From Superficieibacter sp. 1612_C1 (GTDB lineage Bacteria > Pseudomonadota > Gammaproteobacteria > Enterobacterales > Enterobacteriaceae): 64,000 nucleotides of DNA. Of the stretch, positions 1-64,000 are shown one piece after another. Every line of letters begins with the position of its first letter. Within the stretch, counting starts at the first letter, position 1. The translations under genes were made by a program, and so were the position numbers. Location of the stretch: positions 62,001 to 126,000 of the forward strand of contig NZ_JADGMI010000003.1 in the NCBI RefSeq assembly GCF_015234305.1. Reading direction: 5' to 3'. The notes below the pieces were generated by a model that was not told the DNA's origin, did not search any database, and saw only the letters and a program-made list of their open reading frames with translations.

Positions 1-371
1 TTGTTGATTAATAAAGATTTAAACACGTTCACCTCGTTTGTCCGGGCGTTTACCGTTCAGTCATTAAGTCGTCAATAAATAATATTGACCGATCGTCTAA
101 TAATCAACACTACTATCCCAGTGCTTTGCCAGCATTCAAGAAACATTATTCATTTCATGCACTTAAAGCTGTCTTTTTTGACCGACATCAAACTGTATTC
201 TGGTTTATCTGGTGCAGAGGGAAAATCAGCATCCCTGAAGATACATAGCTAATGCTTCAGAACACGGCTGATGATGCGATAAAACAACCAGGCTTTAATG
301 AGTTAGTCTGAGCGGACCTTCGGCTCAGTAAATAGGTCCGCTCCGTGCCAAGAGCAGACGCTGGTAATTCG
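1..371. other. Island DNA without a recognisable gene, upstream of IS1
   Basis: No open reading frame of convincing length or composition is visible on either strand. The stretch is AT-rich. The only structure I see is an inverted repeat GAGCGGACC (310-318) / GGTCCGCTC (335-343) with a 16-nt loop just before IS1. Similar GTCCGC...GCGGAC hairpins recur at 9245-9268 and 11600-11622. It is not ygiQ sequence, so the left end of the island lies beyond the window. Confidence 0.6.
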
Positions 372-426
372 GGTAATGGTGCCAACTTACTGATTTAGTG
401 TATGATGGTGTTTTTGAGGTGCTCCA

Positions 427-702
427 GTGGCTTCTGTTTCTATCAGCTGTCCCTCCTGTTCAGCTACTGAAGGCGTGGTGCGTAACGGTAAAAGTACTGC
501 CGGACATCAGCGCTATCTCTGCTCTCACTGCCGTAAAACATGGCAGCTACAGTTCACTTACACCGTCTCTCAGCCCGGTACACACCAGAAAATTATTGAT
601 ATGGCCATGAATGGCGTCGGATGTCGCGCCAGTGCACGCATTATGGGCGTTGGCCTCAACACGATTTTACGACACTTAAAAAACTCAGGCCGCAGTCGGT
701 AA
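427..702 (+). CDS. insA: IS1 protein InsA
   Basis: The 91-residue product is IS1 InsA, the DNA-binding protein that recognises the IS1 ends and represses the insertion-sequence promoter. It carries the N-terminal zinc-ribbon-like cysteines (CPSCS and CSHC, residues 8-36) followed by a helix-turn-helix region (residues about 55-85). Length and sequence match the family. In IS1 a -1 ribosomal frameshift near the insA end joins InsA to InsB to give the active InsAB' transposase; the overlap with insB (621-702) has the expected layout. Confidence 0.95.
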
Positions 703-1124
703 ACTCACGCATACAACCGGGCAGTGACGTCATTGTTTGCGCGGAAATGGACGAACAGTGGGGTTACGTCGGCGCTAAATCACGCCAGCGCTGGTTGTTT
801 TACGCGTATGACAGGATACGGAGGACGGTTGTGGCGCACGTATTCGGTGAACGCACGTTGGTCACGCTGGAGCGTCTTCTGGGCCTGCTGTCGGCCTTTG
901 AGGTCGTGGTATGGATGACGGATGGCTGGCCGCTTTATGAATCACGCCTGAAGGGAGAACTGCACGTTATCAGCAAGCGATATACGCAGCGCATTGAGCG
1001 GCATAACCTGAATCTGAGGCAGCATCTGGCAAGGCTGGGCAGGAAGTCACTGTCGTTCTCAAAATCGGTGGAGCTGCATGACAAAGTCATCGGGCATTAT
1101 CTGAACATAAAACACTATCAGTAA
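621..1124 (+). CDS. insB: IS1 transposase InsB
   Basis: This is the 167-codon InsB frame of IS1, which supplies the catalytic domain of the InsAB' fusion transposase. Recognisable IS1 blocks include [11 protein letters not shown] (around residue 41) and the C-terminal block ending in LNIKHYQ. The frame is open to its stop just inside the right inverted repeat, so the copy could be active. It is normally made by frameshifting out of insA rather than from its own start codon, so the first residues of this frame are probably not a real N-terminus. A handful of substitutions (for example [19 protein letters not shown]) make it an IS1 isoform rather than the commonest K-12 type. Confidence 0.93.
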
Positions 1125-1158
1125 GTTGGAGTCATTACCGGTGCTCTGATATATTTAT

Positions 1159-1211
1159 TATACTATAGTGGGGTATGTGTTGATCTTAATGTAATACTCC
1201 CCTATAGTATA
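1159..1211 (+). promoter_or_regulatory. FrmR-type operator/promoter of the frm operon
   Basis: Two long inverted arms are visible: TATACTATAGTGGGGTATG (1159-1177) and the complement of AATACTCCCCTATAGTATA (1193-1211). Each arm holds an AT-flanked G/C tract, the form of operator bound by the tetrameric CsoR/RcnR/FrmR family. The site lies 27 bp before frmR, so FrmR most likely autoregulates the operon here and is released by formaldehyde. The -10 element probably overlaps the arms. Binding is inferred from symmetry and position. Confidence 0.8.
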
Positions 1212-1237
1212 AGAAATACAGAGCAGTGAGGTAAGCA

Positions 1238-1513
1238 ATGCCCAGTACTCCTGAAGAGAAAAAAAAGGTCCTAACCCGGGTTCGCCGTATCCGGGGTCAG
1301 ATTGATGCTCTGGAAAGAGCACTTGAAAGTGGCGCTGAATGCCGTTCCGTTCTCCAGCAAATCGCCGCCGTCCGGGGCGCCGCTAACGGACTGATGGCAG
1401 AGGTGCTGGAGAGCCACATACGGGAAACCTTTGACCAGAATGACAGCTACAGTCATGAAGTCAGTAAATCAGTTGACGATACGATTGAGCTGGTTCGTGC
1501 CTATCTTAAATAG
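1238..1513 (+). CDS. frmR: Formaldehyde-sensing repressor FrmR
   Basis: This 91-aa all-alpha protein of the CsoR/RcnR/FrmR family represses the frm operon until formaldehyde reacts with it. Pro2, Cys35 and His60 are present; Pro2 and Cys35 are the residues known in enteric FrmR to be crosslinked by formaldehyde. The family core [14 protein letters not shown] is at residues 16-29. It starts 27 bp after the operator and lies 34 bp before frmA, so they are surely cotranscribed. A second, broken frmR of divergent sequence lies at 5394-5531. Function is confident by family; the regulatory link to this operon is inferred from context. Confidence 0.93.
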
Positions 1514-1517
1514 GTGA

Positions 1518-2657
<1,140 letters not shown>

Positions 2658-2700
2658 TCCCATCAGAATTTTAATCAACTCAAACTGAAGGAAGTGGAAA

Positions 2701-3099
2701 ATGACAACTCCGGTAATTTCTGGTGACGGCATCTTTTCTCATGTGTTCATTGGCGCAGCCGATGTCGAGAAATCCTCCGCATTTTACGATGTCGTCCTGG
2801 GCACGCTTGGTATCAATAACCTCGGCCCGTTTGGCAACGGCTGGGTACTCTATGGCCGCGAAAAGCCGGCATTTATCATTGCCCGTCCGGGCAACGGTGA
2901 AGCACCTTCCGCTAACGGGGTGACTGTCGGCTTCGCTGCTGCCACCCCGGAAGAGGTTGATGCTTTCCATGCTGCCGGCCTTGCCGCCGGTGGAGCTGAT
3001 GAAGGTCAACCTGGCCCGCGTGGTCACCTTCCCGGGGCCTATGCTGCCTACCTGCGGGATCCGGCGGGTAACAAAATCACGGCGTATACGTTTATCTGA
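2701..3099 (+). CDS. VOC (glyoxalase/bleomycin-resistance) superfamily protein of the frm operon
   Basis: This 132-aa protein is a single vicinal-oxygen-chelate unit of two beta-alpha-beta-beta-beta modules. The N-terminal module has HVFIGAADVEKSSAFYD (about 14-30) and the C-terminal one GAYAAYLRDPAGNKI. The usual metal-binding glutamate after the DPxGN turn is replaced (GNKIT), so either the metal site differs or it is not a classical glyoxalase I. It lies 43 bp after frmA and 64 bp before frmB, inside the formaldehyde operon. A role with S-formylglutathione or a related glutathione adduct is a fair guess, but the exact reaction is unknown. Confidence 0.85.
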   Translation: MTTPVISGDGIFSHVFIGAADVEKSSAFYDVVLGTLGINNLGPFGNGWVLYGREKPAFIIARPGNGEAPSANGVTVGFAAATPEEVDAFHAAGLAAGGADEGQPGPRGHLPGAYAAYLRDPAGNKITAYTFI

Positions 3100-3163
3100 C
3101 GTCCGGATTTAAAGATACTTCCCCTGGCTTCGGTCAGGGGAAATAACCATGAGATAACGGCTG

Positions 3164-4000
3164 ATGGAACTCATTGAGCAGCATGCCAGCTCTGGCGGCT
3201 GGCAAAACGTGTACCGGCATTATTCACAATCCCTTAATTGTGAAATGAATTTCGGTGTGTATCTTCCTCCCAAAGCAGTAACAGAAAAACTGCCGGTACT
3301 ATACTGGTTGTCGGGCCTGACCTGTACTGAGCAGAATTTCATCACCAAATCAGGTATGCAGCATTATGCAGCCCGGCATAACGTCATCGTTGTTGTCCCG
3401 GATACCAGTCCCCGGGGTAATAATGTCCCGGATGCCGACAGTTACGATCTTGGCCAGGGGGCCGGTTTTTATCTGAACGCGACGGAACAGCCGTGGAATG
3501 TTCATTACAGGATGTATGACTATATTCTCAGAGAGCTTCCGGATGTCGTCATGAATCATTTTCCTGCAACGGCAAGAAAATCTATATCCGGTCATTCTAT
3601 GGGAGGGCTGGGTGCTCTGGTGCTGGCTCTGCGAAATCCTGGTGAATATGTGAGCGTATCAGCATTTTCCCCGATAGTATCGCCTTCTCAGGTGCCATGG
3701 GGGCAACAGGCATTTAGCGCTTACCTGGGTGAAAACAGAAAAACGTGGGAAGCCTACGATCCAGTCAGCCTCATTTTACAGGGTGAAAAATTACCAGAAA
3801 TCTTCATTGATCAGGGGCTGAGTGACGCCTTTTATGAAGAGCAACTGCGCACCAAAATCCTTGAGAGAGTATGCAATGAGATGAACCTCAATGCGTCGTT
3901 CCGATATCATACTGGATACGACCACAGCTATTATTTCATTTCCAGCTTTATTGGTGAGCACATTGCTTACCATGCCAACAGGCTCAGGCTGTCAGCATGA
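3164..4000 (+). CDS. frmB: S-formylglutathione hydrolase
   Basis: FrmB hydrolyses S-formylglutathione to formate and glutathione, the last step of glutathione-dependent formaldehyde detoxification. The 278-aa alpha/beta-hydrolase of the esterase D family shows the nucleophile elbow SGHSMGGLGAL (catalytic Ser about 145), an acid-residue block DQGLSDAFYEEQ and the catalytic His in TGYDHSYYFI near the C-terminus. Length matches family members. It is the last gene of the frm operon. A run of IS ends begins 84 bp downstream, so the operon's natural terminator may have been lost. Confidence 0.95.
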   Translation: MELIEQHASSGGWQNVYRHYSQSLNCEMNFGVYLPPKAVTEKLPVLYWLSGLTCTEQNFITKSGMQHYAARHNVIVVVPDTSPRGNNVPDADSYDLGQGAGFYLNATEQPWNVHYRMYDYILRELPDVVMNHFPATARKSISGHSMGGLGALVLALRNPGEYVSVSAFSPIVSPSQVPWGQQAFSAYLGENRKTWEAYDPVSLILQGEKLPEIFIDQGLSDAFYEEQLRTKILERVCNEMNLNASFRYHTGYDHSYYFISSFIGEHIAYHANRLRLSA

Positions 4001-4083
4001 GTTGATTTCCAGCCTCAGAAAATGTGCTTAATTTTCAGGCCTGAACAGGGCCTGAACCCTGCAGACCTGAGATGTACTGTAAC

Positions 4084-4164
4084 TGAATCGCCACGGATAA
4101 TCTAGACACTTCCGAGCCGTTGATGGACTGACCCCGCCCCGGTAGACGATCCTGCCCTATAGTT
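4084..4164. mobile_element. Nested truncated ends of two IS3-family elements
   Basis: Two short IS ends are stacked here. At 4084-4123 the sequence begins TGAATCGCCACGGATAATC, an IS3-family terminus that shares TGAATCGCCAC with the element end at 20320. It is cut after about 40 bp by a second terminus at 4124, TGGACTGACCCCGCCCCGG. The 41 bp from 4124 to 4164 equal, in inverted orientation, the outer end of the element at 4165-5392 (bases 5352-5392). They abut that element's other end directly. This records at least two insertion or recombination events. Confidence 0.75.
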
Positions 4165-4199
4165 TGGACTGACCCCACGCCTGTAGACAAATCCTGTCC

Positions 4200-5048
4200 T
4201 CACGACGAGGCCTGTTCGAAGGCCTCCGGACTGACGTCGCCGAGGTGGCTGTGGCGCCGGGACCGGTTATAGAAGACTTCAATGTAATCGAAGATCCGCC
4301 CGGGCCAGATCCCTGGTTTTATATATGCGTTTTCTGATCCGTTCTTTTTTCAGCGAACTGAAGAACGATTCGGCCACCGCATTATCCCAGCAGTTGCCAC
4401 GCCGGCTCATGCTCGGCGCCAGGTTATTGGCCCGGTAGAAGCGCTGCCAGTCGTCACTGCCGTACTGGCTGCCCTGATCGCTATGTACGATAACCTCGCT
4501 GTCTGGTTTTCGGCGCCAGACCGCCATCATCAGCGCGTCGAGCGCCAGTTCGCGTGAGAGAGTGGGTTTCATCGACCAGCCGACCACATTACGGGCGAAG
4601 AGATCGATAACCACCGCCAGATACAGCCAGCCCTGCCAGGTGCGGATATAAGTAATATCGGTGACCCAGACCTGGGTGGCCCGGACAACGGTGAACTGCC
4701 GCTGCACGAGATTAGGAGCAACGACTGAAGGCCTGCCAGCGATACGACGTGGCGCTTTATAGCCGCGCACAGCTTTAATCCGGTCCAGTTGCATGATCCG
4801 ACCCACCCGGTTTCTACCACAGGTTTCCCCGATTTCGTTCAGATCGCCATGAACCCGCCGGTAACCGTATACGCCTCCGCTCAGGGAATATGAGTCGCGG
4901 ATAAGCATCAGCAGGCGCTGGTTATCTTTATCACGCGCCGAGACAGGGTTATGCAGCCACGCATAGAACCCGGCCCGGGCGACATTCAGTACCCGACACA
5001 TCGTCATCACACCCCATACAGTTCGGTGCTCATTGATAAAGCGGTACT
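4200..5048 (-). pseudogene. IS3-family transposase OrfB, C-terminus frameshifted
   Basis: OrfB is the catalytic rve/DDE integrase of IS3-family elements. The N-terminal HTH_21 region (YGYRRVHGDLNE), the first Asp in VWVTDITYIRT, the second in VHSDQGSQYGS and the Glu in NAVAESFFSSLKKE are all present. After RDLARAD two bases appear to be missing near 4295, so translation ends early at 4279. Reading on in the restored frame gives a normal family C-terminus down to the stop at 4200-4202. All three catalytic acids precede the frameshift. With orfA also broken the element is probably dead. Confidence 0.85.
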
Positions 5049-5333
5049 TCAGTCGGGCTCCTTTGCAAAGTACCGCGCGGCCTTTTTCAGGATATCCCGT
5101 TCTTCTTCGGTGCGTTTTAGCTGCGCCCGGAGTTTCAGGATCTCGCTTTTAGCTTCCAGTAAATCCCGGGCATGCTGCTCGCTGTTATCAGGTTTGATAG
5201 CCCGTAGCCACTTGTAGAGGCGGTGTGCAGAGACGCCCAGACGCTCAGATACTTAGGCGACGGAATAACCGCGTTCCGTTATCTGACGGACGGCTTCTTC
5301 CTTAAATTCAGGTGTAAATCGTGGTGTGCCCAT
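5049..5333 (-). pseudogene. IS3-family OrfA, interrupted by a stop codon
   Basis: Read from the ATG at 5333 the frame encodes an IS3-family OrfA of 94 residues: an N-terminal helix-turn-helix (TPEFKEEAVRQITERGYSVA, residues about 7-26) and a C-terminal leucine-zipper-like helix ending in DILKKAARYFAKEPD. Codon 27 is TAA (plus-strand bases 5253-5255), exactly where relatives carry a sense codon between VA and VSERLGVS. The nonsense mutation removes the DNA-binding half from any full-length or frameshifted product, so this copy should not transpose by itself. Confidence 0.85.
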
Positions 5334-5393
5334 ACGCTCCTCCTATACTCAAACTATAGGGCAGGATCGTCTACCGGGGCGGGGTCAGTCCAG

Positions 5394-5531
5394 GGAGCCG
5401 TTAACGACCTGATGGCGGTTGTTCTGGAAAGCTATCTTCGGGAGGAATTCCCCGATACGGGCAAACGAAATGAGTCGCAGAAGAGGTCAATCGACGACAC
5501 CATTTCGATAGTCCGCTCCTATCTCCGTTAA
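5394..5531 (+). pseudogene. frmR: Truncated second frmR (C-terminal half)
   Basis: The frame from 5394 to the stop at 5531 encodes the back half of a CsoR/RcnR/FrmR-family repressor (GAVNDLMAVVLESYLREEF and, further on, SIDDTISIVRSYLR). It aligns with residues about 48-91 of the intact FrmR at 1238-1513 but differs at many positions, so it is not a recent duplicate. The front half, with the formaldehyde-reactive Pro and Cys, has been removed by the IS3-family element whose edge is at 5392. It is followed 55 bp later by the first codons of an frmA gene, so it once headed a second frm operon. Confidence 0.85.
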
Positions 5532-5586
5532 CTCTGCCAGGCAGATGTCTGATGGGGTCTAAAACTGTAATGAAAGGAAATGACAT

Positions 5587-5601
5587 ATGAAATCACGTGC
5601 A
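5587..5601 (+). pseudogene. frmA: Start of a second frmA gene, cut after five codons
   Basis: After a ribosome-binding site (AAAGGAAATGACAT) the sequence ATGAAATCACGTGC repeats the first codons of the intact frmA at 1548 (MKSRA), then loses similarity. The spacing from the truncated frmR upstream is like that of the intact operon. I read it as the junction where a second frmRA operon was deleted, leaving only the initiation region. Confidence 0.75.
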
Positions 5602-5949
5602 TTATTCATCTGTATTTTTTAATTGGTACCCGAAACCGCCTGAGTGTCGCCATCAGCTGGGTCTGGAACCACAGCGTCGCGTACCGGGGAGCCCGCATTA
5701 TCACGGGAGCCAAATCTCCGGTCCCGGGTACGCCGCCAGCCAGTTCTCATACAGAAGGCGGATCCGCAGGGTACCGCTGAAACTTCAGCGGTGTCCCACA
5801 TGGTACCACCGGGCCCAGCTTCAGCAATCTGTTTCCAGTCACACAAACGCTTTTTTCGACGGGCTTTCTGATCGAGCGGTCCGGCACACCAGATACCGTC
5901 ACAAGAGGTGGCCTTATTAAGAGCGGACACACCTAGCACAGGAAATTCT
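5602..5949. other. Junction region between the broken frm copy and the UvrA-like gene
   Basis: About 350 bp without a recognisable gene. Frames are open on both strands because the region is GC-rich, but none looks like a known protein and none has a clear start signal. The last part (AGGAAATTCT before 5950) supplies the ribosome-binding site of the UvrA-like gene, so its promoter should lie here. The mixed composition suggests an old recombination junction. Confidence 0.5.
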
Positions 5950-8601
5950 ATGGCAAAGAAACTTTTCGGTTATCATCCCATCCTGACTGACGACAACAAT
6001 TCAGTTGTGATTCGCGGTGCTCGCGAGAACAACCTTAAAGAGGTGGATGTTTCCATTCCGCGCAACGCATTGGTTGTTTTTTCGGGTGTGTCAGGCTCGG
6101 GTAAGTCTTCACTGGCCTTTGGCACCATTTATGCTGAGGCGCAACGGCGCTACTTTGAATCGGTTGCCCCCTACGCTCGTCGCCTCATTGATCAGGTCGG
6201 GGTTCCGGATGTGGATGCCATTGACGGACTGCCGCCAGCCGTTGCGCTTCAGCAACAACGCGGTGCCAGTAACGCGCGCTCCTCTGTCGGCAGCGTGACC
6301 ACCTTATCCAGTCTGGTGCGAATGATGTACTCACGGGCGGGCGCTTATCCTGCCGGACAACCGATGCTGTATGCCGAGGATTTTTCTCCCAACACGCCGC
6401 AGGGGGCATGCCCTTCTTGCCATGGTCTGGGCCATATCTATGAGGTAACTGAAACACTGATGGTGCCCGATCCCTCACTTAGTATCCGTGAAAAGGCTAT
6501 TGCTTCCTGGCCCCCGGCCTGGCACGGACAGAATCTGCGGGATATTCTGGTGACGCTGGGGTATGACATCGACACTCCCTGGAAAAATCTGCCAGCGGAA
6601 GACCGTCAGTGGATCCTTTTTACCGAAGACACCCCCACTGTACCGGTTTTCCCGGGACTGAGTCCGGAAGATACGCGCGAAGCCGTCAGGAAAAAAATGA
6701 CGCCGGGTTATATGGGGACCTTCACCGGGGCACGTCGTTATGTGCTACATACCTTCGCCAGCACGCAAAGCGCGTTGATGAGAAAACGAGTCTCCCGTTT
6801 TATGGAAGGCAAGCTGTGTCCGGTCTGTCACGGGAAAAGACTGAAGTCAGAATCATTGTCCGTCACCTTTGCCGGTGTGGACATTGGTGAATTTATGCAG
6901 ATGCCCTTAGACCAGCTGGCGGAATTGCTCCTTCCAATCTCCCGGGGGGATTTCAGTGCCCACCACGCCGGCGCAGATGCCGACAGGGATATCACCCGTC
7001 GGGATCTGACAGAGCGTGCTGCATCCGGAAAAGCGGTCCATTCCGATAACGCCGATGTCTGCCGGACATCGGCGTTATCGGAAGAGAAACGACTGGCGGC
7101 ACAACGGCTGACCGGTGGTGTCATGGCCCGGTTGTATCAGTTGCAGAAGCTGGGGCTGGGTTATCTTACGCTGGACAGAGCAACCCCAACTCTATCTGCA
7201 GGAGAGCTTCAGCGACTGCGTCTTGCCACGCAACTCAGTTCGATGCTGTTTGGTGTGGTCTATGTTCTTGATGAACCGTCTGCGGGTCTGCACCCCTCAG
7301 ACAGTAAAGCGCTTTACGATGCGCTTGAGAACCTTCGTGATGCCGGCAACTCGGTGTTTGTCGTTGAACATGATCTTAACCTGATGCGACGGGCGCAATG
7401 GCTTGTTGATGTGGGACCGTCGGCTGGTGAACAGGGAGGACATGTTCTCTACAGTGGTATTCCTGAAGATCTGAAAGCCGTCACCCAATCTCGTACCGCG
7501 CGTTATTTATTTGATGAAGTCCGGCCACCACAATCTTTTGCCCGTATCCCATCCGGGTGGCTGAAACTGCAGGGGATCCATCGCCACAATCTTAAGTGGA
7601 TCGATGTTGATATTCCTCTGGGTGTGCTGACAGCCGTGACGGGAGTCTCTGGCTCCGGTAAATCCAGTCTGATTGCCCAGGCCTTACCGGAACTGGTGCT
7701 TTCTTCACTTGGCGGTGAGCCAGAAGACGTGCTTTCCGAAGCCAGCGACGCTGAGGGGCCATCCGTAACGGAGAAAACGTACGGTACCCTGACCGGTGAT
7801 ACCGGACTGGTAAAGCGTCTGGTTCAGGTTGACCAGAAACCGATAGGCAGGACCCCCCGTTCAAACCTGGCGACATATACCGGGTTGTTTGATCCTGTTC
7901 GTAAGCTCTTTGCCGGAACGACTGACGCCAAACTCCATCATTACGATGCGGGTCAATTCTCTTTCAATGTGGCAAAAGGCCGCTGTGCAACCTGTGAAGG
8001 TGAAGGATTCGTCAGCGTGGAGCTGTTGTTTATGCCGAGCGTGTATGCACCGTGCCCGACCTGCCATGGCGCGCGGTATAACCGGGATACTCTCAGGATC
8101 TGCTGGCAGGACAAAAATATCGCGGAGGTCCTGCATATGACGGTGGATGAAGCCAGTCAGTTCTTTGCGACTGAAGAACCAGTGGCTCGTCCCCTCCGTC
8201 TGCTGAGTGAAATTGGTCTGGGCTACCTGCGTCTGGGACAACCAGCAACCGAGTTATCCGGAGGGGAGGCGCAAAGGATCAAGCTGGCAACCGAACTACA
8301 ACGTAGCCAACGTGGCCACACGTTGTATATCCTAGATGAACCGACAACCGGCCTGCATGCTTCAGACGCCGACCGCCTCCTTGTGCAGCTGCAGCGGCTT
8401 GTTGATGCAGAAAATACGGTGATAATGATTGAACACGATATGCGGGCGGTTACTCAGGCAGACCAGGTTATCGACATCGGTCCTGGAGCGGGACATGAGG
8501 GAGGACGCCTGGTTGCCGCAGGAACTCCCGAACAGGTATCGCAGGTCAAAGAAAGCCGTACCGCACAGTATATTGCCAGGGAACTCTCACGGAACGGTTA
8601 A
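5950..8601 (+). CDS. UvrA-like excinuclease ATPase (class II type)
   Basis: This 883-aa protein has the duplicated ABC ATPase plan of UvrA, the damage-recognition subunit of nucleotide excision repair. It shows Walker [10 protein letters not shown] (46-54) with a second GVSGSGKSS in the C-terminal half, zinc-module cysteines ([14 protein letters not shown], then CATCEGEG and CPTCHGAR), ABC signatures ([15 protein letters not shown] and [15 protein letters not shown]) and Walker B segments ([23 protein letters not shown]). It is shorter than housekeeping UvrA (about 940 aa), as expected of mobile class II UvrA proteins. I start it at 5950, after AGGAAA, rather than at an upstream ATG at 5908. 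Help against formaldehyde-caused DNA damage is inferred from context. A perfect 19-bp inverted repeat interrupts the coding sequence in frame. Confidence 0.88.
7041..7083. repeat. Perfect 19-bp inverted repeat inside the UvrA-like gene
   Basis: TTCCGATAACGCCGATGTC (7041-7059) is followed by a 5-nt loop (TGCCG) and its exact complement GACATCGGCGTTATCGGAA (7065-7083). It lies in the coding frame and adds about 14 residues between the N-terminal helical region and the block [18 protein letters not shown] perfect palindrome of this size is very unlikely by chance and would form a strong hairpin in mRNA. It resembles a miniature insertion more than protein-constrained sequence. Confidence 0.9.
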
Positions 8602-8664
8602 AAAGGGCTGTGTCGTCATTGCGTCAATGGCGGCACATTCCCGGCGTGTTCTGTATCAGTAATC

Positions 8665-8985
8665 TCCCGCAGGTATAATTTCAGCGCATCCCACTGGTTC
8701 AGCGCGTACGCGAACGCCTTCGACAGCTCCGAGTGCCGTGACAGCGTTTTCTGCTTTTCACGCAGCCAGCCCTCCAGCGCGGTCAGCAGCGGTACCGCTT
8801 TTTCCTGCCGAATGGCCAGCCGTTCCGCCGCGCTTTTGCCCCGGATGCCCGCCTCGATGCCATACAGCTCGCCGATACGGCACAGCGCTTCGGTCGTGGT
8901 GTCAGAGGGCGTCCGCACGTGCACGTCCGCCTGCAACACCCCGCTGAACCCCGCAAGATGCGACTGCGGATGTGTAACGCTGGCG
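8665..8985 (-). pseudogene. IS66-family transposase (TnpC) fragment
   Basis: On the minus strand the frame reads QADVHVRTPSDTTTEALCR..., LYGIEAGIRGKSAAER, EKAVPLLTALEGWL and LNQWDALKLYLRE, an internal-to-late part of the IS66-family DDE transposase TnpC. At the 3' side homology stops after KLYLR, before the expected DGMVEADNN segment, and runs into unrelated residues to a stop at 8616. The 5' part is also missing. It is a relic with no functional prospect; its ends mark rearrangement points after the UvrA-like gene. Confidence 0.85.
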
Positions 8986-9541
8986 TGATAGAAATTTTAA
9001 GTCAGTCATCAGGTGTCCACCTAATTAGGGGTCAGTTTGGATATCGAAAATTATTGTACGTCAAGGTTATTTTTTGACCTCTCTACTTTAGCGGGCCTCA
9101 GCCGACGAAACTTATCGGAAGCCGGTACCGGCCAGTCTGACTGAAGATGGAAGCAAAATTAATGCTGTGGGCTACCATACCTTCTTTAACAGGTGATTTG
9201 TGAACTGCAACTTCTCGGAACGGGAGTTTGCGCAAGGACCGGAAGTCCGCTTTTCGCTCATAGCGGACCGTTCCTGCGCACATGTCTGCTATGTGGTAGA
9301 GGCAGACAATACTTACAGCACAGGGCGTTAATAAATACGGAACAGATCAACCGCAGATGCCTCCTCCTGAATGTATTAATTTTGCTATCTCGTCGGCAAA
9401 ATCAGGGAACAAGTCTGGATATGGAAGCGCCTGGCAGCTGAAAGTATGAATAATAACGCCCTGACAGGATATTTTATTGCACCCTGTCAAAAGTCATACA
9501 TTCTTTCCCGGTTTTTGCTTTCTCATACCGGATAACTCTAT
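8986..9541. other. Intergenic island DNA without a gene
   Basis: I find no credible coding region in these 556 bp; short open frames have no homology I can name and no good start. A hairpin GTCCGCT (9245-9251) / AGCGGAC (9262-9268) resembles the ones at 310-343 and 11600-11622. The 3' side is the downstream region of the convergent dehydrogenase gene, but no clear rho-independent terminator is seen. Confidence 0.5.
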
Positions 9542-10675
9542 TTAAGGCTTAAGGATAACCTTCGTCCATCCTTCATCCCGCTCATCGAAGTGCTTATATC
9601 CGGCAGGAGCCTCTTCAAGCGAAAGACGATGAGAAATTATTTTGCCCGGACTGGCTTTATCGTGATGGATGAGGCGAGACAGCTGACGGTTATAGGCCTT
9701 AACGTTCGCCTGGCCGGTACGGATTGCCTGTCCTTTAAACCAGAAACTCCCAAAATCAAATGGCATCTTACCCTCTCTGGCAAGCTCCGATTCAGCCCCC
9801 GGATCCTGAGGAATAAAGACGCCAACCACACCAATTCCCCCGGTTGCTTTCGTCGACGCAACAAGACTGTTCATGGTAACAGAGTTATCTTCATGGCCAT
9901 GTTTGTTACAGCACTGATAGCCAACACATTCGCAGCCACAATCCGTACCGCGTCCATCCGTCAGGTCGAGAATTTTTTGTACAGCTTCATCGCCAGTAGC
10001 ATTGATGCCCGTCGCCCCCATTTTTTCAGCCAGAGCCAACCGGTCTGTGTGCGTATCAACCACAAACACCTGTGAAGCACCTTTAATGATCGCCGAATGA
10101 GCTGCCATCAAACCGACCGGCCCCGCGCCATAAATGGCCACGCTTTCACCAGGCTTCAATCCGGCAAGTTCTGTTGCATGCCAGCCGGTAGGAAAAATGT
10201 CAGAGAGCATCACATAATCATCTTCTTTTTCTGCCGCATCAGGGGGAAGAACAAGGCAGTTAAAGTCGGCAAATGGCACCCGAAGAAGTTCCGCCTGACC
10301 TCCCTCCCAGGGACCCATTTCAGCAAAACCATAAGCTGCGCCTGCCGTACCCGGATTGGTAGTGAGACAAAAGCCGGTCAGACCTTTTTCACAGTTTTCG
10401 CAAAAACCACATCCCACGTTAAACGGCAGACAAACATAGTCGCCCACCTTAATACGTTCAACGCCTGAGCCAATTTCGACCACTTCACCCAGGTTTTCGT
10501 GACCCAGAATCCGTCCCTGTTCAAAGCTGGTCCGGCCCTCATACATGTGCAAGTCCGACCCACAAATGTTGGTGGTGGTGATGCGGACGAGTACATCCGT
10601 GGGGCGGACAATTTTCGCATCCGGTACGTCTTTTACTTTTACATCATAAGGACCGTTGTAAATTACTGCTTTCAT
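9542..10675 (-). CDS. Glutathione-independent formaldehyde dehydrogenase-like zinc alcohol dehydrogenase
   Basis: The 377-aa medium-chain dehydrogenase resembles the glutathione-independent formaldehyde dehydrogenase (PFDH) subfamily. That group oxidises formaldehyde with tightly bound NAD(H), or dismutates aldehydes. Visible features are TTTNICGSDLHMYEGR (catalytic-zinc Cys about 37), GHENLGEVVEIG, structural-zinc cysteines CGFCENCEKGLTGFC (about 97-111), the Rossmann loop IYGAGPVGLMAAHSA and the subfamily-typical insert ECVGYQCCNKHGHED. I start it at the ATG 10675, preceded by AAGGAGAAG, not at the upstream ATG (10732). It stands alone on the minus strand and offers a second route for formaldehyde removal beside frmAB. 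Substrate is inferred from the subfamily. Confidence 0.85.
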   Translation of the reverse strand: MKAVIYNGPYDVKVKDVPDAKIVRPTDVLVRITTTNICGSDLHMYEGRTSFEQGRILGHENLGEVVEIGSGVERIKVGDYVCLPFNVGCGFCENCEKGLTGFCLTTNPGTAGAAYGFAEMGPWEGGQAELLRVPFADFNCLVLPPDAAEKEDDYVMLSDIFPTGWHATELAGLKPGESVAIYGAGPVGLMAAHSAIIKGASQVFVVDTHTDRLALAEKMGATGINATGDEAVQKILDLTDGRGTDCGCECVGYQCCNKHGHEDNSVTMNSLVASTKATGGIGVVGVFIPQDPGAESELAREGKMPFDFGSFWFKGQAIRTGQANVKAYNRQLSRLIHHDKASPGKIISHRLSLEEAPAGYKHFDERDEGWTKVILKP

Positions 10676-11106
10676 GATCTTCTCCTTCTTGCGTGCGGAA
10701 AGGAAATGCTGCCCCGCGGATTGGGGTATCAATCGAGTTTAGCTGCCATAACAGATCTCGCGATCGGCGAAAGGACGATTAGGATGTTTCTTAACTAAGT
10801 GCATTGAAGTCTGTAAGACAGGTACTTACCGATGAAGGCTGCCTGGAAAACGTAAAAACATCACACGTTAATCCGGTTTTTTTAAGCAGGCAAGGGATTA
10901 CGGACAGCTTTGAGCGAGAAGCGGATAAAGTAAATCTATCTCATTTCTGCATTGTGCCAGAAGTAGACATAGGTGAATTAGGTAACCCTAGAGATGCACT
11001 TTGAATCAATGATATGAAATGCTGAAAAGGTAATTAACTAATTCAAAATTTGAATAATCAGTTATCTCTTCCATGCTTAATACGTAACCTTAGCTAAGGA
11101 GAAATT
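10676..11106. other. Divergent promoter region between the dehydrogenase and the copper-storage-like gene
   Basis: This 431-bp gap separates two divergently transcribed genes, so it should hold both promoters. The sequence TAGCTAAGGAGAAATT just before 11107 is a strong ribosome-binding site for the Cys-rich gene. A 66-codon frame at 10804-11004 has no recognisable features and I do not call it. Confidence 0.5.
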
Positions 11107-11433
11107 ATGTTAGACGAATACAAAAAATGCATCGAAGCCTGTTATCTATGTGCAACGGCATGTGATAACTGTGCGGCTTCGTGTCTCGACGAAGAGAATC
11201 TGGAGATGATGCGCGAGTGCATAAAACTGGATATGCAGTGTGCAAATATCTGCCGTCTTGCAGCTCAATTCATGACACTAAATAGCGGGTCTGCCCAGGA
11301 TCTTTGCCGTCTTTGCGCTGATGTTTGTCAGAAGTGCGGTGACGAGTGTGGAAAGCATGAACATGACCATTGTCAGGATTGCTCAAGCGCTTGTCATCAC
11401 TGCGCCGAACAATGCAGAAAGATGGCCGCCTGA
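11107..11433 (+). CDS. Four-helix-bundle Cys-rich protein, copper-storage (Csp/DUF326) family
   Basis: The 108-aa protein has 19 cysteines spaced at three- and four-residue intervals along predicted helices (CIEACYLCATACDNC near the N-terminus, CRLCADVCQKCGDEC and CQDCSSACHHCAEQC near the C-terminus). This is the pattern of the Csp copper-storage proteins, four-helix bundles that line their core with Cu(I)-binding thiolates. No signal peptide is present, so it would be cytosolic (Csp3-like). Its place beside the formaldehyde dehydrogenase-like gene suggests a thiol-rich sink for metals or electrophiles, but that is inference. A good terminator follows. Confidence 0.88.
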   Translation: MLDEYKKCIEACYLCATACDNCAASCLDEENLEMMRECIKLDMQCANICRLAAQFMTLNSGSAQDLCRLCADVCQKCGDECGKHEHDHCQDCSSACHHCAEQCRKMAA

Positions 11434-11451
11434 GAAAAACTCAAATTACCA

Positions 11452-11474
11452 AACCCGCTTCGGCGGGGTTTTAT
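11452..11474 (+). terminator. Rho-independent terminator of the Cys-rich gene
   Basis: CCCGC-TTCG-GCGGG forms a stable stem with a TTCG tetraloop followed by GTTTTA, 18 bp after the stop codon at 11433. The form and position are those of an intrinsic terminator. Confidence 0.85.
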
Positions 11475-11881
11475 ATTCCCGGTAATAAGTCGTAGAAGGA
11501 TGAGATAGATGAGTTTAAGAGTACGGGCGGGAAATAGATCTACTCGAAAGTACTAGCCTCAATGACAAATTCTGGCACAGATTATTTGATTGGCTCAATG
11601 TCCGTTTTCGCTGACAGCGGACTGCACCCCGCCGGGGTGACCGCTTCGTGCCAGAATTGGACGTTTCCAAAATCTGCATGCACTAATCGGTGGAGAGCAG
11701 ATCTCACTGCATAGCCATGCAGACGCGCAGAAATCATCAGGGGCGTTTGAAAGGTGCCGGAAACAGGCGGGAGGCCGCAGAAACGTGCTGAGGGCGCCTG
11801 CGGCGGTGCGCCCAAGGGTTGTTATGTTTAATATGGCAGAACTTTCCTGTCGCTATCATTTTGACGCCCGCTATTCGCTCA
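11475..11881. other. Spacer with remnants before the broken LysR gene
   Basis: About 400 bp without a gene. A hairpin GTCCGTTTTCGCTGACAGCGGAC at 11600-11622 is kin to those at 310-343 and 9245-9268. The rest looks like fragmented island DNA; the sequence immediately before the LysR homology is not a helix-turn-helix coding region. Confidence 0.5.
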
Positions 11882-12477
11882 TAGATATGCCTGTCGCGTT
11901 TGCGGCTTTACTTGTTATACCCAACCTGCCTGATTTTTATCGCCAGCATCCCGGAATTGAAATTATCCTGAGCAGCTCAGACCGCCGACGGAATATGCTG
12001 CATGATGGCCTGGACTGCATACTGAGGGTGGGGGAGCTGGACGATGGCGACTATATCGCAAAGGAGGTGGGAACCGTTAAAATGACGACCTGCGCCAGTC
12101 CTGCGTATCTTGATCAACACGGCACCCCGGAAACAATGGACGAGTTGCAGCAGCATCAGGCCGTCAACTGGATTAACAGCAGCAACAGACAAGTTATGCC
12201 CTGGACATTCGGGACGTCAGAGGGCTCCACCGAAATTGAACTTCCAGGCAGGCTTGTCGTGGATAACTCAGAAGCCTACATTGCAGCAGGCCTGGCGGGG
12301 CTGGGAATACTACAGGGCATGAATATTTTTTTGCAGCCTTATCTCGATCGCGGGCTGTTGGTAGAGGTTCTGCCAGATAATACGTCCCCGAATCGCAAAC
12401 TGTAACTTCTGTATCCGCACCGCCATCTCTCCCGAAAAGTACGGGCGTTTACCGACTGGCTGGAAAGTTTATTGTAA
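11882..12477 (+). pseudogene. LysR-family regulator, N-terminus lost and C-terminus interrupted
   Basis: From about 11882 the frame encodes the substrate-binding domain of a LysR-type regulator (DMPVAFAALLVIPNLPDFY, then HDGLDCILRVGELDD, CASPAYLDQHGTPE and AYIAAGLAGLGIL). The DNA-binding helix-turn-helix is absent: the residues upstream do not belong to the family. A TAA at 12403-12405 interrupts the frame after SPNRKL; reading through gives the normal ending YPHRHLSRKVRAFTDWLESLL to a second stop at 12475-12477. The gene is therefore dead twice over. It converges on the SDR gene at 12519-13178, which it may once have regulated from elsewhere. Confidence 0.85.
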
Positions 12478-12518
12478 ACGCCTGGGGGCCTGCAGCCTGC
12501 TGGTACGTGCGCTGCCTT

Positions 12519-13178
12519 TTATCGGCCCGCCAGCTTCTGTATGGCTTCACGGACAGGAGCATCGCCAGACGTCAGCTCAATGATGACGCGGCTGACGGCA
12601 GGTTGCTCAATGAGTTCAGCCAGCGTAGCCGCCACGTCATCACGGGGCACGTTACCATACGGGATGGCCAGGCCGGCACGTACATAACCCGTACCAGTCT
12701 TATCCTGCAGCGCGCCGGGGCGCAGGATCACCCAGTCAAGCTCGCTTTGTGCTAGTTCCACATCGGCCATTTTTTTAACACGCATATAATTTTCGAATGA
12801 TTCAGAAGTGGTTTCTCCCCGTGCGGACTCCGGGAATGCAGAAACGAGCAGAAAGCGAGACACACCGGCACTGAGGGCGGCAGCTACCGACTTTTTCAGC
12901 CCTTCGCCGTCGACCGCATTGGTCATCTCCTGTCCCCCCTTACCGCCGGCACCGGCAGTAAACACCACTGTATCACTACCTGCAAAGTGCATCGCCAGCG
13001 CAGCTGCATCCAGCTCTGTCAGGCTCCCACTGACGGGCTCAGCACCCAGCTCGCCTAGCAATGCCTGCTGCTCTGGCTTACGGTAGAGGGCACGAACAGC
13101 ATGCCCCCTACCTGAAAGGATCCTGCACAGACGCTGGCCGATTTTGCCTGCACCACCGATAATGAAAACATGAACCAC
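12519..13178 (-). CDS. NAD(P)-binding SDR-family protein (NmrA/YwnB-like)
   Basis: A 219-aa atypical short-chain dehydrogenase/reductase with an N-terminal Rossmann motif IIGGAGKIGQRL (about 6-17) and strand-loop VFTAGAGGKGG (about 71-81). The order of conserved strands (VSRFLLVSAF, WVILRPGAL) is that of NAD(P)H-binding, NmrA-like proteins. These often sense redox cofactors or reduce quinones and aldehydes; the substrate is unknown. It follows the AraC-type gene in the same direction after a 294-bp gap that contains no other gene. A role in electrophile stress is suggested only by the island context. Confidence 0.8.
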   Translation of the reverse strand: MVHVFIIGGAGKIGQRLCRILSGRGHAVRALYRKPEQQALLGELGAEPVSGSLTELDAAALAMHFAGSDTVVFTAGAGGKGGQEMTNAVDGEGLKKSVAAALSAGVSRFLLVSAFPESARGETTSESFENYMRVKKMADVELAQSELDWVILRPGALQDKTGTGYVRAGLAIPYGNVPRDDVAATLAELIEQPAVSRVIIELTSGDAPVREAIQKLAGR

Positions 13179-13472
13179 AGTTGTCTCCTTCTGGGGTTAT
13201 GATGTGTCCGAAATTATAACCTGACATCAGGTCAGTTCCTTTGAGCCTGACCGATTGCACTGCATGCTGCTGCCAGCACCAGACAGCTGGTCAGATACTC
13301 AGTTGTTCTTATAGCTGAGAACAACAGCCGTACCGATTTAGCTCTCCCGTCACGATGAGAACTCCTGAACCGGTTACACGCAATGCCGGCCAATATCTTC
13401 CGTTATATTCGAAAGATCCACGCAAGTTACTGAAGTGCGAGGGACGCAATGTGTACCTTGAACGAACTGAAG

Positions 13473-14315
13473 TCAGCGGAACCCTGAAGGTTCGATTCCA
13501 TAGCGTTCAGAAAACTGCTTGCTGAAGCTCGATAGTGAATTGTAACCCACCCGCCCCGCGACCGTTTTTACCGGCAGCGTCGATGTCATCAGCAGGCGGA
13601 GAGCCTCCGCGATACGTGCATCGGCGATAACTGAGCGTAAGCTGGTTGACTCACTGGCCAGGTGGCGCCGAAGCGTGGGGCCACTGAGTCCCGTCAGATC
13701 TTCAATTTCAGCAGCACTCCAGGGATGAGCCGGTTTGTCCGCTACCATCTGACGGATTTTCATGGCCAGACTTGGCTGCCGGGCTCGCAGCAAAGCATGG
13801 TATCCCATGCCATAAAGCCAGAGCACCACTTCAACCATGGCGTGCAGGGAAAGCGGACGCTTCCCTTCCCGCATTGCGGCTGTCCAGCGGTTAAGGGGTG
13901 AAAGAAGAGCTGATACGGAAATGGCTGCGATGCTGCCGGTGTCCTGTGGTGGTGGTGCGGCAAGTAACAGCCTGGCTGCTTCAAGCTGTTCCTCCGCGAG
14001 CACCACGCTCAGGGCAACAAACTCACCACTTTGTTCTGAAGGGGCATATTCTATATCGATGCTACGGGCATTCGGGACGACCATAATCTCGCCCGGGATC
14101 ACCCGGTGCCATTTCTCATTTTCACGATACCGGAATTCTCCTTCCAGCGGGAAGGAAAGGGTCGCACCTTCCACCTCGAACTTCTTTACCTGATGCGTCT
14201 GTTCTGCGCGAAGGCAATCGCAGGGAAGTGGAAAACGGGAGCGTGCCAGGGTAAGAAGCTCAGCGAGGAGATCATCAACGGGAGAATCGGAAAAGCTGAC
14301 TGTTTGCATATTCAT
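13473..14315 (-). CDS. AraC-family transcriptional regulator
   Basis: The 280-aa protein has an N-terminal AraC_N/cupin-like sensor domain (VEGATLSFPLEGEFRYRENE and PGEIMVVPNARSIDIEY, residues about 50-95) and a C-terminal double helix-turn-helix (about 190-280). The last region carries SGPTLRRHLASESTS, RIAEALRLLMTSTLPVKTVA and the signature YNSLSSFSKQFSERYGIEPSGFR. It lies 69 bp downstream of the broken EamA-type gene on the same strand. AraC_N regulators commonly respond to small aldehydes or aromatic compounds; the inducer here is unknown. Targets may be the adjacent minus-strand genes. Confidence 0.88.
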   Translation of the reverse strand: MNMQTVSFSDSPVDDLLAELLTLARSRFPLPCDCLRAEQTHQVKKFEVEGATLSFPLEGEFRYRENEKWHRVIPGEIMVVPNARSIDIEYAPSEQSGEFVALSVVLAEEQLEAARLLLAAPPPQDTGSIAAISVSALLSPLNRWTAAMREGKRPLSLHAMVEVVLWLYGMGYHALLRARQPSLAMKIRQMVADKPAHPWSAAEIEDLTGLSGPTLRRHLASESTSLRSVIADARIAEALRLLMTSTLPVKTVAGRVGYNSLSSFSKQFSERYGIEPSGFR

Positions 14316-14384
14316 CCGGAATTTGACTTTGACCGCTATTATACGTCGCCATATACAAAAGCATACAGCGACGCGTGCGGTTGT

Positions 14385-15261
14385 CTATTCCCGGATGACA
14401 AAAATCAGGCCGATTATAGTTATTGCCATACCCACAAGCATGGGCAATGTAATGGCCTCTCCAAACAGCAACCACGCTTCAGCTGCCGTGAGAATGGGAA
14501 CCAGGTAAAAGTAAGTAGCGACTTTGGTTGCTTCACCGCTTCGTATCATAAAAATCAGCAACATAATCGCCAGAACCGATACGCCAATAACCAGCCAGCC
14601 CAGACCCAGCGCAAATGATAAGCTCCACTGCGTCGGAGCAGATTCGAACATCAGGCTAATTGCACCCATCGATATTGTCAAAGTGACGTACTGTAAAAAC
14701 GTGTTCGCAAAGATATGTCCATCTCCCTGAGCACGGCGCTGATAAAGCGCTCCGATCGTTACGCCAAATAACCCCAGCATGACCGACCCAAAAGCCACAG
14801 GATCCAGTGCAAAACTATGCTGGCCTGGCGAGAGCACCAGGAAAACGCCCGCAAAGCCAATCGCAATACCCAGCCATTTCCGGGGATGCAGGGACTGACG
14901 GTGCATGAGTGAAACCAGTATTGCAGTCAGTACCGGCTGCAGGCCGGTGATGAGCGCCACAATGCCTGACGGCATGCCACGATGGATGGCATAAAAGCAT
15001 CCGCCCAGAAAGAAGCTCTGCAGGAAAAGTCCGACAATCAGGTTGCGAACCATTCCTCTGCCGGACGGAAAACGGGCCCTGAACCCCAGTGTAAGCAGCA
15101 GAAGGACCAGACAGGAAAATGCGCCACGCAGGAATAAAAGATGAAACGGCGCGCTGTACTGCACGGTAAATTTGGCTGCGACAAACCCTGACTCCAGAGG
15201 AATACAAAAAGCCAGGGCGCAAGAGTAATGAGCCATTTTTTTGTGAGGCAGTGATATTCAT
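14385..15261 (-). pseudogene. EamA/DMT-family transporter with two N-terminal frameshifts
   Basis: The family N-terminus is spread over three frames. MNITASQK starts at 15261; KKWLITLAPWLFVFLWS continues in a second frame; SGFVAAKFTVQYSAPFHLLF runs on in a third to the stop at 14385. The first shift sits at a run of seven A's (minus strand; plus bases 15236-15242), the second near 15193. Restoring one base at each gives a normal ten-helix drug/metabolite exporter of about 290 aa. Either the gene is broken, or the two indels in about 50 bp are base-calling errors. The downstream frame is otherwise intact, with two EamA repeats. Confidence 0.75.
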
Positions 15262-15342
15262 AGTATTGCAGGTGGGTTCTTGTCGGGCGATATGAAAGGG
15301 GATCTTCCCGGTCACTATTGTGTGCACCGGGAAGGAAGGTGA

Positions 15343-16218
15343 TCAGACTGCGGGTGACCACAGGTCGTAATTCAGTGCGAAGCTGTTACCTTCACGGATA
15401 ACCTTACCGGTAGTAGGCAGGTTGAAGTGCATACCACTGACAGCCAGGTTATCGCTCGCTGCGCGGTCAAGCACTTTGCTACGGATGGCCGCCGCCGCCG
15501 CAGGATCGCTGTCGAACGCGATAGTAACGTCAGGCTGAGCAACCTGAATGTGCGGGAAGTGAACAATATCACCCCAGATGAGCAGCGACTCTTTTTCATC
15601 ACCCAGCAGATAACCGGTATGTCCTGGTGTATGGCCGAACAGCGGTACAGTCTGAATACCTGGTAAAATCGCTTCCTCGCGGAATGGCACCAGTTTGTCG
15701 TCATAAGCGCTGAAGGCGTTCCTTGCTACTTCAAAGAACGGCTTGAATGCGTCAGGCGCGCCAGCGGAAATGGTTTCATCACGCCAGAAAGCGAGTTCTT
15801 TCTCATGCACAAACAACTGCTGAACATTGCGGAAAACGGGAGTCTGCAGGGGGCCTGCAAGCCCGCCGATATGGTCAGGATGCGCGTGAGTCAGGAGAAG
15901 GGTATCAATCTGAAGCGGGTCAATGCCTGCCGCGGCCAGGGCTACCTGAAGCCGACCGCCCCAGCCATTGATACCTCCGGCACCACTGTCAATCAGGATG
16001 GTTCGCTCAGGCGTCTGGATAACGTAGACGTTGATATTAATACGGGGTACTGCTGGCACACCGCGCTTCTGCAGTAAATCCTCGGCACGTGAGCCGTCAA
16101 TACCAGACAGCAGCTCAAAAGATACGTCCAGATAGCCATCACTCAGCATGGTCACAGTCATGTCACCTACTTTTTTGCGATTGATAGCCGGGGCCTGCCA
16201 GTTCAGTTGTGAAGTCAT
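15343..16218 (-). CDS. MBL-fold metallo-hydrolase
   Basis: The 291-aa protein has the metallo-beta-lactamase fold signature LLLTHAHPDHIGG (about 107-119), preceded by ILIDSGAGG and followed by further metal ligands in PLFGHTPGHTGYLL (His about 195), LLIWGDIVHFP (Asp) and VSGMHF (His). This is a complete two-metal site. Relatives include lactonases, glyoxalase II-like and aryl hydrolases; the substrate cannot be told. The start codon at 16218 follows GGAGACC. It lies between the LysR gene and the EamA-type gene, all on the minus strand with gaps near 80 bp, so a shared operon is likely. Confidence 0.87.
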   Translation of the reverse strand: MTSQLNWQAPAINRKKVGDMTVTMLSDGYLDVSFELLSGIDGSRAEDLLQKRGVPAVPRININVYVIQTPERTILIDSGAGGINGWGGRLQVALAAAGIDPLQIDTLLLTHAHPDHIGGLAGPLQTPVFRNVQQLFVHEKELAFWRDETISAGAPDAFKPFFEVARNAFSAYDDKLVPFREEAILPGIQTVPLFGHTPGHTGYLLGDEKESLLIWGDIVHFPHIQVAQPDVTIAFDSDPAAAAAIRSKVLDRAASDNLAVSGMHFNLPTTGKVIREGNSFALNYDLWSPAV

Positions 16219-16300
16219 ATTGGTCTCCGTTACGATTAGAGGTCATCAGGTTTTACTTTAGCAATAGTAACGAAATTTCTGGTTCGAACTGCTCATCCTG

Positions 16301-17233
16301 CTACGTAAACCGCTCATTCTTAAAATCCGGAGCACAGCAGGTTATATTGCTTTTGCCTTTCTCATGTAAGGTGTCGGTATTATCTTTACCGGAGCCTGTA
16401 ATGGACATTATTGGAATTATCATGTCGGCGGGAAAAGCCTCTGACCAGTCCTCAAGCACCCGACAATAGTGTCCCGCCTCAATCCCCGCCAGGGCAGAAG
16501 ACTCCGGCAGGTAGGCCAGGCCGTAGCCATCTTTTACTGCCTGAAGCATTGGATAAATGCTTGAAAAAGTAAGCTGCCCGTCCACTTTTTTCACAATATC
16601 CCCCTGCCTGACAAATTCCCAGCCATACAGCGGGCCTGTGGGTGACAGACGTATATTGATGCAGTCATGTTTTTCCAGCTGAGAGGGATGTAGCGGCAGA
16701 CCTCTTTCTGCAAGATAGGTGGACGATCCAATGACGACAAACCGTATGTCCGGTGCGATTCGGACGGCCACCATATCCTTTAATATGTCATCACCAATTC
16801 GGACTCCGGCATCAAAATTGCCCTCAACAATGTCGACAAAACCGTTCTGCTGCGACATTTCCACCTTGATATCCGAATATTTTTTTAGTAACGGTGACAA
16901 TCGTGGCCAGAGACATTCATGAATCATGTGATCTGATACCGTAAGTCTGACCAGCCCAGCCGGTGTATGGCGCAGTCTCTGAAGAGCTGTCACGCCCGCT
17001 TCAATGCGCGCAAGACCGGGTTCAAGCGTCAGTAATAATTGTTTACCGGCTTCGGTGACAGCCACCCGCCTGGTTGTACGCATAAGTAACGGCATGCCAA
17101 CGCGCTCCTCGAGACGACGTATCGTGTGTGAAAGCGTGGATGCCGAGATCCCGAGGCGGACAGCAGCCCGTGAAAAACTGCACTCCTGTGCTACTGCCAT
17201 GAATGCAACATAGTCATTAAAATCGTGACGCAT
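16301..17233 (-). CDS. LysR-family transcriptional regulator
   Basis: The 310-aa protein starts at 17233 (MRHDFNDYVAF), where the LysR helix-turn-helix begins; an in-frame start 42 bp upstream adds residues without homology. The HTH FSRAAVRLGISASTLSHTIRRLEERVG occupies about 18-44 and is followed by the RTTRRVAVTEAG linker and the periplasmic-binding-like effector domain (VDIVEGNFDAGVRIGDDI, about 130-147). It belongs to the CrgA-like group. It is divergent from the Old Yellow Enzyme gene at 17494 and co-directional with the MBL gene, so it probably controls one or both. Confidence 0.9.
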   Translation of the reverse strand: MRHDFNDYVAFMAVAQECSFSRAAVRLGISASTLSHTIRRLEERVGMPLLMRTTRRVAVTEAGKQLLLTLEPGLARIEAGVTALQRLRHTPAGLVRLTVSDHMIHECLWPRLSPLLKKYSDIKVEMSQQNGFVDIVEGNFDAGVRIGDDILKDMVAVRIAPDIRFVVIGSSTYLAERGLPLHPSQLEKHDCINIRLSPTGPLYGWEFVRQGDIVKKVDGQLTFSSIYPMLQAVKDGYGLAYLPESSALAGIEAGHYCRVLEDWSEAFPADMIIPIMSITGSGKDNTDTLHEKGKSNITCCAPDFKNERFT

Positions 17234-17493
17234 ACCGTTCCCGTTCAGGATCTCCGATAACATTATCAGAACCATTTAGGTTCATGATGCCGATTCTGTG
17301 AGCCATCAGGCAACCCCCCCGTTCCGCTCATCCGATCATAATTTTTATAAATCTAGATATTGGTAAATCTCAATATGTGGAATAAAGTGTCGTGGTTCTG
17401 CGGCTACATCGGCCGAACGACGACATGCCAGGTCGTAAATGCTGAGACATGGCGTTTCAGTGATATTGAAAATTCGCTATATCAGGATATGTA

Positions 17494-18618
17494 ATGAAGA
17501 CGAAAAACCTGTTCTCTCCCACCAGACTAGGTCCCTACACCCTGAAGAATCGTGTTGTACTTCCGCCTTTAACCCGCTCACGGAGCTCACAACCGGGTGA
17601 TATTCCGAACGAACTGATGGCTGAATATTACGCACAGCGCAGCAGTGCCGGGTTTATGGTGACCGAAGGAACACAAATCGAACCTCGTGGGCAGGGTTAT
17701 GCGTGGACCCCGGGGATCTACAGCTCACGGCAAGTGGAAGGCTGGAAGAAAGTGACGCGGGCAGTGCATGAAAAAGAAGGCATCATTTTTGCCCAGCTCT
17801 GGCATGTCGGAAGAGTATCCCATAACTCCCTGCAGCCATGTAACGCCTCGCCTGTCGCTCCGTCGGCGATACCGGCAGGGGAAAACGTTAAGGTATTCAT
17901 CGAAACCGGGCCGGGAGAGGGTGCGCTGGCTACCGCTTCCTGCCCCCGCGCACTGGAAAAAGAGGAAATTAGTGAGATTGTCAGGATGTACGCCGGGGCA
18001 GCTCAGAACGCCCTTGATGCCGGTTTTGACGGTGTGGAAATTCACTGTGCAAATGGATACCTGGTTAACCAGTTCATGTCATCCCATAGCAACAAAAGAG
18101 AGGATGAATATGGTGGCTCATTACATAACCGGCTGCGGTTTCTGCGCGAAGTGACGCAGGCTGTCGCTGATGTGGTCGGTAAAGACCGTGTGGGAGTCCG
18201 TTTTGCTCCGCTCTTTCAGACCACGGATGAAGTAAGGGTCTATCTTGGCCTGGTGGAAGATGATCCCCATGAAACCTATACCGAAGCCGTTAAAATTCTT
18301 GAAGAAATCGGAATAGCCTATATTTCTCTTGCTGAAGCCGACTGGGATGATGCTCCCGAATTGCCTGAAGCATTCAGAGCTGAAGTCCGTAAGTTATTCA
18401 GCGGTGTAATTATGTATGCCGGGCGATATACGCAAGAAAAAGCCGAACGGATTATCGGTGCTGGCTGGGGAGACATTATCGGATTTGGCCGCCCGTTCAT
18501 AGCTAATCCGGATTTACCGCAGCGCCTTTATCATGAATGGCCACTGAATCCGGTCGATCCAACAACCATGTATGGTGGAACGGCAAAAGGCTACACAGAT
18601 TATCCCGCCTTTGGCTAA
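17494..18618 (+). CDS. Old Yellow Enzyme family alkene reductase (NemA-like)
   Basis: This 374-aa FMN-dependent TIM-barrel enzyme reduces activated alkenes, nitro compounds and maleimides with NAD(P)H. It shows PPLTRSRS near the N-terminus, the substrate-binding pair in EIHCANGYLVNQF (His about 184, Asn about 187), the block EYGGSLHNRLRF and the C-terminal FMN-phosphate site (GWGDIIGFGRPFIANPDL). Length and motifs are typical of NemA/OYE. In enterics NemA works with aldehyde and electrophile defence, which matches this island. It is divergent from the LysR gene, with 260 bp between, and is followed by a palindrome and a small ArsR-type gene. Confidence 0.93.
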   Translation: MKTKNLFSPTRLGPYTLKNRVVLPPLTRSRSSQPGDIPNELMAEYYAQRSSAGFMVTEGTQIEPRGQGYAWTPGIYSSRQVEGWKKVTRAVHEKEGIIFAQLWHVGRVSHNSLQPCNASPVAPSAIPAGENVKVFIETGPGEGALATASCPRALEKEEISEIVRMYAGAAQNALDAGFDGVEIHCANGYLVNQFMSSHSNKREDEYGGSLHNRLRFLREVTQAVADVVGKDRVGVRFAPLFQTTDEVRVYLGLVEDDPHETYTEAVKILEEIGIAYISLAEADWDDAPELPEAFRAEVRKLFSGVIMYAGRYTQEKAERIIGAGWGDIIGFGRPFIANPDLPQRLYHEWPLNPVDPTTMYGGTAKGYTDYPAFG

Positions 18619-18630
18619 CCATTCTTATGA

Positions 18631-18655
18631 GCATCAGCTTTTCAAAAGCTGATGC
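18631..18655. repeat. Perfect 12-bp inverted repeat between the OYE and ArsR-type genes
   Basis: GCATCAGCTTTT (18631-18642), one C, and AAAAGCTGATGC (18644-18655) form a 25-bp near-perfect palindrome 12 bp after the OYE stop and 38 bp before the ArsR-type start. The downstream T tract expected of a terminator is lacking. It could be a terminator hairpin or the operator of the following HTH protein. Confidence 0.75.
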
Positions 18656-18692
18656 TTAACGTAGAGAAGTATCGTAACATTGCAATTCCTCA

Positions 18693-19022
18693 ATGCGACA
18701 AGTGACAGAGTTTATGCCTGATATTGATTTGAATGACGTGATTAAGGCGCTGGGAAACCCTGTTAGAAGAAAAATTCTGCATATGCTCAAGGAACCGAAA
18801 ATACACTTCCATCAGCCTTATGCTGATGCGGACGAGTTCGGTGTGTGTGTCAGTATCATTCAGGAAAAGGTCGGGCTCTCACAGTCTACCGTTTCTCTTT
18901 ACCTCTCAGCTCTTCAACGGGCACAACTTGTTACTTCTCAGCGCATCGGTCCCTGGACGTACTACAAACGTGACAATGATAAAATAAGGGTTGTTCTTGA
19001 GTTGCTGAAAAATACAATCTGA
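18693..19022 (+). CDS. ArsR-type winged-helix regulator
   Basis: This 109-aa protein (102 aa from the alternative ATG at 18714) is a winged-helix repressor of the ArsR group: DVIKALGNPVRRKILHMLKEP (about 15-35), a recognition helix in VGLSQSTVSLYLSALQRAQLV and a wing at TSQRIGPWTYYKRD. It has no metal-binding CxC motif; only one Cys (in FGVCVSI) is seen, so a thiol or small-molecule switch is possible. It lies 74 bp after the OYE gene on the same strand, with a 25-bp palindrome between. Autoregulation and control of the OYE gene are plausible but inferred. Confidence 0.83.
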   Translation: MRQVTEFMPDIDLNDVIKALGNPVRRKILHMLKEPKIHFHQPYADADEFGVCVSIIQEKVGLSQSTVSLYLSALQRAQLVTSQRIGPWTYYKRDNDKIRVVLELLKNTI

Positions 19023-19553
19023 TACAGGACTGAGCACATTCAGTGTAACAGTACCGGGGGTTCGTACTTGCGATCCCGGCAGGCATTCCATGAAAGCGCA
19101 CTAATTCCTCAATATCAGGCTGCAGACCGGTCATAAGAGGCTAATAGTTTTGCAAAATATCCACCAGTTTGGGTCAAATCACTCTGTCGGTTGGTGTGCA
19201 TACTCGGTGCAAGGACCTGCAGATATTTAAGATGGCGGATAGCTTGTTACAGTGCCGCTGATGACATTCCGACCCTGTTGCCGTCCGGGTAAGATAATAC
19301 CTCTGACAGCGGTCATAAAAGCCCAACATAATTGTCTTTCGAGCCATATATTAATCGCTCATCGCGCTCTCTTTTTCGAAGAGGTGTCACTTAATCATGA
19401 TCGGTCAGTACAAAAAGACAGTGCTTTTCCAAATTCCGGACGGTTGTATGCGAAAACGGTGAAGCTCAACAAATGGTGTCATCGCTGTGCAATGCTCTGC
19501 GGGCTCATTCTTTCAGTTAACTGTTTGGTTACAGCTTCAATGAAGTATTTCAG
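19023..19553. other. Island DNA without a recognisable gene
   Basis: No convincing coding region on either strand in these 531 bp. An open frame at 19252-19557 has many Cys and His residues but no family resemblance and no good start signal. The right end joins a truncated IS3-family element. Confidence 0.5.
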
Positions 19554-19978
19554 TTAATTCACAGCGAGGGTTTGAGGAAACCACGCTGTGATTACCCAAC
19601 GCTCATCCGGAGCATCCGGATTGAACTGTCGCTGGAGCTTGTTGGGCGACACGATACTGGCCTCGCCTTTACATGCCCTCGGGCTCCGGTATCCGACCTG
19701 AGCCTTTATCCCGACACGTTTCATCAGTCGCCAGACTCTGTTCACTCCGCACTGTTGCCCGCTGTCCCGCAGATCCAGATGGATTTTGCGATAACCATAG
19801 ACGCATCCCGATTCCAGCCAGAACTGTTTAATCTGTCCTGTCAGTCTCAGGTCTGCCTGATGGCGTTGTGAATGCGGCTGCTGAAGCCAGGCGTAAAAAC
19901 CACTGGGATGTTCATCCAGCACCCGACAGAGCAGGCGAACAGGCCAGCAATAGGTGTTGTCACGAATAAAGGCGTACC
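19554..19978 (-). pseudogene. IS3-family OrfB, truncated before the catalytic domain
   Basis: The frame carries the N-terminal region of an IS3-family OrfB: FYAWLQQPHSQRHQADLRL, then CVYGYRKIHLDLRDSGQQCG, NRVWRLMKRVGIKAQ and PDERWV. At that point relatives continue with TDITYIRT, the first catalytic Asp. Here the sequence changes to ITAWFPQTLAVN and stops at 19554. None of the three catalytic acids is retained, so it is non-functional. Confidence 0.85.
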
Positions 19979-20257
19979 TCAGTCGGACAGCTTTGCGAAG
20001 TACGCCGCGGCTTTTTTTAATATGTCCCGTTCGTCGGTAACCCGCTTCAGCTCTTTCTGAAGACGGCGGATCTCGGCCTGAGCATCTGACTGTTCTTTAT
20101 TAGTGGAAGAATCCGGACCGTAGTTCTTTATCCAGGCGTAAAGGCTGTGGGTGGTGATATCGAGACGCGTTGCAACGCTGGCAACAGAATAACCGCGATC
20201 AACAACCTGTTTGACTGCTTCAATTTTAAACTCTTCAGGATAACGCTTACCGCTCAT
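19979..20257 (-). CDS. IS3-family transposase OrfA
   Basis: OrfA (92 aa from the ATG at 20257; a GTG two codons upstream is less likely) holds an HTH_Tnp_1-type helix-turn-helix (YPEEFKIEAVKQVVDRGYSV, then VATRLDITTHSLYAWIKNYG) and a coiled-coil segment ending DILKKAAAYFAKLSD. An A7G slippery run in the codons for ILKKAA is the usual site of the -1 frameshift that makes OrfAB. The gene itself is intact, but its partner orfB is truncated. A role is unlikely beyond possible binding to related IS ends. Confidence 0.88.
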   Translation of the reverse strand: MSGKRYPEEFKIEAVKQVVDRGYSVASVATRLDITTHSLYAWIKNYGPDSSTNKEQSDAQAEIRRLQKELKRVTDERDILKKAAAYFAKLSD

Positions 20258-20347
20258 GGGCACCTCTCTTTAAGTCATCTTAAATGACTCTGAGGTGTCT
20301 GTTAAACCTGTGGCGATTCACCTCGCGTCCTTCCGTTCAGTATAGCC

Positions 20348-20776
20348 TCAGTCCCTGACACCACCCGAGAACGGAATGACGTCCCCTTTCTCCCTCCCGG
20401 TGTTGCGTTCAAGCTCCCTGACATACTGCTGTAAAAGTATAAGGTTATGTAACAGCTCTACATTTTCAGCCATCATCTTTTTGATTTCTTCCCTCAGCTC
20501 ATTTCTCTGACGGCGATACTTTTCTTTCAGCTTGATCTGCTGCTCAATGCCCTGCTCATCAACCGGCGCGGTGCCCTGGCACGTTTTTTTCAGACTGCGG
20601 ATAGCCTCCCTGACCTGCCTGTACTCAGGACAGTTATAATTCAGGGTGCCGTTTGCCAGCCCCGCTCGTTTTTCCACAGCATACTGGCTGATACGCTCCC
20701 CTGATAACATCAGTTCCCTCAGGGCCTGCTCTGCTCTTGCCTGTGTTTTTTTAACCCCCGACTGTTCGTTCGTCAT
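20348..20776 (-). CDS. Small HTH/coiled-coil accessory protein of the recombinase operon (GinD-like)
   Basis: The 142-aa protein has an N-terminal helix-turn-helix-like part (ALRELMLSGERISQYAVEKRAGLANGTLNY, about 18-47) and a long charged helix predicted as coiled coil (IKLKEKYRRQRNELREEI..., about 80-128). This plan is that of TnpC of Tn554-type elements and of GinD of GInt islands, DNA-binding helpers that accompany large tyrosine recombinases. It is the last gene of the minus-strand operon, starting 3 bp after the stop of the 705-aa gene. Identification rests on gene order, size and fold hints. Confidence 0.72.
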   Translation of the reverse strand: MTNEQSGVKKTQARAEQALRELMLSGERISQYAVEKRAGLANGTLNYNCPEYRQVREAIRSLKKTCQGTAPVDEQGIEQQIKLKEKYRRQRNELREEIKKMMAENVELLHNLILLQQYVRELERNTGREKGDVIPFSGGVRD

Positions 20777-20779
20777 GCT

Positions 20780-22897
20780 CTATTCATCCTTTTCAAAAAA
20801 ACGGACAGCATCTGCATAAAAATCTCTCTCAAGCATCAGAAAATCCCTGTCAGCCTGAGGAGCATTATTTCGCACGGCAATCTCCAGAAGGTTGTCATAA
20901 TGAGCCATCCTGCGTTTCCACACGGGAACAGAATCAGCTCCGGCCAGCATGTTCTCACATCCCGGATTGCAGGACGCTGACTGAACAACCGCCTTAAACT
21001 CGCAGTCATGGCCATTCATGCAATAAAAACCGTTTCCAAGAGATACCAGTTTTTGCCCGCCTCGTTTAGCCATGCTCATCGCTTTTTTCAGTGTAGGAAA
21101 CGTCATCTGATGTAAGTGCCCACCTCTCTGGGACATCAGTAACTTCCCGCCTTCGCCATAAAGCAGGCCTTCATGCTGATAAGAAACAGCCCTGGAAGCT
21201 GAGAGTTCGGTATCAACCCTCTCAATCTCGGCAGCGAATGCCTGAGGGATCGCCCGGCTAAAATGCGAAGCGTTGAGTGCACCGGACATATACCACTCCG
21301 TCATGCCTCTGATTAAGTGCTTAAACTGCCGGATAAGATCATTAGTAGAAATCAGATCAAGACGCCTGAGGTGTACAGCAAGTGAACGGCGAAACTGATG
21401 GGTTCGCAATGGCCAGAAAGCCCCCTCCCGAATCTCCATCGCAACGCGTTCATCATCACGTATGTTTGGATTTAAAAGCCTGAACTCATCAATATGGTCA
21501 CGTCGGATGAACAGATGGTGTCTTTTCACAAATTTCTTTGCCCACTCAGTCTGGCGCTGCGTCCCCATAAAAGAGAGTTTTTGCTCCGAGAACCACGACC
21601 TGATATTTAAAGACAATGGAACATTGTCCAGCGTCTTCCCGTCCAGGCCTGTCATGATTTGATTAATTCTGCGTAAATGCTGAAAAGGCTTTTCCACATA
21701 GCGACAAACAACCCAGTCTTCGTGACTTCCACCTTCCGGGGCGAACTTATGCAACACCGAACGAAGTCCCAGGATATCACCATCATAAATCAGTGAACCG
21801 TGCATCACGCCAAGCACTTCGCTGTGTCTCATCCCCGACATGGCCTGTATCACATTCATGACTTTTAACGTCAGCTCAAAATGCCAGGTGTTCAGCTTTA
21901 TGTGATCAACGCCAATAAAATCAGATCTCCAGCGCTTATTTTTATGTACCGAGAACCAGCCCTGCATCCCGGGGCCAAGTGTCGCGAAAAGCGCCCGAAT
22001 TTCCCCGGCAACAATATTGTAGTAATACGCGGCCCGGTAATCCGGTATGCTTTTTGCTGTCCCTCTTTTACGGGCTTCCAGCATCGACGTATAGTAAGGC
22101 GAATCATAAAAACCGTTTATGATAGCGCACAGCCGGGAAAACCCGTCAAAATCGAAATCACTGATTTCAGCATCCAGTTCAGTAATCAGCCCTTCCCAGA
22201 CAGACATCATAAGACTGAAAGGCATACAATATGTCTGGTTTGAATCATCCACACTGTTGTAACTGTCGAAGCTAATATCAGGAAAGTAACCGTATTTTCG
22301 AAGACGGGTATGACCTGTCAGCGAGATATCCGCCAGGTCCATAAAGTAATTACGTAATGTTCTTTCAGAACGCTTCCTGCCGTGCTCATCCTCCTCCTTC
22401 ATCTTTACAATGAAAGCATTCCGGACAAGCGGAAAACGAAGCTGAAACAGACTGCGATACCCCATAGACTCAATAATACGGGCTCCCGCCACAATGTTTG
22501 CACATTTCCGGATCAGGGACTGCGTCTTCGCGGTCCTGCCGACAATCCAGAGCAGGCTGGCTGAGATGATTTTGGCTTCAAGACGCAGTTCAGGATCCCG
22601 TATGCCTGAAAAATTAACGGTTCTTAACGTTTCACCAATATGGGTTCTGACATAGCGATTGGTCCAGACATCATCCCTGAAATAAATATTCAGCGTCTCC
22701 TCATTGATAAAACGCATATCATGTTCATCTGAGCTGGCGATAACCAGGCAGTTATTCAGACGTTCAAAGCTTTTGTTTTCTAGTGCCTCACAGATGATAT
22801 CCTCAGTCGGAAACTCATCCCCTGAACGAAGCGGCGTTCCGGCAGGAAACTCCGCCATTCGACTACGGCTTACCTCTTTTTTCTTCAAATCTGCCAT
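20780..22897 (-). CDS. Large tyrosine-recombinase-like protein (GinC-like)
   Basis: The 705-aa protein has a long N-terminal region and a C-terminal half with tyrosine-recombinase hallmarks: Arg box AMSGMRHSEVLGV (about 356-368), H-x-x-R box RTHQFRRSLAV and a plausible nucleophile in GMTEWYMSGA. A cysteine/histidine cluster near the C-terminus (CMNGHDC, then CNPGC) may bind zinc. It overlaps the upstream recombinase gene by 13 bp and is followed 3 bp later by the small coiled-coil gene, so the four are translated as one unit. In GInt islands GinC is one of the proteins reported as necessary for integration and excision. Confidence 0.78.
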   Translation of the reverse strand: MADLKKKEVSRSRMAEFPAGTPLRSGDEFPTEDIICEALENKSFERLNNCLVIASSDEHDMRFINEETLNIYFRDDVWTNRYVRTHIGETLRTVNFSGIRDPELRLEAKIISASLLWIVGRTAKTQSLIRKCANIVAGARIIESMGYRSLFQLRFPLVRNAFIVKMKEEDEHGRKRSERTLRNYFMDLADISLTGHTRLRKYGYFPDISFDSYNSVDDSNQTYCMPFSLMMSVWEGLITELDAEISDFDFDGFSRLCAIINGFYDSPYYTSMLEARKRGTAKSIPDYRAAYYYNIVAGEIRALFATLGPGMQGWFSVHKNKRWRSDFIGVDHIKLNTWHFELTLKVMNVIQAMSGMRHSEVLGVMHGSLIYDGDILGLRSVLHKFAPEGGSHEDWVVCRYVEKPFQHLRRINQIMTGLDGKTLDNVPLSLNIRSWFSEQKLSFMGTQRQTEWAKKFVKRHHLFIRRDHIDEFRLLNPNIRDDERVAMEIREGAFWPLRTHQFRRSLAVHLRRLDLISTNDLIRQFKHLIRGMTEWYMSGALNASHFSRAIPQAFAAEIERVDTELSASRAVSYQHEGLLYGEGGKLLMSQRGGHLHQMTFPTLKKAMSMAKRGGQKLVSLGNGFYCMNGHDCEFKAVVQSASCNPGCENMLAGADSVPVWKRRMAHYDNLLEIAVRNNAPQADRDFLMLERDFYADAVRFFEKDE

Positions 22898-24663
22898 ACC
22901 GGAGCCACACCTTCTCGCTGAAGTTTAACGCGCGCTTTTTTCAGGGTCGCCTCATCTACCAGCCCAAGCCGTAAATCAATCTTCAGGAGTAACGTTTCAT
23001 AACGCTCCACAGCATTGACCGAACCGATGTACAACGGTTTTCCATACTCGATAGCATGCCTGAATGACAGCAGGAGCCATACAGACTCCAGCGTTTCCAC
23101 AACGCAACTTTTTGAACATTCGACACAATGAGAAAAATCCGCACAAGCCTTTGGTGTCCGGCCAAATCGTTTTTGCTTTTTTATAAAGCGCAATTCAATA
23201 TCTGTAGGCGGCTCCTGCGATCGACATCCCAGGCCATTCAATAAAAGATCCACACCCTCATCGCTTCCACGCAGATCGATCCCCAGCTCATCAGCAACTT
23301 TTACCCGCTCGGATAACGCACGTGTCGCAATCCCCTGATTCATAAGCGTATCAAGTGCAGCACTGAAGTTTTCCTTCGCCCCCTGTGGGTTACCTGCAGC
23401 ATAATTCCGCCTGTAAGTGCCCCAGTTATGCTGTGCTTTTTCCGCCGTAATCAGACCATTCTTTAATGTTCTGTCCGTATACTGCTCAGACGTTTTGCGC
23501 AAGCCAGAAACGGTAATTGATGGAAGCGAGGGATTAAGCTGCCGCATCGTGGCCCACGCCCCCTCAGAGTTAGAAAATTTAGTCAGATGACTGGGATTAA
23601 GAGAATAAAGCTTACGGAATTTCACCTGCGGCTCACTCAGAAACAGCGCCTGTACCGGAGGGAAGTTATCTGCGGAAACCAGATAGTTAACGATGTCGTC
23701 CCTGAGCCTGATAAAAGACAGAAACCAGTAATAGCCCGCACGTTTGGTCACATACTCCGATTTACCTATCGTCAGACGTATATACTTATTCGCTCTCCCC
23801 TTATAAACATAATCAGTGCTGATACCCTTTTCATCCAGATGTATATCATCCCGCGTCAGACCCAGAACCTGAGAGGTGTTTCCCCATGTGTGGTAACAGA
23901 ACAGAAAAAAAGAAGTAAGAAAGTAATTTTCCAGAACGTCCCTGATGATGATCTCTGCCCTGCTGACCCCGTTCTCTCCCGGATACCGGAAATACGCTTC
24001 ATAAACAGGTGCCAGCAAAGACGGTGAGAAATGCCGCACCCCTTTTTCCGATTTAGCGATATGCTCCCGGATACATCCCGCAAGGAACTCATTCATGGAT
24101 GACAACTGCCTCAGGATCTCGGAAAGTTCATTCCTGGTATAGCTATCCCTTCCCTGCTGCTGATACGTTCCTTTCGGTAAGAATTCATATTCATACCGCC
24201 TCTGAATCTGCCCGCCCGTAAGCAAAAACCGGTTGACCACGGACAAGTAGTGTCTTGCCATCCTGACTGAAATTTTTCGCCGACGAATATCGTTCATGAG
24301 ATGTTTAATATACATTTCAACGCCTTCAGCCGTGCCATAGTCATACTGATTGACTGACTGCCATATAAAAAACATATTGAGATAACGGAAAATGGTTAAC
24401 CTTCCGGCGGGACGGTAAGACAGAAGAAATCGTTTCAGAGAGGCAATAAAATCGCGTTTTTCAGGGCGGGCAAGATGCGAATGTTCACTAAACCATCCGG
24501 GGAGCAACACATAATCTGAAAAATGAGCCTGAAGATAAACGTCAAGTAAATAATATCGGTTCAGATCCCGCTGAGTGATGTGTCCGCTGACCGTCTCCCA
24601 TGACAGCACATTTTCGGCCATCCACGTTATCTGCGTTTCACTCCGGCTCATATATGGCTCCAT
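22885..24663 (-). CDS. Large tyrosine-recombinase-like protein, degenerate boxes (GinB-like)
   Basis: The 592-aa protein (ATG 24663; a TTG seven codons upstream is less likely) has a recombinase-like core. The segment WGNTSQVLGLTRDDI aligns with the usual Arg box but shows Asn where Arg is expected. SGLRKTSEQY resembles the H-x-x-R box without the His, and HNWGTYRRNYAAGN lies where the GH...Y segment would be. A C-terminal Cys cluster (CADFSHCVECSKSC) may bind metal. The changed residues suggest a structural or regulatory subunit rather than a full catalyst, though distant homology makes this uncertain. Start and stop overlap both neighbours, so expression is coupled. Confidence 0.72.
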   Translation of the reverse strand: MEPYMSRSETQITWMAENVLSWETVSGHITQRDLNRYYLLDVYLQAHFSDYVLLPGWFSEHSHLARPEKRDFIASLKRFLLSYRPAGRLTIFRYLNMFFIWQSVNQYDYGTAEGVEMYIKHLMNDIRRRKISVRMARHYLSVVNRFLLTGGQIQRRYEYEFLPKGTYQQQGRDSYTRNELSEILRQLSSMNEFLAGCIREHIAKSEKGVRHFSPSLLAPVYEAYFRYPGENGVSRAEIIIRDVLENYFLTSFFLFCYHTWGNTSQVLGLTRDDIHLDEKGISTDYVYKGRANKYIRLTIGKSEYVTKRAGYYWFLSFIRLRDDIVNYLVSADNFPPVQALFLSEPQVKFRKLYSLNPSHLTKFSNSEGAWATMRQLNPSLPSITVSGLRKTSEQYTDRTLKNGLITAEKAQHNWGTYRRNYAAGNPQGAKENFSAALDTLMNQGIATRALSERVKVADELGIDLRGSDEGVDLLLNGLGCRSQEPPTDIELRFIKKQKRFGRTPKACADFSHCVECSKSCVVETLESVWLLLSFRHAIEYGKPLYIGSVNAVERYETLLLKIDLRLGLVDEATLKKARVKLQREGVAPVWQI

Positions 24664-25885
24664 CGCGACCTGCAGCACCGTCAATCAATGCGTCCATGAC
24701 CCCGGCGACTGCATCAGAAATCTGGTTTTGCTGAAGAAAGACGATGTATTTCATCGTCGTATTTTCGCTTTTATGGCCCATCCAGTATTTTACTGTACCC
24801 AGCGCATTTGCGGCCTGATCGGGATAGCAACTCAGTGCCGAGCGTAAAAAATGGGTCGCAAACGTTGCCCGCAAATCATGGGGTTTATGTCTGAACACAT
24901 TTCCCGGAGCAGACCGGGCCAGGCGATGGCGAAAACTGTACCAGCGGGAGTAAAAGGCTTTTTCAGACATCCGTTTCCCGTTTGCCATTAAAAATAAAGG
25001 CTCGTGCCGCCCTTCCCCACCCTGTCGTGCACGCCATTTTTGGATCTTCTTTTCATACTCCTCATCCGCCAGATAATCCAGAACCTGCTCGTACAATCGT
25101 CTGGTGATGAAGAGTTCTCGCGTCATCCCAAACTTCGTATGAACTCCGCATCTCGGACCAATATGAAGCCCCCTGATGGTCAACTCAGATACAGGGACAC
25201 TGGCAAGGTACTCTTCAGTAAAGAGTGACGACGGCAGGGTCAGCATTTCATCCAGCCGTAACCCACAATTTTTCATCAGCACAATCATTAAACTGAACAA
25301 CCCGGACTCAGATTTCAGTGCCTCATCCAGGATATGAACCTCTGCATCATTCAGTGGGTTGATTGTCCTTTTTGTTGTGCTGGTTATCCTGATGGCAAGA
25401 TCCGAACTTATCACCTTGCGTCGCCCGTCAACGACTTTTTCGACCAACGTAAAAAATGAGCTGGCAGCCAGCTCACCACACTTGCCCAGAAATACGTAAA
25501 ACCGTCGGATAACGCTGATGTACACCGCCGCGGTGGATGAGGCGATGCGCCCCTGCCTTACGGCCCCCAGAAGATACTCCCTGAAGCCATATGTAGGGCT
25601 TTGGTATTTCAACGTTCCCGGGGTGAAAGGGTCAAGTCCGTTATCCTCCAGCCACCTTATCCAGCGTAAAAATGCCCGGGCTAAAGGCTTTAAATCCCTG
25701 GCCTGCAGGATAGCTTTATCCATAAGATAAAAGTGTACATATCGGCTCAGTTTTCGATTCTGGATGCCGCTAATATAAGGTATTTCAGCATACAGAAATC
25801 CGGGTTCAAATTTCAGTTTCGGCTCTGTTGCATCCAGTTTGCTGACACGCCCATAACGCGCATGAATGTTAGTGATTATCCTCAC
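24638..25885 (-). CDS. Tyrosine recombinase/integrase (GinA-like)
   Basis: The 415-aa protein is a canonical phage-type integrase. It has an N-terminal SAM-like core-binding domain (LARAFLRWIRWLEDNGLDPF, about 67-86). The catalytic domain shows Arg I in MKNCGLRLDEMLTL, HDLRATFATHFL (His-x-x-Arg), and WMGHKSENTTMKYIVF carrying the second His and the Tyr nucleophile. No ATG gives this length; the frame opens with GTG at 25885. It heads the minus-strand four-gene operon, nearest to the ygiQ junction about 1.4 kb away. It is probably the main catalyst of island integration and excision. Confidence 0.88.
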   Translation of the reverse strand: MRIITNIHARYGRVSKLDATEPKLKFEPGFLYAEIPYISGIQNRKLSRYVHFYLMDKAILQARDLKPLARAFLRWIRWLEDNGLDPFTPGTLKYQSPTYGFREYLLGAVRQGRIASSTAAVYISVIRRFYVFLGKCGELAASSFFTLVEKVVDGRRKVISSDLAIRITSTTKRTINPLNDAEVHILDEALKSESGLFSLMIVLMKNCGLRLDEMLTLPSSLFTEEYLASVPVSELTIRGLHIGPRCGVHTKFGMTRELFITRRLYEQVLDYLADEEYEKKIQKWRARQGGEGRHEPLFLMANGKRMSEKAFYSRWYSFRHRLARSAPGNVFRHKPHDLRATFATHFLRSALSCYPDQAANALGTVKYWMGHKSENTTMKYIVFLQQNQISDAVAGVMDALIDGAAGRDGAIYEPE

Positions 25886-26498
25886 AGTCTGTCGCCCTGA
25901 AACGCCACCTCATGCCTACACTATAAATCCGGAAGAAGAAAAAACAAACAACCAGGTTGCCGGGAGTGAATATGCAAATCAGGAGGAAAGTAAAAGATGT
26001 AACGACACCATCACGATGCAATACATTGACCTCAACACGTTACCCGGACCATACGTGATAAACATCACAAATCCTTTGAGTGAAGAACTTAAGATGTGAT
26101 TTTCATTTCCCGGCACAAACCGTGCCCTTAAAAAACAGGCAACGGATACATCTTAATGCCAGAAGTAAACCTTAATTGATTGAATACAGCCTGAGTCCAT
26201 TGCAAAAATAACACACAGGGTAAATTCGCATATACAGAACCCAACGAAAAGCAAAAGAAACCTGTAACACATTTCGTTTACCTGTCACTTTCAATTGTAA
26301 AAGCCAGCAGAAAAAGCGCATATAACTATATTTATCCCTGCGGGGACTTTTGTTTGTGCTATATATTTTTTACAGAGAACCGCAACGCGTCCAAACACAA
26401 GAATATATTTACCTCTGGAAAATGGTCTGACTCCCTTTCACGTGGTTGTAGTGACCTGTTCTGTGATTCATGTAATGTCTTTTCTGGATGAGGAAAAT
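25886..26498. other. AT-rich gap between the recombinase operon and the last island gene
   Basis: About 610 bp with no convincing gene. A 77-codon frame at 25866-26099 overlaps the integrase start and has no recognisable features. This gap separates divergent genes, so it must hold the promoter of the recombinase operon (reading left) and that of the 211-aa gene (reading right). Recombinase binding sites could also lie here, but I cannot identify them. Confidence 0.5.
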
Positions 26499-27134
26499 AT
26501 GTCATCACTGATATTTTATACAGACGAAGCACAAGCACTGATTGTAACAGATACCCTTGCCGTCACCGATAATGGGGAGCCGTTATCTTTTGTTTCCAAA
26601 GCAGGTTACATCCCCCAGCTAAGAACCATCATAGCAGGTACGGGGGCAGGTGGATTTTCTAACACCTGGTTGCTTGAAGCATCAACCAGAATGGTCGTAT
26701 CAGGTATACAAAATCTCAATTATCATACATCGGCCTGTCTAAGGAGGCTGTGGAAACAATACAAGCATGACCATGCAATTCCCTCTTCTTCAACGGTGAC
26801 AACCAGTGTTTATCAGTTCGCAATTTGCGAGGAAACAGGAAATATCGTTTCGTTCGCCTATCGCTCAGTCCATGATTTCGAATCAGAGCAATTACAATAC
26901 GGAACAGGAGTAAAACCTGAGTGCCAAATCCTGGATGGGGATTTGTTGCAGACAATTCCTGTAATGATGAATGAACAAAGGGCTATACAGGCGACATACT
27001 CACACCCGGAACGGATCCATATTGGCGGTGAGATGATTGCGCATTATCTGACATCATCTATGTATCAATGCTTTAAGATTGGGGAATTTGAGGATTTCAG
27101 AACTCAGGGAGAGTATATATTGAGCAGGATTTAG
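26499..27134 (+). CDS. Protein of unknown function, possible Ntn-hydrolase (HslV-like) fold
   Basis: The 211-aa product starts at 26499 after GATGAGGAAA; an upstream ATG at 26442 adds residues without a ribosome-binding site. I do not recognise the family. The N-terminal 55 residues read strand-D-T-strand (ALIVTDTLAV), then a Lys (FVSKAGYIPQ), then IIAGTGAGGFSNTW. This order is like the proteasome/HslV Ntn-hydrolase core (D-x-x-A, K, AG-x-GG). The expected N-terminal Thr or Ser nucleophile is not obvious, though Ser2 and Ser3 follow Met. It sits between the recombinase operon and the island edge. Confidence 0.6.
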   Translation: MSSLIFYTDEAQALIVTDTLAVTDNGEPLSFVSKAGYIPQLRTIIAGTGAGGFSNTWLLEASTRMVVSGIQNLNYHTSACLRRLWKQYKHDHAIPSSSTVTTSVYQFAICEETGNIVSFAYRSVHDFESEQLQYGTGVKPECQILDGDLLQTIPVMMNEQRAIQATYSHPERIHIGGEMIAHYLTSSMYQCFKIGEFEDFRTQGEYILSRI

Positions 27135-27235
27135 GCAAAACGCGGTTCAGATAAAGTGCTTTTAACAGGCTTGCTGAACATTAAAAGGATATCTCTCAAT
27201 TACGATGAATAGCTTGAATTCTAAAAATAGAAAAG

Positions 27236-27250
27236 TAGAGTTTAACTCTA
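27236..27250. repeat. Palindrome near the island right end
   Basis: TAGAGTT-T-AACTCTA is a 15-bp perfect palindrome lying 20 bp inside the island edge in ygiQ. Position and symmetry make it a candidate recombinase-binding arm or core site. Confidence 0.5.
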
Positions 27251-27275
27251 AATACATAAAAACAAGAGTAAACGA
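27251..27275. other. Island-chromosome junction inside ygiQ (right attachment side)
   Basis: Reading ygiQ on the minus strand, the sequence follows the gene through the codons for RGCFGGCSF and then switches to AT-rich island DNA at about 27271. Relatives continue with CSITEHEGRII. The exact crossover base cannot be fixed without the left junction or an empty-site sequence. Confidence 0.75.
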
Positions 27276-28445
27276 GCAGCCGCCGAAGCAGCCGCGCATA
27301 ATGTTGATGGAGAAGCGGATCATCTCATACGCCGGAATACGGCTGGTGCCATACGCCGGATGCGGCACGCGCTGGTACGGCAGAGCAAACACGCTGTCCA
27401 TCTCTTCGGTCGAGAGCGGAATGGCGGGCGGGTTGATCCAGATGTAGCGATCGCCGTGCTTCTGCATCAGCGCCCGCGCACAGCCTGGATTGGTCTCATG
27501 GTGAAGAATGCGCGAGGCGTGGGCGTACAGCACTTTGTCGCCCTTCACTTTCTCGAAGGACGGCAGCAGGACGTAGGTTTTCTCCCACGGCTTCGGGCGC
27601 GGCGGCTGCACGGTGACGGTTTTCGCTTCCTGCTTTTTCGGCGCGACCGGTTTGTTATCCGCGCACGGCAGATCGTCACCGTAAGGATGCGGGATCGGGT
27701 CAATCTTCCCCGGCATATCGAGGCGCGTGGAATCCACCCCGCTCCAGCCCGGCAGCGCTTCTTTAACGATAATCGCGGTATTGCGTACATCGCGGATCTG
27801 GCTAATCGGCTCGCCCATCGCCAGACGATGCGCCACTTCCACCAGCGGACGCTCGCCGTTGCCGAAGATCAGCATGTCGGCTTTGGCATCCACCAACACC
27901 GAGCGGCGCACGGTATCAGACCAGTAGTCATAATGCGCGGTGCGCCGCAGGCTGGCCTCAATACCACCGAGGATCACCGGCACGTCTTTCCACGCCTCTT
28001 TACAGCGCTGGGTATAGGCGAGCGTTGCGCGATCCGGACGCTTGCCCGCCACGTTATCCGGTGTATAGGCATCGTCGTGGCGCAGCTTGCGATCCGCGGT
28101 ATAGCGGTTGATCATCGAGTCCATATTGCCCGCCGTCACGCCGAAGAAAATATTCGGCTTGCCGAGGCGCATAAAGTCATCTTTGCTGTTCCAGTCCGGC
28201 TGGGCGATGATCCCCACCCGGAAGCCCTGCGCCTCCAGCATTCGCCCACAAATCGCCATACCGAAGCTCGGGTGATCGACATACGCATCGCCGGTGACGA
28301 GAATAATGTCGCAGCTATCCCAGCCAAGTTGATCCATCTCTTCGCGCGACATCGGCAAAAATGGCGCAGGGCCAAAGCAGGCCGCCCAGTACTGCGGCCA
28401 GGAGAAAAGGTCACGATCCGGCTGGATCAGGGATATTGCGCTCAT
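27271..28445 (-). pseudogene. ygiQ: YgiQ radical-SAM protein, truncated by island insertion
   Basis: This is the front half of ygiQ, a UPF0313 radical-SAM family protein normally of roughly 700 residues. About 390 native residues are present, from [14 protein letters not shown] to the start of the radical-SAM motif RGCFGGCSF. Only two of the three CxxxCxxC cysteines remain; translation then runs into about 34 island-encoded residues and stops at 27162. Without the third cysteine and the barrel it cannot bind the [4Fe-4S] cluster, so it is inactive. It is the first gene of the conserved backbone and marks the island's target. Confidence 0.92.
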
Positions 28446-28584
28446 AATGCTTCCGGGGAAAAAATAATCAAAGGGCGTGGATTATAAGCCGAATATCATC
28501 GATAAATGAAGGGAGATTTTGCTGTAGTGGGTCATGGTTAGTCTGTTGAATCAGAGCCTGCCACTGGCAGGCTCTAAAAAAACG

Positions 28585-29997
28585 TTACGGTGCCGGGTTC
28601 ACCAACAGCTGTCCTATCGATCCCCGGTCCGCCATTTCCAGTGTCTGACTGGCAAACTGGAACGGGAAATGCGCCCATGATGGCTGACCGAAATAGACCA
28701 GCAGTTCCACCTGACCGTCGATCCAGACGGTATCTTTCCAGCCCCGGTCTTCCGGGAACGGCATTGCGCCGTTCACATTGCGGATCTGGAACATCACGCC
28801 TTCAATGTGAAAAGATTGCGGCTCGTCGGCACGCACCGTCCAGCGCTCCCAGGTTCCCTGCTGGGCAGTAATATCGATCCGCTGTGGATCCCAGAGCTGA
28901 CCATTGATGCCCGGATCGTCGCCGAGGCTGATATCACGACTGCGCACCGGTGCGCCGCTGATCAACTCCGCTGGCAGCAGGCGCTGCGGCAGGCTGTCAG
29001 TGACCAGCGGCAGCAGGCCCGTCGGACGTAACGTCAGCACCAGGGTCGAAATCAGGATGCTCGACGGTTCAAAGAAGCCGCGAATACGGTCCATAATGCC
29101 CGCCGCTTCGCCACAGGTGATGGAGACTTCATCGCCGTTGGTCATATCCACGAGGATCTCACGCCGTTCGCCCGGTGCCAGCGAAAGCTGTTTGAGCGAT
29201 ACCGGCGCAGGCAGAAAGCCCTGATCGCCGGAGATCACGTGGATGGCGCGACCGTCACTCATTTGCAGTTGATAGCGACGAGCGTTAGACGCATTCAGCA
29301 GGCGCAGGCGTACCCAGCCGCGAGAGACTTCGACGTAAGGACTCTGCGCGCCGTTTACCAGCAGCGTATCGCCCACAAATCCGCCGCTGCCCGGCTCGCT
29401 GTACTCCGGCGTGCCGAAGTTATCCAGCCGTTTATCCTGAAGAATGATCGGGAAATCATCCACGCCATAGTGGCTCGGGATCGGCAACGACTTACTGATT
29501 TCATCCTCCACCAGCCACATTCCGGCCAGGCCCTGATAGACCTGCTCGGCCATGCGGTTCGGGGTGTTGGCGTGATACCACAGCGTCGCAGCGCTCTGGC
29601 GAATGGGCAATACCGGTGCCCAGTCCGCGTTGGGTGACATCATCCGTGCCGCGCCGCCGATCAGCGGCCCAGGGACCTGCAAACCGCTAACGGTCATGGC
29701 GACGTTCTCAGTCATCCGGTTGCTGTAGATGAGCTTAACGTCATCACCGCGCCAGACGCGAACGGTCGGCCCCAGATAGCGTCCGTTAATGCCCCAGACA
29801 GACGCCCGCGTGCCCGGCGTAAACGACCAGTGCGAACGCTGTAGCGTCAGAAAGATCGGCTGTCCGCGACGGGACTCCAGCAACGGAGGAACCGGCAACG
29901 CCTGCTGCTGTCCGGCAGCGTTTGCCCTCAGCGGCACCGCACCAGCGCAAAGCGCCAACCCTGATGCCTGAACAAACTGACGCCGACTGAGTGACAT
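28585..29997 (-). CDS. ftsP: Cell division protein FtsP (SufI)
   Basis: FtsP is a periplasmic multicopper-oxidase-fold protein without copper that stabilises the divisome under stress. The 470-aa product begins at the ATG 29997 with a twin-arginine signal peptide (SRRQFVQASGLALCAGAVPL, cleavage after the RANA region); an upstream in-frame ATG would bury the signal. Three cupredoxin domains follow, with the typical blocks TLWYHANTPNRMAEQVYQGLAGMW and FQFASQTLEMADRG, in which most copper ligands are replaced. It lies downstream of plsC as in E. coli, 60 bp after its stop. It is a well-known Tat substrate. Confidence 0.95.
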   Translation of the reverse strand: MSLSRRQFVQASGLALCAGAVPLRANAAGQQQALPVPPLLESRRGQPIFLTLQRSHWSFTPGTRASVWGINGRYLGPTVRVWRGDDVKLIYSNRMTENVAMTVSGLQVPGPLIGGAARMMSPNADWAPVLPIRQSAATLWYHANTPNRMAEQVYQGLAGMWLVEDEISKSLPIPSHYGVDDFPIILQDKRLDNFGTPEYSEPGSGGFVGDTLLVNGAQSPYVEVSRGWVRLRLLNASNARRYQLQMSDGRAIHVISGDQGFLPAPVSLKQLSLAPGERREILVDMTNGDEVSITCGEAAGIMDRIRGFFEPSSILISTLVLTLRPTGLLPLVTDSLPQRLLPAELISGAPVRSRDISLGDDPGINGQLWDPQRIDITAQQGTWERWTVRADEPQSFHIEGVMFQIRNVNGAMPFPEDRGWKDTVWIDGQVELLVYFGQPSWAHFPFQFASQTLEMADRGSIGQLLVNPAP

Positions 29998-30057
29998 ATG
30001 TGCTCCATAGAGAAAAAATAGGTAAAAGGGATCCATTTCCCGCCGGACAAAACCGGA

Positions 30058-30795
30058 TTAACGCTTCTCTGCCGCTTCCCGCTCGGCGACTTCCTGATCA
30101 AGCTCTGCAATTTTAGCGGCCATGATTTCACGGCAGTGCGCGGCGAGATCGCGAACCTGATCTTTGCCCCACGCACTGGTATCAATCGGCGGCAGCATTT
30201 CAACAATCACCAGGCCGTTATTCAGCCGGTTAAGCTTGATTTTATTCGAGGTGTTCGACACGCAAACCGGAATAACCGGCACGCCTGCCGCAATCGCCGC
30301 ATGAAAGGCACCGGTCTTGAACGGTAACAGGCCACGCCCCCGGCTGCGCGTTCCTTCCGGGAACATCCAGATGGAAATACGGCGCTTTTTGAACTGATCG
30401 ACCACGGCGGCGATGGTGCTGTGCGCCCGGGAACGGTTATTACGGTCAATCAGCAGGTTGCCGGTCAGCCAGTACAGCAGGCCGAAGAACGGGATCCAGA
30501 CGAGGCTTTTTTTGCCGACGGTGACGGTTGGCGGCTGCACGATGCTGGATGCCGTGACCATGTCGTAGTTGTTCTGGTGGTTAGCAATATAGATAGCGTT
30601 GCCAAAGTTTGCGGCATCGGGCGGAAGTCGGCGCTCCACTTTCAGGCCAAATACCGGCGCGAGGCGACCAAACATATGGCCGAAGGTGGCAACGTGTTTT
30701 GGGTTACGCGGACTAAACAGACAGTAAATACAGCCGAATACGCATACCAGGATGCTGTAGATGACCACAACAATTAAACGCAAAATTGAAAGCAT
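30058..30795 (-). CDS. plsC: 1-acyl-sn-glycerol-3-phosphate acyltransferase
   Basis: PlsC acylates lysophosphatidic acid at position 2 to give phosphatidic acid in the inner membrane. The 245-aa protein starts at MLSILRLIV (30795), with an N-terminal membrane helix (IVVVIYSILVCVFGCIYCLF). The acyltransferase motifs are NHQNNYDMV (HX4D, catalytic His about 73), FPEGTRSRGRGLLPFKTGAF and VIPVCVS. Length equals that of E. coli PlsC. A frame opening 15 bp upstream adds five residues; I chose the start by family length. Together with ftsP downstream and parC upstream the order is the E. coli one. Confidence 0.95.
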   Translation of the reverse strand: MLSILRLIVVVIYSILVCVFGCIYCLFSPRNPKHVATFGHMFGRLAPVFGLKVERRLPPDAANFGNAIYIANHQNNYDMVTASSIVQPPTVTVGKKSLVWIPFFGLLYWLTGNLLIDRNNRSRAHSTIAAVVDQFKKRRISIWMFPEGTRSRGRGLLPFKTGAFHAAIAAGVPVIPVCVSNTSNKIKLNRLNNGLVIVEMLPPIDTSAWGKDQVRDLAAHCREIMAAKIAELDQEVAEREAAEKR

Positions 30796-30937
30796 AGCTA
30801 CCTCTGACACCCGTTTCGCTTAGAATTATACGTTACCGTTATGCGAAACAGTATGTGGTGAATTGCAGGTTCCCAAAATGGGTATTGTTAATCGCAACGG
30901 GTGAATTAACAACGGTTTTGCGGCAATTTTTAACCGC

Positions 30938-30963
30938 ATCCCCTTCCGCTGCCGGAAGGGGAT
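30938..30963 (-). terminator. Hairpin after parC
   Basis: ATCCCCTTCCG (30938-30948) and CGGAAGGGGAT (30953-30963) form an 11-bp stem with a 4-nt loop directly downstream of the parC stop on the minus strand. A clear T run is missing, so it may be a terminator or an mRNA-stabilising structure. Confidence 0.6.
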
Positions 30964-30971
30964 ATCAGGAT

Positions 30972-33230
30972 TTACTCTTCGCTATCGCCTGCGCTCGCCC
31001 GGCGCGGAGAGTCGATATCCACGCGGTCGATTTTTTGCAGGCCGCGCATCAGCGAACCGCGACGTCCACGCTCGCCGACCACTTTCTGCAACTCTTCCGG
31101 ACGCAGCTTGATCTTGCGCTTGCCGACGTGGATGGTCAGCGTGCTCTGCGGCGGTAAGATGAAGAGATGCGCCAGGCCGTCTGTACCGGCAGCCGCTTCA
31201 GCACCAGGAATGCTGATGATCTTGTTGCCCTTGCCTTTCGACAGCTGCGGCAGGTCGCTGACCGGGAACATTAGCATCCGTCCGGCGTGAGTGATCGCCA
31301 GCAGCATATCGGATTCATCTTCGATCACCAGCGGCGGCAGAACGTGCGCGTTCTCCGGCAGCGTAATCAGCGTCTTACCCGCGCGGTTGCGCGAGACCAG
31401 ATCGTTGAAGGTGCAGACAAAGCCATAGCCCGCGTCCGACGCCATCAGCAGTTTCTGCTCGTCGCCGGTCATCAGCATATGCTCAACCGTCGCTCCCGGC
31501 GGCAGCGTCAGTTTGCCGGTTAACGGCTCGCCCTGCCCGCGCGCCGACGGCAACGTGATAGGATCGATAGCGTAACTGCGACCCGTGGTATCGATAAACA
31601 CCACCGGCTGATTGCTCTTACCTTTTACCGAGGCTTTCCAGCTATCGCCTGCTTTGTAGTTCAACCCCTGCGCGTCGATATCGTGGCCCTTGGCGCTACG
31701 CACCCAGCCCATCTGCGACAGGACGATAGTTACCGGTTCGGACGGCAGCATATCGTGCTCGCTCATCGCTTTCGCTTCTTCACGCTCCTGCAACGGTGAA
31801 CGACGGTCATCGCCGAACGCGTCGGCATCAGCCTGAAGTTCTTTCTTCAGCAGGGTGTTCATCTTACGCTCGGACGCCAGAATGCCCTGCAACTGATCGC
31901 GCTCTTTTTCCAGCTCGCTCTGCTCGCCGCGAATTTTCACCTCTTCCAGTTTGGCGAGATGGCGCAGTTTCAGTTCGAGGATCGCTTCGGCCTGGGTTTC
32001 GCTGATACCAAAACGCGACATCAGCGCGGGTTTCGGCTCATCTTCCGTGCGGATGATTTCAATCACTTCGTCAATGTTGAGAAACGCGACCAGCAAACCT
32101 TCGAGGATATGCAGGCGCTTAAGTACTTTCTCCAGACGGTGATTGAGGCGGCGGCGCACGGTATCGCGGCGGAACACCAGCCATTCGCTTAAGATCTCCA
32201 GCAGGTTTTTCACCGCCGGGCGACCGTCGAGGCCGATCATGTTCAGGTTAATGCGGTAGCTTTTTTCCAGATCGGTCGTGGCGAACAGGTGATTCATCAC
32301 CTGATCCATATCCACCCGGTTGGAGCGCGGCACGATCACCAGACGCGTCGGGTTTTCGTGATCCGATTCGTCGCGCAGGTCATCGACCATCGGCAGCTTT
32401 TTGTTGCGCATCTGGGCGGCGATCTGCTCCAGCACGCGCGCGCCGGAGGTCTGATGCGGCAGTGCGGTGATCACCACCGCGCCATCTTCTTTTTTCCATA
32501 CCGCGCGCATGCGCACGGAACCGCGCCCGTTCTCGTAAATTTTACGAATTTCCGCGCGCGAGGTGATGATTTCCGCTTCGGTCGGGTAGTCCGGCCCCTG
32601 GACGATATCCAGCAGGTCGTTCAGTGTGGTTTTCGGCTGCTCAATTAATTTGATCGCCGCATTCGCCACTTCACGCAGGTTGTGCGGTGGAATATCCGTC
32701 GCCATCCCCACCGCAATGCCGGTGGTGCCGTTAAGCAGAATATTCGGCAGACGCGCAGGCAGCATTTTCGGCTCCTGCATCGTGCCGTCGAAGTTCGGCA
32801 CCCAGTCGGCGGTGCCCTGCCCCAGCTCGCTTAGCAGCAGCTCGGCGTATTTGGACAGGCGCGATTCGGTATAACGCATCGCCGCAAAAGATTTCGGATC
32901 GTCCGGCGCACCCCAGTTCCCCTGGCCATCGACTAGCGGATAGCGGTAAGAGAACGGCTGCGCCATCAGCACCATCGCTTCGTAGCAGGCGCTGTCGCCG
33001 TGCGGATGGTACTTACCGAGAACGTCGCCGACGGTACGGGCGGATTTTTTAAATTTCGCGCTGGCATTCAGCCCCAGTTCCGACATCGCGTAAACGATGC
33101 GGCGCTGCACCGGCTTTAAGCCATCGCCAATAAACGGCAATGCCCGGTCCATGATGACGTACATGGAGTAGTTCAGGTAGGCGTTTTCTGTGAATTCATG
33201 CAGCGCAAGGCGCTCTGCCATATCGCTCAT
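30972..33230 (-). CDS. parC: DNA topoisomerase IV subunit A
   Basis: ParC is the DNA-cleaving subunit of topoisomerase IV, which unlinks daughter chromosomes together with ParE. The 752-aa protein has the catalytic Tyr120 in FAAMRY, the quinolone-determining region with Ser80 and Glu84 ([12 protein letters not shown]), and C-terminal beta-pinwheel blades (for example [17 protein letters not shown] repeats). Ser80 and Glu84 are the wild-type residues, so this gene gives no sign of quinolone resistance. It has the same length as E. coli ParC. Its partner parE is at 55053-56945, separated by the inserted clusters. Confidence 0.97.
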
Positions 33231-33316
33231 TGATTGTGATTCCTCAACTTACACCCGGCTATTTATGGGGCAATATTGCCGCAGATACTACCCTATCTGC
33301 CGCGTTGAGTCACAAA

Positions 33317-33339
33317 GAAAAGGGCCGGAGAACCGGCCC
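33317..33339 (-). terminator. Terminator of ygiW
   Basis: On the minus strand GGGCCGG-TTCT-CCGGCCC is followed by TTTTCTTTG, 9 bp after the ygiW stop. It is a typical intrinsic terminator separating ygiW from parC. Confidence 0.85.
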
Positions 33340-33348
33340 GAAGGGGAA

Positions 33349-33747
33349 TTATTTAGCGACTTTGTTAATGTGTTTCACGTCAATCTCAATGGAGTTACGA
33401 CCTTTGTCCACTTCCCCCTGAATTTCAACGGTATCCTGCGGGGTAATGGTGACGCCGTTCCAGCGCTTGTCATCGATATCGACGTTAATCGTTCCGGAAG
33501 CATCTTTAAACAGATAGAGTTCGTCACCCACGCGCTCAACCAGCGTACCGCGCAGGGTGACCGGCGCATCGTCATTGAGCTTTTTCGCGTTTTCGACGGT
33601 AATCGCGCTACTGTTCGGGCCTTTGAATCCGTCATTTTGCGCGGCGTTCTGCGTCGCATTTGGCCCGTTAAACCCGCCCTGATCGGCAGCAAACGCCGGA
33701 GCAGTACAGAGCGCCAGGACAGCAGCCATTGCGGCAAATTTTTTCAT
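33349..33747 (-). CDS. ygiW: Periplasmic BOF/OB-fold stress protein YgiW (VisP)
   Basis: The 132-aa protein has a cleavable signal peptide (MKKFAAMAAVLALCTAPAFA) and a bacterial OB-fold (BOF) domain with VTLRGTLVERVGDELYLF, then NVDIDDKRWNGVTI and EIQGEVDKG. Relatives in E. coli and Salmonella (YgiW/VisP) are periplasmic proteins involved in stress tolerance and bind small ligands or peptidoglycan-related sugars. It is divergent from qseBC, as in E. coli, where the QseBC system influences it. The start at 33747 has a purine-rich ribosome-binding site (GGGAGAGGATC). Confidence 0.93.
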   Translation of the reverse strand: MKKFAAMAAVLALCTAPAFAADQGGFNGPNATQNAAQNDGFKGPNSSAITVENAKKLNDDAPVTLRGTLVERVGDELYLFKDASGTINVDIDDKRWNGVTITPQDTVEIQGEVDKGRNSIEIDVKHINKVAK

Positions 33748-33890
33748 GTGATCCTCTCCCTTCAGTTTATTTCATCTTCATTAAACAGTGTAATGCTTAA
33801 CAACTTCTTAAGCAGACGAAATATAATTCTCCGCAACACGTTCAGTGTGAGAAGGTCAAAGCGGGTGGATGGATTAACACGGAGAGTCTG

Positions 33891-34550
33891 ATGCGTATTT
33901 TGCTGATAGAAGATGACAAGCTGATCGGCGATGGCTTAAAAGCCGGGCTGGCGAAAATGGGATTTAGCCTCGACTGGTTTACCCGGGGCGAAGAGGGGCG
34001 AGCGGCACTGTACAGCGCACCTTACGATGCGGTGATCCTCGATCTCACCCTGCCCGGTATGGACGGGCTGGATATTCTGCGCGAGTGGCGCGAGAAGCTG
34101 CATGACGAACCGGTACTCATCCTCACCGCGCGCGATGCCCTGACGCAGCGCGTCGAGGGGCTGCGGCTTGGCGCGGATGATTATCTGTGTAAACCCTTCG
34201 CCTTAATTGAGGTTGCCGCCCGCCTGGAAGCGCTGATCCGCCGCGCTCACGGCAAATCACGCAGCGAGCTGAGCCACGGTCAGGTGACGCTCGATCCCGG
34301 CAGTTTGATGGCAACGCTGGCCGGGGAGCCTTTGTCCCTGAAGCCCAAAGAGTTTGCGCTGCTTGAACTGTTGATGCGCAATGTCGGACGCGTGCTGCCG
34401 CGTAAGCTGATTGAGGAGAAGCTATATTCCTGGGATGACGAAGTGTCGAGCAATGCCGTTGAGGTGCATGTCCATCACCTGCGGCGTAAGATCGGCAGCG
34501 AGTTTATCCGTACTGTTCACGGCATTGGCTATACGCTAGGTGACGCATGA
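33891..34550 (+). CDS. qseB: Response regulator QseB
   Basis: An OmpR/PhoB-family regulator of 219 aa. The receiver domain has the acidic pocket EDDKLIG at residues 7-8, phospho-acceptor Asp51 in [13 protein letters not shown], and the conserved Lys in YLCKPFAL. The C-terminal winged helix (about 125-219) carries [20 protein letters not shown] and [15 protein letters not shown]. With QseC it responds to signals such as autoinducer-3/catecholamines and iron/antibiotic stress in relatives. It overlaps qseC by 4 bp (ATGA), so the pair is translationally coupled. The site between ygiW and qseB is the shared regulatory region. Confidence 0.96.
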
Positions 34551-35896
34551 TCTTTACCCGACGCCTGAGCCTGGGCCTCAGGCTAACCCTGCTTTTTTTA
34601 CTGCTGGCGCTAACCGCCTGGTTTTGTGCCAGTCTGGTCGCCTGGCATCAAACCACTAAGCAGCTTAATACCCTGTTTGATACCCAGCAGTTACAGTTTG
34701 CCCGGCGCATCAGCGCGATGGATTTTAACGAGATCCGCTCGCCGCAACCGCCGCTGATCCCCTCGAGAAGGGTTAAAAACGGTCATTATGATGATGACGT
34801 GATGGCCTTCACTATCTATACGCCTGACGGCGTGATGGTGCTGCATGATGGCGAAAACGGCCGCGATATTCCGTTTAATTATCATCAGGATGGCTTTGAG
34901 GATGGCTACCTTAATACCGACGATGACAAATGGCGCTTTCTGTGGCTGACGACGCCGGATAACCGCTATCGCATCGTGGTGGGCCAGGAGTGGGAATATC
35001 GCGAGGAGATGGCGCTGAAGATTATTACCTCGCAGCTTACCCCGTGGCTGATCGCCCTGCCGCTGATGTTATTGCTGTTAATCGTGCTCCTGAACCGCGA
35101 ACTGGCCCCGCTGAGGAAATTAACCCATACCCTGCGCCGTCGCGCGCCGGAAACGGCGGATACCCTGAGCACCAAAGGCGTTCCCAGCGAAGTTCGCCCG
35201 CTGGTGGATGCGCTGAATCATCTGTTTTATCGCACGCACGAGATGATGACCCGCGAGCGTCAGTTCACTTCGGATGCGGCACACGAACTGCGCAGTCCGC
35301 TGACCGCACTGAAGGTGCAGACCGAGGTGGCCCAGCTTTCGATGGACGATCCGCAGGCGCGGGAAAAAGCGCTGGCGCAGTTGCATGCGGGGATCGACCG
35401 CGCCACCCGACTGGTCGATCAGCTACTTACCCTCTCAAGGCTGGATTCGCTGGACAATCTTGACGACGTGCAGCCGATTGCGCTGGCGGATCTGCTGCAA
35501 TCGGCGGTGATGGATATTTATCATTGCGCGCATCAGGCGGGCGTAGAAGTCGGTCTGCAACGTAACGCAGAAAACGTCACGCATACCGGGCAGCCGCTGC
35601 TGTTGAGCCTGCTGGTCCGCAACCTGCTTGATAACGCCGTGCGCTATAGTCCGCCGGGTAGCCGGGTCACCATTACCCTGGATAGCCAGTGCTTTATGGT
35701 GCGGGATAACGGCCCCGGCGTTGATAACCACACGCTTGCGCGCCTTGGCGAGCGTTTTTACCGTCCGCCTGGTCAGGATGAGCCGGGGAGCGGGCTGGGG
35801 CTGTCGATTGTTCAGCGCATCGCGGCGCTGCATCAGATGTCGGTCTCTTTCGACCACGCGCCCGGCGGCGGGTTTGAGGTGCAGGTACGCTGGTGA
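34547..35896 (+). CDS. qseC: Sensor histidine kinase QseC
   Basis: This 449-aa membrane kinase has two N-terminal transmembrane segments (about 13-33 and about 160-185) enclosing a periplasmic sensor region, then a HAMP-like linker, the dimerisation/phosphorylation domain with His in [15 protein letters not shown] (about 247) and an HATPase_c domain ([16 protein letters not shown] for the N box, DNGPGV for G1, GSGLGLSIV for G2). It phosphorylates and dephosphorylates QseB. Its length matches E. coli QseC. Confidence 0.96.
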
Positions 35897-36002
35897 CCTT
35901 ATTATTGCGCTATAAGCAAAAGTCTTTGCACATTTTGCTAATTTCACCGTTTTGCGCGCTGACGTACTATAGCGGGCAAATGCAATTCATCAGGAACACA
36001 TA

Positions 36003-36584
36003 ATGAGCAACATTCTGATTATTAACGGTGCGAAAAAGTTCGCTCACTCCAACGGCCAGCTTAACGATACGATGACGGATGTCGCGCAAAGCTACCTGCG
36101 CGATGCCGGTCATCAGGTCCGCGTTGTGCGTGCAGAGAGCGACTACGACGTGAAAGAGGAAGTGCAGAACTTCCTGTGGGCCGACACGATTATCTGGCAA
36201 ATGCCGGGCTGGTGGATGGGCGCGCCGTGGACCGTGAAAAAGTACATCGATGACGTGTTTACCGAAGGTCACGGCTCGCTGTACGCCAGCGATGGACGCA
36301 CCCGCTCCGATGCCAGTAAAAAATATGGCTCCGGCGGCCTGCTGCACGGTAAAAAATATATGCTTTCCCTGACCTGGAACGCGCCGATGGACGCCTTTAC
36401 CGATAAAGAGCAGTTTTTCCATGGCGTCGGCGTGGACGGCGTGTACCTGCCGTTCCATAAAGCCAATCAGTTCCTGGCCCTCGAACCCCTGCCAACCTTT
36501 ATTGCCAACGACGTGATCAAACTTCCCGATGTTCCGCGCGATATCGCAGAATATCGCAAGCATCTGGCGGCGATTTTTGGTTAA
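36003..36584 (+). CDS. mdaB: NADPH:quinone oxidoreductase MdaB
   Basis: A 193-aa flavodoxin-fold enzyme that uses FAD to reduce quinones by two electrons with NADPH, avoiding semiquinone radicals. Recognisable are the N-terminal NILIINGAKKFAHSNG (phosphate loop), TIIWQMPGWWMGAPWTVKKYIDDVF (about 58-82) and LTWNAPMDAFTD. The gene lies downstream of qseBC and upstream of ygiN as in E. coli, where YgiN oxidises or shuttles the menadiol that MdaB makes. It begins after GGAACACATA. Confidence 0.96.
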   Translation: MSNILIINGAKKFAHSNGQLNDTMTDVAQSYLRDAGHQVRVVRAESDYDVKEEVQNFLWADTIIWQMPGWWMGAPWTVKKYIDDVFTEGHGSLYASDGRTRSDASKKYGSGGLLHGKKYMLSLTWNAPMDAFTDKEQFFHGVGVDGVYLPFHKANQFLALEPLPTFIANDVIKLPDVPRDIAEYRKHLAAIFG

Positions 36585-36620
36585 ATGTGGGGATTAATTG
36601 CACAAGGAGTTGAGTAAATC

Positions 36621-36935
36621 ATGTTGACAGTCATTGCTGAAATTCGTACCCGTCCAGGCCAGCATCATCGTCAGGCAGTGCTGGACCAGTTTGCAAAAAC
36701 TATTCCTCTCGTTCTTCAGGAAGAGGGTTGTCACGGCTATACGCCGCTGGTGGATCATGCGGCAGGCGTTAGTTTCCAGACCACGGCCCCGGATTCCATC
36801 ATCATGCTGGAGCAGTGGGAAAGCGTGGCGCACCTTGAAGCACACCTGCAAACGCCGCACATGAAAGCGCACGGCGAGGCGGTGAAAGGCAGCGTTCTGG
36901 AGACCCATATTCGTATTCTGGAGCAAGGGGTTTAA
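36621..36935 (+). CDS. ygiN: Quinol monooxygenase YgiN
   Basis: This 104-aa ferredoxin-like ABM-domain protein is known as a quinol monooxygenase that recycles menadiol to menadione with MdaB. Visible are the strand starting LTVIAEIRTRPGQHH, a His in HGYTPLVDHA, and the dimer strand SIIMLEQWESVAHLEAHLQTPHM. It follows mdaB by 36 bp and likely shares its transcript. In E. coli the next gene is parE; here about 18 kb lies between. Confidence 0.95.
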   Translation: MLTVIAEIRTRPGQHHRQAVLDQFAKTIPLVLQEEGCHGYTPLVDHAAGVSFQTTAPDSIIMLEQWESVAHLEAHLQTPHMKAHGEAVKGSVLETHIRILEQGV

Positions 36936-36952
36936 TCCGGCGCTCTGCCTCG

Positions 36953-37086
36953 TTTGCCGGGCGGCCCTGCGTTTGCCCGGCCTACGATCACTACCATGCT
37001 CTATACCGTAGGCCCGGTAACCAGTCACCGGGCCTGACCTCACCAGCTTACCGTAGGCCCGGTAAGCGCAGCGCCACCGGGCATGA
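36953..37086. repeat. REP/BIME sequences after ygiN
   Basis: Three REP-like units lie between the convergent ygiN and GH88 genes. The first has TTTGCCGGGCGGCCCTGCG, and the next two each have CCGTAGGCCCGGTAA ending in CACCGGGC. They mark the left border of the insertion relative to E. coli and may act as terminators or gyrase/HU-binding BIMEs. Confidence 0.85.
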
Positions 37087-37088
37087 CC

Positions 37089-38279
37089 TCACCAGTACAA
37101 CTTCCAGCTTTGCGTGATCCTGACCAGCGCCTCCACGTAAAAATAATCCCCCCAGCTACAGCACTCATCCACGCCTTTATCACTGGCAAGATGATAAACC
37201 GAATGCTTCAGCAGGCCGTTCCCCGGCTCGTTCAGCCCGGTGAGGTAGTTTTCCGTCAGCGAAGAGAAGATTTTCAGCGCCCACTGTTGATACGTTTCGC
37301 GATCCGGATCGGTTACCGGCAACTGTTTCACCAGCTCCAGCAGTCCGCACACCGCAATCGCCGCCGAGGAGGAGTCGCGCAGCGCATCGGTGCCGACCAG
37401 CGCCAGATCCCAGTGACACACGCCGTCTTCCGGCAGGCGGTTGAGGAAATAGTTCGCCAGCCGCTTCGACAGCGCCACCATGGTTTTATCGCCGGTATAG
37501 AGATAGCTCAGCAGGAAGCCGTAAATTCCCCACGCCTGGCCGCGCGACCAGCAGGAGTCGTCCGCATACCCCTGCTGCGTATTGCCATAGCGCGCTTCGC
37601 CGGTAACAACGTCCATATAGTAGGTGTGAAAAGTAGAAGCATCCGGGCGGATCAGATATTTGGCCGCCTGCATGACGTGTGCTTTCGCCGCTTCGGCATA
37701 GCGCGGATCGCCGGTCTGCTCAGTCGCCCAGTACAGCAGCGGCAGGTTCATATTGCAGTCGATAATCATCCGTCCCGCCTGCTCAGGATCCTTAAGATCG
37801 CCCCACGCCTGAATGATATGCGCCTTTGCATGAAAGCGTTCCAGCAACGCCTCCGCCGCCTGTAACGCAAAGCCGCGCGCCTCCCGGTTGCCGGTCAGCC
37901 GCCAGGCCGCCATACAGGAGAGCGTGTATAAAAAGCCCAGGTCATGAGTATTGGTATCGTGACGACTGGCAATGCGCACGCCAAAAGAGCGCACGTGCTT
38001 TTCCGCCAGCTGGCGGAAGGCCTCGTCGCCGCTCATTTCCCACGCCAGCCAGAGCTGTCCGGTCCAGAAGCTCGTGGTCCACTCCACATTATCCGTTAGC
38101 GGATATTGTCCATTAACGCAGGCTTCCGCCGGGAATTTTTCACCGAACTCCGTTAAATGACGGCGAATCAGTTCAAGGGTGTGATGACGTGCTGAGTTTA
38201 ATTGATCTTTCAGCGCCTGCGGATCTAATGGCGCATCCGGACATTCACGTAATCTTTCCTCGGCGATGTGATTTAACAT
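37089..38279 (-). CDS. Unsaturated glucuronyl hydrolase (GH88 family)
   Basis: This 396-aa (alpha/alpha)6-barrel hydrolase removes the unsaturated uronic acid at the non-reducing end of oligosaccharides made by polysaccharide lyases (hyaluronan, chondroitin, heparin, ulvan or gellan type). Family marks are the acid-residue motifs SRHDTNTHDLGFLY (about 104-117), MIIDCNMNLPLLYWA (about 169-183) and DDSCWSRGQAWGIYGFL (about 239-255). It has no signal peptide, so it acts in the cytoplasm after import. It is downstream of the MFS importer and DUF2264 gene in one minus-strand operon. The exact sugar is unknown. Confidence 0.92.
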   Translation of the reverse strand: MLNHIAEERLRECPDAPLDPQALKDQLNSARHHTLELIRRHLTEFGEKFPAEACVNGQYPLTDNVEWTTSFWTGQLWLAWEMSGDEAFRQLAEKHVRSFGVRIASRHDTNTHDLGFLYTLSCMAAWRLTGNREARGFALQAAEALLERFHAKAHIIQAWGDLKDPEQAGRMIIDCNMNLPLLYWATEQTGDPRYAEAAKAHVMQAAKYLIRPDASTFHTYYMDVVTGEARYGNTQQGYADDSCWSRGQAWGIYGFLLSYLYTGDKTMVALSKRLANYFLNRLPEDGVCHWDLALVGTDALRDSSSAAIAVCGLLELVKQLPVTDPDRETYQQWALKIFSSLTENYLTGLNEPGNGLLKHSVYHLASDKGVDECCSWGDYFYVEALVRITQSWKLYW

Positions 38280-38290
38280 ATTTCGGTTCC

Positions 38291-39553
38291 TTATTTAACA
38301 GTGCTATTTTCAGCGACATCATATTTTGCTCGCCCCCGCGCCTGACAGGCGGAAAGCGTGAAAGCAGAAATAAACGTAAAGAACAGCGCCGTAGCTCCCA
38401 TAATGATATAGGTGTGCTCGAAGCCAATGCGGTCATACAATATGCCAGCCGGAGAAGAGACCACGACATTACCGACATACAGCATTGCCTGATAGCCGAG
38501 TAAATACATGGTGGCGTTAACGCGCTTATCGAAATGCTCCGCGATATATTTAAATACCGAGACCAGCAACAGACAAATCTCCAGACCGTAAAGCGGTTTG
38601 AGGATAGAAATCAGCAGGTGAGAATCACACAGTCCGGAAATAATCAGACGCGCGCCGACCAGCGCACCCACCAGCAGCAGACCGCGCTTCGCGCCGATAG
38701 CGTTGACGAAGAACGGAACCACCATATACATGATGAATTCCATGCCGGACTGCACCGTACCGAGGTAGCCGAAGATAGCGTTGCCCTGATGAATGTCATC
38801 AAAGAAGGTGACGAAATAGCGCGAGAACTGTTGCTCGGCAATAAACATCATCCACGCGACGCCTGCGACATACAGGCAAAAGGCCCAGAATTTGCGGCTT
38901 TTCAGCAGTTGCCAGACGTCAGCCGGCACAATTTTTTGTTTCGCCAGTACCTCGCCCGCCTGTGCCGAATTCACGTTGACCTTCAGGCTGATTAAGACGA
39001 TCAGCATAACGATCGACGCCACGCTGCCGAGGATAAAGTTATACGCCGGAGAGAGGTTAAACAGCAGTCCGGAGAACGAGGATGCCACCGCCCAGCCGAG
39101 CGATCCCCACATACGAATTTGACCGAATTCCATGCCGTTCAGGCGGCTAAAGCGGTCGGAGTAGGATTCGCAGGCGGCAACGCCAGCATACCAGGCGAAG
39201 CTCAGGTAAATCGCCCCGACGATAATGCCCGCCAGCGTATTCGAGATTAATAGCGGCTGGTAAACATAAATAAAGAACGGAGCCATTAGTGCCGATATAA
39301 TAACGACAAAATAGAGCAGATATTTACTCATGCCAATTTTATCGAGAATATAGCCGTAGATGGGCTTCAGGATCACCGAGAAGATACCGTTAACCGCGAA
39401 GACGGTGCCGATTTCAGTGCCGCTTAAATTCGCTTTTTGCCCTAGCCAGATTGCCAGCAGACCGATGCTCGCAGACCAGGTAAAAAAGTAGAGAAAGATA
39501 AAAGAGCTGATTTTGTAATATTCAGCTCTGTTTTTCGTTGGCGTATTTTCCAT
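38291..39553 (-). CDS. Oligosaccharide:H+ symporter (MFS, LacY-like)
   Basis: A 420-aa twelve-helix major-facilitator protein with an N-terminal LacY/OHS-like sequence (YKISSFIFLYFFTWSASIGLLAIWL, about 13-37) and loop motif KPIYGYILDKIGM (about 64-76). It keeps the overall length and helix spacing of the oligosaccharide:proton symporter group. Its place 11 bp before the GH88 gene and after the DUF2264 gene points to uptake of unsaturated di- or oligosaccharides. Substrate specificity cannot be told from sequence. Confidence 0.88.
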   Translation of the reverse strand: MENTPTKNRAEYYKISSFIFLYFFTWSASIGLLAIWLGQKANLSGTEIGTVFAVNGIFSVILKPIYGYILDKIGMSKYLLYFVVIISALMAPFFIYVYQPLLISNTLAGIIVGAIYLSFAWYAGVAACESYSDRFSRLNGMEFGQIRMWGSLGWAVASSFSGLLFNLSPAYNFILGSVASIVMLIVLISLKVNVNSAQAGEVLAKQKIVPADVWQLLKSRKFWAFCLYVAGVAWMMFIAEQQFSRYFVTFFDDIHQGNAIFGYLGTVQSGMEFIMYMVVPFFVNAIGAKRGLLLVGALVGARLIISGLCDSHLLISILKPLYGLEICLLLVSVFKYIAEHFDKRVNATMYLLGYQAMLYVGNVVVSSPAGILYDRIGFEHTYIIMGATALFFTFISAFTLSACQARGRAKYDVAENSTVK

Positions 39554-39678
39554 ACTTTCCTCGACGAAAATAGAGTAGATAGTAAAGTCAATGTGTTGGT
39601 TTTTTGCCGGGTCAGACCACCCTCACCGCGAGGGTGTGGGGGCGCGTAACTCATCATTGACCACAGCGTCGTATTCTT

Positions 39679-39770
39679 GTCGGATGGCGGCTTCGCCTTA
39701 TCCGACCTACAAAAACGTTCAGGCCATTCTCCAGCGTAGGCCCGGTAAGCGCAGCGCCACCGGGCAGGAC
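39679..39770. repeat. Two REP sequences between the MFS and DUF2264 genes
   Basis: TCGGATGGCGGCTTCGCCTTATCCGA (39679-39704) is a classic REP hairpin and GCGTAGGCCCGGTAAGC...CACCGGGC (39734-39768) a second. They stand in the 227-bp gap within an otherwise co-directional set of genes, so the MFS-GH88 pair may have its own promoter. Confidence 0.85.
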
Positions 39771-39780
39771 ATCGCCGGCC

Positions 39781-41607
39781 TCACAGCGGAATGACGACCC
39801 GCTTCCCGCTCGCGGGATCGGTTACGATCATCTGCTGGTTATCAATCGCCAGGTCCGGCACCTGCGCAAAGGTTTTACGGCTGTCGCCGCTGGCCGCCAC
39901 CGCACCATAGAGCCAGCTCACGCCCACCGGAACCTCGCCGCGCAACACAGGAATGGCAGCGCATTCGGCGAACATCACGCTGCTGTTCGGGGGAGTAATA
40001 ATGCAATCTGCCTGACGTTTTCCTTGCGCCGCAAGACAGCGGATGGTGCTGGCACCGTTCGCCGCCTGAATCAAACAGCCGTCATCCGTGAGCTGGTGTG
40101 CCGCTTTCATTACCGCAAAGCCCCCTTCCACGCTGGTTAACCGACGGGCACTGTCGATACGATGCACGCGCAGGTGCCACTCGCCGCAGGGGATAAGCCA
40201 GCTGTCGATATGAACATCGTTCCACGCAGACCAGCGCGAGAAGATAAAGTCCTCATGCACCTGTACCGCCTCACAGCCGCGGCGGCCGCGGAAGTAATCG
40301 TCGTTCTCGCTGAGCAGCAGCATATTGTCGCAGGCCGCGTGTTTAATCCCGTAGCGTCCGCGCTCGATGGTAAAACCGAAGCGGCTGGAGTAAGCGAATT
40401 TGGTGTATTTCGCCTCGGTATTGACGTAGTTGTTCAGCTCCAGCTGTCCGGAAGTCAGCATGACCACATGCTGCGATGCCTCACTATGCATCAGGATCTG
40501 CTGGGCATGAGCAATAGCGCGGGTCTCAGCCAGCTCCGGTAGCGCTTTCTCTTCCGCCTGCCAGAATGGATGCTCCGCAGGCAACGCAAGAATAAGGAAA
40601 ACCTTCAGCGCCCAGTACGGCGAGCCGGGCGAGTTGTAGTCTTCGCACATCGTCAGGTTGGGATAAGCGAACCCCAGCGTCAGAATGCCGTCGCGATCAA
40701 AAATCGGTTTATCCAGCCACCAGCGCAGATGGCGCAGGATCACGCCTTTAATTTCGCCCGGCGTGAGCACATCCAGCCCGGCAAACGCCACCGCGCTCCA
40801 GAAAGCGACCATCGCAAAGCGGTAGGTCAGGCTGCGGCCAAAGGGCACAGACGCACCATCTGCCGCCGACATATAGATAAAATCTTCGGCAAACCGACAT
40901 GAACGCTCGCGCAGCACGGCGGCGCGTTCGGGATCGTCTTCCGCATTCAGGGTGGCGTAAATCAGGCCGTAGAAATGAAACGCCATTGAGATGTAATAAT
41001 CTTTCGGTCTGCCGGGACCGTCTGAGTACCAGCCGTCGCCAAGATAGTAGGCTTCCATCTGGTTAAAGCGGCGCTCAACCGCCTGTTGATCCCACGGCAG
41101 CCCGGCACGCTTAAAGCCCAGTTGCACAATGATGGCGAAATAGTTCCAGTTACTGTCCGGCATTTCAGCATCGGTGATTTGATCCAGCCAGCGGTGTAAA
41201 TTGCGCAGCTCGCGCTCGCTAAAGACGTCGGTGAGCTTATCCTGTAACAGGGCAAGCCCCAGACCGTAGGCCGCCATCTCTACCAGCCGCTGATCGTAAG
41301 GCCCGGTTTCGCCCCAGTAGCCTGCATTTTCCGGGTCGGTACCCAGCCGGATGGCGTCGATATATTTCTTGCTCAACGTCGTTTCGACGCCGCCTGCCAG
41401 CAGTGGGAAAAGCCCCCACAACGCGCGTGACAGCCCCTCCATATTGGCGATCCCTACGTCATAATGCGCGCAGGTATTGCCCAGCGGAAACTGTGCGCTG
41501 TCGGCAGGAAATTGCTTATCCAGCGCGCCAAGCATTGAGACCAGCGCCGCGATAACGTCGTCGCGCGAAGACAACGATATTGATTTTTCTTTTGTCGCCG
41601 TAGTCAT
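39781..41607 (-). CDS. DUF2264 family protein (putative polysaccharide-degrading enzyme)
   Basis: The 608-aa protein belongs to the DUF2264 family of (alpha/alpha)-toroid proteins found in carbohydrate loci. Family-typical blocks are DVGIANMEGLSRALWGLFPLL (about 51-71), GYWGETGPYDQRLVEMAAYGLG, DSNWNYFAIIVQLG and DYYISMAFHFYGLIYA. No signal peptide is seen, so it is cytoplasmic. Linkage to GH88 and an oligosaccharide importer suggests action on uronic-acid oligosaccharides (as hydrolase or lyase), but no catalytic role is established from sequence here. It is divergent from the AraC-type gene with about 160 bp between. Confidence 0.82.
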   Translation of the reverse strand: MTTATKEKSISLSSRDDVIAALVSMLGALDKQFPADSAQFPLGNTCAHYDVGIANMEGLSRALWGLFPLLAGGVETTLSKKYIDAIRLGTDPENAGYWGETGPYDQRLVEMAAYGLGLALLQDKLTDVFSERELRNLHRWLDQITDAEMPDSNWNYFAIIVQLGFKRAGLPWDQQAVERRFNQMEAYYLGDGWYSDGPGRPKDYYISMAFHFYGLIYATLNAEDDPERAAVLRERSCRFAEDFIYMSAADGASVPFGRSLTYRFAMVAFWSAVAFAGLDVLTPGEIKGVILRHLRWWLDKPIFDRDGILTLGFAYPNLTMCEDYNSPGSPYWALKVFLILALPAEHPFWQAEEKALPELAETRAIAHAQQILMHSEASQHVVMLTSGQLELNNYVNTEAKYTKFAYSSRFGFTIERGRYGIKHAACDNMLLLSENDDYFRGRRGCEAVQVHEDFIFSRWSAWNDVHIDSWLIPCGEWHLRVHRIDSARRLTSVEGGFAVMKAAHQLTDDGCLIQAANGASTIRCLAAQGKRQADCIITPPNSSVMFAECAAIPVLRGEVPVGVSWLYGAVAASGDSRKTFAQVPDLAIDNQQMIVTDPASGKRVVIPL

Positions 41608-41770
41608 TGGTTTGTCCTCTACGAAAGTGGCTAAAGCATAGAGAATCGCGACCTCTCAGAAATGTTACCCACGTCACAACTGGATTATTTAACTGAACCA
41701 CCTATTGAGAAAATTTAAAATAGTGGTTTATTTATTAATTACAGGTCGTAAAAATTTAATTTGGTTGCAC

Positions 41771-42619
41771 ATGGGTGAGAACTGGAATGCTGAACGTCTG
41801 GAGCTGATTGCGCTGAACGATACCGTCGTGTCGTTTAGCCGCCTTTTTGCGAATACCGTTCGCTACCATCACTGGCATCAGTGTCTGGAAGTGCTGTATG
41901 TGGAGGAGGGTTTCGGCGTGGTAATGGTCAATAACCGCCAGTACACCATGCGGCCGGGGCGAATGTTTTTCTTTCCACCGTTTACCATTCATAAAGTGAT
42001 GGTGGACGAAAAGGCGCAGGAGAGCTATCGCCGGACCATCATTCACGTCGATCAGCATGTTATCGCCAAAACGCTGCGCGATTTTCCACAAAACCAGAGC
42101 TGGCTGCTGGCGCTCTCCGCGCGCGGCGGCCAGGCGTTTGTTGCCGATCTCAGCGAAATACATTCGCATCTTGATGCCCTGTTTAGCCGCTACGCGCAGA
42201 GGGCGGCGGAGACCGGTTTGAATACGGAAAATGTCGCCTGTCTGCTGATTATGTTATTCAGTATGCTGCCGCAGGATCGGGAGAAAATGCCGGAGAGCCA
42301 TCGGGGGATCGCCAGCGAGGTGATGTTCTGGCTGGAAGAGAATTATCGGCATAAGTTTAGTCTGGAGAGGCTGGCGCAGGATCTGCAAAAGTCACGCAGC
42401 TACGTCTCCCGCCGCTTTCATCTGGAAACGGGGGAGAATATTCATGACTATCTCAACACTATTCGCCTGCGCAAGGCCTGCGAACTGCTGCTACACAGCA
42501 CGTTAAGTATCGGCGACATCGCCTGTCAGGTCGGATTTTCTGATGTGACCTGGTTTATTACCTCCTTTAAAAAGGGAATTGGCGAGACGCCGCTCCAGTA
42601 CCGCAAAAATCACCGCTGA
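41771..42619 (+). CDS. AraC-family regulator of the oligosaccharide locus
   Basis: The 282-aa protein (start at MGENWNAERLE, 41771; an upstream ATG at 41705 adds residues that do not match the family) has an N-terminal cupin domain (YHHWHQCLEVLYVEEGFGVV and RPGRMFFFPPFTIHKVMV, about 29-80) that binds sugars in RhaS/MelR-like regulators. The C-terminal AraC HTH region has FSLERLAQDLQKSRSYVSRRFH and the signature IGDIACQVGFSDVTWFITSFKKGIGETPLQYR. Divergent position upstream of the DUF2264-MFS-GH88 genes makes it their likely activator. Confidence 0.9.
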   Translation: MGENWNAERLELIALNDTVVSFSRLFANTVRYHHWHQCLEVLYVEEGFGVVMVNNRQYTMRPGRMFFFPPFTIHKVMVDEKAQESYRRTIIHVDQHVIAKTLRDFPQNQSWLLALSARGGQAFVADLSEIHSHLDALFSRYAQRAAETGLNTENVACLLIMLFSMLPQDREKMPESHRGIASEVMFWLEENYRHKFSLERLAQDLQKSRSYVSRRFHLETGENIHDYLNTIRLRKACELLLHSTLSIGDIACQVGFSDVTWFITSFKKGIGETPLQYRKNHR

Positions 42620-42650
42620 CCGGCACGTCGCTGGCAAAATAATAAATAAT

Positions 42651-42678
42651 GTGAATATATATTGATATATACATTCAC
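42651..42678. promoter_or_regulatory. Imperfect 28-bp palindrome upstream of the molybdoenzyme operon
   Basis: GTGAATATATA (42651-42661) and TATATACATTCAC (ending 42678) are nearly perfect inverted arms around TTGA, within the 208-bp gap upstream of the TorD-like gene. It is AT-rich and symmetrical like a regulator site, but it matches neither the FNR nor the CRP consensus well. It may instead be the terminator region of the AraC-type gene. Confidence 0.45.
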
Positions 42679-42827
42679 CATATGGATGCATATATCCATT
42701 GCGACATATTTTTATACAAATGAAGCCCTTATACCGGAGAGTTATTTACTTTGGTCAAAAAAAGGGAGTGCCACATTGTGTATTATCACCCTCCCTCACT
42801 GGCATGACTTAAGACCTGTAATAAAAT

Positions 42828-43421
42828 ATGAATGCGGTATCTCCTGACACGCTGTTTTATCATGGCACGCCAATTTCGTCCCCATGGGAACTGACTGGCC
42901 TATTATTGCGCGATTTTTTCCATGCGGCAGACGCGGCGACGCTACGTCAGAGCCTCACCGCACTGAGCGCACTTTTTCCGCAGGAACAGCGCCTTATGCC
43001 TTCTCAGCCAGACTGGCGGGAGGTTGAATATGACTTTAACCGCCTGTTTGTTGGCCCACGTGCATTACTGGCAGCACCGTACTCCTCCGTATATCTGGAT
43101 AGCGAAACGCTGTTAATGGGGAAAAGTACTCAGCAGGTAAAAGAACTTTATCAGGCGCTCGGCCTGAGTATTGCAAATGAGAATCAAATACCCGAAGACC
43201 ATATTTCCTACGAAATAGAAACCTGCCTGCTGCTGGTGAAAAATAAATCCACCGATGCTGCTTATAACGCCCTGCAATGGTTTGTTACTGAGCATCTGGA
43301 TTTATGGCTCCCTCAGTTTGTAGAGAAAATAGCAAGCCATGCCTCAACACCCGCAATTAATGCCGTCGCAACCTTGCTCACCAATTGGTTTGGTGAATTA
43401 AAATCGAGAGTATTATTATGA
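42828..43421 (+). CDS. TorD/DmsD-family redox enzyme maturation chaperone
   Basis: The 197-aa all-helical protein belongs to the TorD/DmsD/NarJ group, which binds the twin-arginine signal of a molybdoenzyme and holds it until cofactor loading. Visible is the family segment YDFNRLFVGPRALLAAPYSSVYLD (about 67-90) and ISYEIETCLLLV (about 126-137). It overlaps the start of the molybdoenzyme gene by 4 bp, so it surely serves that enzyme. It leads the operon of 42.8-47.0 kb. Confidence 0.88.
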   Translation: MNAVSPDTLFYHGTPISSPWELTGLLLRDFFHAADAATLRQSLTALSALFPQEQRLMPSQPDWREVEYDFNRLFVGPRALLAAPYSSVYLDSETLLMGKSTQQVKELYQALGLSIANENQIPEDHISYEIETCLLLVKNKSTDAAYNALQWFVTEHLDLWLPQFVEKIASHASTPAINAVATLLTNWFGELKSRVLL

Positions 43422-45700
43422 GCAATGATTCCGGACGTCTAAACCGACGCTCCTTTTTAAAAGGACTCGCCACCCTGGGAGCGGCTTCCGCCCTGCCCGG
43501 CGGATTATTAACGTCTCGTTGTGCCTTAGCGCAACCGCCCATCCCGTTTAATCCTGATACTTATAAAATCTTCCGCAACGCCTGCCCGCGTAACTGTTAC
43601 GACACCTGTAGCCTGAAAACCTGGGTGAAAGATGGCGTCATTACCTATGTGGAAGGCGCGAAAGAGTCGACCTATACCCACGGGATGCCGTGCGTAAAAG
43701 GGCTGACCTACCCCCGCCGCGTTTACAGCCCGGACCGTATCAAATACCCGATGATCCAGGACGTGCGCGGCAGCGGCAACTGGCGGCGTATTTCGTGGGA
43801 AGAAGCGATGGATCGCATCGCGCGTAAGATCCTTGAAATTAAAAAGAAAGACGGTTCGCTGCTCGGTCTGGCAATGACCAAATATTCCGGCAAATTTGGC
43901 GTGCTGAACTATGCCGTGGAAGGGATGATGTCCTCTCTCGGTTACACCACCCGCTTTGCCGGTACGCCGTGCTGGCCTGCCGGTATCGACGCGCAGAACT
44001 ACGATATGGGCGATATGTGGTGTAACGACCCGGAAGATATGGTGAAGGCAAAGTACATCATCATCTGGGGCGGAAACCCGGCATGGTGCTCCATGCACTC
44101 CATGAAGTACATCTATCAGGCACGCGAGAAAGGCGCGAAGATCGTGGTTATCGATCCGCTGCTGTCGCAAACCGCGGCGAAAGCCGATCTTTACCTGCGC
44201 GTGCGTCCTGGCTCTGACGGCGCGCTGGCGCTGGGCATGGCGCGGCATCTGGTCGATAAGGGCCTGGTCGATCAGGATTTCGTTACCAACTACGCCCACG
44301 GCTATCCAGAATTCGAAGCCTACCTGCGCAATAACATCACCGTCGAATGGGCCGCGGGTATTTGCGGCCTCTCCGCCGACGTGATCCGTAACCTGGCGGA
44401 AGAGTTTACCGCGGTAAGCCCGGCGACCGTCTGGATTGGCTACGGCATGCAGCGCCACGTCAACGGCGGCGCTAACGTTCGCGCCATTGACGCCTTTGTC
44501 GCCATGACCGGCAATATCGGCGTGGAAGGCGGCGGTGCCCGCTACGGCCATCTGCATACCTGGGGCTTTAATTACAATGCCATGATGCAGAAGCCACCGG
44601 CAGGTTCGGTAGGGTTTGTCGGCGCGACAGGCGCGACCAGCGAATTTGGCGGCGGCGCTGAAGGCGGCGCGGAGGCGCAGTATTCCGACCGTTCGCTGAA
44701 CATTAACCAGACCGCGCAAAGTATTCTGGACGCCAGTGAGCCGCCGATCCGCATGCTGTGGGTAGCCTGTAAAAACCCCTTCTCCCAGGATTTCGACCGC
44801 AGCAAGATGGAAGAGGCGTTCGCCAAACTGGAGATGGTGGTCTGCGCCGAGCAGTTCTTCAACGAAACCGTCCAGCATGCCGATATTGTATTGCCGGTAA
44901 CGACCGCCTTTGAAGAGTGGAACGTTGATGCCTCTTACTGGCACTACTGGCTGTCGATTAACCAACCCGCCATTAAGCCGATGTACGAAGCAAAATGCGA
45001 TCTGGAGATCGCGGTACTGCTGTCGCGTACCATCAATAAGCTGGAGCCGGGTTCCTGCACCTTCCCGCAGGAGTTCGACCACAAGCGCTGGCTGGATCAG
45101 GAGTTTAACGACGGGATGGCGAAAATGTTCGGCATTTCCTCCTGGGATGACCTGCTGGACGGGCCGAAAAAAGCCATCATGCCCAGCACGGCGGCCTGGT
45201 ATGACCGCAAGTTCAAAACCCCGTCAGGCAAATACGAATTTAAATCCGAGCTGTGCGAGAAAAACGGTCACACCGCCCTGCCGGAGTACAAACCGGAAGC
45301 GCAAAGAACCCTGCCGTTCCACCTGTTTACGCCGCACGTCCAGTTCGGACTGCACTCGCAGTTCATTAACCTCGACTGGATGCAGGTGTTCTATCCGGAA
45401 CCGTTTGTCTATATGCACCCGGCGTCGGCGAAGAAAAAATCGATTGCCGAGGGCGATCTGGTCAAAGTCTTTAACGACACCGGCGACGTCGAACTGCGCG
45501 TGAAAGTGACCACCAACGTGCCGGAAGATTTCCTCGTGATGTACGAATCCTGGTTCCCGAAACGCAAATACAACGTGCAGAACGTGGTGGCTGACACCCC
45601 GGCCGATATGGGCCTGATGAAGACCGGCGCGCCGGGAGCCGCTATCCATAGCCAGTTTGCTGACATCGTATTGATCCGTAAGGGAGAGTCTGCCGCATGA
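43418..45700 (+). CDS. Tat-exported molybdopterin oxidoreductase, catalytic subunit (DMSO-reductase family)
   Basis: A 760-aa periplasmic enzyme of the DMSO reductase superfamily. It has a twin-arginine signal (NRRSFLKGLATLGAASALPG, about 9-28), a [4Fe-4S] motif CPRNCYDTCSL... to MPCVKG (about 55-93), and bis-MGD-binding segments (KYIIIWGGNPAWCSMHSMKY; IGYGMQRHVNGG; MLWVACKNPF). A Cys at residue 185 (TPCWPAG) lies where the molybdenum ligand is expected; DmsA has Ser there. The Gly-rich segment GGGAEGGAEAQ near residue 411 is unusual. With DmsB- and DmsC-like partners it forms a quinol-linked reductase; the substrate is unknown. Confidence 0.88.
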   Translation: MSNDSGRLNRRSFLKGLATLGAASALPGGLLTSRCALAQPPIPFNPDTYKIFRNACPRNCYDTCSLKTWVKDGVITYVEGAKESTYTHGMPCVKGLTYPRRVYSPDRIKYPMIQDVRGSGNWRRISWEEAMDRIARKILEIKKKDGSLLGLAMTKYSGKFGVLNYAVEGMMSSLGYTTRFAGTPCWPAGIDAQNYDMGDMWCNDPEDMVKAKYIIIWGGNPAWCSMHSMKYIYQAREKGAKIVVIDPLLSQTAAKADLYLRVRPGSDGALALGMARHLVDKGLVDQDFVTNYAHGYPEFEAYLRNNITVEWAAGICGLSADVIRNLAEEFTAVSPATVWIGYGMQRHVNGGANVRAIDAFVAMTGNIGVEGGGARYGHLHTWGFNYNAMMQKPPAGSVGFVGATGATSEFGGGAEGGAEAQYSDRSLNINQTAQSILDASEPPIRMLWVACKNPFSQDFDRSKMEEAFAKLEMVVCAEQFFNETVQHADIVLPVTTAFEEWNVDASYWHYWLSINQPAIKPMYEAKCDLEIAVLLSRTINKLEPGSCTFPQEFDHKRWLDQEFNDGMAKMFGISSWDDLLDGPKKAIMPSTAAWYDRKFKTPSGKYEFKSELCEKNGHTALPEYKPEAQRTLPFHLFTPHVQFGLHSQFINLDWMQVFYPEPFVYMHPASAKKKSIAEGDLVKVFNDTGDVELRVKVTTNVPEDFLVMYESWFPKRKYNVQNVVADTPADMGLMKTGAPGAAIHSQFADIVLIRKGESAA

Positions 45701-46254
45701 GACGCGCATTTTTAGTTAACAGTGACAAATGTATTGGCTGTCGCGGCTGTGCGATGGCATGTAAGAGCTTTAACCATCTGGAGCCGGACAATTTCTGGCG
45801 CTATGTCTACCCGCTGGACAAAGCCATTTTCCCCCACGAAGAACGTGCATTTTATTCGCTCGCCTGTAACCACTGCGAAAATCCGGCCTGCGTCGAAGCC
45901 TGCCCGGTCGGGGCCTATCATCGCCGCGAAGATGGCATCGTGGTCCATGAGCAGGAACTCTGCATCGGCTGTAAAAACTGCATTCGTAGCTGTCCTTATG
46001 GCGCGCCGCGTTTCAACGAAGAATTGAAGAAGAGTGAAAAATGCAGCATGTGCTATGAGCGCCAGGATATCGGCATGAACCCGGCCTGCGTCGATGCCTG
46101 CCCGGTTGGTGCGCTGACCATTATCGATCTGGAAAGTAACGATCTGCCGACCAACGCGGTGCAGTACCCGCCGGGATATCCGCAGATGCCGAAGCTGAAC
46201 CCAGGAACGCGCTTTATTCTGGCGCACGAGCCAAAACAGCCGGGAGATAAATAA
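45697..46254 (+). CDS. DmsB-like iron-sulfur electron-transfer subunit
   Basis: The 185-aa ferredoxin-type subunit carries four cysteine clusters: CIGCRGCAMACKSF (about 9-22), CNHCENPACVEACPVGA (about 58-74), CIGCKNCIRSCPYGAPRF (about 89-106) and CSMCYERQDIGMNPACVDACPVGAL (about 116-140). This is the four-cluster pattern of DmsB/NrfC/PhsB-type subunits that carry electrons from the membrane anchor to the molybdenum subunit. It has no signal peptide and would be co-exported with the catalytic subunit. Start overlaps the previous stop by 4 bp; stop overlaps the anchor gene by 1 bp. Confidence 0.93.
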   Translation: MRRAFLVNSDKCIGCRGCAMACKSFNHLEPDNFWRYVYPLDKAIFPHEERAFYSLACNHCENPACVEACPVGAYHRREDGIVVHEQELCIGCKNCIRSCPYGAPRFNEELKKSEKCSMCYERQDIGMNPACVDACPVGALTIIDLESNDLPTNAVQYPPGYPQMPKLNPGTRFILAHEPKQPGDK

Positions 46255-47021
46255 TGGAAAAGTACGAATTACCGCTGGTCATCTTTACCGTCTTAAGCCA
46301 GACCTCCGTCGGCATGGCGCTGGTACTGACCTGGCGGACCTTTAAGGGTGAAATCGAAGGTAGCCGTATTCACTGGCTGATTACCGGTCTGGTGCTGGGT
46401 GCGGCGTCCGTGGCTGCGGTGCTGCATCTGGCGCATCCGATGTATGCCTATAACGCCCTGCGCGGCCTGCCACACGCGTGGCTGAGCCGGGAAATCCTCG
46501 GCGCAACCCTGTACGGCGCGGCTATCGGCATTACCTTCCTGGCGAAGGGACATAAAATTCCCGCTCTGCTCGCTTCGCTGCTGGGCATCGCGCTGGTGGC
46601 GGTGCAGGGAATGACCTATGCCGCTCCCGCCATGATGGCTATCGCCAACGGCATGACGATGCTGTTCTTCTTTCTCACCGTCTGGGTGGTGGGCTGCGCC
46701 GCCATTCCGCTGCTGAAGATGAATGCACCGGTTCCGGCGCTGCGTCAGGGCATTCTGATGTTCATTGTGGCGATGATCGCCGCCCCGCTGGTCTGGACCA
46801 GCGGCGGCACCATCATGAAAATGACCGCCAGTACCTGGCTGACCTCGCCGCTGTATCTGGCAAGCCTGGTGTGCTTTATCGTCGCGTTTATCCTGACGCG
46901 CAAAAATGCGGTGATGCCAAAAAGTACGTTGCTGCTGGTGCTGGTGGCAGTACTCCTCAGCCGGTTGACCTTCTTTGGCGACACGGTGAGTTCCATCGTC
47001 AACATTGGTCATCTGTATTAA
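46254..47021 (+). CDS. DmsC-like membrane anchor subunit
   Basis: The 255-aa protein has eight predicted transmembrane helices and the DmsC family pattern (LPLVIFTVLSQTSVGMALVL at the N-terminus; LVLGAASVAAVLHLAHP; SREILGATLYGAAIG; LLLVLVAVLLSRLTFF at the C-terminus). DmsC-type anchors bind quinol in the inner membrane and pass electrons to the iron-sulfur subunit. It is the last gene of the molybdoenzyme operon; a strong terminator follows. It completes a DmsABC-like reductase, with TorD-like chaperone at the front. Confidence 0.92.
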   Translation: MEKYELPLVIFTVLSQTSVGMALVLTWRTFKGEIEGSRIHWLITGLVLGAASVAAVLHLAHPMYAYNALRGLPHAWLSREILGATLYGAAIGITFLAKGHKIPALLASLLGIALVAVQGMTYAAPAMMAIANGMTMLFFFLTVWVVGCAAIPLLKMNAPVPALRQGILMFIVAMIAAPLVWTSGGTIMKMTASTWLTSPLYLASLVCFIVAFILTRKNAVMPKSTLLLVLVAVLLSRLTFFGDTVSSIVNIGHLY

Positions 47022-47043
47022 TCAAACGATGGCAGTAAACCTC

Positions 47044-47078
47044 GCTCCCCGCTGCGGCTGGGGAGCAGGCTTTTTTTA
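47044..47078 (+). terminator. Terminator between the reductase and hydrogenase genes
   Basis: GCTCCCC (47044-47050) pairs with GGGGAGC (47060-47066) and is followed after AGGC by seven Ts (47071-47077). It lies 22 bp after the DmsC-like stop and 25 bp before hypA. So hydrogenase genes rely on read-through or on their own promoter. Confidence 0.88.
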
Positions 47079-47102
47079 CTCAATTTCTGCGAAATACGGC
47101 AA

Positions 47103-47444
47103 ATGCATGAACTGACGCTGGCGCTCAATATTGTTCAGATACTCGAAGAACAGGCGCTAAGCCGGAATTTTAACCGGGTTAAGCAGGTCTGGCTGGAGAT
47201 GGGCGCGATGAGCTGCGTTGAGGAAACCTCGCTACGCTTTGGCCTCGCGTCCGCTACCCGCAACACGCTGGCAGACGGCGCGCAATTCCATATTGCCCAT
47301 ACGCCGGGTCGTGGCTGGTGTCACCACTGCTGTCAGGTATTTGAAACCCGTCAACCCGTAACGCACTGCCCGCGATGTCATTCCGTGCAAATCCAGCACG
47401 AACCGTCGGACGCGCTACGCATCCGCGAGCTGGAAGTTGAGTAA
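47103..47444 (+). CDS. hybF: Hydrogenase nickel-insertion protein HypA/HybF
   Basis: This 113-aa HypA-family protein delivers nickel to the large subunit with HypB. The N-terminal MHELTLALNIV contains the Ni-binding Met1-His2-Glu3 motif, and the zinc site is CHHCCQVF...CPRCHSVQ (about 74-96). It precedes the small subunit gene by 78 bp, whereas in E. coli hybF lies near the operon end. Because the family is shared by all [NiFe] hydrogenases, hypA is an equally correct name; hybF is chosen by operon membership. Confidence 0.9.
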   Translation: MHELTLALNIVQILEEQALSRNFNRVKQVWLEMGAMSCVEETSLRFGLASATRNTLADGAQFHIAHTPGRGWCHHCCQVFETRQPVTHCPRCHSVQIQHEPSDALRIRELEVE

Positions 47445-47522
47445 CGTAAACCCCTTTTGAAATTATCGTCTTATTAATCAGCGTCATATTCAGCTCATTA
47501 ATAATATCCTGGAAAATAAACC

Positions 47523-48653
47523 ATGAGTGAACGAGAGAATACGTTCTTGAGCGAGGGCGTCAGCCGTCGTAGTTTTATCACGCTCTGTACCGCGCTGGCA
47601 GCCTCGTTGGGGCTAAGCGGAAAAGCCTCCGCGCAGATTGCCGGGGCGCTGACCTCTCCTTCCCGTCCGCCGGTTATCTGGATTGGCGCGCAGGAGTGTA
47701 CCGGCTGCACCGAATCGCTGCTGCGGGCGACGCATCCCACCGTTGAGAACCTGGTCCTCGACGTTATCTCGCTGGAGTATCACGAAGTGCTCTCCGCCGC
47801 CTTCGGGCAGCAGGCGGAAGAGAATAAGCACAACGCCATTGAACGCTACAAGGGCCAGTACGTTCTGGTCGTTGACGGCTCGATCCCGCTGAAAGACGGC
47901 GGCATTTACTGCATGGTCGCCGGGAAGCCGATCGCTGAACATATCCGCGAGGTGGCTGCCAACGCCAGCCACGTGATTGCGATTGGCTCCTGCGCGGCGT
48001 GGGGCGGCGTACCCGCTTCCGGCTGTAACCCGACCGGCGCGGTGTCGCTTCAGGAGGTCATCCCGGATATTCCGGTGATCAACATTCCGGGCTGCCCGCC
48101 GAATCCGCATAACTTTCTCGCCACCGTGGCGCATCTCATCACCTTTAACCGCGCGCCGAAGCTGGACGATAAACGTCGTCCCACCTTTGCCTATGGTCGC
48201 CTGATCCACGAAAACTGCGAGCGCCGCCCACACTTTGACGCCGGGCGCTTTGCCAAAGCGTTTGGTGACGAAGGCCACCGTCAGGGCTGGTGCCTCTACC
48301 ATCTCGGCTGTAAAGGCCCGGAGACCTACGGCAACTGTTCCACGCTGGAGTTCTGCGACGTCGGCGGCGGTATCTGGCCGGTGGGTATCGGGCATCCATG
48401 CTACGGCTGTAACGAAAAAAATATCGGCTTCACCAAAGGCATTGCCCAGTTAGCCAATGTCAGCCAGCCGACGCCGCGTGCGGAAGTACCGGACGTGAAG
48501 CGCACGGAAGGCGGCGCGGTTTCCCTCAGCGCTACCGGGCTGCTGGGCGCAGTCATTGGTGCTGTAGGCGGCGTCAGCGTCATGGCGGTGAAGCAACTGG
48601 GACAACCGCGGACGACGGCTGAAAAAGACGCAGAGACGGAGGAGCGGTCTTGA
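47523..48653 (+). CDS. hybO: [NiFe] hydrogenase-2 small subunit
   Basis: The 376-aa small subunit has a Tat signal ([20 protein letters not shown], about 14-33) and a C-terminal transmembrane helix ([17 protein letters not shown]). Cluster ligands are ECTGCTES (proximal), [17 protein letters not shown], then [17 protein letters not shown] and HPCYGCNEK. The proximal motif is CTGCT with Gly, not the extra-Cys CTCCT of oxygen-tolerant Hyd-1, so an oxygen-sensitive uptake or bidirectional enzyme is expected. It is close to E. coli HybO throughout. It starts the block hybO-A-B-C-D-E-G, with coupled starts from here to hybC. Confidence 0.95.
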
Positions 48654-49660
48654 ACAGACGTCACTTTTTCAAAGTTGCCTCCGGCGGGCTGCTGCTGGCC
48701 GGGGTCGCGCCGGGCCTTCGTGCCGCAGAACAGCCGCGTCAGGCGGCCCCTGGTGCGGTCGGAATGCTGTTCGACTCCACGCTGTGCGTGGGATGTCAGT
48801 CCTGCGTGACCAAATGTCAGCAGATCAATAATCCGGGCGCTGCGGATTACCGTCCCGACGACAACAGTGCTAACAACACCACCTCATCGGTTAACGATAA
48901 GCTCAGCGCCCGGACCAATAACATCATCCAGATCTGGCGCAGCGGTAACGGCGAGCATAAAAACCAGCTTCAGGACGGGTACGCGTTTATCAAAAAGCAG
49001 TGTATGCACTGCGTTGATCCGAACTGTGTCTCCGCCTGCCCGGTCTCGGCGCTGCAAAAAAACGCCGCTACCGGCATCGTTGAATACAATCCCGACGCCT
49101 GTACCGGCTGCCGCTACTGCATGGTCGCCTGCCCGTATAACGTGCCGAAATATGATTACAGCGATCCCTTCGGCGCGATCCATAAATGCGAACTGTGCAA
49201 CCAGAAAGGCGTGGAACGGCTGGACAAAGGCCAGTTGCCCGGCTGCACCGAAGTCTGCCCCACCGGGGCGGTGATCTTCGGCACCCGCGACGCGCTGCTG
49301 AAAGAGGCAAAAGCCCGTCTGGCACTTAAACCCGGTTCACGTTACGACTATCCGCGCCAGCAGGTCGGCAGCAAGGACACGTATTCGCAGACCGTTGCGC
49401 AGTATCAATCGTCGGTGTATGGCGAAATCGAAGGCGGCGGTACGCAGGTGCTGGTGCTCTCCGCCATTCCTTTTCAGAAGTTCGGCCTGCCCGCGCTGGG
49501 ACCACAATCTACCGGCTCCCGCGCCGAGCACGTCCAGCATACGTTGTACAAAGGCATGATGCTGCCAGCCGCAGCGCTGGCGGGCATCACCTGGCTGGTC
49601 CACCGCAACAACAAGCATCACGACGCCGCGCCGTCTGAAGAGGAGAACTCCCATGAGTGA
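48650..49660 (+). CDS. hybA: Hydrogenase-2 iron-sulfur subunit HybA
   Basis: The 336-aa ferredoxin-type subunit links the hydrogenase dimer to the quinone-reacting membrane protein HybB. It has a Tat signal ([20 protein letters not shown]), four-cluster cysteine motifs ([55 protein letters not shown]...CTEVCPTGA) and a C-terminal membrane helix ([16 protein letters not shown]) that tail-anchors it. This matches E. coli HybA along its length. It overlaps hybO by 4 bp and hybB by 8 bp. Confidence 0.95.
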
Positions 49661-50822
49661 TCATACTCATGCGCTCCGTCCGCTGGGCGGAAAGCTGTTT
49701 ACCCGCGCCATTTATCTGTTCGCGCCGTTTGCGGCGATCTGCGGTCTGCTGATCGTCAAACGTCTGGTAATGGGAATGGGCGATGTCACGGCGCTGAACG
49801 GTGGCTATCCGTGGGGGGTGTGGATATCCTTCGATTTACTGGTCGGCACCGGCTTCGCCTGCGGCGGCTGGGCGATGGCGTGGGCGGTGTATGTGTTTAA
49901 CCGCGGCGATTATCACGATCTGGTCCGCCCGGCGCTGCTCGCCAGTCTGTTCGGCTACGGCCTTGGCGGATTGTCGATCACCATCGATCTGGGACGTTAC
50001 TGGAATGTGCCGCACTTCTTAATGCCCGGCTATTTCAATACCAACTCGGTGCTGTTTGAAACCGCCGCCTGTATGACGGTGTACATCGGCATTATGTCGC
50101 TGGAGCTGCTGCCCGCGCTGCTTGAGCGTCTGGGCTGGCACGTTCCTTTGCGTAAGCTGAACCGCGCGATGTTTATTTTCATCAGCATCGGCGCGCTGCT
50201 GCCCTGTATGCACCAGTCGTCAATGGGCTCACTAATGATGATTGCCGGGTATAAGGTGTATCCGCTGTGGCAAAGCTACGAGTTTCTGCCGCTGTTTTCT
50301 CTGCTGACCGCCTTTCTGATGGGCTTCTCAATCGTGATTTTTGAAGGATCGCTACTGAGAGCCAGCGCCACCTTTACCACCGACGAAACGCCGTTGTTCA
50401 GCAAACTTAGCCAGGTCATTAAGGCGCTGCTGTGGATCTTCGTCGTACTGCGCGTCGGCGAGATTATCTGGCGCGGCAAGCTCGGACTGGTGCTAATGGG
50501 TAACGGCTATGCCTGGCTGTTTATCATTGAGCTGGCGCTGTTCATCCTTCCGCTGCTGATTTTGCATTCCGGCAAACTTCGCCGCAGTCCGCGTGCGCTG
50601 TTTCTGTGTGCGCTCTCCGTGCTGCTCGGCGCGGCGATGTGGCGCATTGATTATTCCCTTGTCGCCTTTGATCCGGGCAATGGCTATCACTATTTTCCGA
50701 CCGCCAGCGAACTATTGATTTCCATCGGCTTTGTGGCGATTGAAGTTGTTGCTTACATCCTGATTATTCGTCTGCTGCCGATTTTACCGGCCAAAGCAGC
50801 CACTGTTGAGGTAAAACCATGA
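49653..50822 (+). CDS. hybB: Hydrogenase-2 integral membrane subunit HybB (NrfD family)
   Basis: The 389-aa protein has about ten transmembrane helices of the NrfD/PsrC family, the quinone-interacting membrane subunit of Hyd-2. Characteristic segments are [33 protein letters not shown] (about 50-82; given here as positions with key residues W55, D61, G66) and a conserved His/Gln pocket in [12 protein letters not shown]. HybB enables Hyd-2 to reduce the menaquinone pool or run in reverse with proton motive force. It has 4-bp and 8-bp overlaps with neighbours. Confidence 0.94.
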
Positions 50823-52519
50823 GTCAACGTATCACCATTGATCCTGTAACGCGTATTGAAGGTCATCTGCGGATCGACTGTGAAATTGAAGATGGCAAAG
50901 TGGTGAAAGCCTGGTCGTCCGGCACCATGTGGCGCGGGATGGAAGAGATCGTCAAGGGGCAGGACCCGCGCGACGCGTGGATTATCGTCCAGCGTATTTG
51001 CGGCGTGTGCACCACAATCCACGCCATCGCCTCGGTGCGCGCGGTGGAGAATGCGCTGCAAATGGAGATCCCTCTGAACGCGCAGTATATTCGCAACCTG
51101 ATCCTCGCCGCGCACCAGATCCACGATCATATCGTGCATTTTTACCAGCTCTCCGCGCTCGACTGGGTGGATATTACCGCCGCCCTGAAGGCCGATCCGG
51201 CCAAAGCGGAAGCGATGCTGAAAAACGTTTCAAGCTGGCCGCTGAACAGCGCCGCCGAATTCACCCGCGTGCAGCACAAAATTCAGGCGCTGGTGGACAG
51301 CGGGCAACTGGGGATCTTCGCTAACGGTTATCAGGGCCACCCGGAAATGAAACTGTCGCCGGAAGTGAACCTGATTGCGGTCGCGCACTACTTGCAGGCG
51401 CTGGAGTGTCAGCGCGACGCCAACCGCATCGTGGCGATCCTCGGCGGCAAAACGCCGCATATCCAGAACCTCGCCGTCGGCGGCGTGGCGAACCCAATCA
51501 ATACCGATTCCCCTGGCGTTCTCAATCTGGAACGCCTGATGTACGTGAAATCGTTTATCGACAAGCTGAGCGATTTTATTGAGCAGGTTTATAAAGTCGA
51601 CGCGGCGATTTTTGCCGCCAGCTACCCGGACTGGATGAAACTGGGCAAAGCGGCGGATTACTACCTGGCGGTGCCGGACATGCCGGTCAGCCGTAGAGGC
51701 GACGTTTTCCGCATTCCCGGCGGCTATATGAAAGGCACGGATTTTTCCACCTTCCAGCCCATCGCCTCTCATACCGATCCGTTCCTGATTAACGGTATTG
51801 AGGAGAGTGGCAAGCACGCCTGGTACAAAGATAACGATCCGCAAAAACCGTGGCAGGGCACCACCATCCCGGACTTCACCGACTGGCAGGAAGACGGTAA
51901 ATACTCCTGGGTGAAAGCGCCGACCTTCTACGGCAAAACCGTGGAAGTGGGGCCGCTGGCGTGGCTGCTGTGCGGTCTGGCGTCGAAACACACGGGCACC
52001 GTGACGCATTATGACAGTATTGCCGCGCAGTACCAGGCGCTGACCGGCACCGCGCTCACCCATGATGCGCTGCAATCGACCTGGGGCCGTATTCTCGGCC
52101 GCGCGGTGCGGACTTCCGTGCTGTGTGACGAACTTCAGGCGCAGTATCAACTGCTGGTGGACAACATCGCCAAAGGCGATTGCGAAACCTTTATCAAGCC
52201 GGTGTTCCCGGAAGGCGAGCTTCGCGGCGTCGGTTTTGAAGAAGCCTCTCGCGGCATGCTGTCGCACTGGATCGTCATCAAGGACGGCAAAATTGCCAAC
52301 TATCAGGCGGTGGTGCCGTCAACCTGGAACGCCGGGCCGCGCAATTTCAATGATGAACCGGGGCCGTATGAGCGCGCGCTGATCGGCACGCCAGTCGTTG
52401 ATGCGCAAAAACCACTGGAAGTGGTGCGCACCGTTCACTCGTTCGATCCGTGCATGTCCTGCGCGGTCCACATGGTGGATTTACGCGGCAAGACGTTAAG
52501 TAAGGTGAAAATTCTGTAA
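50819..52519 (+). CDS. hybC: [NiFe] hydrogenase-2 large subunit
   Basis: The 566-aa large subunit holds the Ni-Fe(CN)2CO centre. The two ligand pairs are visible: RICGVC (about 59-64) and DPCMSCAVH near the C-terminus. The 15 residues after that His are a cleavable maturation peptide like that of E. coli HybC, removed by HybD. The N-terminal RITIDPVTRIEGHLRI is the family start. It travels to the periplasm with the Tat-signalled small subunit, since it has no signal itself. Length and sequence are close to E. coli HybC (567 aa). Confidence 0.96.
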   Translation: MSQRITIDPVTRIEGHLRIDCEIEDGKVVKAWSSGTMWRGMEEIVKGQDPRDAWIIVQRICGVCTTIHAIASVRAVENALQMEIPLNAQYIRNLILAAHQIHDHIVHFYQLSALDWVDITAALKADPAKAEAMLKNVSSWPLNSAAEFTRVQHKIQALVDSGQLGIFANGYQGHPEMKLSPEVNLIAVAHYLQALECQRDANRIVAILGGKTPHIQNLAVGGVANPINTDSPGVLNLERLMYVKSFIDKLSDFIEQVYKVDAAIFAASYPDWMKLGKAADYYLAVPDMPVSRRGDVFRIPGGYMKGTDFSTFQPIASHTDPFLINGIEESGKHAWYKDNDPQKPWQGTTIPDFTDWQEDGKYSWVKAPTFYGKTVEVGPLAWLLCGLASKHTGTVTHYDSIAAQYQALTGTALTHDALQSTWGRILGRAVRTSVLCDELQAQYQLLVDNIAKGDCETFIKPVFPEGELRGVGFEEASRGMLSHWIVIKDGKIANYQAVVPSTWNAGPRNFNDEPGPYERALIGTPVVDAQKPLEVVRTVHSFDPCMSCAVHMVDLRGKTLSKVKIL

Positions 52520-53007
52520 TGAATACCCTGCTGCTTGGCGTCGGTAACCTTCTGCTCAGCGACGAAGGTGTCGGCGTGCGGACTCTTGAAGCGCTGGAGC
52601 AGCGCTTCCTCTTTCCCGACGGCGTGGTGCTTCAGGATGGCGGCACTTCGGGTATGGAACTGCTGGAGGTGATGGCCAGCCGCGATCTGATCGTGGTGGT
52701 CGATGCGGTTCAAAGTGACAGTGAGGCCGGGAGCCTGTTTATTCTTGAGGATAACGACGTTCCCGCGTACTTCACCCAACGGCTTTCGCCGCACCAGCTC
52801 GGGCTGGCAGACGTGCTGATGGCGCTGCAAATGACCGACGAGTTCCCGCGCAAGCTGGTTCTGCTGGGCATTGAGCCTGCGTCGCTTGCGCCGGGCATGG
52901 TACTCAGCCCGGTGGTGGTCCTGGCAATGGAAGCCGCCATCGCTCAGGTTATCCGCATTCTGAATAACCACGGTATCACCGTTAGTCCGCGTGAGGGCAA
53001 TTCATGA
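52519..53007 (+). CDS. hybD: Hydrogenase-2 maturation endopeptidase HybD
   Basis: The 162-aa protease removes the C-terminal peptide of HybC after nickel insertion. Nickel-sensing acids are present: Glu16 in LLSDEGVGVRTLE, Asp in VVVDAVQSDSEAG and His in SPHQLGLADVL. It is the same length as E. coli HybD (about 164). Its start overlaps the hybC stop by 1 bp. Confidence 0.94.
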   Translation: MNTLLLGVGNLLLSDEGVGVRTLEALEQRFLFPDGVVLQDGGTSGMELLEVMASRDLIVVVDAVQSDSEAGSLFILEDNDVPAYFTQRLSPHQLGLADVLMALQMTDEFPRKLVLLGIEPASLAPGMVLSPVVVLAMEAAIAQVIRILNNHGITVSPREGNS

Positions 53008-53495
53008 CTGATAAATACAGTGAAGGCTATGCCACCGATCCGTCGGCCCTGCTTGAACAGGTTTTTCAGCAGGTGGCGGAAAGCAGTATGGTCGGCCTGC
53101 CCTTTTACCGTCCGCAACTGCCGGTCAAAGCCTGCGCCTTTCAGCTATTTGAGGGCCAGTGGTTTGGCGCGCTGCTGACGCCGTGGATGCTACAGCTCAT
53201 GCTGCTGCCGGGGCCGGGGCAGCGCTGGGCCTGCCGACGCACTGACGAACGTCTGGCGCTCACCTTTCCGCAGGGCGATATGGCGTTTCGTCCCGGTGAG
53301 ATCGCGCCAGATCTCTATTACCTGTCGTGTTCACTAATGTCGCCCATCGATCCGGCACTGAGCGCGGAACAGGCGCTGACGCTGGCGCAAAACAGCGTCA
53401 GGCTGGCGCTCTCCTTGCCGGTACGCAATGCGTCCGGGATTAACGCCGGACGCCGGGCGCTGCTGCGCGGCACGCTTTCTGGCAATAAGGATTAA
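53004..53495 (+). CDS. hybE: Hydrogenase-2 assembly chaperone HybE
   Basis: The 163-aa protein is HybE, which binds the Tat signal of HybO and keeps the small subunit in the cytoplasm until the large subunit is mature. The HupJ/HybE pattern is visible in [18 protein letters not shown] (about 30-47) and the conserved [14 protein letters not shown] (about 57-70). It overlaps hybD by 4 bp. Confidence 0.92.
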
Positions 53496-53497
53496 CA

Positions 53498-53746
53498 ATG
53501 TGCATTGGCGTACCAGGAAAAATTGTTGCGGTGGGCGATTCGATTCACGAACCGGCGTGGGTGGAAATTAACGCCATCAGGAGACAAGTCAATCTTGCCC
53601 TGATTTGCGAAAATTCGCCGCAGGAACTGCTGGGCTGTTGGGTTCTGGTTCACGTCGGTTTTGCGATGAGCATTATTGATGAGCAAGAGGCCGACAATAT
53701 TATGGAAATGCTGAAAAAAATCACCGGGGAAGCGATTATTCCCTGA
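53498..53746 (+). CDS. hybG: Hydrogenase maturation chaperone HybG (HypC family)
   Basis: The 82-aa HypC-family protein carries the Fe(CN)2CO precursor to HybC with HypD. The N-terminal [13 protein letters not shown], with the essential Cys2, and the core [19 protein letters not shown] are present. An internal Cys at GCWVL is an extra one relative to E. coli HybG (GQWVL). It follows hybE by 2 bp and is the last hydrogenase-specific gene. Confidence 0.93.
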
Positions 53747-53806
53747 ATGTCGACACAACGCTGCCGCCCGATACGCGGCATATTTTACTGACTATAAGGT
53801 TTCATC

Positions 53807-54025
53807 ATGGGCGAAATTAGCGTTACCAAATTATTAGTGATTGTGGTGCTGATGGTACTGGTTTTCGGCACCAAAAAACTCAGCTCCCTGGGGTCCGATC
53901 TCGGGTCGGCGCTGAAAGGGTTTAAGAAAGCGATGGGCGACAACGATAGCGCATCTCAGGATGCCGACTTTCTCAATGAACAAAAAGTCGGCAAAGAAAC
54001 CGCCAGCAAATCGGAACAGGCATAA
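53807..54025 (+). CDS. TatA/TatE-family translocase subunit linked to the hydrogenase
   Basis: The 72-aa protein has the TatA/E pattern: a short N-terminal helix beginning [21 protein letters not shown], the FGTKKL hinge (about 21-26) and an amphipathic helix ([18 protein letters not shown]), followed by a polar tail. The start MGEIS is TatE-like. It lies 60 bp after hybG on the same strand and 2 bp before a TatB-like gene. I infer a dedicated supply of Tat pore subunits for the Tat-exported proteins of this cluster. No tatC is in the window. Confidence 0.92.
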
Positions 54026-54027
54026 CC

Positions 54028-54375
54028 ATGTTTGGCTTCGGCTTTGGGGAACTGCTGCTGGTGTTTGTCATCGGGCTGATCGTCTTAGGCCCGACACGTC
54101 TGCCGGTGGTCGTTAAAACGGTGATATCGTGGATCTCGACCCTCCGCTCGCTGGGTCAGTCGTTACAGAATGAACTGACTCAGGAGCTAAAAGTGATGGA
54201 ATTACAGGATAAGCTGAAACACCTGGAATCCCTGAGCGCGGAAAACCTGACACCAGAGTTAAAAACGTCGCTGGACGCGCTGCGTCAGGCAACGGACGCG
54301 CTGCGACGGCCTGTTGAGCTGGATATCATTCCGGCACCCACAATCGGCAAAGTGCAGCCGGTGTCAGAGGAGTGA
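54028..54375 (+). CDS. Short TatB-like translocase subunit
   Basis: The 115-aa protein begins [26 protein letters not shown], with the TatB hallmarks: conserved acidic residue in the transmembrane helix (GELLLV), the GP hinge and RLPVVVKT. The amphipathic region [21 protein letters not shown] follows (about 48-64). E. coli TatB has about 171 aa, so the C-terminal tail here is shortened. TatB with TatC recognises twin-arginine signals; this copy could tune selection of the cluster's substrates. The gene ends in a hairpin that contains the stop codon in its loop. Confidence 0.88.
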
Positions 54376-54390
54376 TCCTCTTTATCCTTT
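54366..54390 (+). terminator. Possible terminator at the end of the TatB-like gene
   Basis: AGAGGA-GTGA-TCCTCT (54366-54381) is followed by TTATCCTTT. The tatB stop codon (54373-54375) is in the loop. It is a modest intrinsic terminator; the REP array just downstream may help. Confidence 0.55.
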
Positions 54391-54396
54391 GGCAAG

Positions 54397-54967
54397 GATG
54401 CCTGGCGGCGCTTTGCTTGCGCAGGCCTACGGAATGCGGATAACACGTTGATATTGATGTATTTTGTAGGCCGGGTAAGGCGAAGCCGCCACCCGGCATT
54501 ACGCGGTGCCAATGATGCCTGGCGGCGCTTCGCTTGCGCAGGCCTACGGAATGCGAATAACCCATTGATATTGATGTATTTTGTAGGCCGGGTAAGGCGA
54601 AGCCGCCACCCGGCATTACGCGGTGCCAATGATGCCTGGCGGCGCTTCGCTTGCGCAGGCCTACGGAATGCGGATAACACGTTGATATTGTGGCACCGCG
54701 TAGGCCGGGTAAGGCGAAGCCGCCACCCGGCATTAAGCGGTGCCAATGATGCCTGGCGGCGCTTCGCTTGCACAGGCCTACGGAATGCGGATAACACGTT
54801 GATATTGTGGCACCGCGTAGGCCGGGTAAGGCGAAGCCGCCACCCGGCATTACGCGGTGCCAATGATGCCTGGCGGCGCTTCGCTTGCACAGGCCTACGA
54901 AATGCGGATACACGTTGATATTGTGGTACCGCGTAGGCCGGGTAAGGCGAAGCCGCCACCCGGCATT
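54397..54967. repeat. Tandem BIME/REP array: 4.9 copies of a 117-bp unit
   Basis: The motif GATGCCTGGCGGCGCTT starts at 54397, 54514, 54631, 54748 and 54865, so the period is exactly 117 bp. Each unit holds two REP halves: GCCTGGCGGCGCTT...AGGCCTAC and GTAGGCCGGGTAAGGCGAAGC...CCCGGCATT. The spacers vary slightly between units (for example TATTTTGTAGG against GGCACCGCGTAGG). The fifth unit is shortened. Open frames across it on the minus strand are artefacts of the repeat. It forms the right border of the insertion. Confidence 0.95.
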
Positions 54968-55052
54968 CAGACGTACAGCATAGAAAACAGGTCTGTTATC
55001 AGCCCAACGCAGGTTTTGGCCTGCGTATCTTCCATCCTCAAAAACGCGGCGG

Positions 55053-56972
<1,920 letters not shown>

Positions 56973-57548
56973 TTAGCGCAGGCCCAGAAAATCGATAATC
57001 TGTGAGAAATGATCGTCAAAGCCAACAAATGCGTGATTGCCGCCCTCTTCGACGGTCTGGCGGCAGGCGTCAAAATAGTCCACCGCCTGACGGTAATCAA
57101 GCACCTCGTCCCCGGTCTGCTGTAATAACCAGATAAGATCCGGCGCTTCCAGCGGGTCGATTTGCATCACTTTGAGATCGTAAATATGGCGAGACTCTAG
57201 CACATATTGCTGGCCTGTGTAGGGATTCTCGTTATGCCCCAGGTAATCCGCCAGCAGTTCAAAAGGACGAACCGCCGGGTTCACCACCACAGCCGGTAAC
57301 ATAAAGCACTGCGATAGCCAGGTGGCGTAATATCCCCCGAGTGACGAGCCGACAATACCCAGCGGTTGTCCCCCCAGCTCCAGCACCAGCGACTCCAGCA
57401 GTTCTGCGGCCTGCGCCGGGAAAACGGGCAACTGCGGCGTCACCATCCGGATCTCAGGATAGTGTACCGTCAGCCACTCCCGCAACGCGGTGGCCTTTGC
57501 CGAACGCGGCGAGCTGTTAAAGCCGTGCAGATAAAGAAGCGTAGACAT
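56973..57548 (-). CDS. yqiA: YqiA alpha/beta-hydrolase (esterase)
   Basis: The 191-aa UPF0227-type esterase has the nucleophile motif [15 protein letters not shown] (Ser about 85), an Asp in [12 protein letters not shown] and a His in [11 protein letters not shown]. coli YqiA hydrolyses short acyl esters in vitro; the native substrate is unknown. I start it at the ATG 57548, which overlaps the cpdA stop codon; a TTG one codon upstream is not needed. It is part of the nudF-yqiB-cpdA-yqiA-parE run. Confidence 0.94.
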
Positions 57549-58375
57549 CAATATCCTTCTGAACCGGTATCCGGGCTAAATTGCGTGCTCTGTAAACGGC
57601 AGACTTCCGTTACCAGAGTGCCATCGTCATGTAACTCCAGCCAGCGCCAGCCGGGCGCAATGGTGTCCAGGGTAAAACTGGCGCAGTGCGGCTTAAACTG
57701 AACGCAGGTAGACGGCGTGGCCATCATGCGGCGGCCGTTCCAGTCGAGATCCAGTTCCTGATGAATGTGCCCGCACAGCATATGCTTCACGCGGGGAAAG
57801 CGCGCCAGCACATTATCCAGCTCCTGCGCGTTGCGCAGACTGTGCTGATCGAGCCAGCCACATCCCGCCGGGAGCGGATGATGATGGAGCAGCAAAAGCG
57901 TATGCCGATCGGTGGATTCCGCCAGTTTGCGCTCCAGCCACTCAAGCTGGAATTCGCTGAGCTCGCCGTGCGGCACGCCGAACACCTGGCTATCGAGTAG
58001 CAGGATTTGCCAGTGGTCGCCCACCCATACCCGCTTTGCCGGGGAGATCCCCGCGTCCTGAAGCGCGCTGTACATGGCGGGCTGAAAGTCATGATTTCCC
58101 GGCAGCCAGACGCAGGGTGCAGCAAAGCCTGCGATACCCTCAGCAAAATGCTGATAGGCCGCAGCAGACTGATCCTGAGCTAAATCCCCTGTCGCCACAA
58201 TAAGATCGCATTCACGCTGTTCAGCATGAATGGCGGCCAGTACCGCCTGATAGCTTTCCCAGGTATTCACACCCAGCAGCGTCTCGTGTTTTTGGGCAAA
58301 CAGGTGAGTATCAGTGATTTGCAGTATCTTCACTTTGGCCCCACCAGCCAAAGGAAGCGTTAACAGGCTTTCCAA
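57548..58375 (-). CDS. cpdA: 3',5'-cyclic AMP phosphodiesterase CpdA
   Basis: CpdA hydrolyses cAMP to AMP, limiting CRP signalling. The 275-aa calcineurin-like metallophosphoesterase has QITDTHLF (Asp, His), [19 protein letters not shown] (GNHD motif), [11 protein letters not shown] and LCGHIHQE. All five metal-binding blocks are present, so it should be active. Length matches E. coli CpdA. Confidence 0.96.
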
Positions 58376-58399
58376 ATGGTGTCCTTAGGTTTAACGACG

Positions 58400-58822
58400 C
58401 TATAAAACCGGAATCGCCATCGCTCCATGTGCTAAACAATATCGTAGCCAGTCGGCTAAAAACTGATTAATTTGATGCTTTTCGTCGCGTTGATGCAACT
58501 TTTTATTCGGATAATCATACCGCGCTTTGAAGCGAAAGATCTGCTGAGTTGAACACACTTCCGCGACCATAGCGTCATGATACAGTCGAACCGACATGGA
58601 TGGCAGGCTCCAGTAACTGACAGCGGGTGCGGTTTGTTCAATTTCTACCAGCGTAGTGTAGCGGGTAGATTCCTGTATCGTTAACCGGTACTGCGCGTTG
58701 GCCACCTGATAACTTGCGGTTTCGCCCGGCGCATCATTACGCGGCAACAGGCGGCGGAGCTGGGCGAAATTGGTTTCGCACAGACGCATCATTTCGGGGA
58801 AATCAGGTGTATAACGCTTCAT
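58400..58822 (-). CDS. yqiB: DUF1249 protein YqiB
   Basis: The 140-aa DUF1249 protein is conserved and of unknown function. It starts at [16 protein letters not shown] (58822), overlapping the nudF stop; an upstream frame of three more codons is inside nudF. The DUF1249 blocks [29 protein letters not shown] and [24 protein letters not shown] are present. Coupled translation with nudF and cpdA is likely. Confidence 0.93.
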
Positions 58823-59451
58823 TTTTTCCACTCATTCATTAACTCTTGATAGTGCAGCTGTAGCCATTGCAGGGCGATGACTGACGCTGCGTTGTCGATT
58901 TTCCCCTCTTCAACCCATTGATAAGCCTGCTCCCGACTTACCACATGAACCCGAATATCTTCGTTTTCATCAGCCAGACCGTGAATTCCTTCCGCAGTCG
59001 TGGCGTCCACTTCCCCCACCATTAAGGAGAGGCGTTCACTGGTGCCACCCGGACTTGCCAGATAGCTCATAAATTTTTTCACCCGGCCGACGTTAAGTCC
59101 TGCTTCTTCTTCCGCTTCGCGACGGGCGACCTGCTCGACGCTCTCGCCTTCTTCAATCATTCCGGCGACCAGTTCCAGCAGCCACGGGCTTTCGCTGGAA
59201 TCGTAGGCCGCGATACGGATCTGCTCCACCAATACCACTTCGTCGCGCACCGGGTCAAAGGGTAGCAAGACGGCAGCATGGCCGCGTTCAAAAATTTCAC
59301 GCCGCACTTCACCGCTCATTTCCCCGTTAAACAGACGATGGCGAAAGCGGTATAAATCGAGCGAAAAAAAACCGCTATACAGTGTTTCGCGTGCAATAAT
59401 TTCTATATCATTTTTTGTGTAAGTTACCGCCAGTCCATTTTGTCTGGTCAT
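58819..59451 (-). CDS. nudF: ADP-ribose pyrophosphatase
   Basis: NudF cleaves ADP-ribose to AMP and ribose 5-phosphate. The 210-aa protein shows the Nudix box [23 protein letters not shown] (about 97-119; key residues G97, R111, E115, E116), preceded by the N-terminal dimer domain and LLELVA. It is the first gene of the nudF-yqiB-cpdA-yqiA-parE run and divergent from tolC. Confidence 0.96.
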
Positions 59452-59554
59452 GATTATCTCCGGGTGACAATAATAGTGATGAAATTATGGATTTCTCGCC
59501 AGTTTAACTACGGTTTCACAAACTCTATGGTAGATTGGTGCCCATTAATGTCGG

Positions 59555-59573
59555 ATGGCACATAACGCCAACC
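59555..59573 (+). promoter_or_regulatory. Mar/Sox/Rob box upstream of tolC
   Basis: ATGGCACATAACGCCAACC matches the marbox consensus AYNGCACNNWNNRYYAAAY in 18 of 19 positions, and lies 86 bp before the tolC start codon. In E. coli tolC is activated by MarA, SoxS and Rob through such a site. Binding is inferred. Confidence 0.75.
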
Positions 59574-59658
59574 TTTGAGACTGGCAGATTCTGCTACAAT
59601 CGGCGATTATTTTTTGAATTTGTTTAGCGCTAAAAATGCTTCTCAACAAGGAATGCAA

Positions 59659-61095
59659 ATGAAGAAATTGCTCCCCATCCTTATCGGTCTGAGCCTGACC
59701 GGCTTCAGCGCAGTGAGCCAGGCAGAGAACCTGTTGCAGGTTTATCAGCAGGCGCGTTTAAGCAACCCGGACCTGCGTAAGTCAGCAGCCGATCGCGATG
59801 CGGCATTCGAAAAAATCAACGAAGCGCGTAGCCCTTTGCTGCCTCAGCTTGGTCTGGGTGCTGATTATAACTACAGCAATGGTTTTCGCGATAGTAACGG
59901 TCTGGACACCACCTCAAAAAGCGCCTCTCTGCAATTAACGCAGACCATTTTTGATATGTCGAAATGGCGCGCCCTGACGCTGCAAGAAAAATCAGCCGGT
60001 ATTCAGGATGTGACCTGGCAGGCCGACCAGCAAACGCTGATCCTGAACACCGCCACTGCCTATTTTAACGTATTAAGCGCCATTGATGCGCTTTCCTATA
60101 CCGAAGCGCAGAAACAGGCTATCTATCGTCAGTTAGACCAGACCACCCAGCGTTTTAACGTCGGGCTGGTGGCGATTACCGACGTGCAGAACGCCCGTTC
60201 ACAGTACGATACCGTGCTGGCGGATGAAGTGACTGCCCGTAACAATCTTGATAACGCCGTTGAGTCTCTGCGTCAGGTGACCGGTAATTACTACCCTGAG
60301 CTGGCCTCTCTGAACGTGGATAACTTCAAAACCACCCGGCCTGAAGCGGTCAATAATCTGCTGAAAGAAGCAGAAAAACGCAACCTGACCCTGTTACAGG
60401 CACGTCTGAATCAGGATCTGGCTCGCGAGCAGATTCGCCAGGCGCAGGACGGCCATCTGCCGACGCTGGATTTAACCGCCTCAACGGGTGTTTCCGATAC
60501 CTCGTATAGCGGTTCCAAAACCCGTGGCGCGACCAGCTCTCAGTACGATGATAACAATGCAGGTCAGAACCAGGTGGGCCTGAACTTCTCGCTGCCGCTC
60601 TATCAGGGCGGGATGGTCAACTCTCAGGTGAAACAGGCGCAGTATAACTTCGTCGGTTCCAGCGAACAGCTGGAAAGTGCGCACCGTAGCGTGGTGCAGA
60701 ACGTGCGTTCCTCTTATAACAACATTAATGCGTCCATCAGTAGTATTAATGCATATAAGCAGGCGGTTGTCTCTGCGCAAAGCTCTCTGGATGCGTCAGA
60801 AGCCGGTTACTCCGTTGGTACGCGTACCATCGTCGATGTGCTGGACGCGACCACCACGCTGTATAACGCCAAGCAGCAGCTCTCCAGCGCGCGTTATAAC
60901 TACCTGATCAATCTGCTCAATGTGAAGAATGCCCTCGGCACGCTGAATGAACAGGATCTGGTCTCGCTGAACAGCGCACTGGGTAAAACCGTGCCGACCA
61001 CGCCGGAAAGCGTGGCACCGGAAGATGCCTCGCAGGCCGCCAGCGCGGACGGCTATTCCGGTACGGCAGTGCAGCCCGCTTCCGCTCGCCGTTAA
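59659..61095 (+). CDS. tolC: Outer-membrane efflux channel TolC
   Basis: TolC is the trimeric outer-membrane exit duct for AcrAB-type pumps and type I secretion. The 478-aa protein starts at MKKLLPILIGLSL (59659), with a signal peptide cleaved after VSQA; upstream in-frame ATGs at 59575 and 59653 are less likely by family. Two outer-efflux repeats are visible, for example AADRDAAFEKINEARSPLLP, VGLVAITDVQNAR, and later YSVGTRTIVDVLDATTTLYNAK. The C-terminal tail is shorter than that of E. coli TolC (about 493 aa) and ends in QPASARR. Confidence 0.97.
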   Translation: MKKLLPILIGLSLTGFSAVSQAENLLQVYQQARLSNPDLRKSAADRDAAFEKINEARSPLLPQLGLGADYNYSNGFRDSNGLDTTSKSASLQLTQTIFDMSKWRALTLQEKSAGIQDVTWQADQQTLILNTATAYFNVLSAIDALSYTEAQKQAIYRQLDQTTQRFNVGLVAITDVQNARSQYDTVLADEVTARNNLDNAVESLRQVTGNYYPELASLNVDNFKTTRPEAVNNLLKEAEKRNLTLLQARLNQDLAREQIRQAQDGHLPTLDLTASTGVSDTSYSGSKTRGATSSQYDDNNAGQNQVGLNFSLPLYQGGMVNSQVKQAQYNFVGSSEQLESAHRSVVQNVRSSYNNINASISSINAYKQAVVSAQSSLDASEAGYSVGTRTIVDVLDATTTLYNAKQQLSSARYNYLINLLNVKNALGTLNEQDLVSLNSALGKTVPTTPESVAPEDASQAASADGYSGTAVQPASARR

Positions 61096-61104
61096 GTAAA
61101 CTCA

Positions 61105-61130
61105 CAGGCGGGGATGCCAGTCCCCGCCTG
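61105..61130 (+). terminator. Hairpin after tolC
   Basis: CAGGCGGGGA (61105-61114) and TCCCCGCCTG (61121-61130) form a perfect 10-bp stem 9 bp after the tolC stop. No T run follows, so it may terminate weakly or protect the mRNA end. Confidence 0.65.
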
Positions 61131-61235
61131 AACGTAAGGCAACGTAAAGATCCCCTTCTCGCTTCATTTTCAACCACCCATCCTCTATCCTGAGCAGTAT
61201 TCATCACGCACTACCTCTGGGTCTGGAAGACAACT

Positions 61236-61907
61236 ATGAAACGGACAAAAACAATTAATCACGCCACGTTCCGCAAAAGCTGGAGCGCGCGCCATCTTAC
61301 CCCTGTCGCCTTTGCCGTAAGCGCCGTATTTATGCTGGCGGGCTGCGAGAAAAGTGACGAAACGGTATCGACCTATCTCAACGCCGACGACTGTTCTTCG
61401 GCGAACCCGGGCAAGAGCGCGGAATGTACCACCGCCTATAATAACGCGCTGAAAGAAGCCGAACGTACCGCACCGAAATACGCTACGCGGGAAGACTGCA
61501 TTGCTGAATTCGGTGAAGGCCAGTGCCAGCAGGCTCCGGCGCAGGCGGGTATGGCACCCGAAAACCAGGCGCAGACGCAGTCCAGCGGCGGTTTCTGGAT
61601 GCCGCTGATGGCGGGTTATATGATGGGTCGCCTGATGGGCGGCGGTGCCGGTTTTGCCCAGCAGCCGCTGTTTAGCTCACGTAACCCGGCCAGCCCGGCC
61701 TACGGTCAATACACCGATGCCAGCGGTAAAAATTACGGTGCAGCCCAGCCGGGTCGCACGATGAACGTGCCGAAAACCGCGATGGCTCCGAAACCGGCCA
61801 CTACCTCAACGATTACTCGCGGCGGCTTTGGTGAGTCAGTAGCGAAGCAGTCCGCGATGCAGCGTAGTAGCGCGTCGGGCAGTTCTTCCCGCTCGATGGG
61901 CGGCTGA
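61236..61907 (+). CDS. ygiB: YgiB, DUF1190 lipoprotein
   Basis: The 223-aa protein has a signal sequence ending in a lipobox (FMLAGC, Cys about 36), a DUF1190 domain ([26 protein letters not shown]; then [13 protein letters not shown]) and a C-terminal Gly/Ser-rich region with [13 protein letters not shown]. The function is unknown. It lies 5 bp before ygiC and the two are coupled in enterics. Confidence 0.93.
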
Positions 61908-61912
61908 TCGCC

Positions 61913-63073
61913 ATGGAAAGGATCAGCATCACCGAACGCCCGGACTGGCGAGAAAAAGCCACCGAATATGGGTTTAATTTTCACACTATGTACGGCGAAC
62001 CGTACTGGTGTGAAGATGCATACTACAAACTCACCCTGGCACAGGTCGAAAAACTGGAAGAGGTTACGGCAGAACTGCATCAGCTGTGCCTGAAAGTGGT
62101 CGATAAGGTCATCGCCAGCGATGCGCTGATGACCAAATTCCGCATTCCAAAGCATACCTGGAGCTTTGTCCGCCAGTCGTGGCAAACGCATCAGCCGTCG
62201 CTTTACTCACGCCTCGATCTGGCGTGGGACGGCACTGGCGAACCCAAACTGCTGGAGAACAACGCCGATACGCCCACCTCGTTATATGAAGCGGCGTTTT
62301 TCCAGTGGCTGTGGCTGGAGGACCAGCTTAAGGCGGGTCAATTGCCTGCCGGAAGCGATCAATTCAACAGTCTCCAGGAGAAAGTGATTGAACGTTTTGG
62401 CGAACTGCGCGAGCAGCATGGCTTCCAGCTTCTGCATCTGACCTGCTGTCGCGATACGGTTGAAGATCGCGGCACGGTGCAGTATCTCCAGGATTGCGCC
62501 GCCGAAGCGGGCGTCGCCACAGAATTCCTCTATATCGAAGATATTGGCCTTGGCGAAAAAGGCCAGTTTAGCGATTTGCAGGATCAGGTCATTGCGAATT
62601 TGTTCAAGCTTTACCCGTGGGAATATATGCTGCGCGAGGTCTTCTCCACCAAGCTGGAAGATGCCGGCGTGCGCTGGCTGGAACCCGCGTGGAAAAGCAT
62701 TATCTCCAACAAAGCGCTGCTGCCGATGCTGTGGGAGATGTTCCCCGATCACCCGAACCTGCTGCCTGCCTACTTTGCGGAAGACGATCATCCGCCGATG
62801 GACAAATTCGTTATTAAGCCGATTTTTTCACGTGAAGGGGCTAACGTTTCGATTGTGGAAAACGGTAAGACCATTGAAGAGGTTGAAGGACCGTATGGCG
62901 AAGAAGGGATGATCGTCCAGCAGTTCTGTCCGCTGCCAAAATTTGGTGACAGTTATGTGCTGATCGGCAGCTGGCTGATTAACGACCAGCCTGCGGGGAT
63001 TGGGATTCGCGAGGATCGCGCACTGATTACGCAGGATCTGTCACGGTTCTATCCGCATATTTTTGTGGAGTGA
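61913..63073 (+). CDS. ygiC: YgiC, glutathionylspermidine-synthase-like ATP-grasp protein
   Basis: The 386-aa protein has the ATP-grasp ligase fold of the glutathionylspermidine synthase C-terminal family. Visible are [33 protein letters not shown] core segments (about 99-128; key residues D102, E111, N113) and the ATP-binding [14 protein letters not shown] (about 301-314). E. coli YgiC lacks measurable glutathionylspermidine synthase activity, so its true peptide or amine substrate is open. It ends the ygiB-ygiC pair. Confidence 0.94.
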
Positions 63074-63497
63074 GTCCGGTGGTGGGAGATACATGTGACA
63101 AAGGTGGTCCTTCCGTTCACCTCAATTTCCCGGGATCAACTGAATTACCGCGTCGGTGAACGCGCCAGGGCGGCTCAATCGCCGCCGCCCTGGCGACCCG
63201 GGCTCCCGGCCCGTAAATCGCCGCTTCGCGGTTCCCTCGTCTTATTCCTTCCGGCTTCGGGTCGGGCGCGAGCTTTACATCCTGTAAAGCACACGCCCTC
63301 GACGCGCGTCCATGCGCGTCGCCCCGGCCTACAGGAAACGACTCGGCGATTTACAGCCGGACACAACCCGCGCTGAAAGCCTTGAGACTTATTCTGCTGT
63401 TTTACTCGCTGATGGCATTTTATTAACGATACCAGGACTCCCTTAAGGCAGCGTAGAAGCGCATCTTTTAACTTCAAAGCGACAGCCACAGGCAGCC
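63074..63497. other. Hairpin-rich intergenic region between ygiC and ygiD
   Basis: About 420 bp without a gene. Strong hairpins are visible: CGCCAGGGCGG (63163-63173) with CCGCCCTGGCG (63185-63195), and GCTTTACA (63272-63279) with TGTAAAGC (63283-63290). The GC-rich part up to about 63340 looks like a dispersed repeat of enteric genomes; its open frames do not encode anything I recognise. The two flanking genes converge here. Confidence 0.55.
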
Positions 63498-64000
63498 TTA
63501 AGCACCCACCAGCACCGACAACATACTCAAACTGCCCATCTCAATCCCGTCCACCGGGATGGTCACCGGCTCCTCGCCATCCCATGCGCCCAGAATATAC
63601 AGCAGCGGCAGGAAGTGGTCCGCCGTAGGGTTCGATAACGTGCCGCCCTCGTGATCCAGATAGTTGACCAGCGGGTGATCGTCCGCCGCGCCTTTCCAGG
63701 TCAGATTCGCCTTCACATATTCATTAAAGGATGTCGCCCACGGATACGGGGTGTTGTCACCGTGCCAGCGCACGGTACGCAAGTTGTGCACCACGTTACC
63801 GCTGGCAACTAACATGATGCCTTCGTCACGTAACGCCGCCAGCTTACGGCCAATCTCAAGATGCCAGGCGGCCGGTTTGGTACTGTCCACGCTGAGCTGC
63901 ACCATCGGGATATCCGCCTCAGGATACATCTTGATTAGCACGCCCCACGAGCCGTGGTCAAAACCCCACGCTTCTCGATCCAGCGTAACCGGCACCGGCG
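63498..64000 (-). CDS. ygiD: YgiD, 4,5-DOPA-extradiol-dioxygenase family protein (partial)
   Basis: The C-terminal 167 residues of YgiD are present; the start is beyond the right edge of the window. YgiD belongs to the LigB-type extradiol dioxygenases, whose E. coli member cleaves L-DOPA. Segments GFDHGSWGVLIKMYP, SGNVVHNLR (His ligand region) and PTADHFLPLLYILG are visible. It is convergent with ygiC, as in E. coli. Confidence 0.93.
   Translation of the reverse strand, partial: PVPVTLDREAWGFDHGSWGVLIKMYPEADIPMVQLSVDSTKPAAWHLEIGRKLAALRDEGIMLVASGNVVHNLRTVRWHGDNTPYPWATSFNEYVKANLTWKGAADDHPLVNYLDHEGGTLSNPTADHFLPLLYILGAWDGEEPVTIPVDGIEMGSLSMLSVLVGA

Follow-up and report, generated by a model that had tools for sequence, protein, structure and literature searches.

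Work on enterobacteria mostly regards Tat as a single export machine for general use. Tat genes beside the gene of a substrate occur in Bacillus subtilis, where the TatAdCd genes adjoin phoD; unlike the cassette described here, that system pairs a TatA with a TatC of its own, exports a phosphatase and belongs to a Gram-positive bacterium. The nap operon of Campylobacter jejuni, an anaerobic respiratory operon, likewise contains an extra Tat component, tatA2, which reportedly contributes only in part to the export of NapA and is not Nap-specific (PMC4148689). That operon holds a TatA paralogue alone, beside nitrate reductase genes, whereas the cassette encodes a TatE-type protein and TatB, and in Kluyvera ascorbata tatABC. 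For Escherichia coli TatE, contact with signal peptides, a position next to TatB on TatC, and a signature consisting of Glu3 (or Glu2) and Lys8 are described (PMC5777986). Tat genes within a hydrogenase operon are not described in the available portions of the literature searched (PMC4569332, PMC12096835, PMC3027627, PMC3623810, PMC3827258, PMC4148689, PMC10924467, PMC5777986).

The window, the 64,000-nucleotide stretch of Superficieibacter sp. 1612_C1 DNA that was analysed, contains a cassette of 14 ORFs that fill the interval 42828-54375, the first start and the last end coinciding with its limits (Table 1). It encodes, in this order, a TorD/DmsD-like chaperone, a DmsABC-like molybdoenzyme, HypA, HybOABCDEG, a TatA/E-type protein and TatB, and the initial annotation, which had proposed a reductase with its chaperone followed by a hydrogenase-2 set and a TatA/E-TatB pair, is borne out by the ORFs and the family scores. 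We consider it rather probable that this hyb block, likely H2-consuming, brings a TatE-like protein and TatB whose predicted role is to dock on the host TatC and receive the twin-arginine proteins encoded in the block. Base composition was a weak mark of transfer, G+C being 57.0% in the cassette and 53.8% in the window (left flank, 52.6%; right flank, 55.5%). The right-flank gene is one that we take to be parE from its neighbourhood.

Table 1. Features of the cassette and its surroundings (window positions; Hyb, HypA and Tat scores are bits against curated cut-offs)
Feature	Position	Strand	Remarks
AraC-type regulator	41705..42619	+	left flank, outside cassette
Predicted promoter	42745..42786	+	FNR-like site 42745-42758 (3 mismatches), -10-like TATTAT 42781-42786; pattern match only
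TorD/DmsD-like maturation chaperone	42828..43421	+	passes Pfam Nitrate_red_del
Molybdoenzyme catalytic subunit A	43418..45700	+	twin-arginine signal; Cys185 at likely Mo-ligand column
DmsB-like ferredoxin subunit	45697..46254	+	148 bits, below DmsB cut-off 214
DmsC-like membrane anchor (subunit C)	46254..47021	+	passes Pfam DmsC
Terminator-like hairpin and T run, subunit C to hypA	47044..47066	+	between two operons
HypA/HybF-type nickel chaperone	47103..47444	+	92.2 bits (cut-off 88.1); precedes hybO
HybO, hydrogenase-2 small subunit	47523..48653	+	714 bits (cut-off 659); twin-arginine signal
HybA ferredoxin subunit	48650..49660	+	504 bits (cut-off 263); TTG start, twin-arginine signal
HybB membrane subunit	49653..50822	+	558 bits (cut-off 450)
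HybC, hydrogenase-2 large subunit	50819..52519	+	1078 bits (cut-off 969)
HybD maturation protease	52519..53007	+	211 bits (cut-off 190)
HybE assembly chaperone	53004..53495	+	196 bits (cut-off 188)
HybG (HypC-type) chaperone	53498..53746	+	120 bits (cut-off 115)
Terminator-like hairpin before Tat pair	53762..53780	+	similar in G183, G262
TatA-type protein, 72 aa	53807..54025	+	TatE signature E3/K8; tatAE 63.5 bits (cut-off 53.9)
TatB, short form, 115 aa	54028..54375	+	TIGR01410, 88.2 bits (cut-off 56.5); cassette-specific clade
117-bp tandem array, 4.9 copies, REP-like	54393..54967	+	3' of tatB
parE (assumed name)	55053..56945	-	right flank; no family scan

The hydrogenase part has the same subunits and maturation proteins as E. 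coli hybOABCDEFG; HybO, A, B, C, D, E and G all pass the NCBIfam cut-offs, the four subunits HybO, HybA, HybB and HybC lying in one gene run. The two loci differ in that the HypA/HybF-type gene comes first in the cassette and after hybE in E. coli, and in that the cassette has a reductase operon upstream and two Tat genes downstream. The large subunits of [NiFe] hydrogenases carry the ligand motifs RxCGxC and DPCxxC, which the HybC translation matches with RICGVC and DPCMSC. HybO ends in a hydrophobic C-terminal tail. The claim of at least three twin-arginine signals was confirmed by direct reading (LNRRSFLK in the catalytic subunit, SRRSFI in HybO, NRRHFF in HybA). A special HybO signal peptide was considered and rejected, as the T for K after the SRRxF core is also present in four operons without Tat genes and the signal peptides of cassette HybO are of an ordinary kind.

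The description of the cassette as self-contained does not hold: hypB-, hypD- and hypE-like genes adjoin a hyc-type cluster on another contig, and the single tatC of the genome lies on a third, so that TatC and HypB/D/E are supplied by the host. Housekeeping TatA-TatB and TatE are also encoded elsewhere in the genome. The proposed reliance of the Tat pair on the host TatC is thus correct here, as the only tatC is outside the cassette and the pair can therefore work only with that protein.

The anchor and the chaperone of the reductase pass their Pfam families, but by its likely Mo-ligand column the enzyme is not a Ser-type DMSO reductase. Serine is the Mo ligand of the DMSO reductase DmsABC; Cys185 of subunit A aligned with a Ser of DmsA, a Cys of NapA and Cys173 of Thermus polysulfide reductase, whereas a pairwise alignment with Rhodobacter DMSO reductase (1eu1) set its Ser147 on Thr177 of subunit A. 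Against the curated DmsA/YnfE family subunit A scored 282 bits, far under the cut-off of 778. An AlphaFold2 model of subunit A, made with eight rows 89-90% identical to the query, was useless (mean pLDDT 29). An operon from Salmonella and Citrobacter, presumably the STM0611 type, encodes a subunit A that is 89-90% identical, and G227 likewise has the order chaperone-A-B-C; its operon follows ahpC- and ahpF-like genes, and the 18 kb inspected there contain neither hyb nor Tat genes. Reductase and hyb genes, taken together in the initial annotation, do not generally form one unit: they are apart in seven of the ten family genomes having subunit A, and a hairpin separates them here.

These comparisons also bear on the view that the Tat pair mainly serves the adjoining molybdoenzyme and less the hydrogenase. 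The two share a block, and subunit A has a twin-arginine signal and a chaperone, but the Tat genes are at the hyb end of that block and no Tat gene lies beside the same reductase operon in the two stand-alone loci inspected (L063 and L064); we regard this view as very improbable.

As to the Tat pair itself, the TatA-type protein scored best against TatE (89.2 bits, just under the curated cut-off of 92), and its core in the window is equally near the genome's own TatA and own TatE (35/48 each). The E3/K8 signature was present in 4/4 cassette TatA-type proteins versus 0/29 housekeeping TatA rows. The cassette TatB, which exceeds the curated cut-off, has kept its conserved N-terminal half in the alignment, including E8 and the G-P turn, and the four cassette TatBs formed one clade (support 100/100; 4 of 36 tree rows). 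The absence of a cassette TatC, also claimed initially, holds in the window, G183 and G262, in whose gene run neither a tatC nor a remnant of one was detected, and fails in K. ascorbata, which has tatC beside tatB.

The pair could be pictured as the functionless remainder of a full cassette tatABC set that has lost its tatC. Both the lack of a tatC remnant and the 117-bp array, which in the window occupies the place of the K. ascorbata tatC, would suit such a history. It is nevertheless improbable: both Tat genes are intact in 3/3 genomes without cassette tatC, with dN/dS of 0.11-0.18 for the tatA-type gene and 0.08-0.15 for tatB at dS of 0.4-0.9, and purifying selection acts on both.

In the reading that we favour, a TatE-like-TatB receptor on the host TatC, HybO/HybC would oxidise H2, HybA/HybB would pass the electrons on to quinone, and the adjoining Cys-class molybdoenzyme would return them to an acceptor, for which the thiosulfate, polysulfide or nitrate class is more likely than DMSO. 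The clients of the Tat pair would be HybO-HybC, HybA and the A-B dimer, and the pair would enter the shared TatC complex by exchange. The extra proteins may instead merely add translocase during the synthesis of respiratory proteins, to the benefit of all Tat substrates alike, a view that fits the amino half kept in TatB, the ordinary HybO signal peptides and the reported lack of Nap specificity of C. jejuni tatA2 (PMC4148689). We find this rather unlikely, as two genera have the pair beside hyb, at different chromosomal sites, and its TatB forms a clade apart; this argument is weak, because shared regulation alone could keep the pair there.

Several observations count against a dedicated pair: of the 83 family genomes that have a HybO-type match, 80 manage without cassette-type TatB, the HybO signal peptides are ordinary, housekeeping TatA, TatB and TatE could suffice, and C. 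jejuni tatA2 is described as only partial in NapA export (PMC4148689).

More tentatively, the receptor may be swappable, a TatE-TatB pair that docks on shared TatC and retunes it for the cofactor-loaded hydrogenase and reductase; TatC would then be a common core for operon-specific pairs, and the Kluyvera tatABC a fully private version. With TatE-TatB carried by a respiratory block, and TatC added in a sister version, it becomes possible to test whether Tat receptors can specialise in tail-anchored enzymes that contain cofactors, HybO among them, and what role TatE-type proteins have. The same clients meet a private TatC (Kluyvera) or a shared one (this genus), which amounts to a natural experiment.

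Regarding expression, the predicted promoter has 21-22 bases between the FNR-like site and the -10 in 4/4 cassettes, a pattern that also arises in 53/2000 simple shuffles of the window stretch. Compared with shuffles, the gap between subunit C and hypA gave z values of -2.35 (window), -4.25 (G183), -1.38 (G262) and -0.56 (K. ascorbata), and among the four cassettes only the window has a complete T run after the hairpin. The hybG-Tat gap stands out in G262 only (z -2.13; window, -0.70; G183, 0.22; K. ascorbata, 0.86), and the stem of the pre-Tat hairpin was not seen in K. ascorbata. Since a terminator-like hairpin precedes the Tat pair in three genomes, the pair may be weakly expressed, a further point against its being dedicated. 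A single operon from the chaperone gene through tatB is not assured, given these hairpins.

The cassette is present in three of the four genus genomes drawn, the window's included; G056, the fourth, has neither a HybO-type match nor an extra TatB and shows an empty site, where the AraC-type counterpart ends 6 bases from parE. Cassette-type TatB (76-100% identity) was found in 3/295 family genomes and 1/10 genomes of the genus of K. ascorbata, directly after hybG in all four genomes with readable context, and in none of these four carriers was the pair seen without the hydrogenase. Nine more TatB clusters (68-75% identity) are sequences without genomic context. In K. ascorbata, the same genes lie at a second chromosomal site with tatA-tatB-tatC, and the hydrogenase block is apparently movable. 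This gene set was read from two contigs, both breaking within hybD, and is likely one block; a public contig size of 288,021 is given for a cassette-type TatB and again for a cassette-type TatC. The K. ascorbata cassette TatC grouped with Kluyvera-type housekeeping TatC (98/94; 95/94 without distant rows), and because it sits on a long branch with an unresolved fork, this placement gives only a hint that it may have arisen by duplication within the family.

Among 72,556 plasmid records, 23 matched TatB (best identity 63%), none being cassette-type, and the 20 matches listed all begin at residue 22. The 11.5-kb query matched 261 of 5,426 E. coli genomes, none over 80% of its length; the 20 matches listed cover hybO only (8% of the query). 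Ten genomes of the order besides the window's have two or three TatB matches each. These and G028 were searched again, and 10 regions from eight genomes were examined (G358 and G435 being left out); in these extra-TatB regions tblastn detected no hyb genes, save a 55-residue HybA match (E 0.001) in L116. Five of the loci, L108, L110, L111, L112 and L116, from two other families of the order, combine PhoX (confirmed by Pfam in L108 and L111 only) with tatA-tatB or tatA-tatB-tatC. They thus resemble the cassette in having extra tatAB, once with tatC, adjoining a twin-arginine protein, and differ in their unrelated substrate; their TatBs share 28-34% identity with cassette TatB in four tblastn rows, the fifth row giving 48% across 31 residues.

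In the window, 14 plus-strand genes fill the interval between an AraC-type gene and a gene that, from its neighbourhood, we take to be parE. They encode, in order, a chaperone, molybdoenzyme subunits A, B and C, HypA, HybO, HybA, HybB, HybC, HybD, HybE, HybG, a TatA-type protein and TatB, the last two forming the Tat pair. The hyb gene set is complete, and the gene content is as the initial annotation had claimed, i.e., a reductase with its chaperone, then a full hydrogenase-2 set, then a TatA/E and TatB pair; its interpretation as a self-contained respiration cassette has been borne out in part only. Whereas in E. coli hybF lies 3' of hybE, the HypA-type gene of the block lies ahead of hybO, as it does in four relatives (L059-L062), although on the opposite strand there. 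The window is on contig 11 of a 5.05 Mb genome, and Superficieibacter electus is a further member of its genus.

Coordinates of the block and neighbouring features in the window
Feature	Position	Strand	Remark
DUF2264 protein, galactoside-permease-like transporter, 396-aa ORF	37089-41607		beside AraC-type gene
AraC-type gene	stop at 42619		left flank
Block	42828-54375	plus	chaperone to tatB
TatA-type gene	53807-54025	plus	Tat pair
tatB	54028-54375	plus	Tat pair
Tandem array of 117-bp REP-like units	54393-54967		4.9 copies, 95% matches
parE	55053-56945	minus	right flank

Cassette-type TatB (83-100% identity, E below 1e-57) was found in three of the 295 genomes of the family draw, all belonging to the window's genus, which has four members in this draw; the next-best matches were at 66%. 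It was also found in one of the 394 genomes of the order draw, namely the window's own, and in one of ten genomes of the genus of Kluyvera ascorbata. The initial annotation had named the occurrence of the Tat pair without the hydrogenase in relatives as a refuting case; no such case was found among the four carriers, in each of which tatB directly follows hybG. Nine further TatB clusters (P0003-P0011, 68-75% identity) are protein sequences without genomic context. Conversely, a HybO-type match is present in 83 of the 295 family genomes, 80 of which are without the Tat pair. The hybO matches of three genomes (G014, G167 and G028) are split into two pieces or contain a stop, so that hydrogenase-2 may be defective in some relatives. 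The fourth congener, G056, lacks both a HybO-type match and an extra TatB, and provides an empty site: 6 bases separate the end of its AraC-type frame from parE, and both flanks align to the window. The neighbouring gene cluster, which looks like a sugar uptake cluster and whose 396-aa ORF has no NCBIfam match, is found in G056 as well.

A second site is seen in K. ascorbata ATCC 33433, where one contig (L069) carries the genes from the chaperone through A-B-C-hypA-hybO-hybA-hybB-hybC to hybD residue 77 (residues 1-77), and another (L006) begins at hybD residue 82 and continues with hybE-hybG-tatA-tatB-tatC, tatB and tatC overlapping; we infer that the two contigs adjoin within hybD. On one side the outer flank holds acetyltransferase, DUF480, YceM-type and MurJ genes, and on the other DUF1439 and amidohydrolase genes, corresponding to rimJ-yceH-yceM-murJ and yceB-pyrC of E. 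coli, between which E. coli has grxB and mdtH. One more complete set is suggested because cassette-type TatB cluster P0010 and cassette-type TatC cluster P0242 (88%) share their listed longest contig of 288,021 bases. The single member of another TatC cluster, P0243, is a 302-aa protein in which a stretch of about 45 residues is repeated, perhaps an assembly error. At the block, searches revealed no tatC in the window or in the congeners G183 and G262; in the window, the REP-like array comes after tatB. Rfam naRNA4 matches this array four times, with scores far under the cut-off, and related repeats occur at the equivalent place in locus L058. Apparently movable, the block combines a hydrogenase unit, a neighbouring Cys-class reductase and a predicted Tat receptor pair of its own.

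The cassette is not self-contained, however, since tatC, hypB, hypD and hypE lie on other contigs and the block relies on the host for these functions. The single TatC of the genome is on contig 17, together with TatA and TatB, and is the only one that the Tat pair could use; TatE is on contig 1. The [NiFe] large-subunit family is matched twice, by the block HybC and by a frame of 573 aa on contig 14. Read by eye, the latter belongs to a hyc-type run that includes hypB, hypD, hypE (the only frame scanned with Pfam, giving AIRS domains) and the beginning of an fhlA-like frame. As no HybO-type match other than the block HybO was obtained at E up to 1e-60, these searches make the block the sole uptake-type hydrogenase found in the genome.

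The Tat pair is under constraint similar to that of the maturation genes. In pairwise comparisons of three genomes (the window's, G183 and G262; our own Nei-Gojobori script), the TatA-type gene had a dN/dS of 0.11-0.18 and tatB one of 0.08-0.15, values resembling those of hypA (0.14-0.17) and hybE (0.17-0.21) and exceeding those of hybO and hybC (0.03-0.05). The cassette TatB keeps the conserved amino half in the alignment but, at 115 aa, is short beside two housekeeping TatBs of 183 and 175 aa. The TatA-type protein falls narrowly under the curated TatE cut-off, and its core is equally near the host's own TatA and TatE (35/48 each). Residues E3 and K8, described as a TatE signature in PMC5777986, are present in all four cassettes and in none of 29 housekeeping TatA rows. 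According to the same paper, TatE, like TatB, contacts the signal peptide and sits close to TatB on TatC, so a TatE-TatB pair is what re-equipping a shared TatC would need. The pair of the block may do just this, its most probable partner being the shared TatC.

Substrate-linked Tat sets have precedents. PMC4148689 places C. jejuni tatA2 within the nap operon and reports that its deletion lowers NapA activity by about half, Nap-specificity not being demonstrated. In a survey (PMC3827258), 39 species, about 5%, had two or more tatC loci; the word "hydrogenase" is absent from its main text. Elsewhere in the order, five of ten regions fetched for extra TatBs (L108, L110, L111, L112 and L116, from two other families) have tatA-tatB beside PhoX, identified by Pfam in L108 and L111, or beside a protein that shares its start (L110, L112 and L116). 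Of the five, only L111 includes tatC. The PhoX-type region is an independent substrate-linked Tat set, and repeats the pattern of the block in occurring with or without its own TatC. One genome, G508, has three TatB matches (contigs 26, 40 and 64); tblastn found no TatA or TatC beside that on contig 64.

Subunit A of the reductase scores far under the DmsA cut-off. Cys185 of subunit A shares a column with DmsA Ser and NapA Cys in a six-protein alignment, and falls on Cys173 of Thermus polysulfide reductase, residues that we take to be Mo ligands. That this is the Mo-ligand column is probable rather than certain, because Ser147 of Rhodobacter DMSO reductase aligns pairwise with Thr177, not Cys185. 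The residue is kept in four homologues of the six-protein alignment and in eight rows of another. The position of the reductase directly before hydrogenase-2 holds in the window but not as a general rule: of the ten family genomes with subunit A, three have it beside hyb, six have their HybO-type matches elsewhere, and one has none. Among the best 120 of 1520 matches, relatives 89-90% identical to subunit A bear Citrobacter and Salmonella names. The operon of G227 lies 3' of genes reading as ahpC and ahpF, an arrangement that fits Salmonella STM0610-0613. STM0611 is listed as a predicted Tat substrate in PMC3027627.

Ahead of the chaperone gene, an FNR-like site (2-3 mismatches) and a TATTAT box are spaced by 21-22 bases in all four cassettes; this spacing was not found in two stand-alone reductase operons tested. 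When the four stretches were each subjected to simple shuffling, a match arose in 53 to 68 of 2000 cases. Hairpins of varying strength occur in the interval from subunit C to hypA and in that from hybG to the Tat pair.
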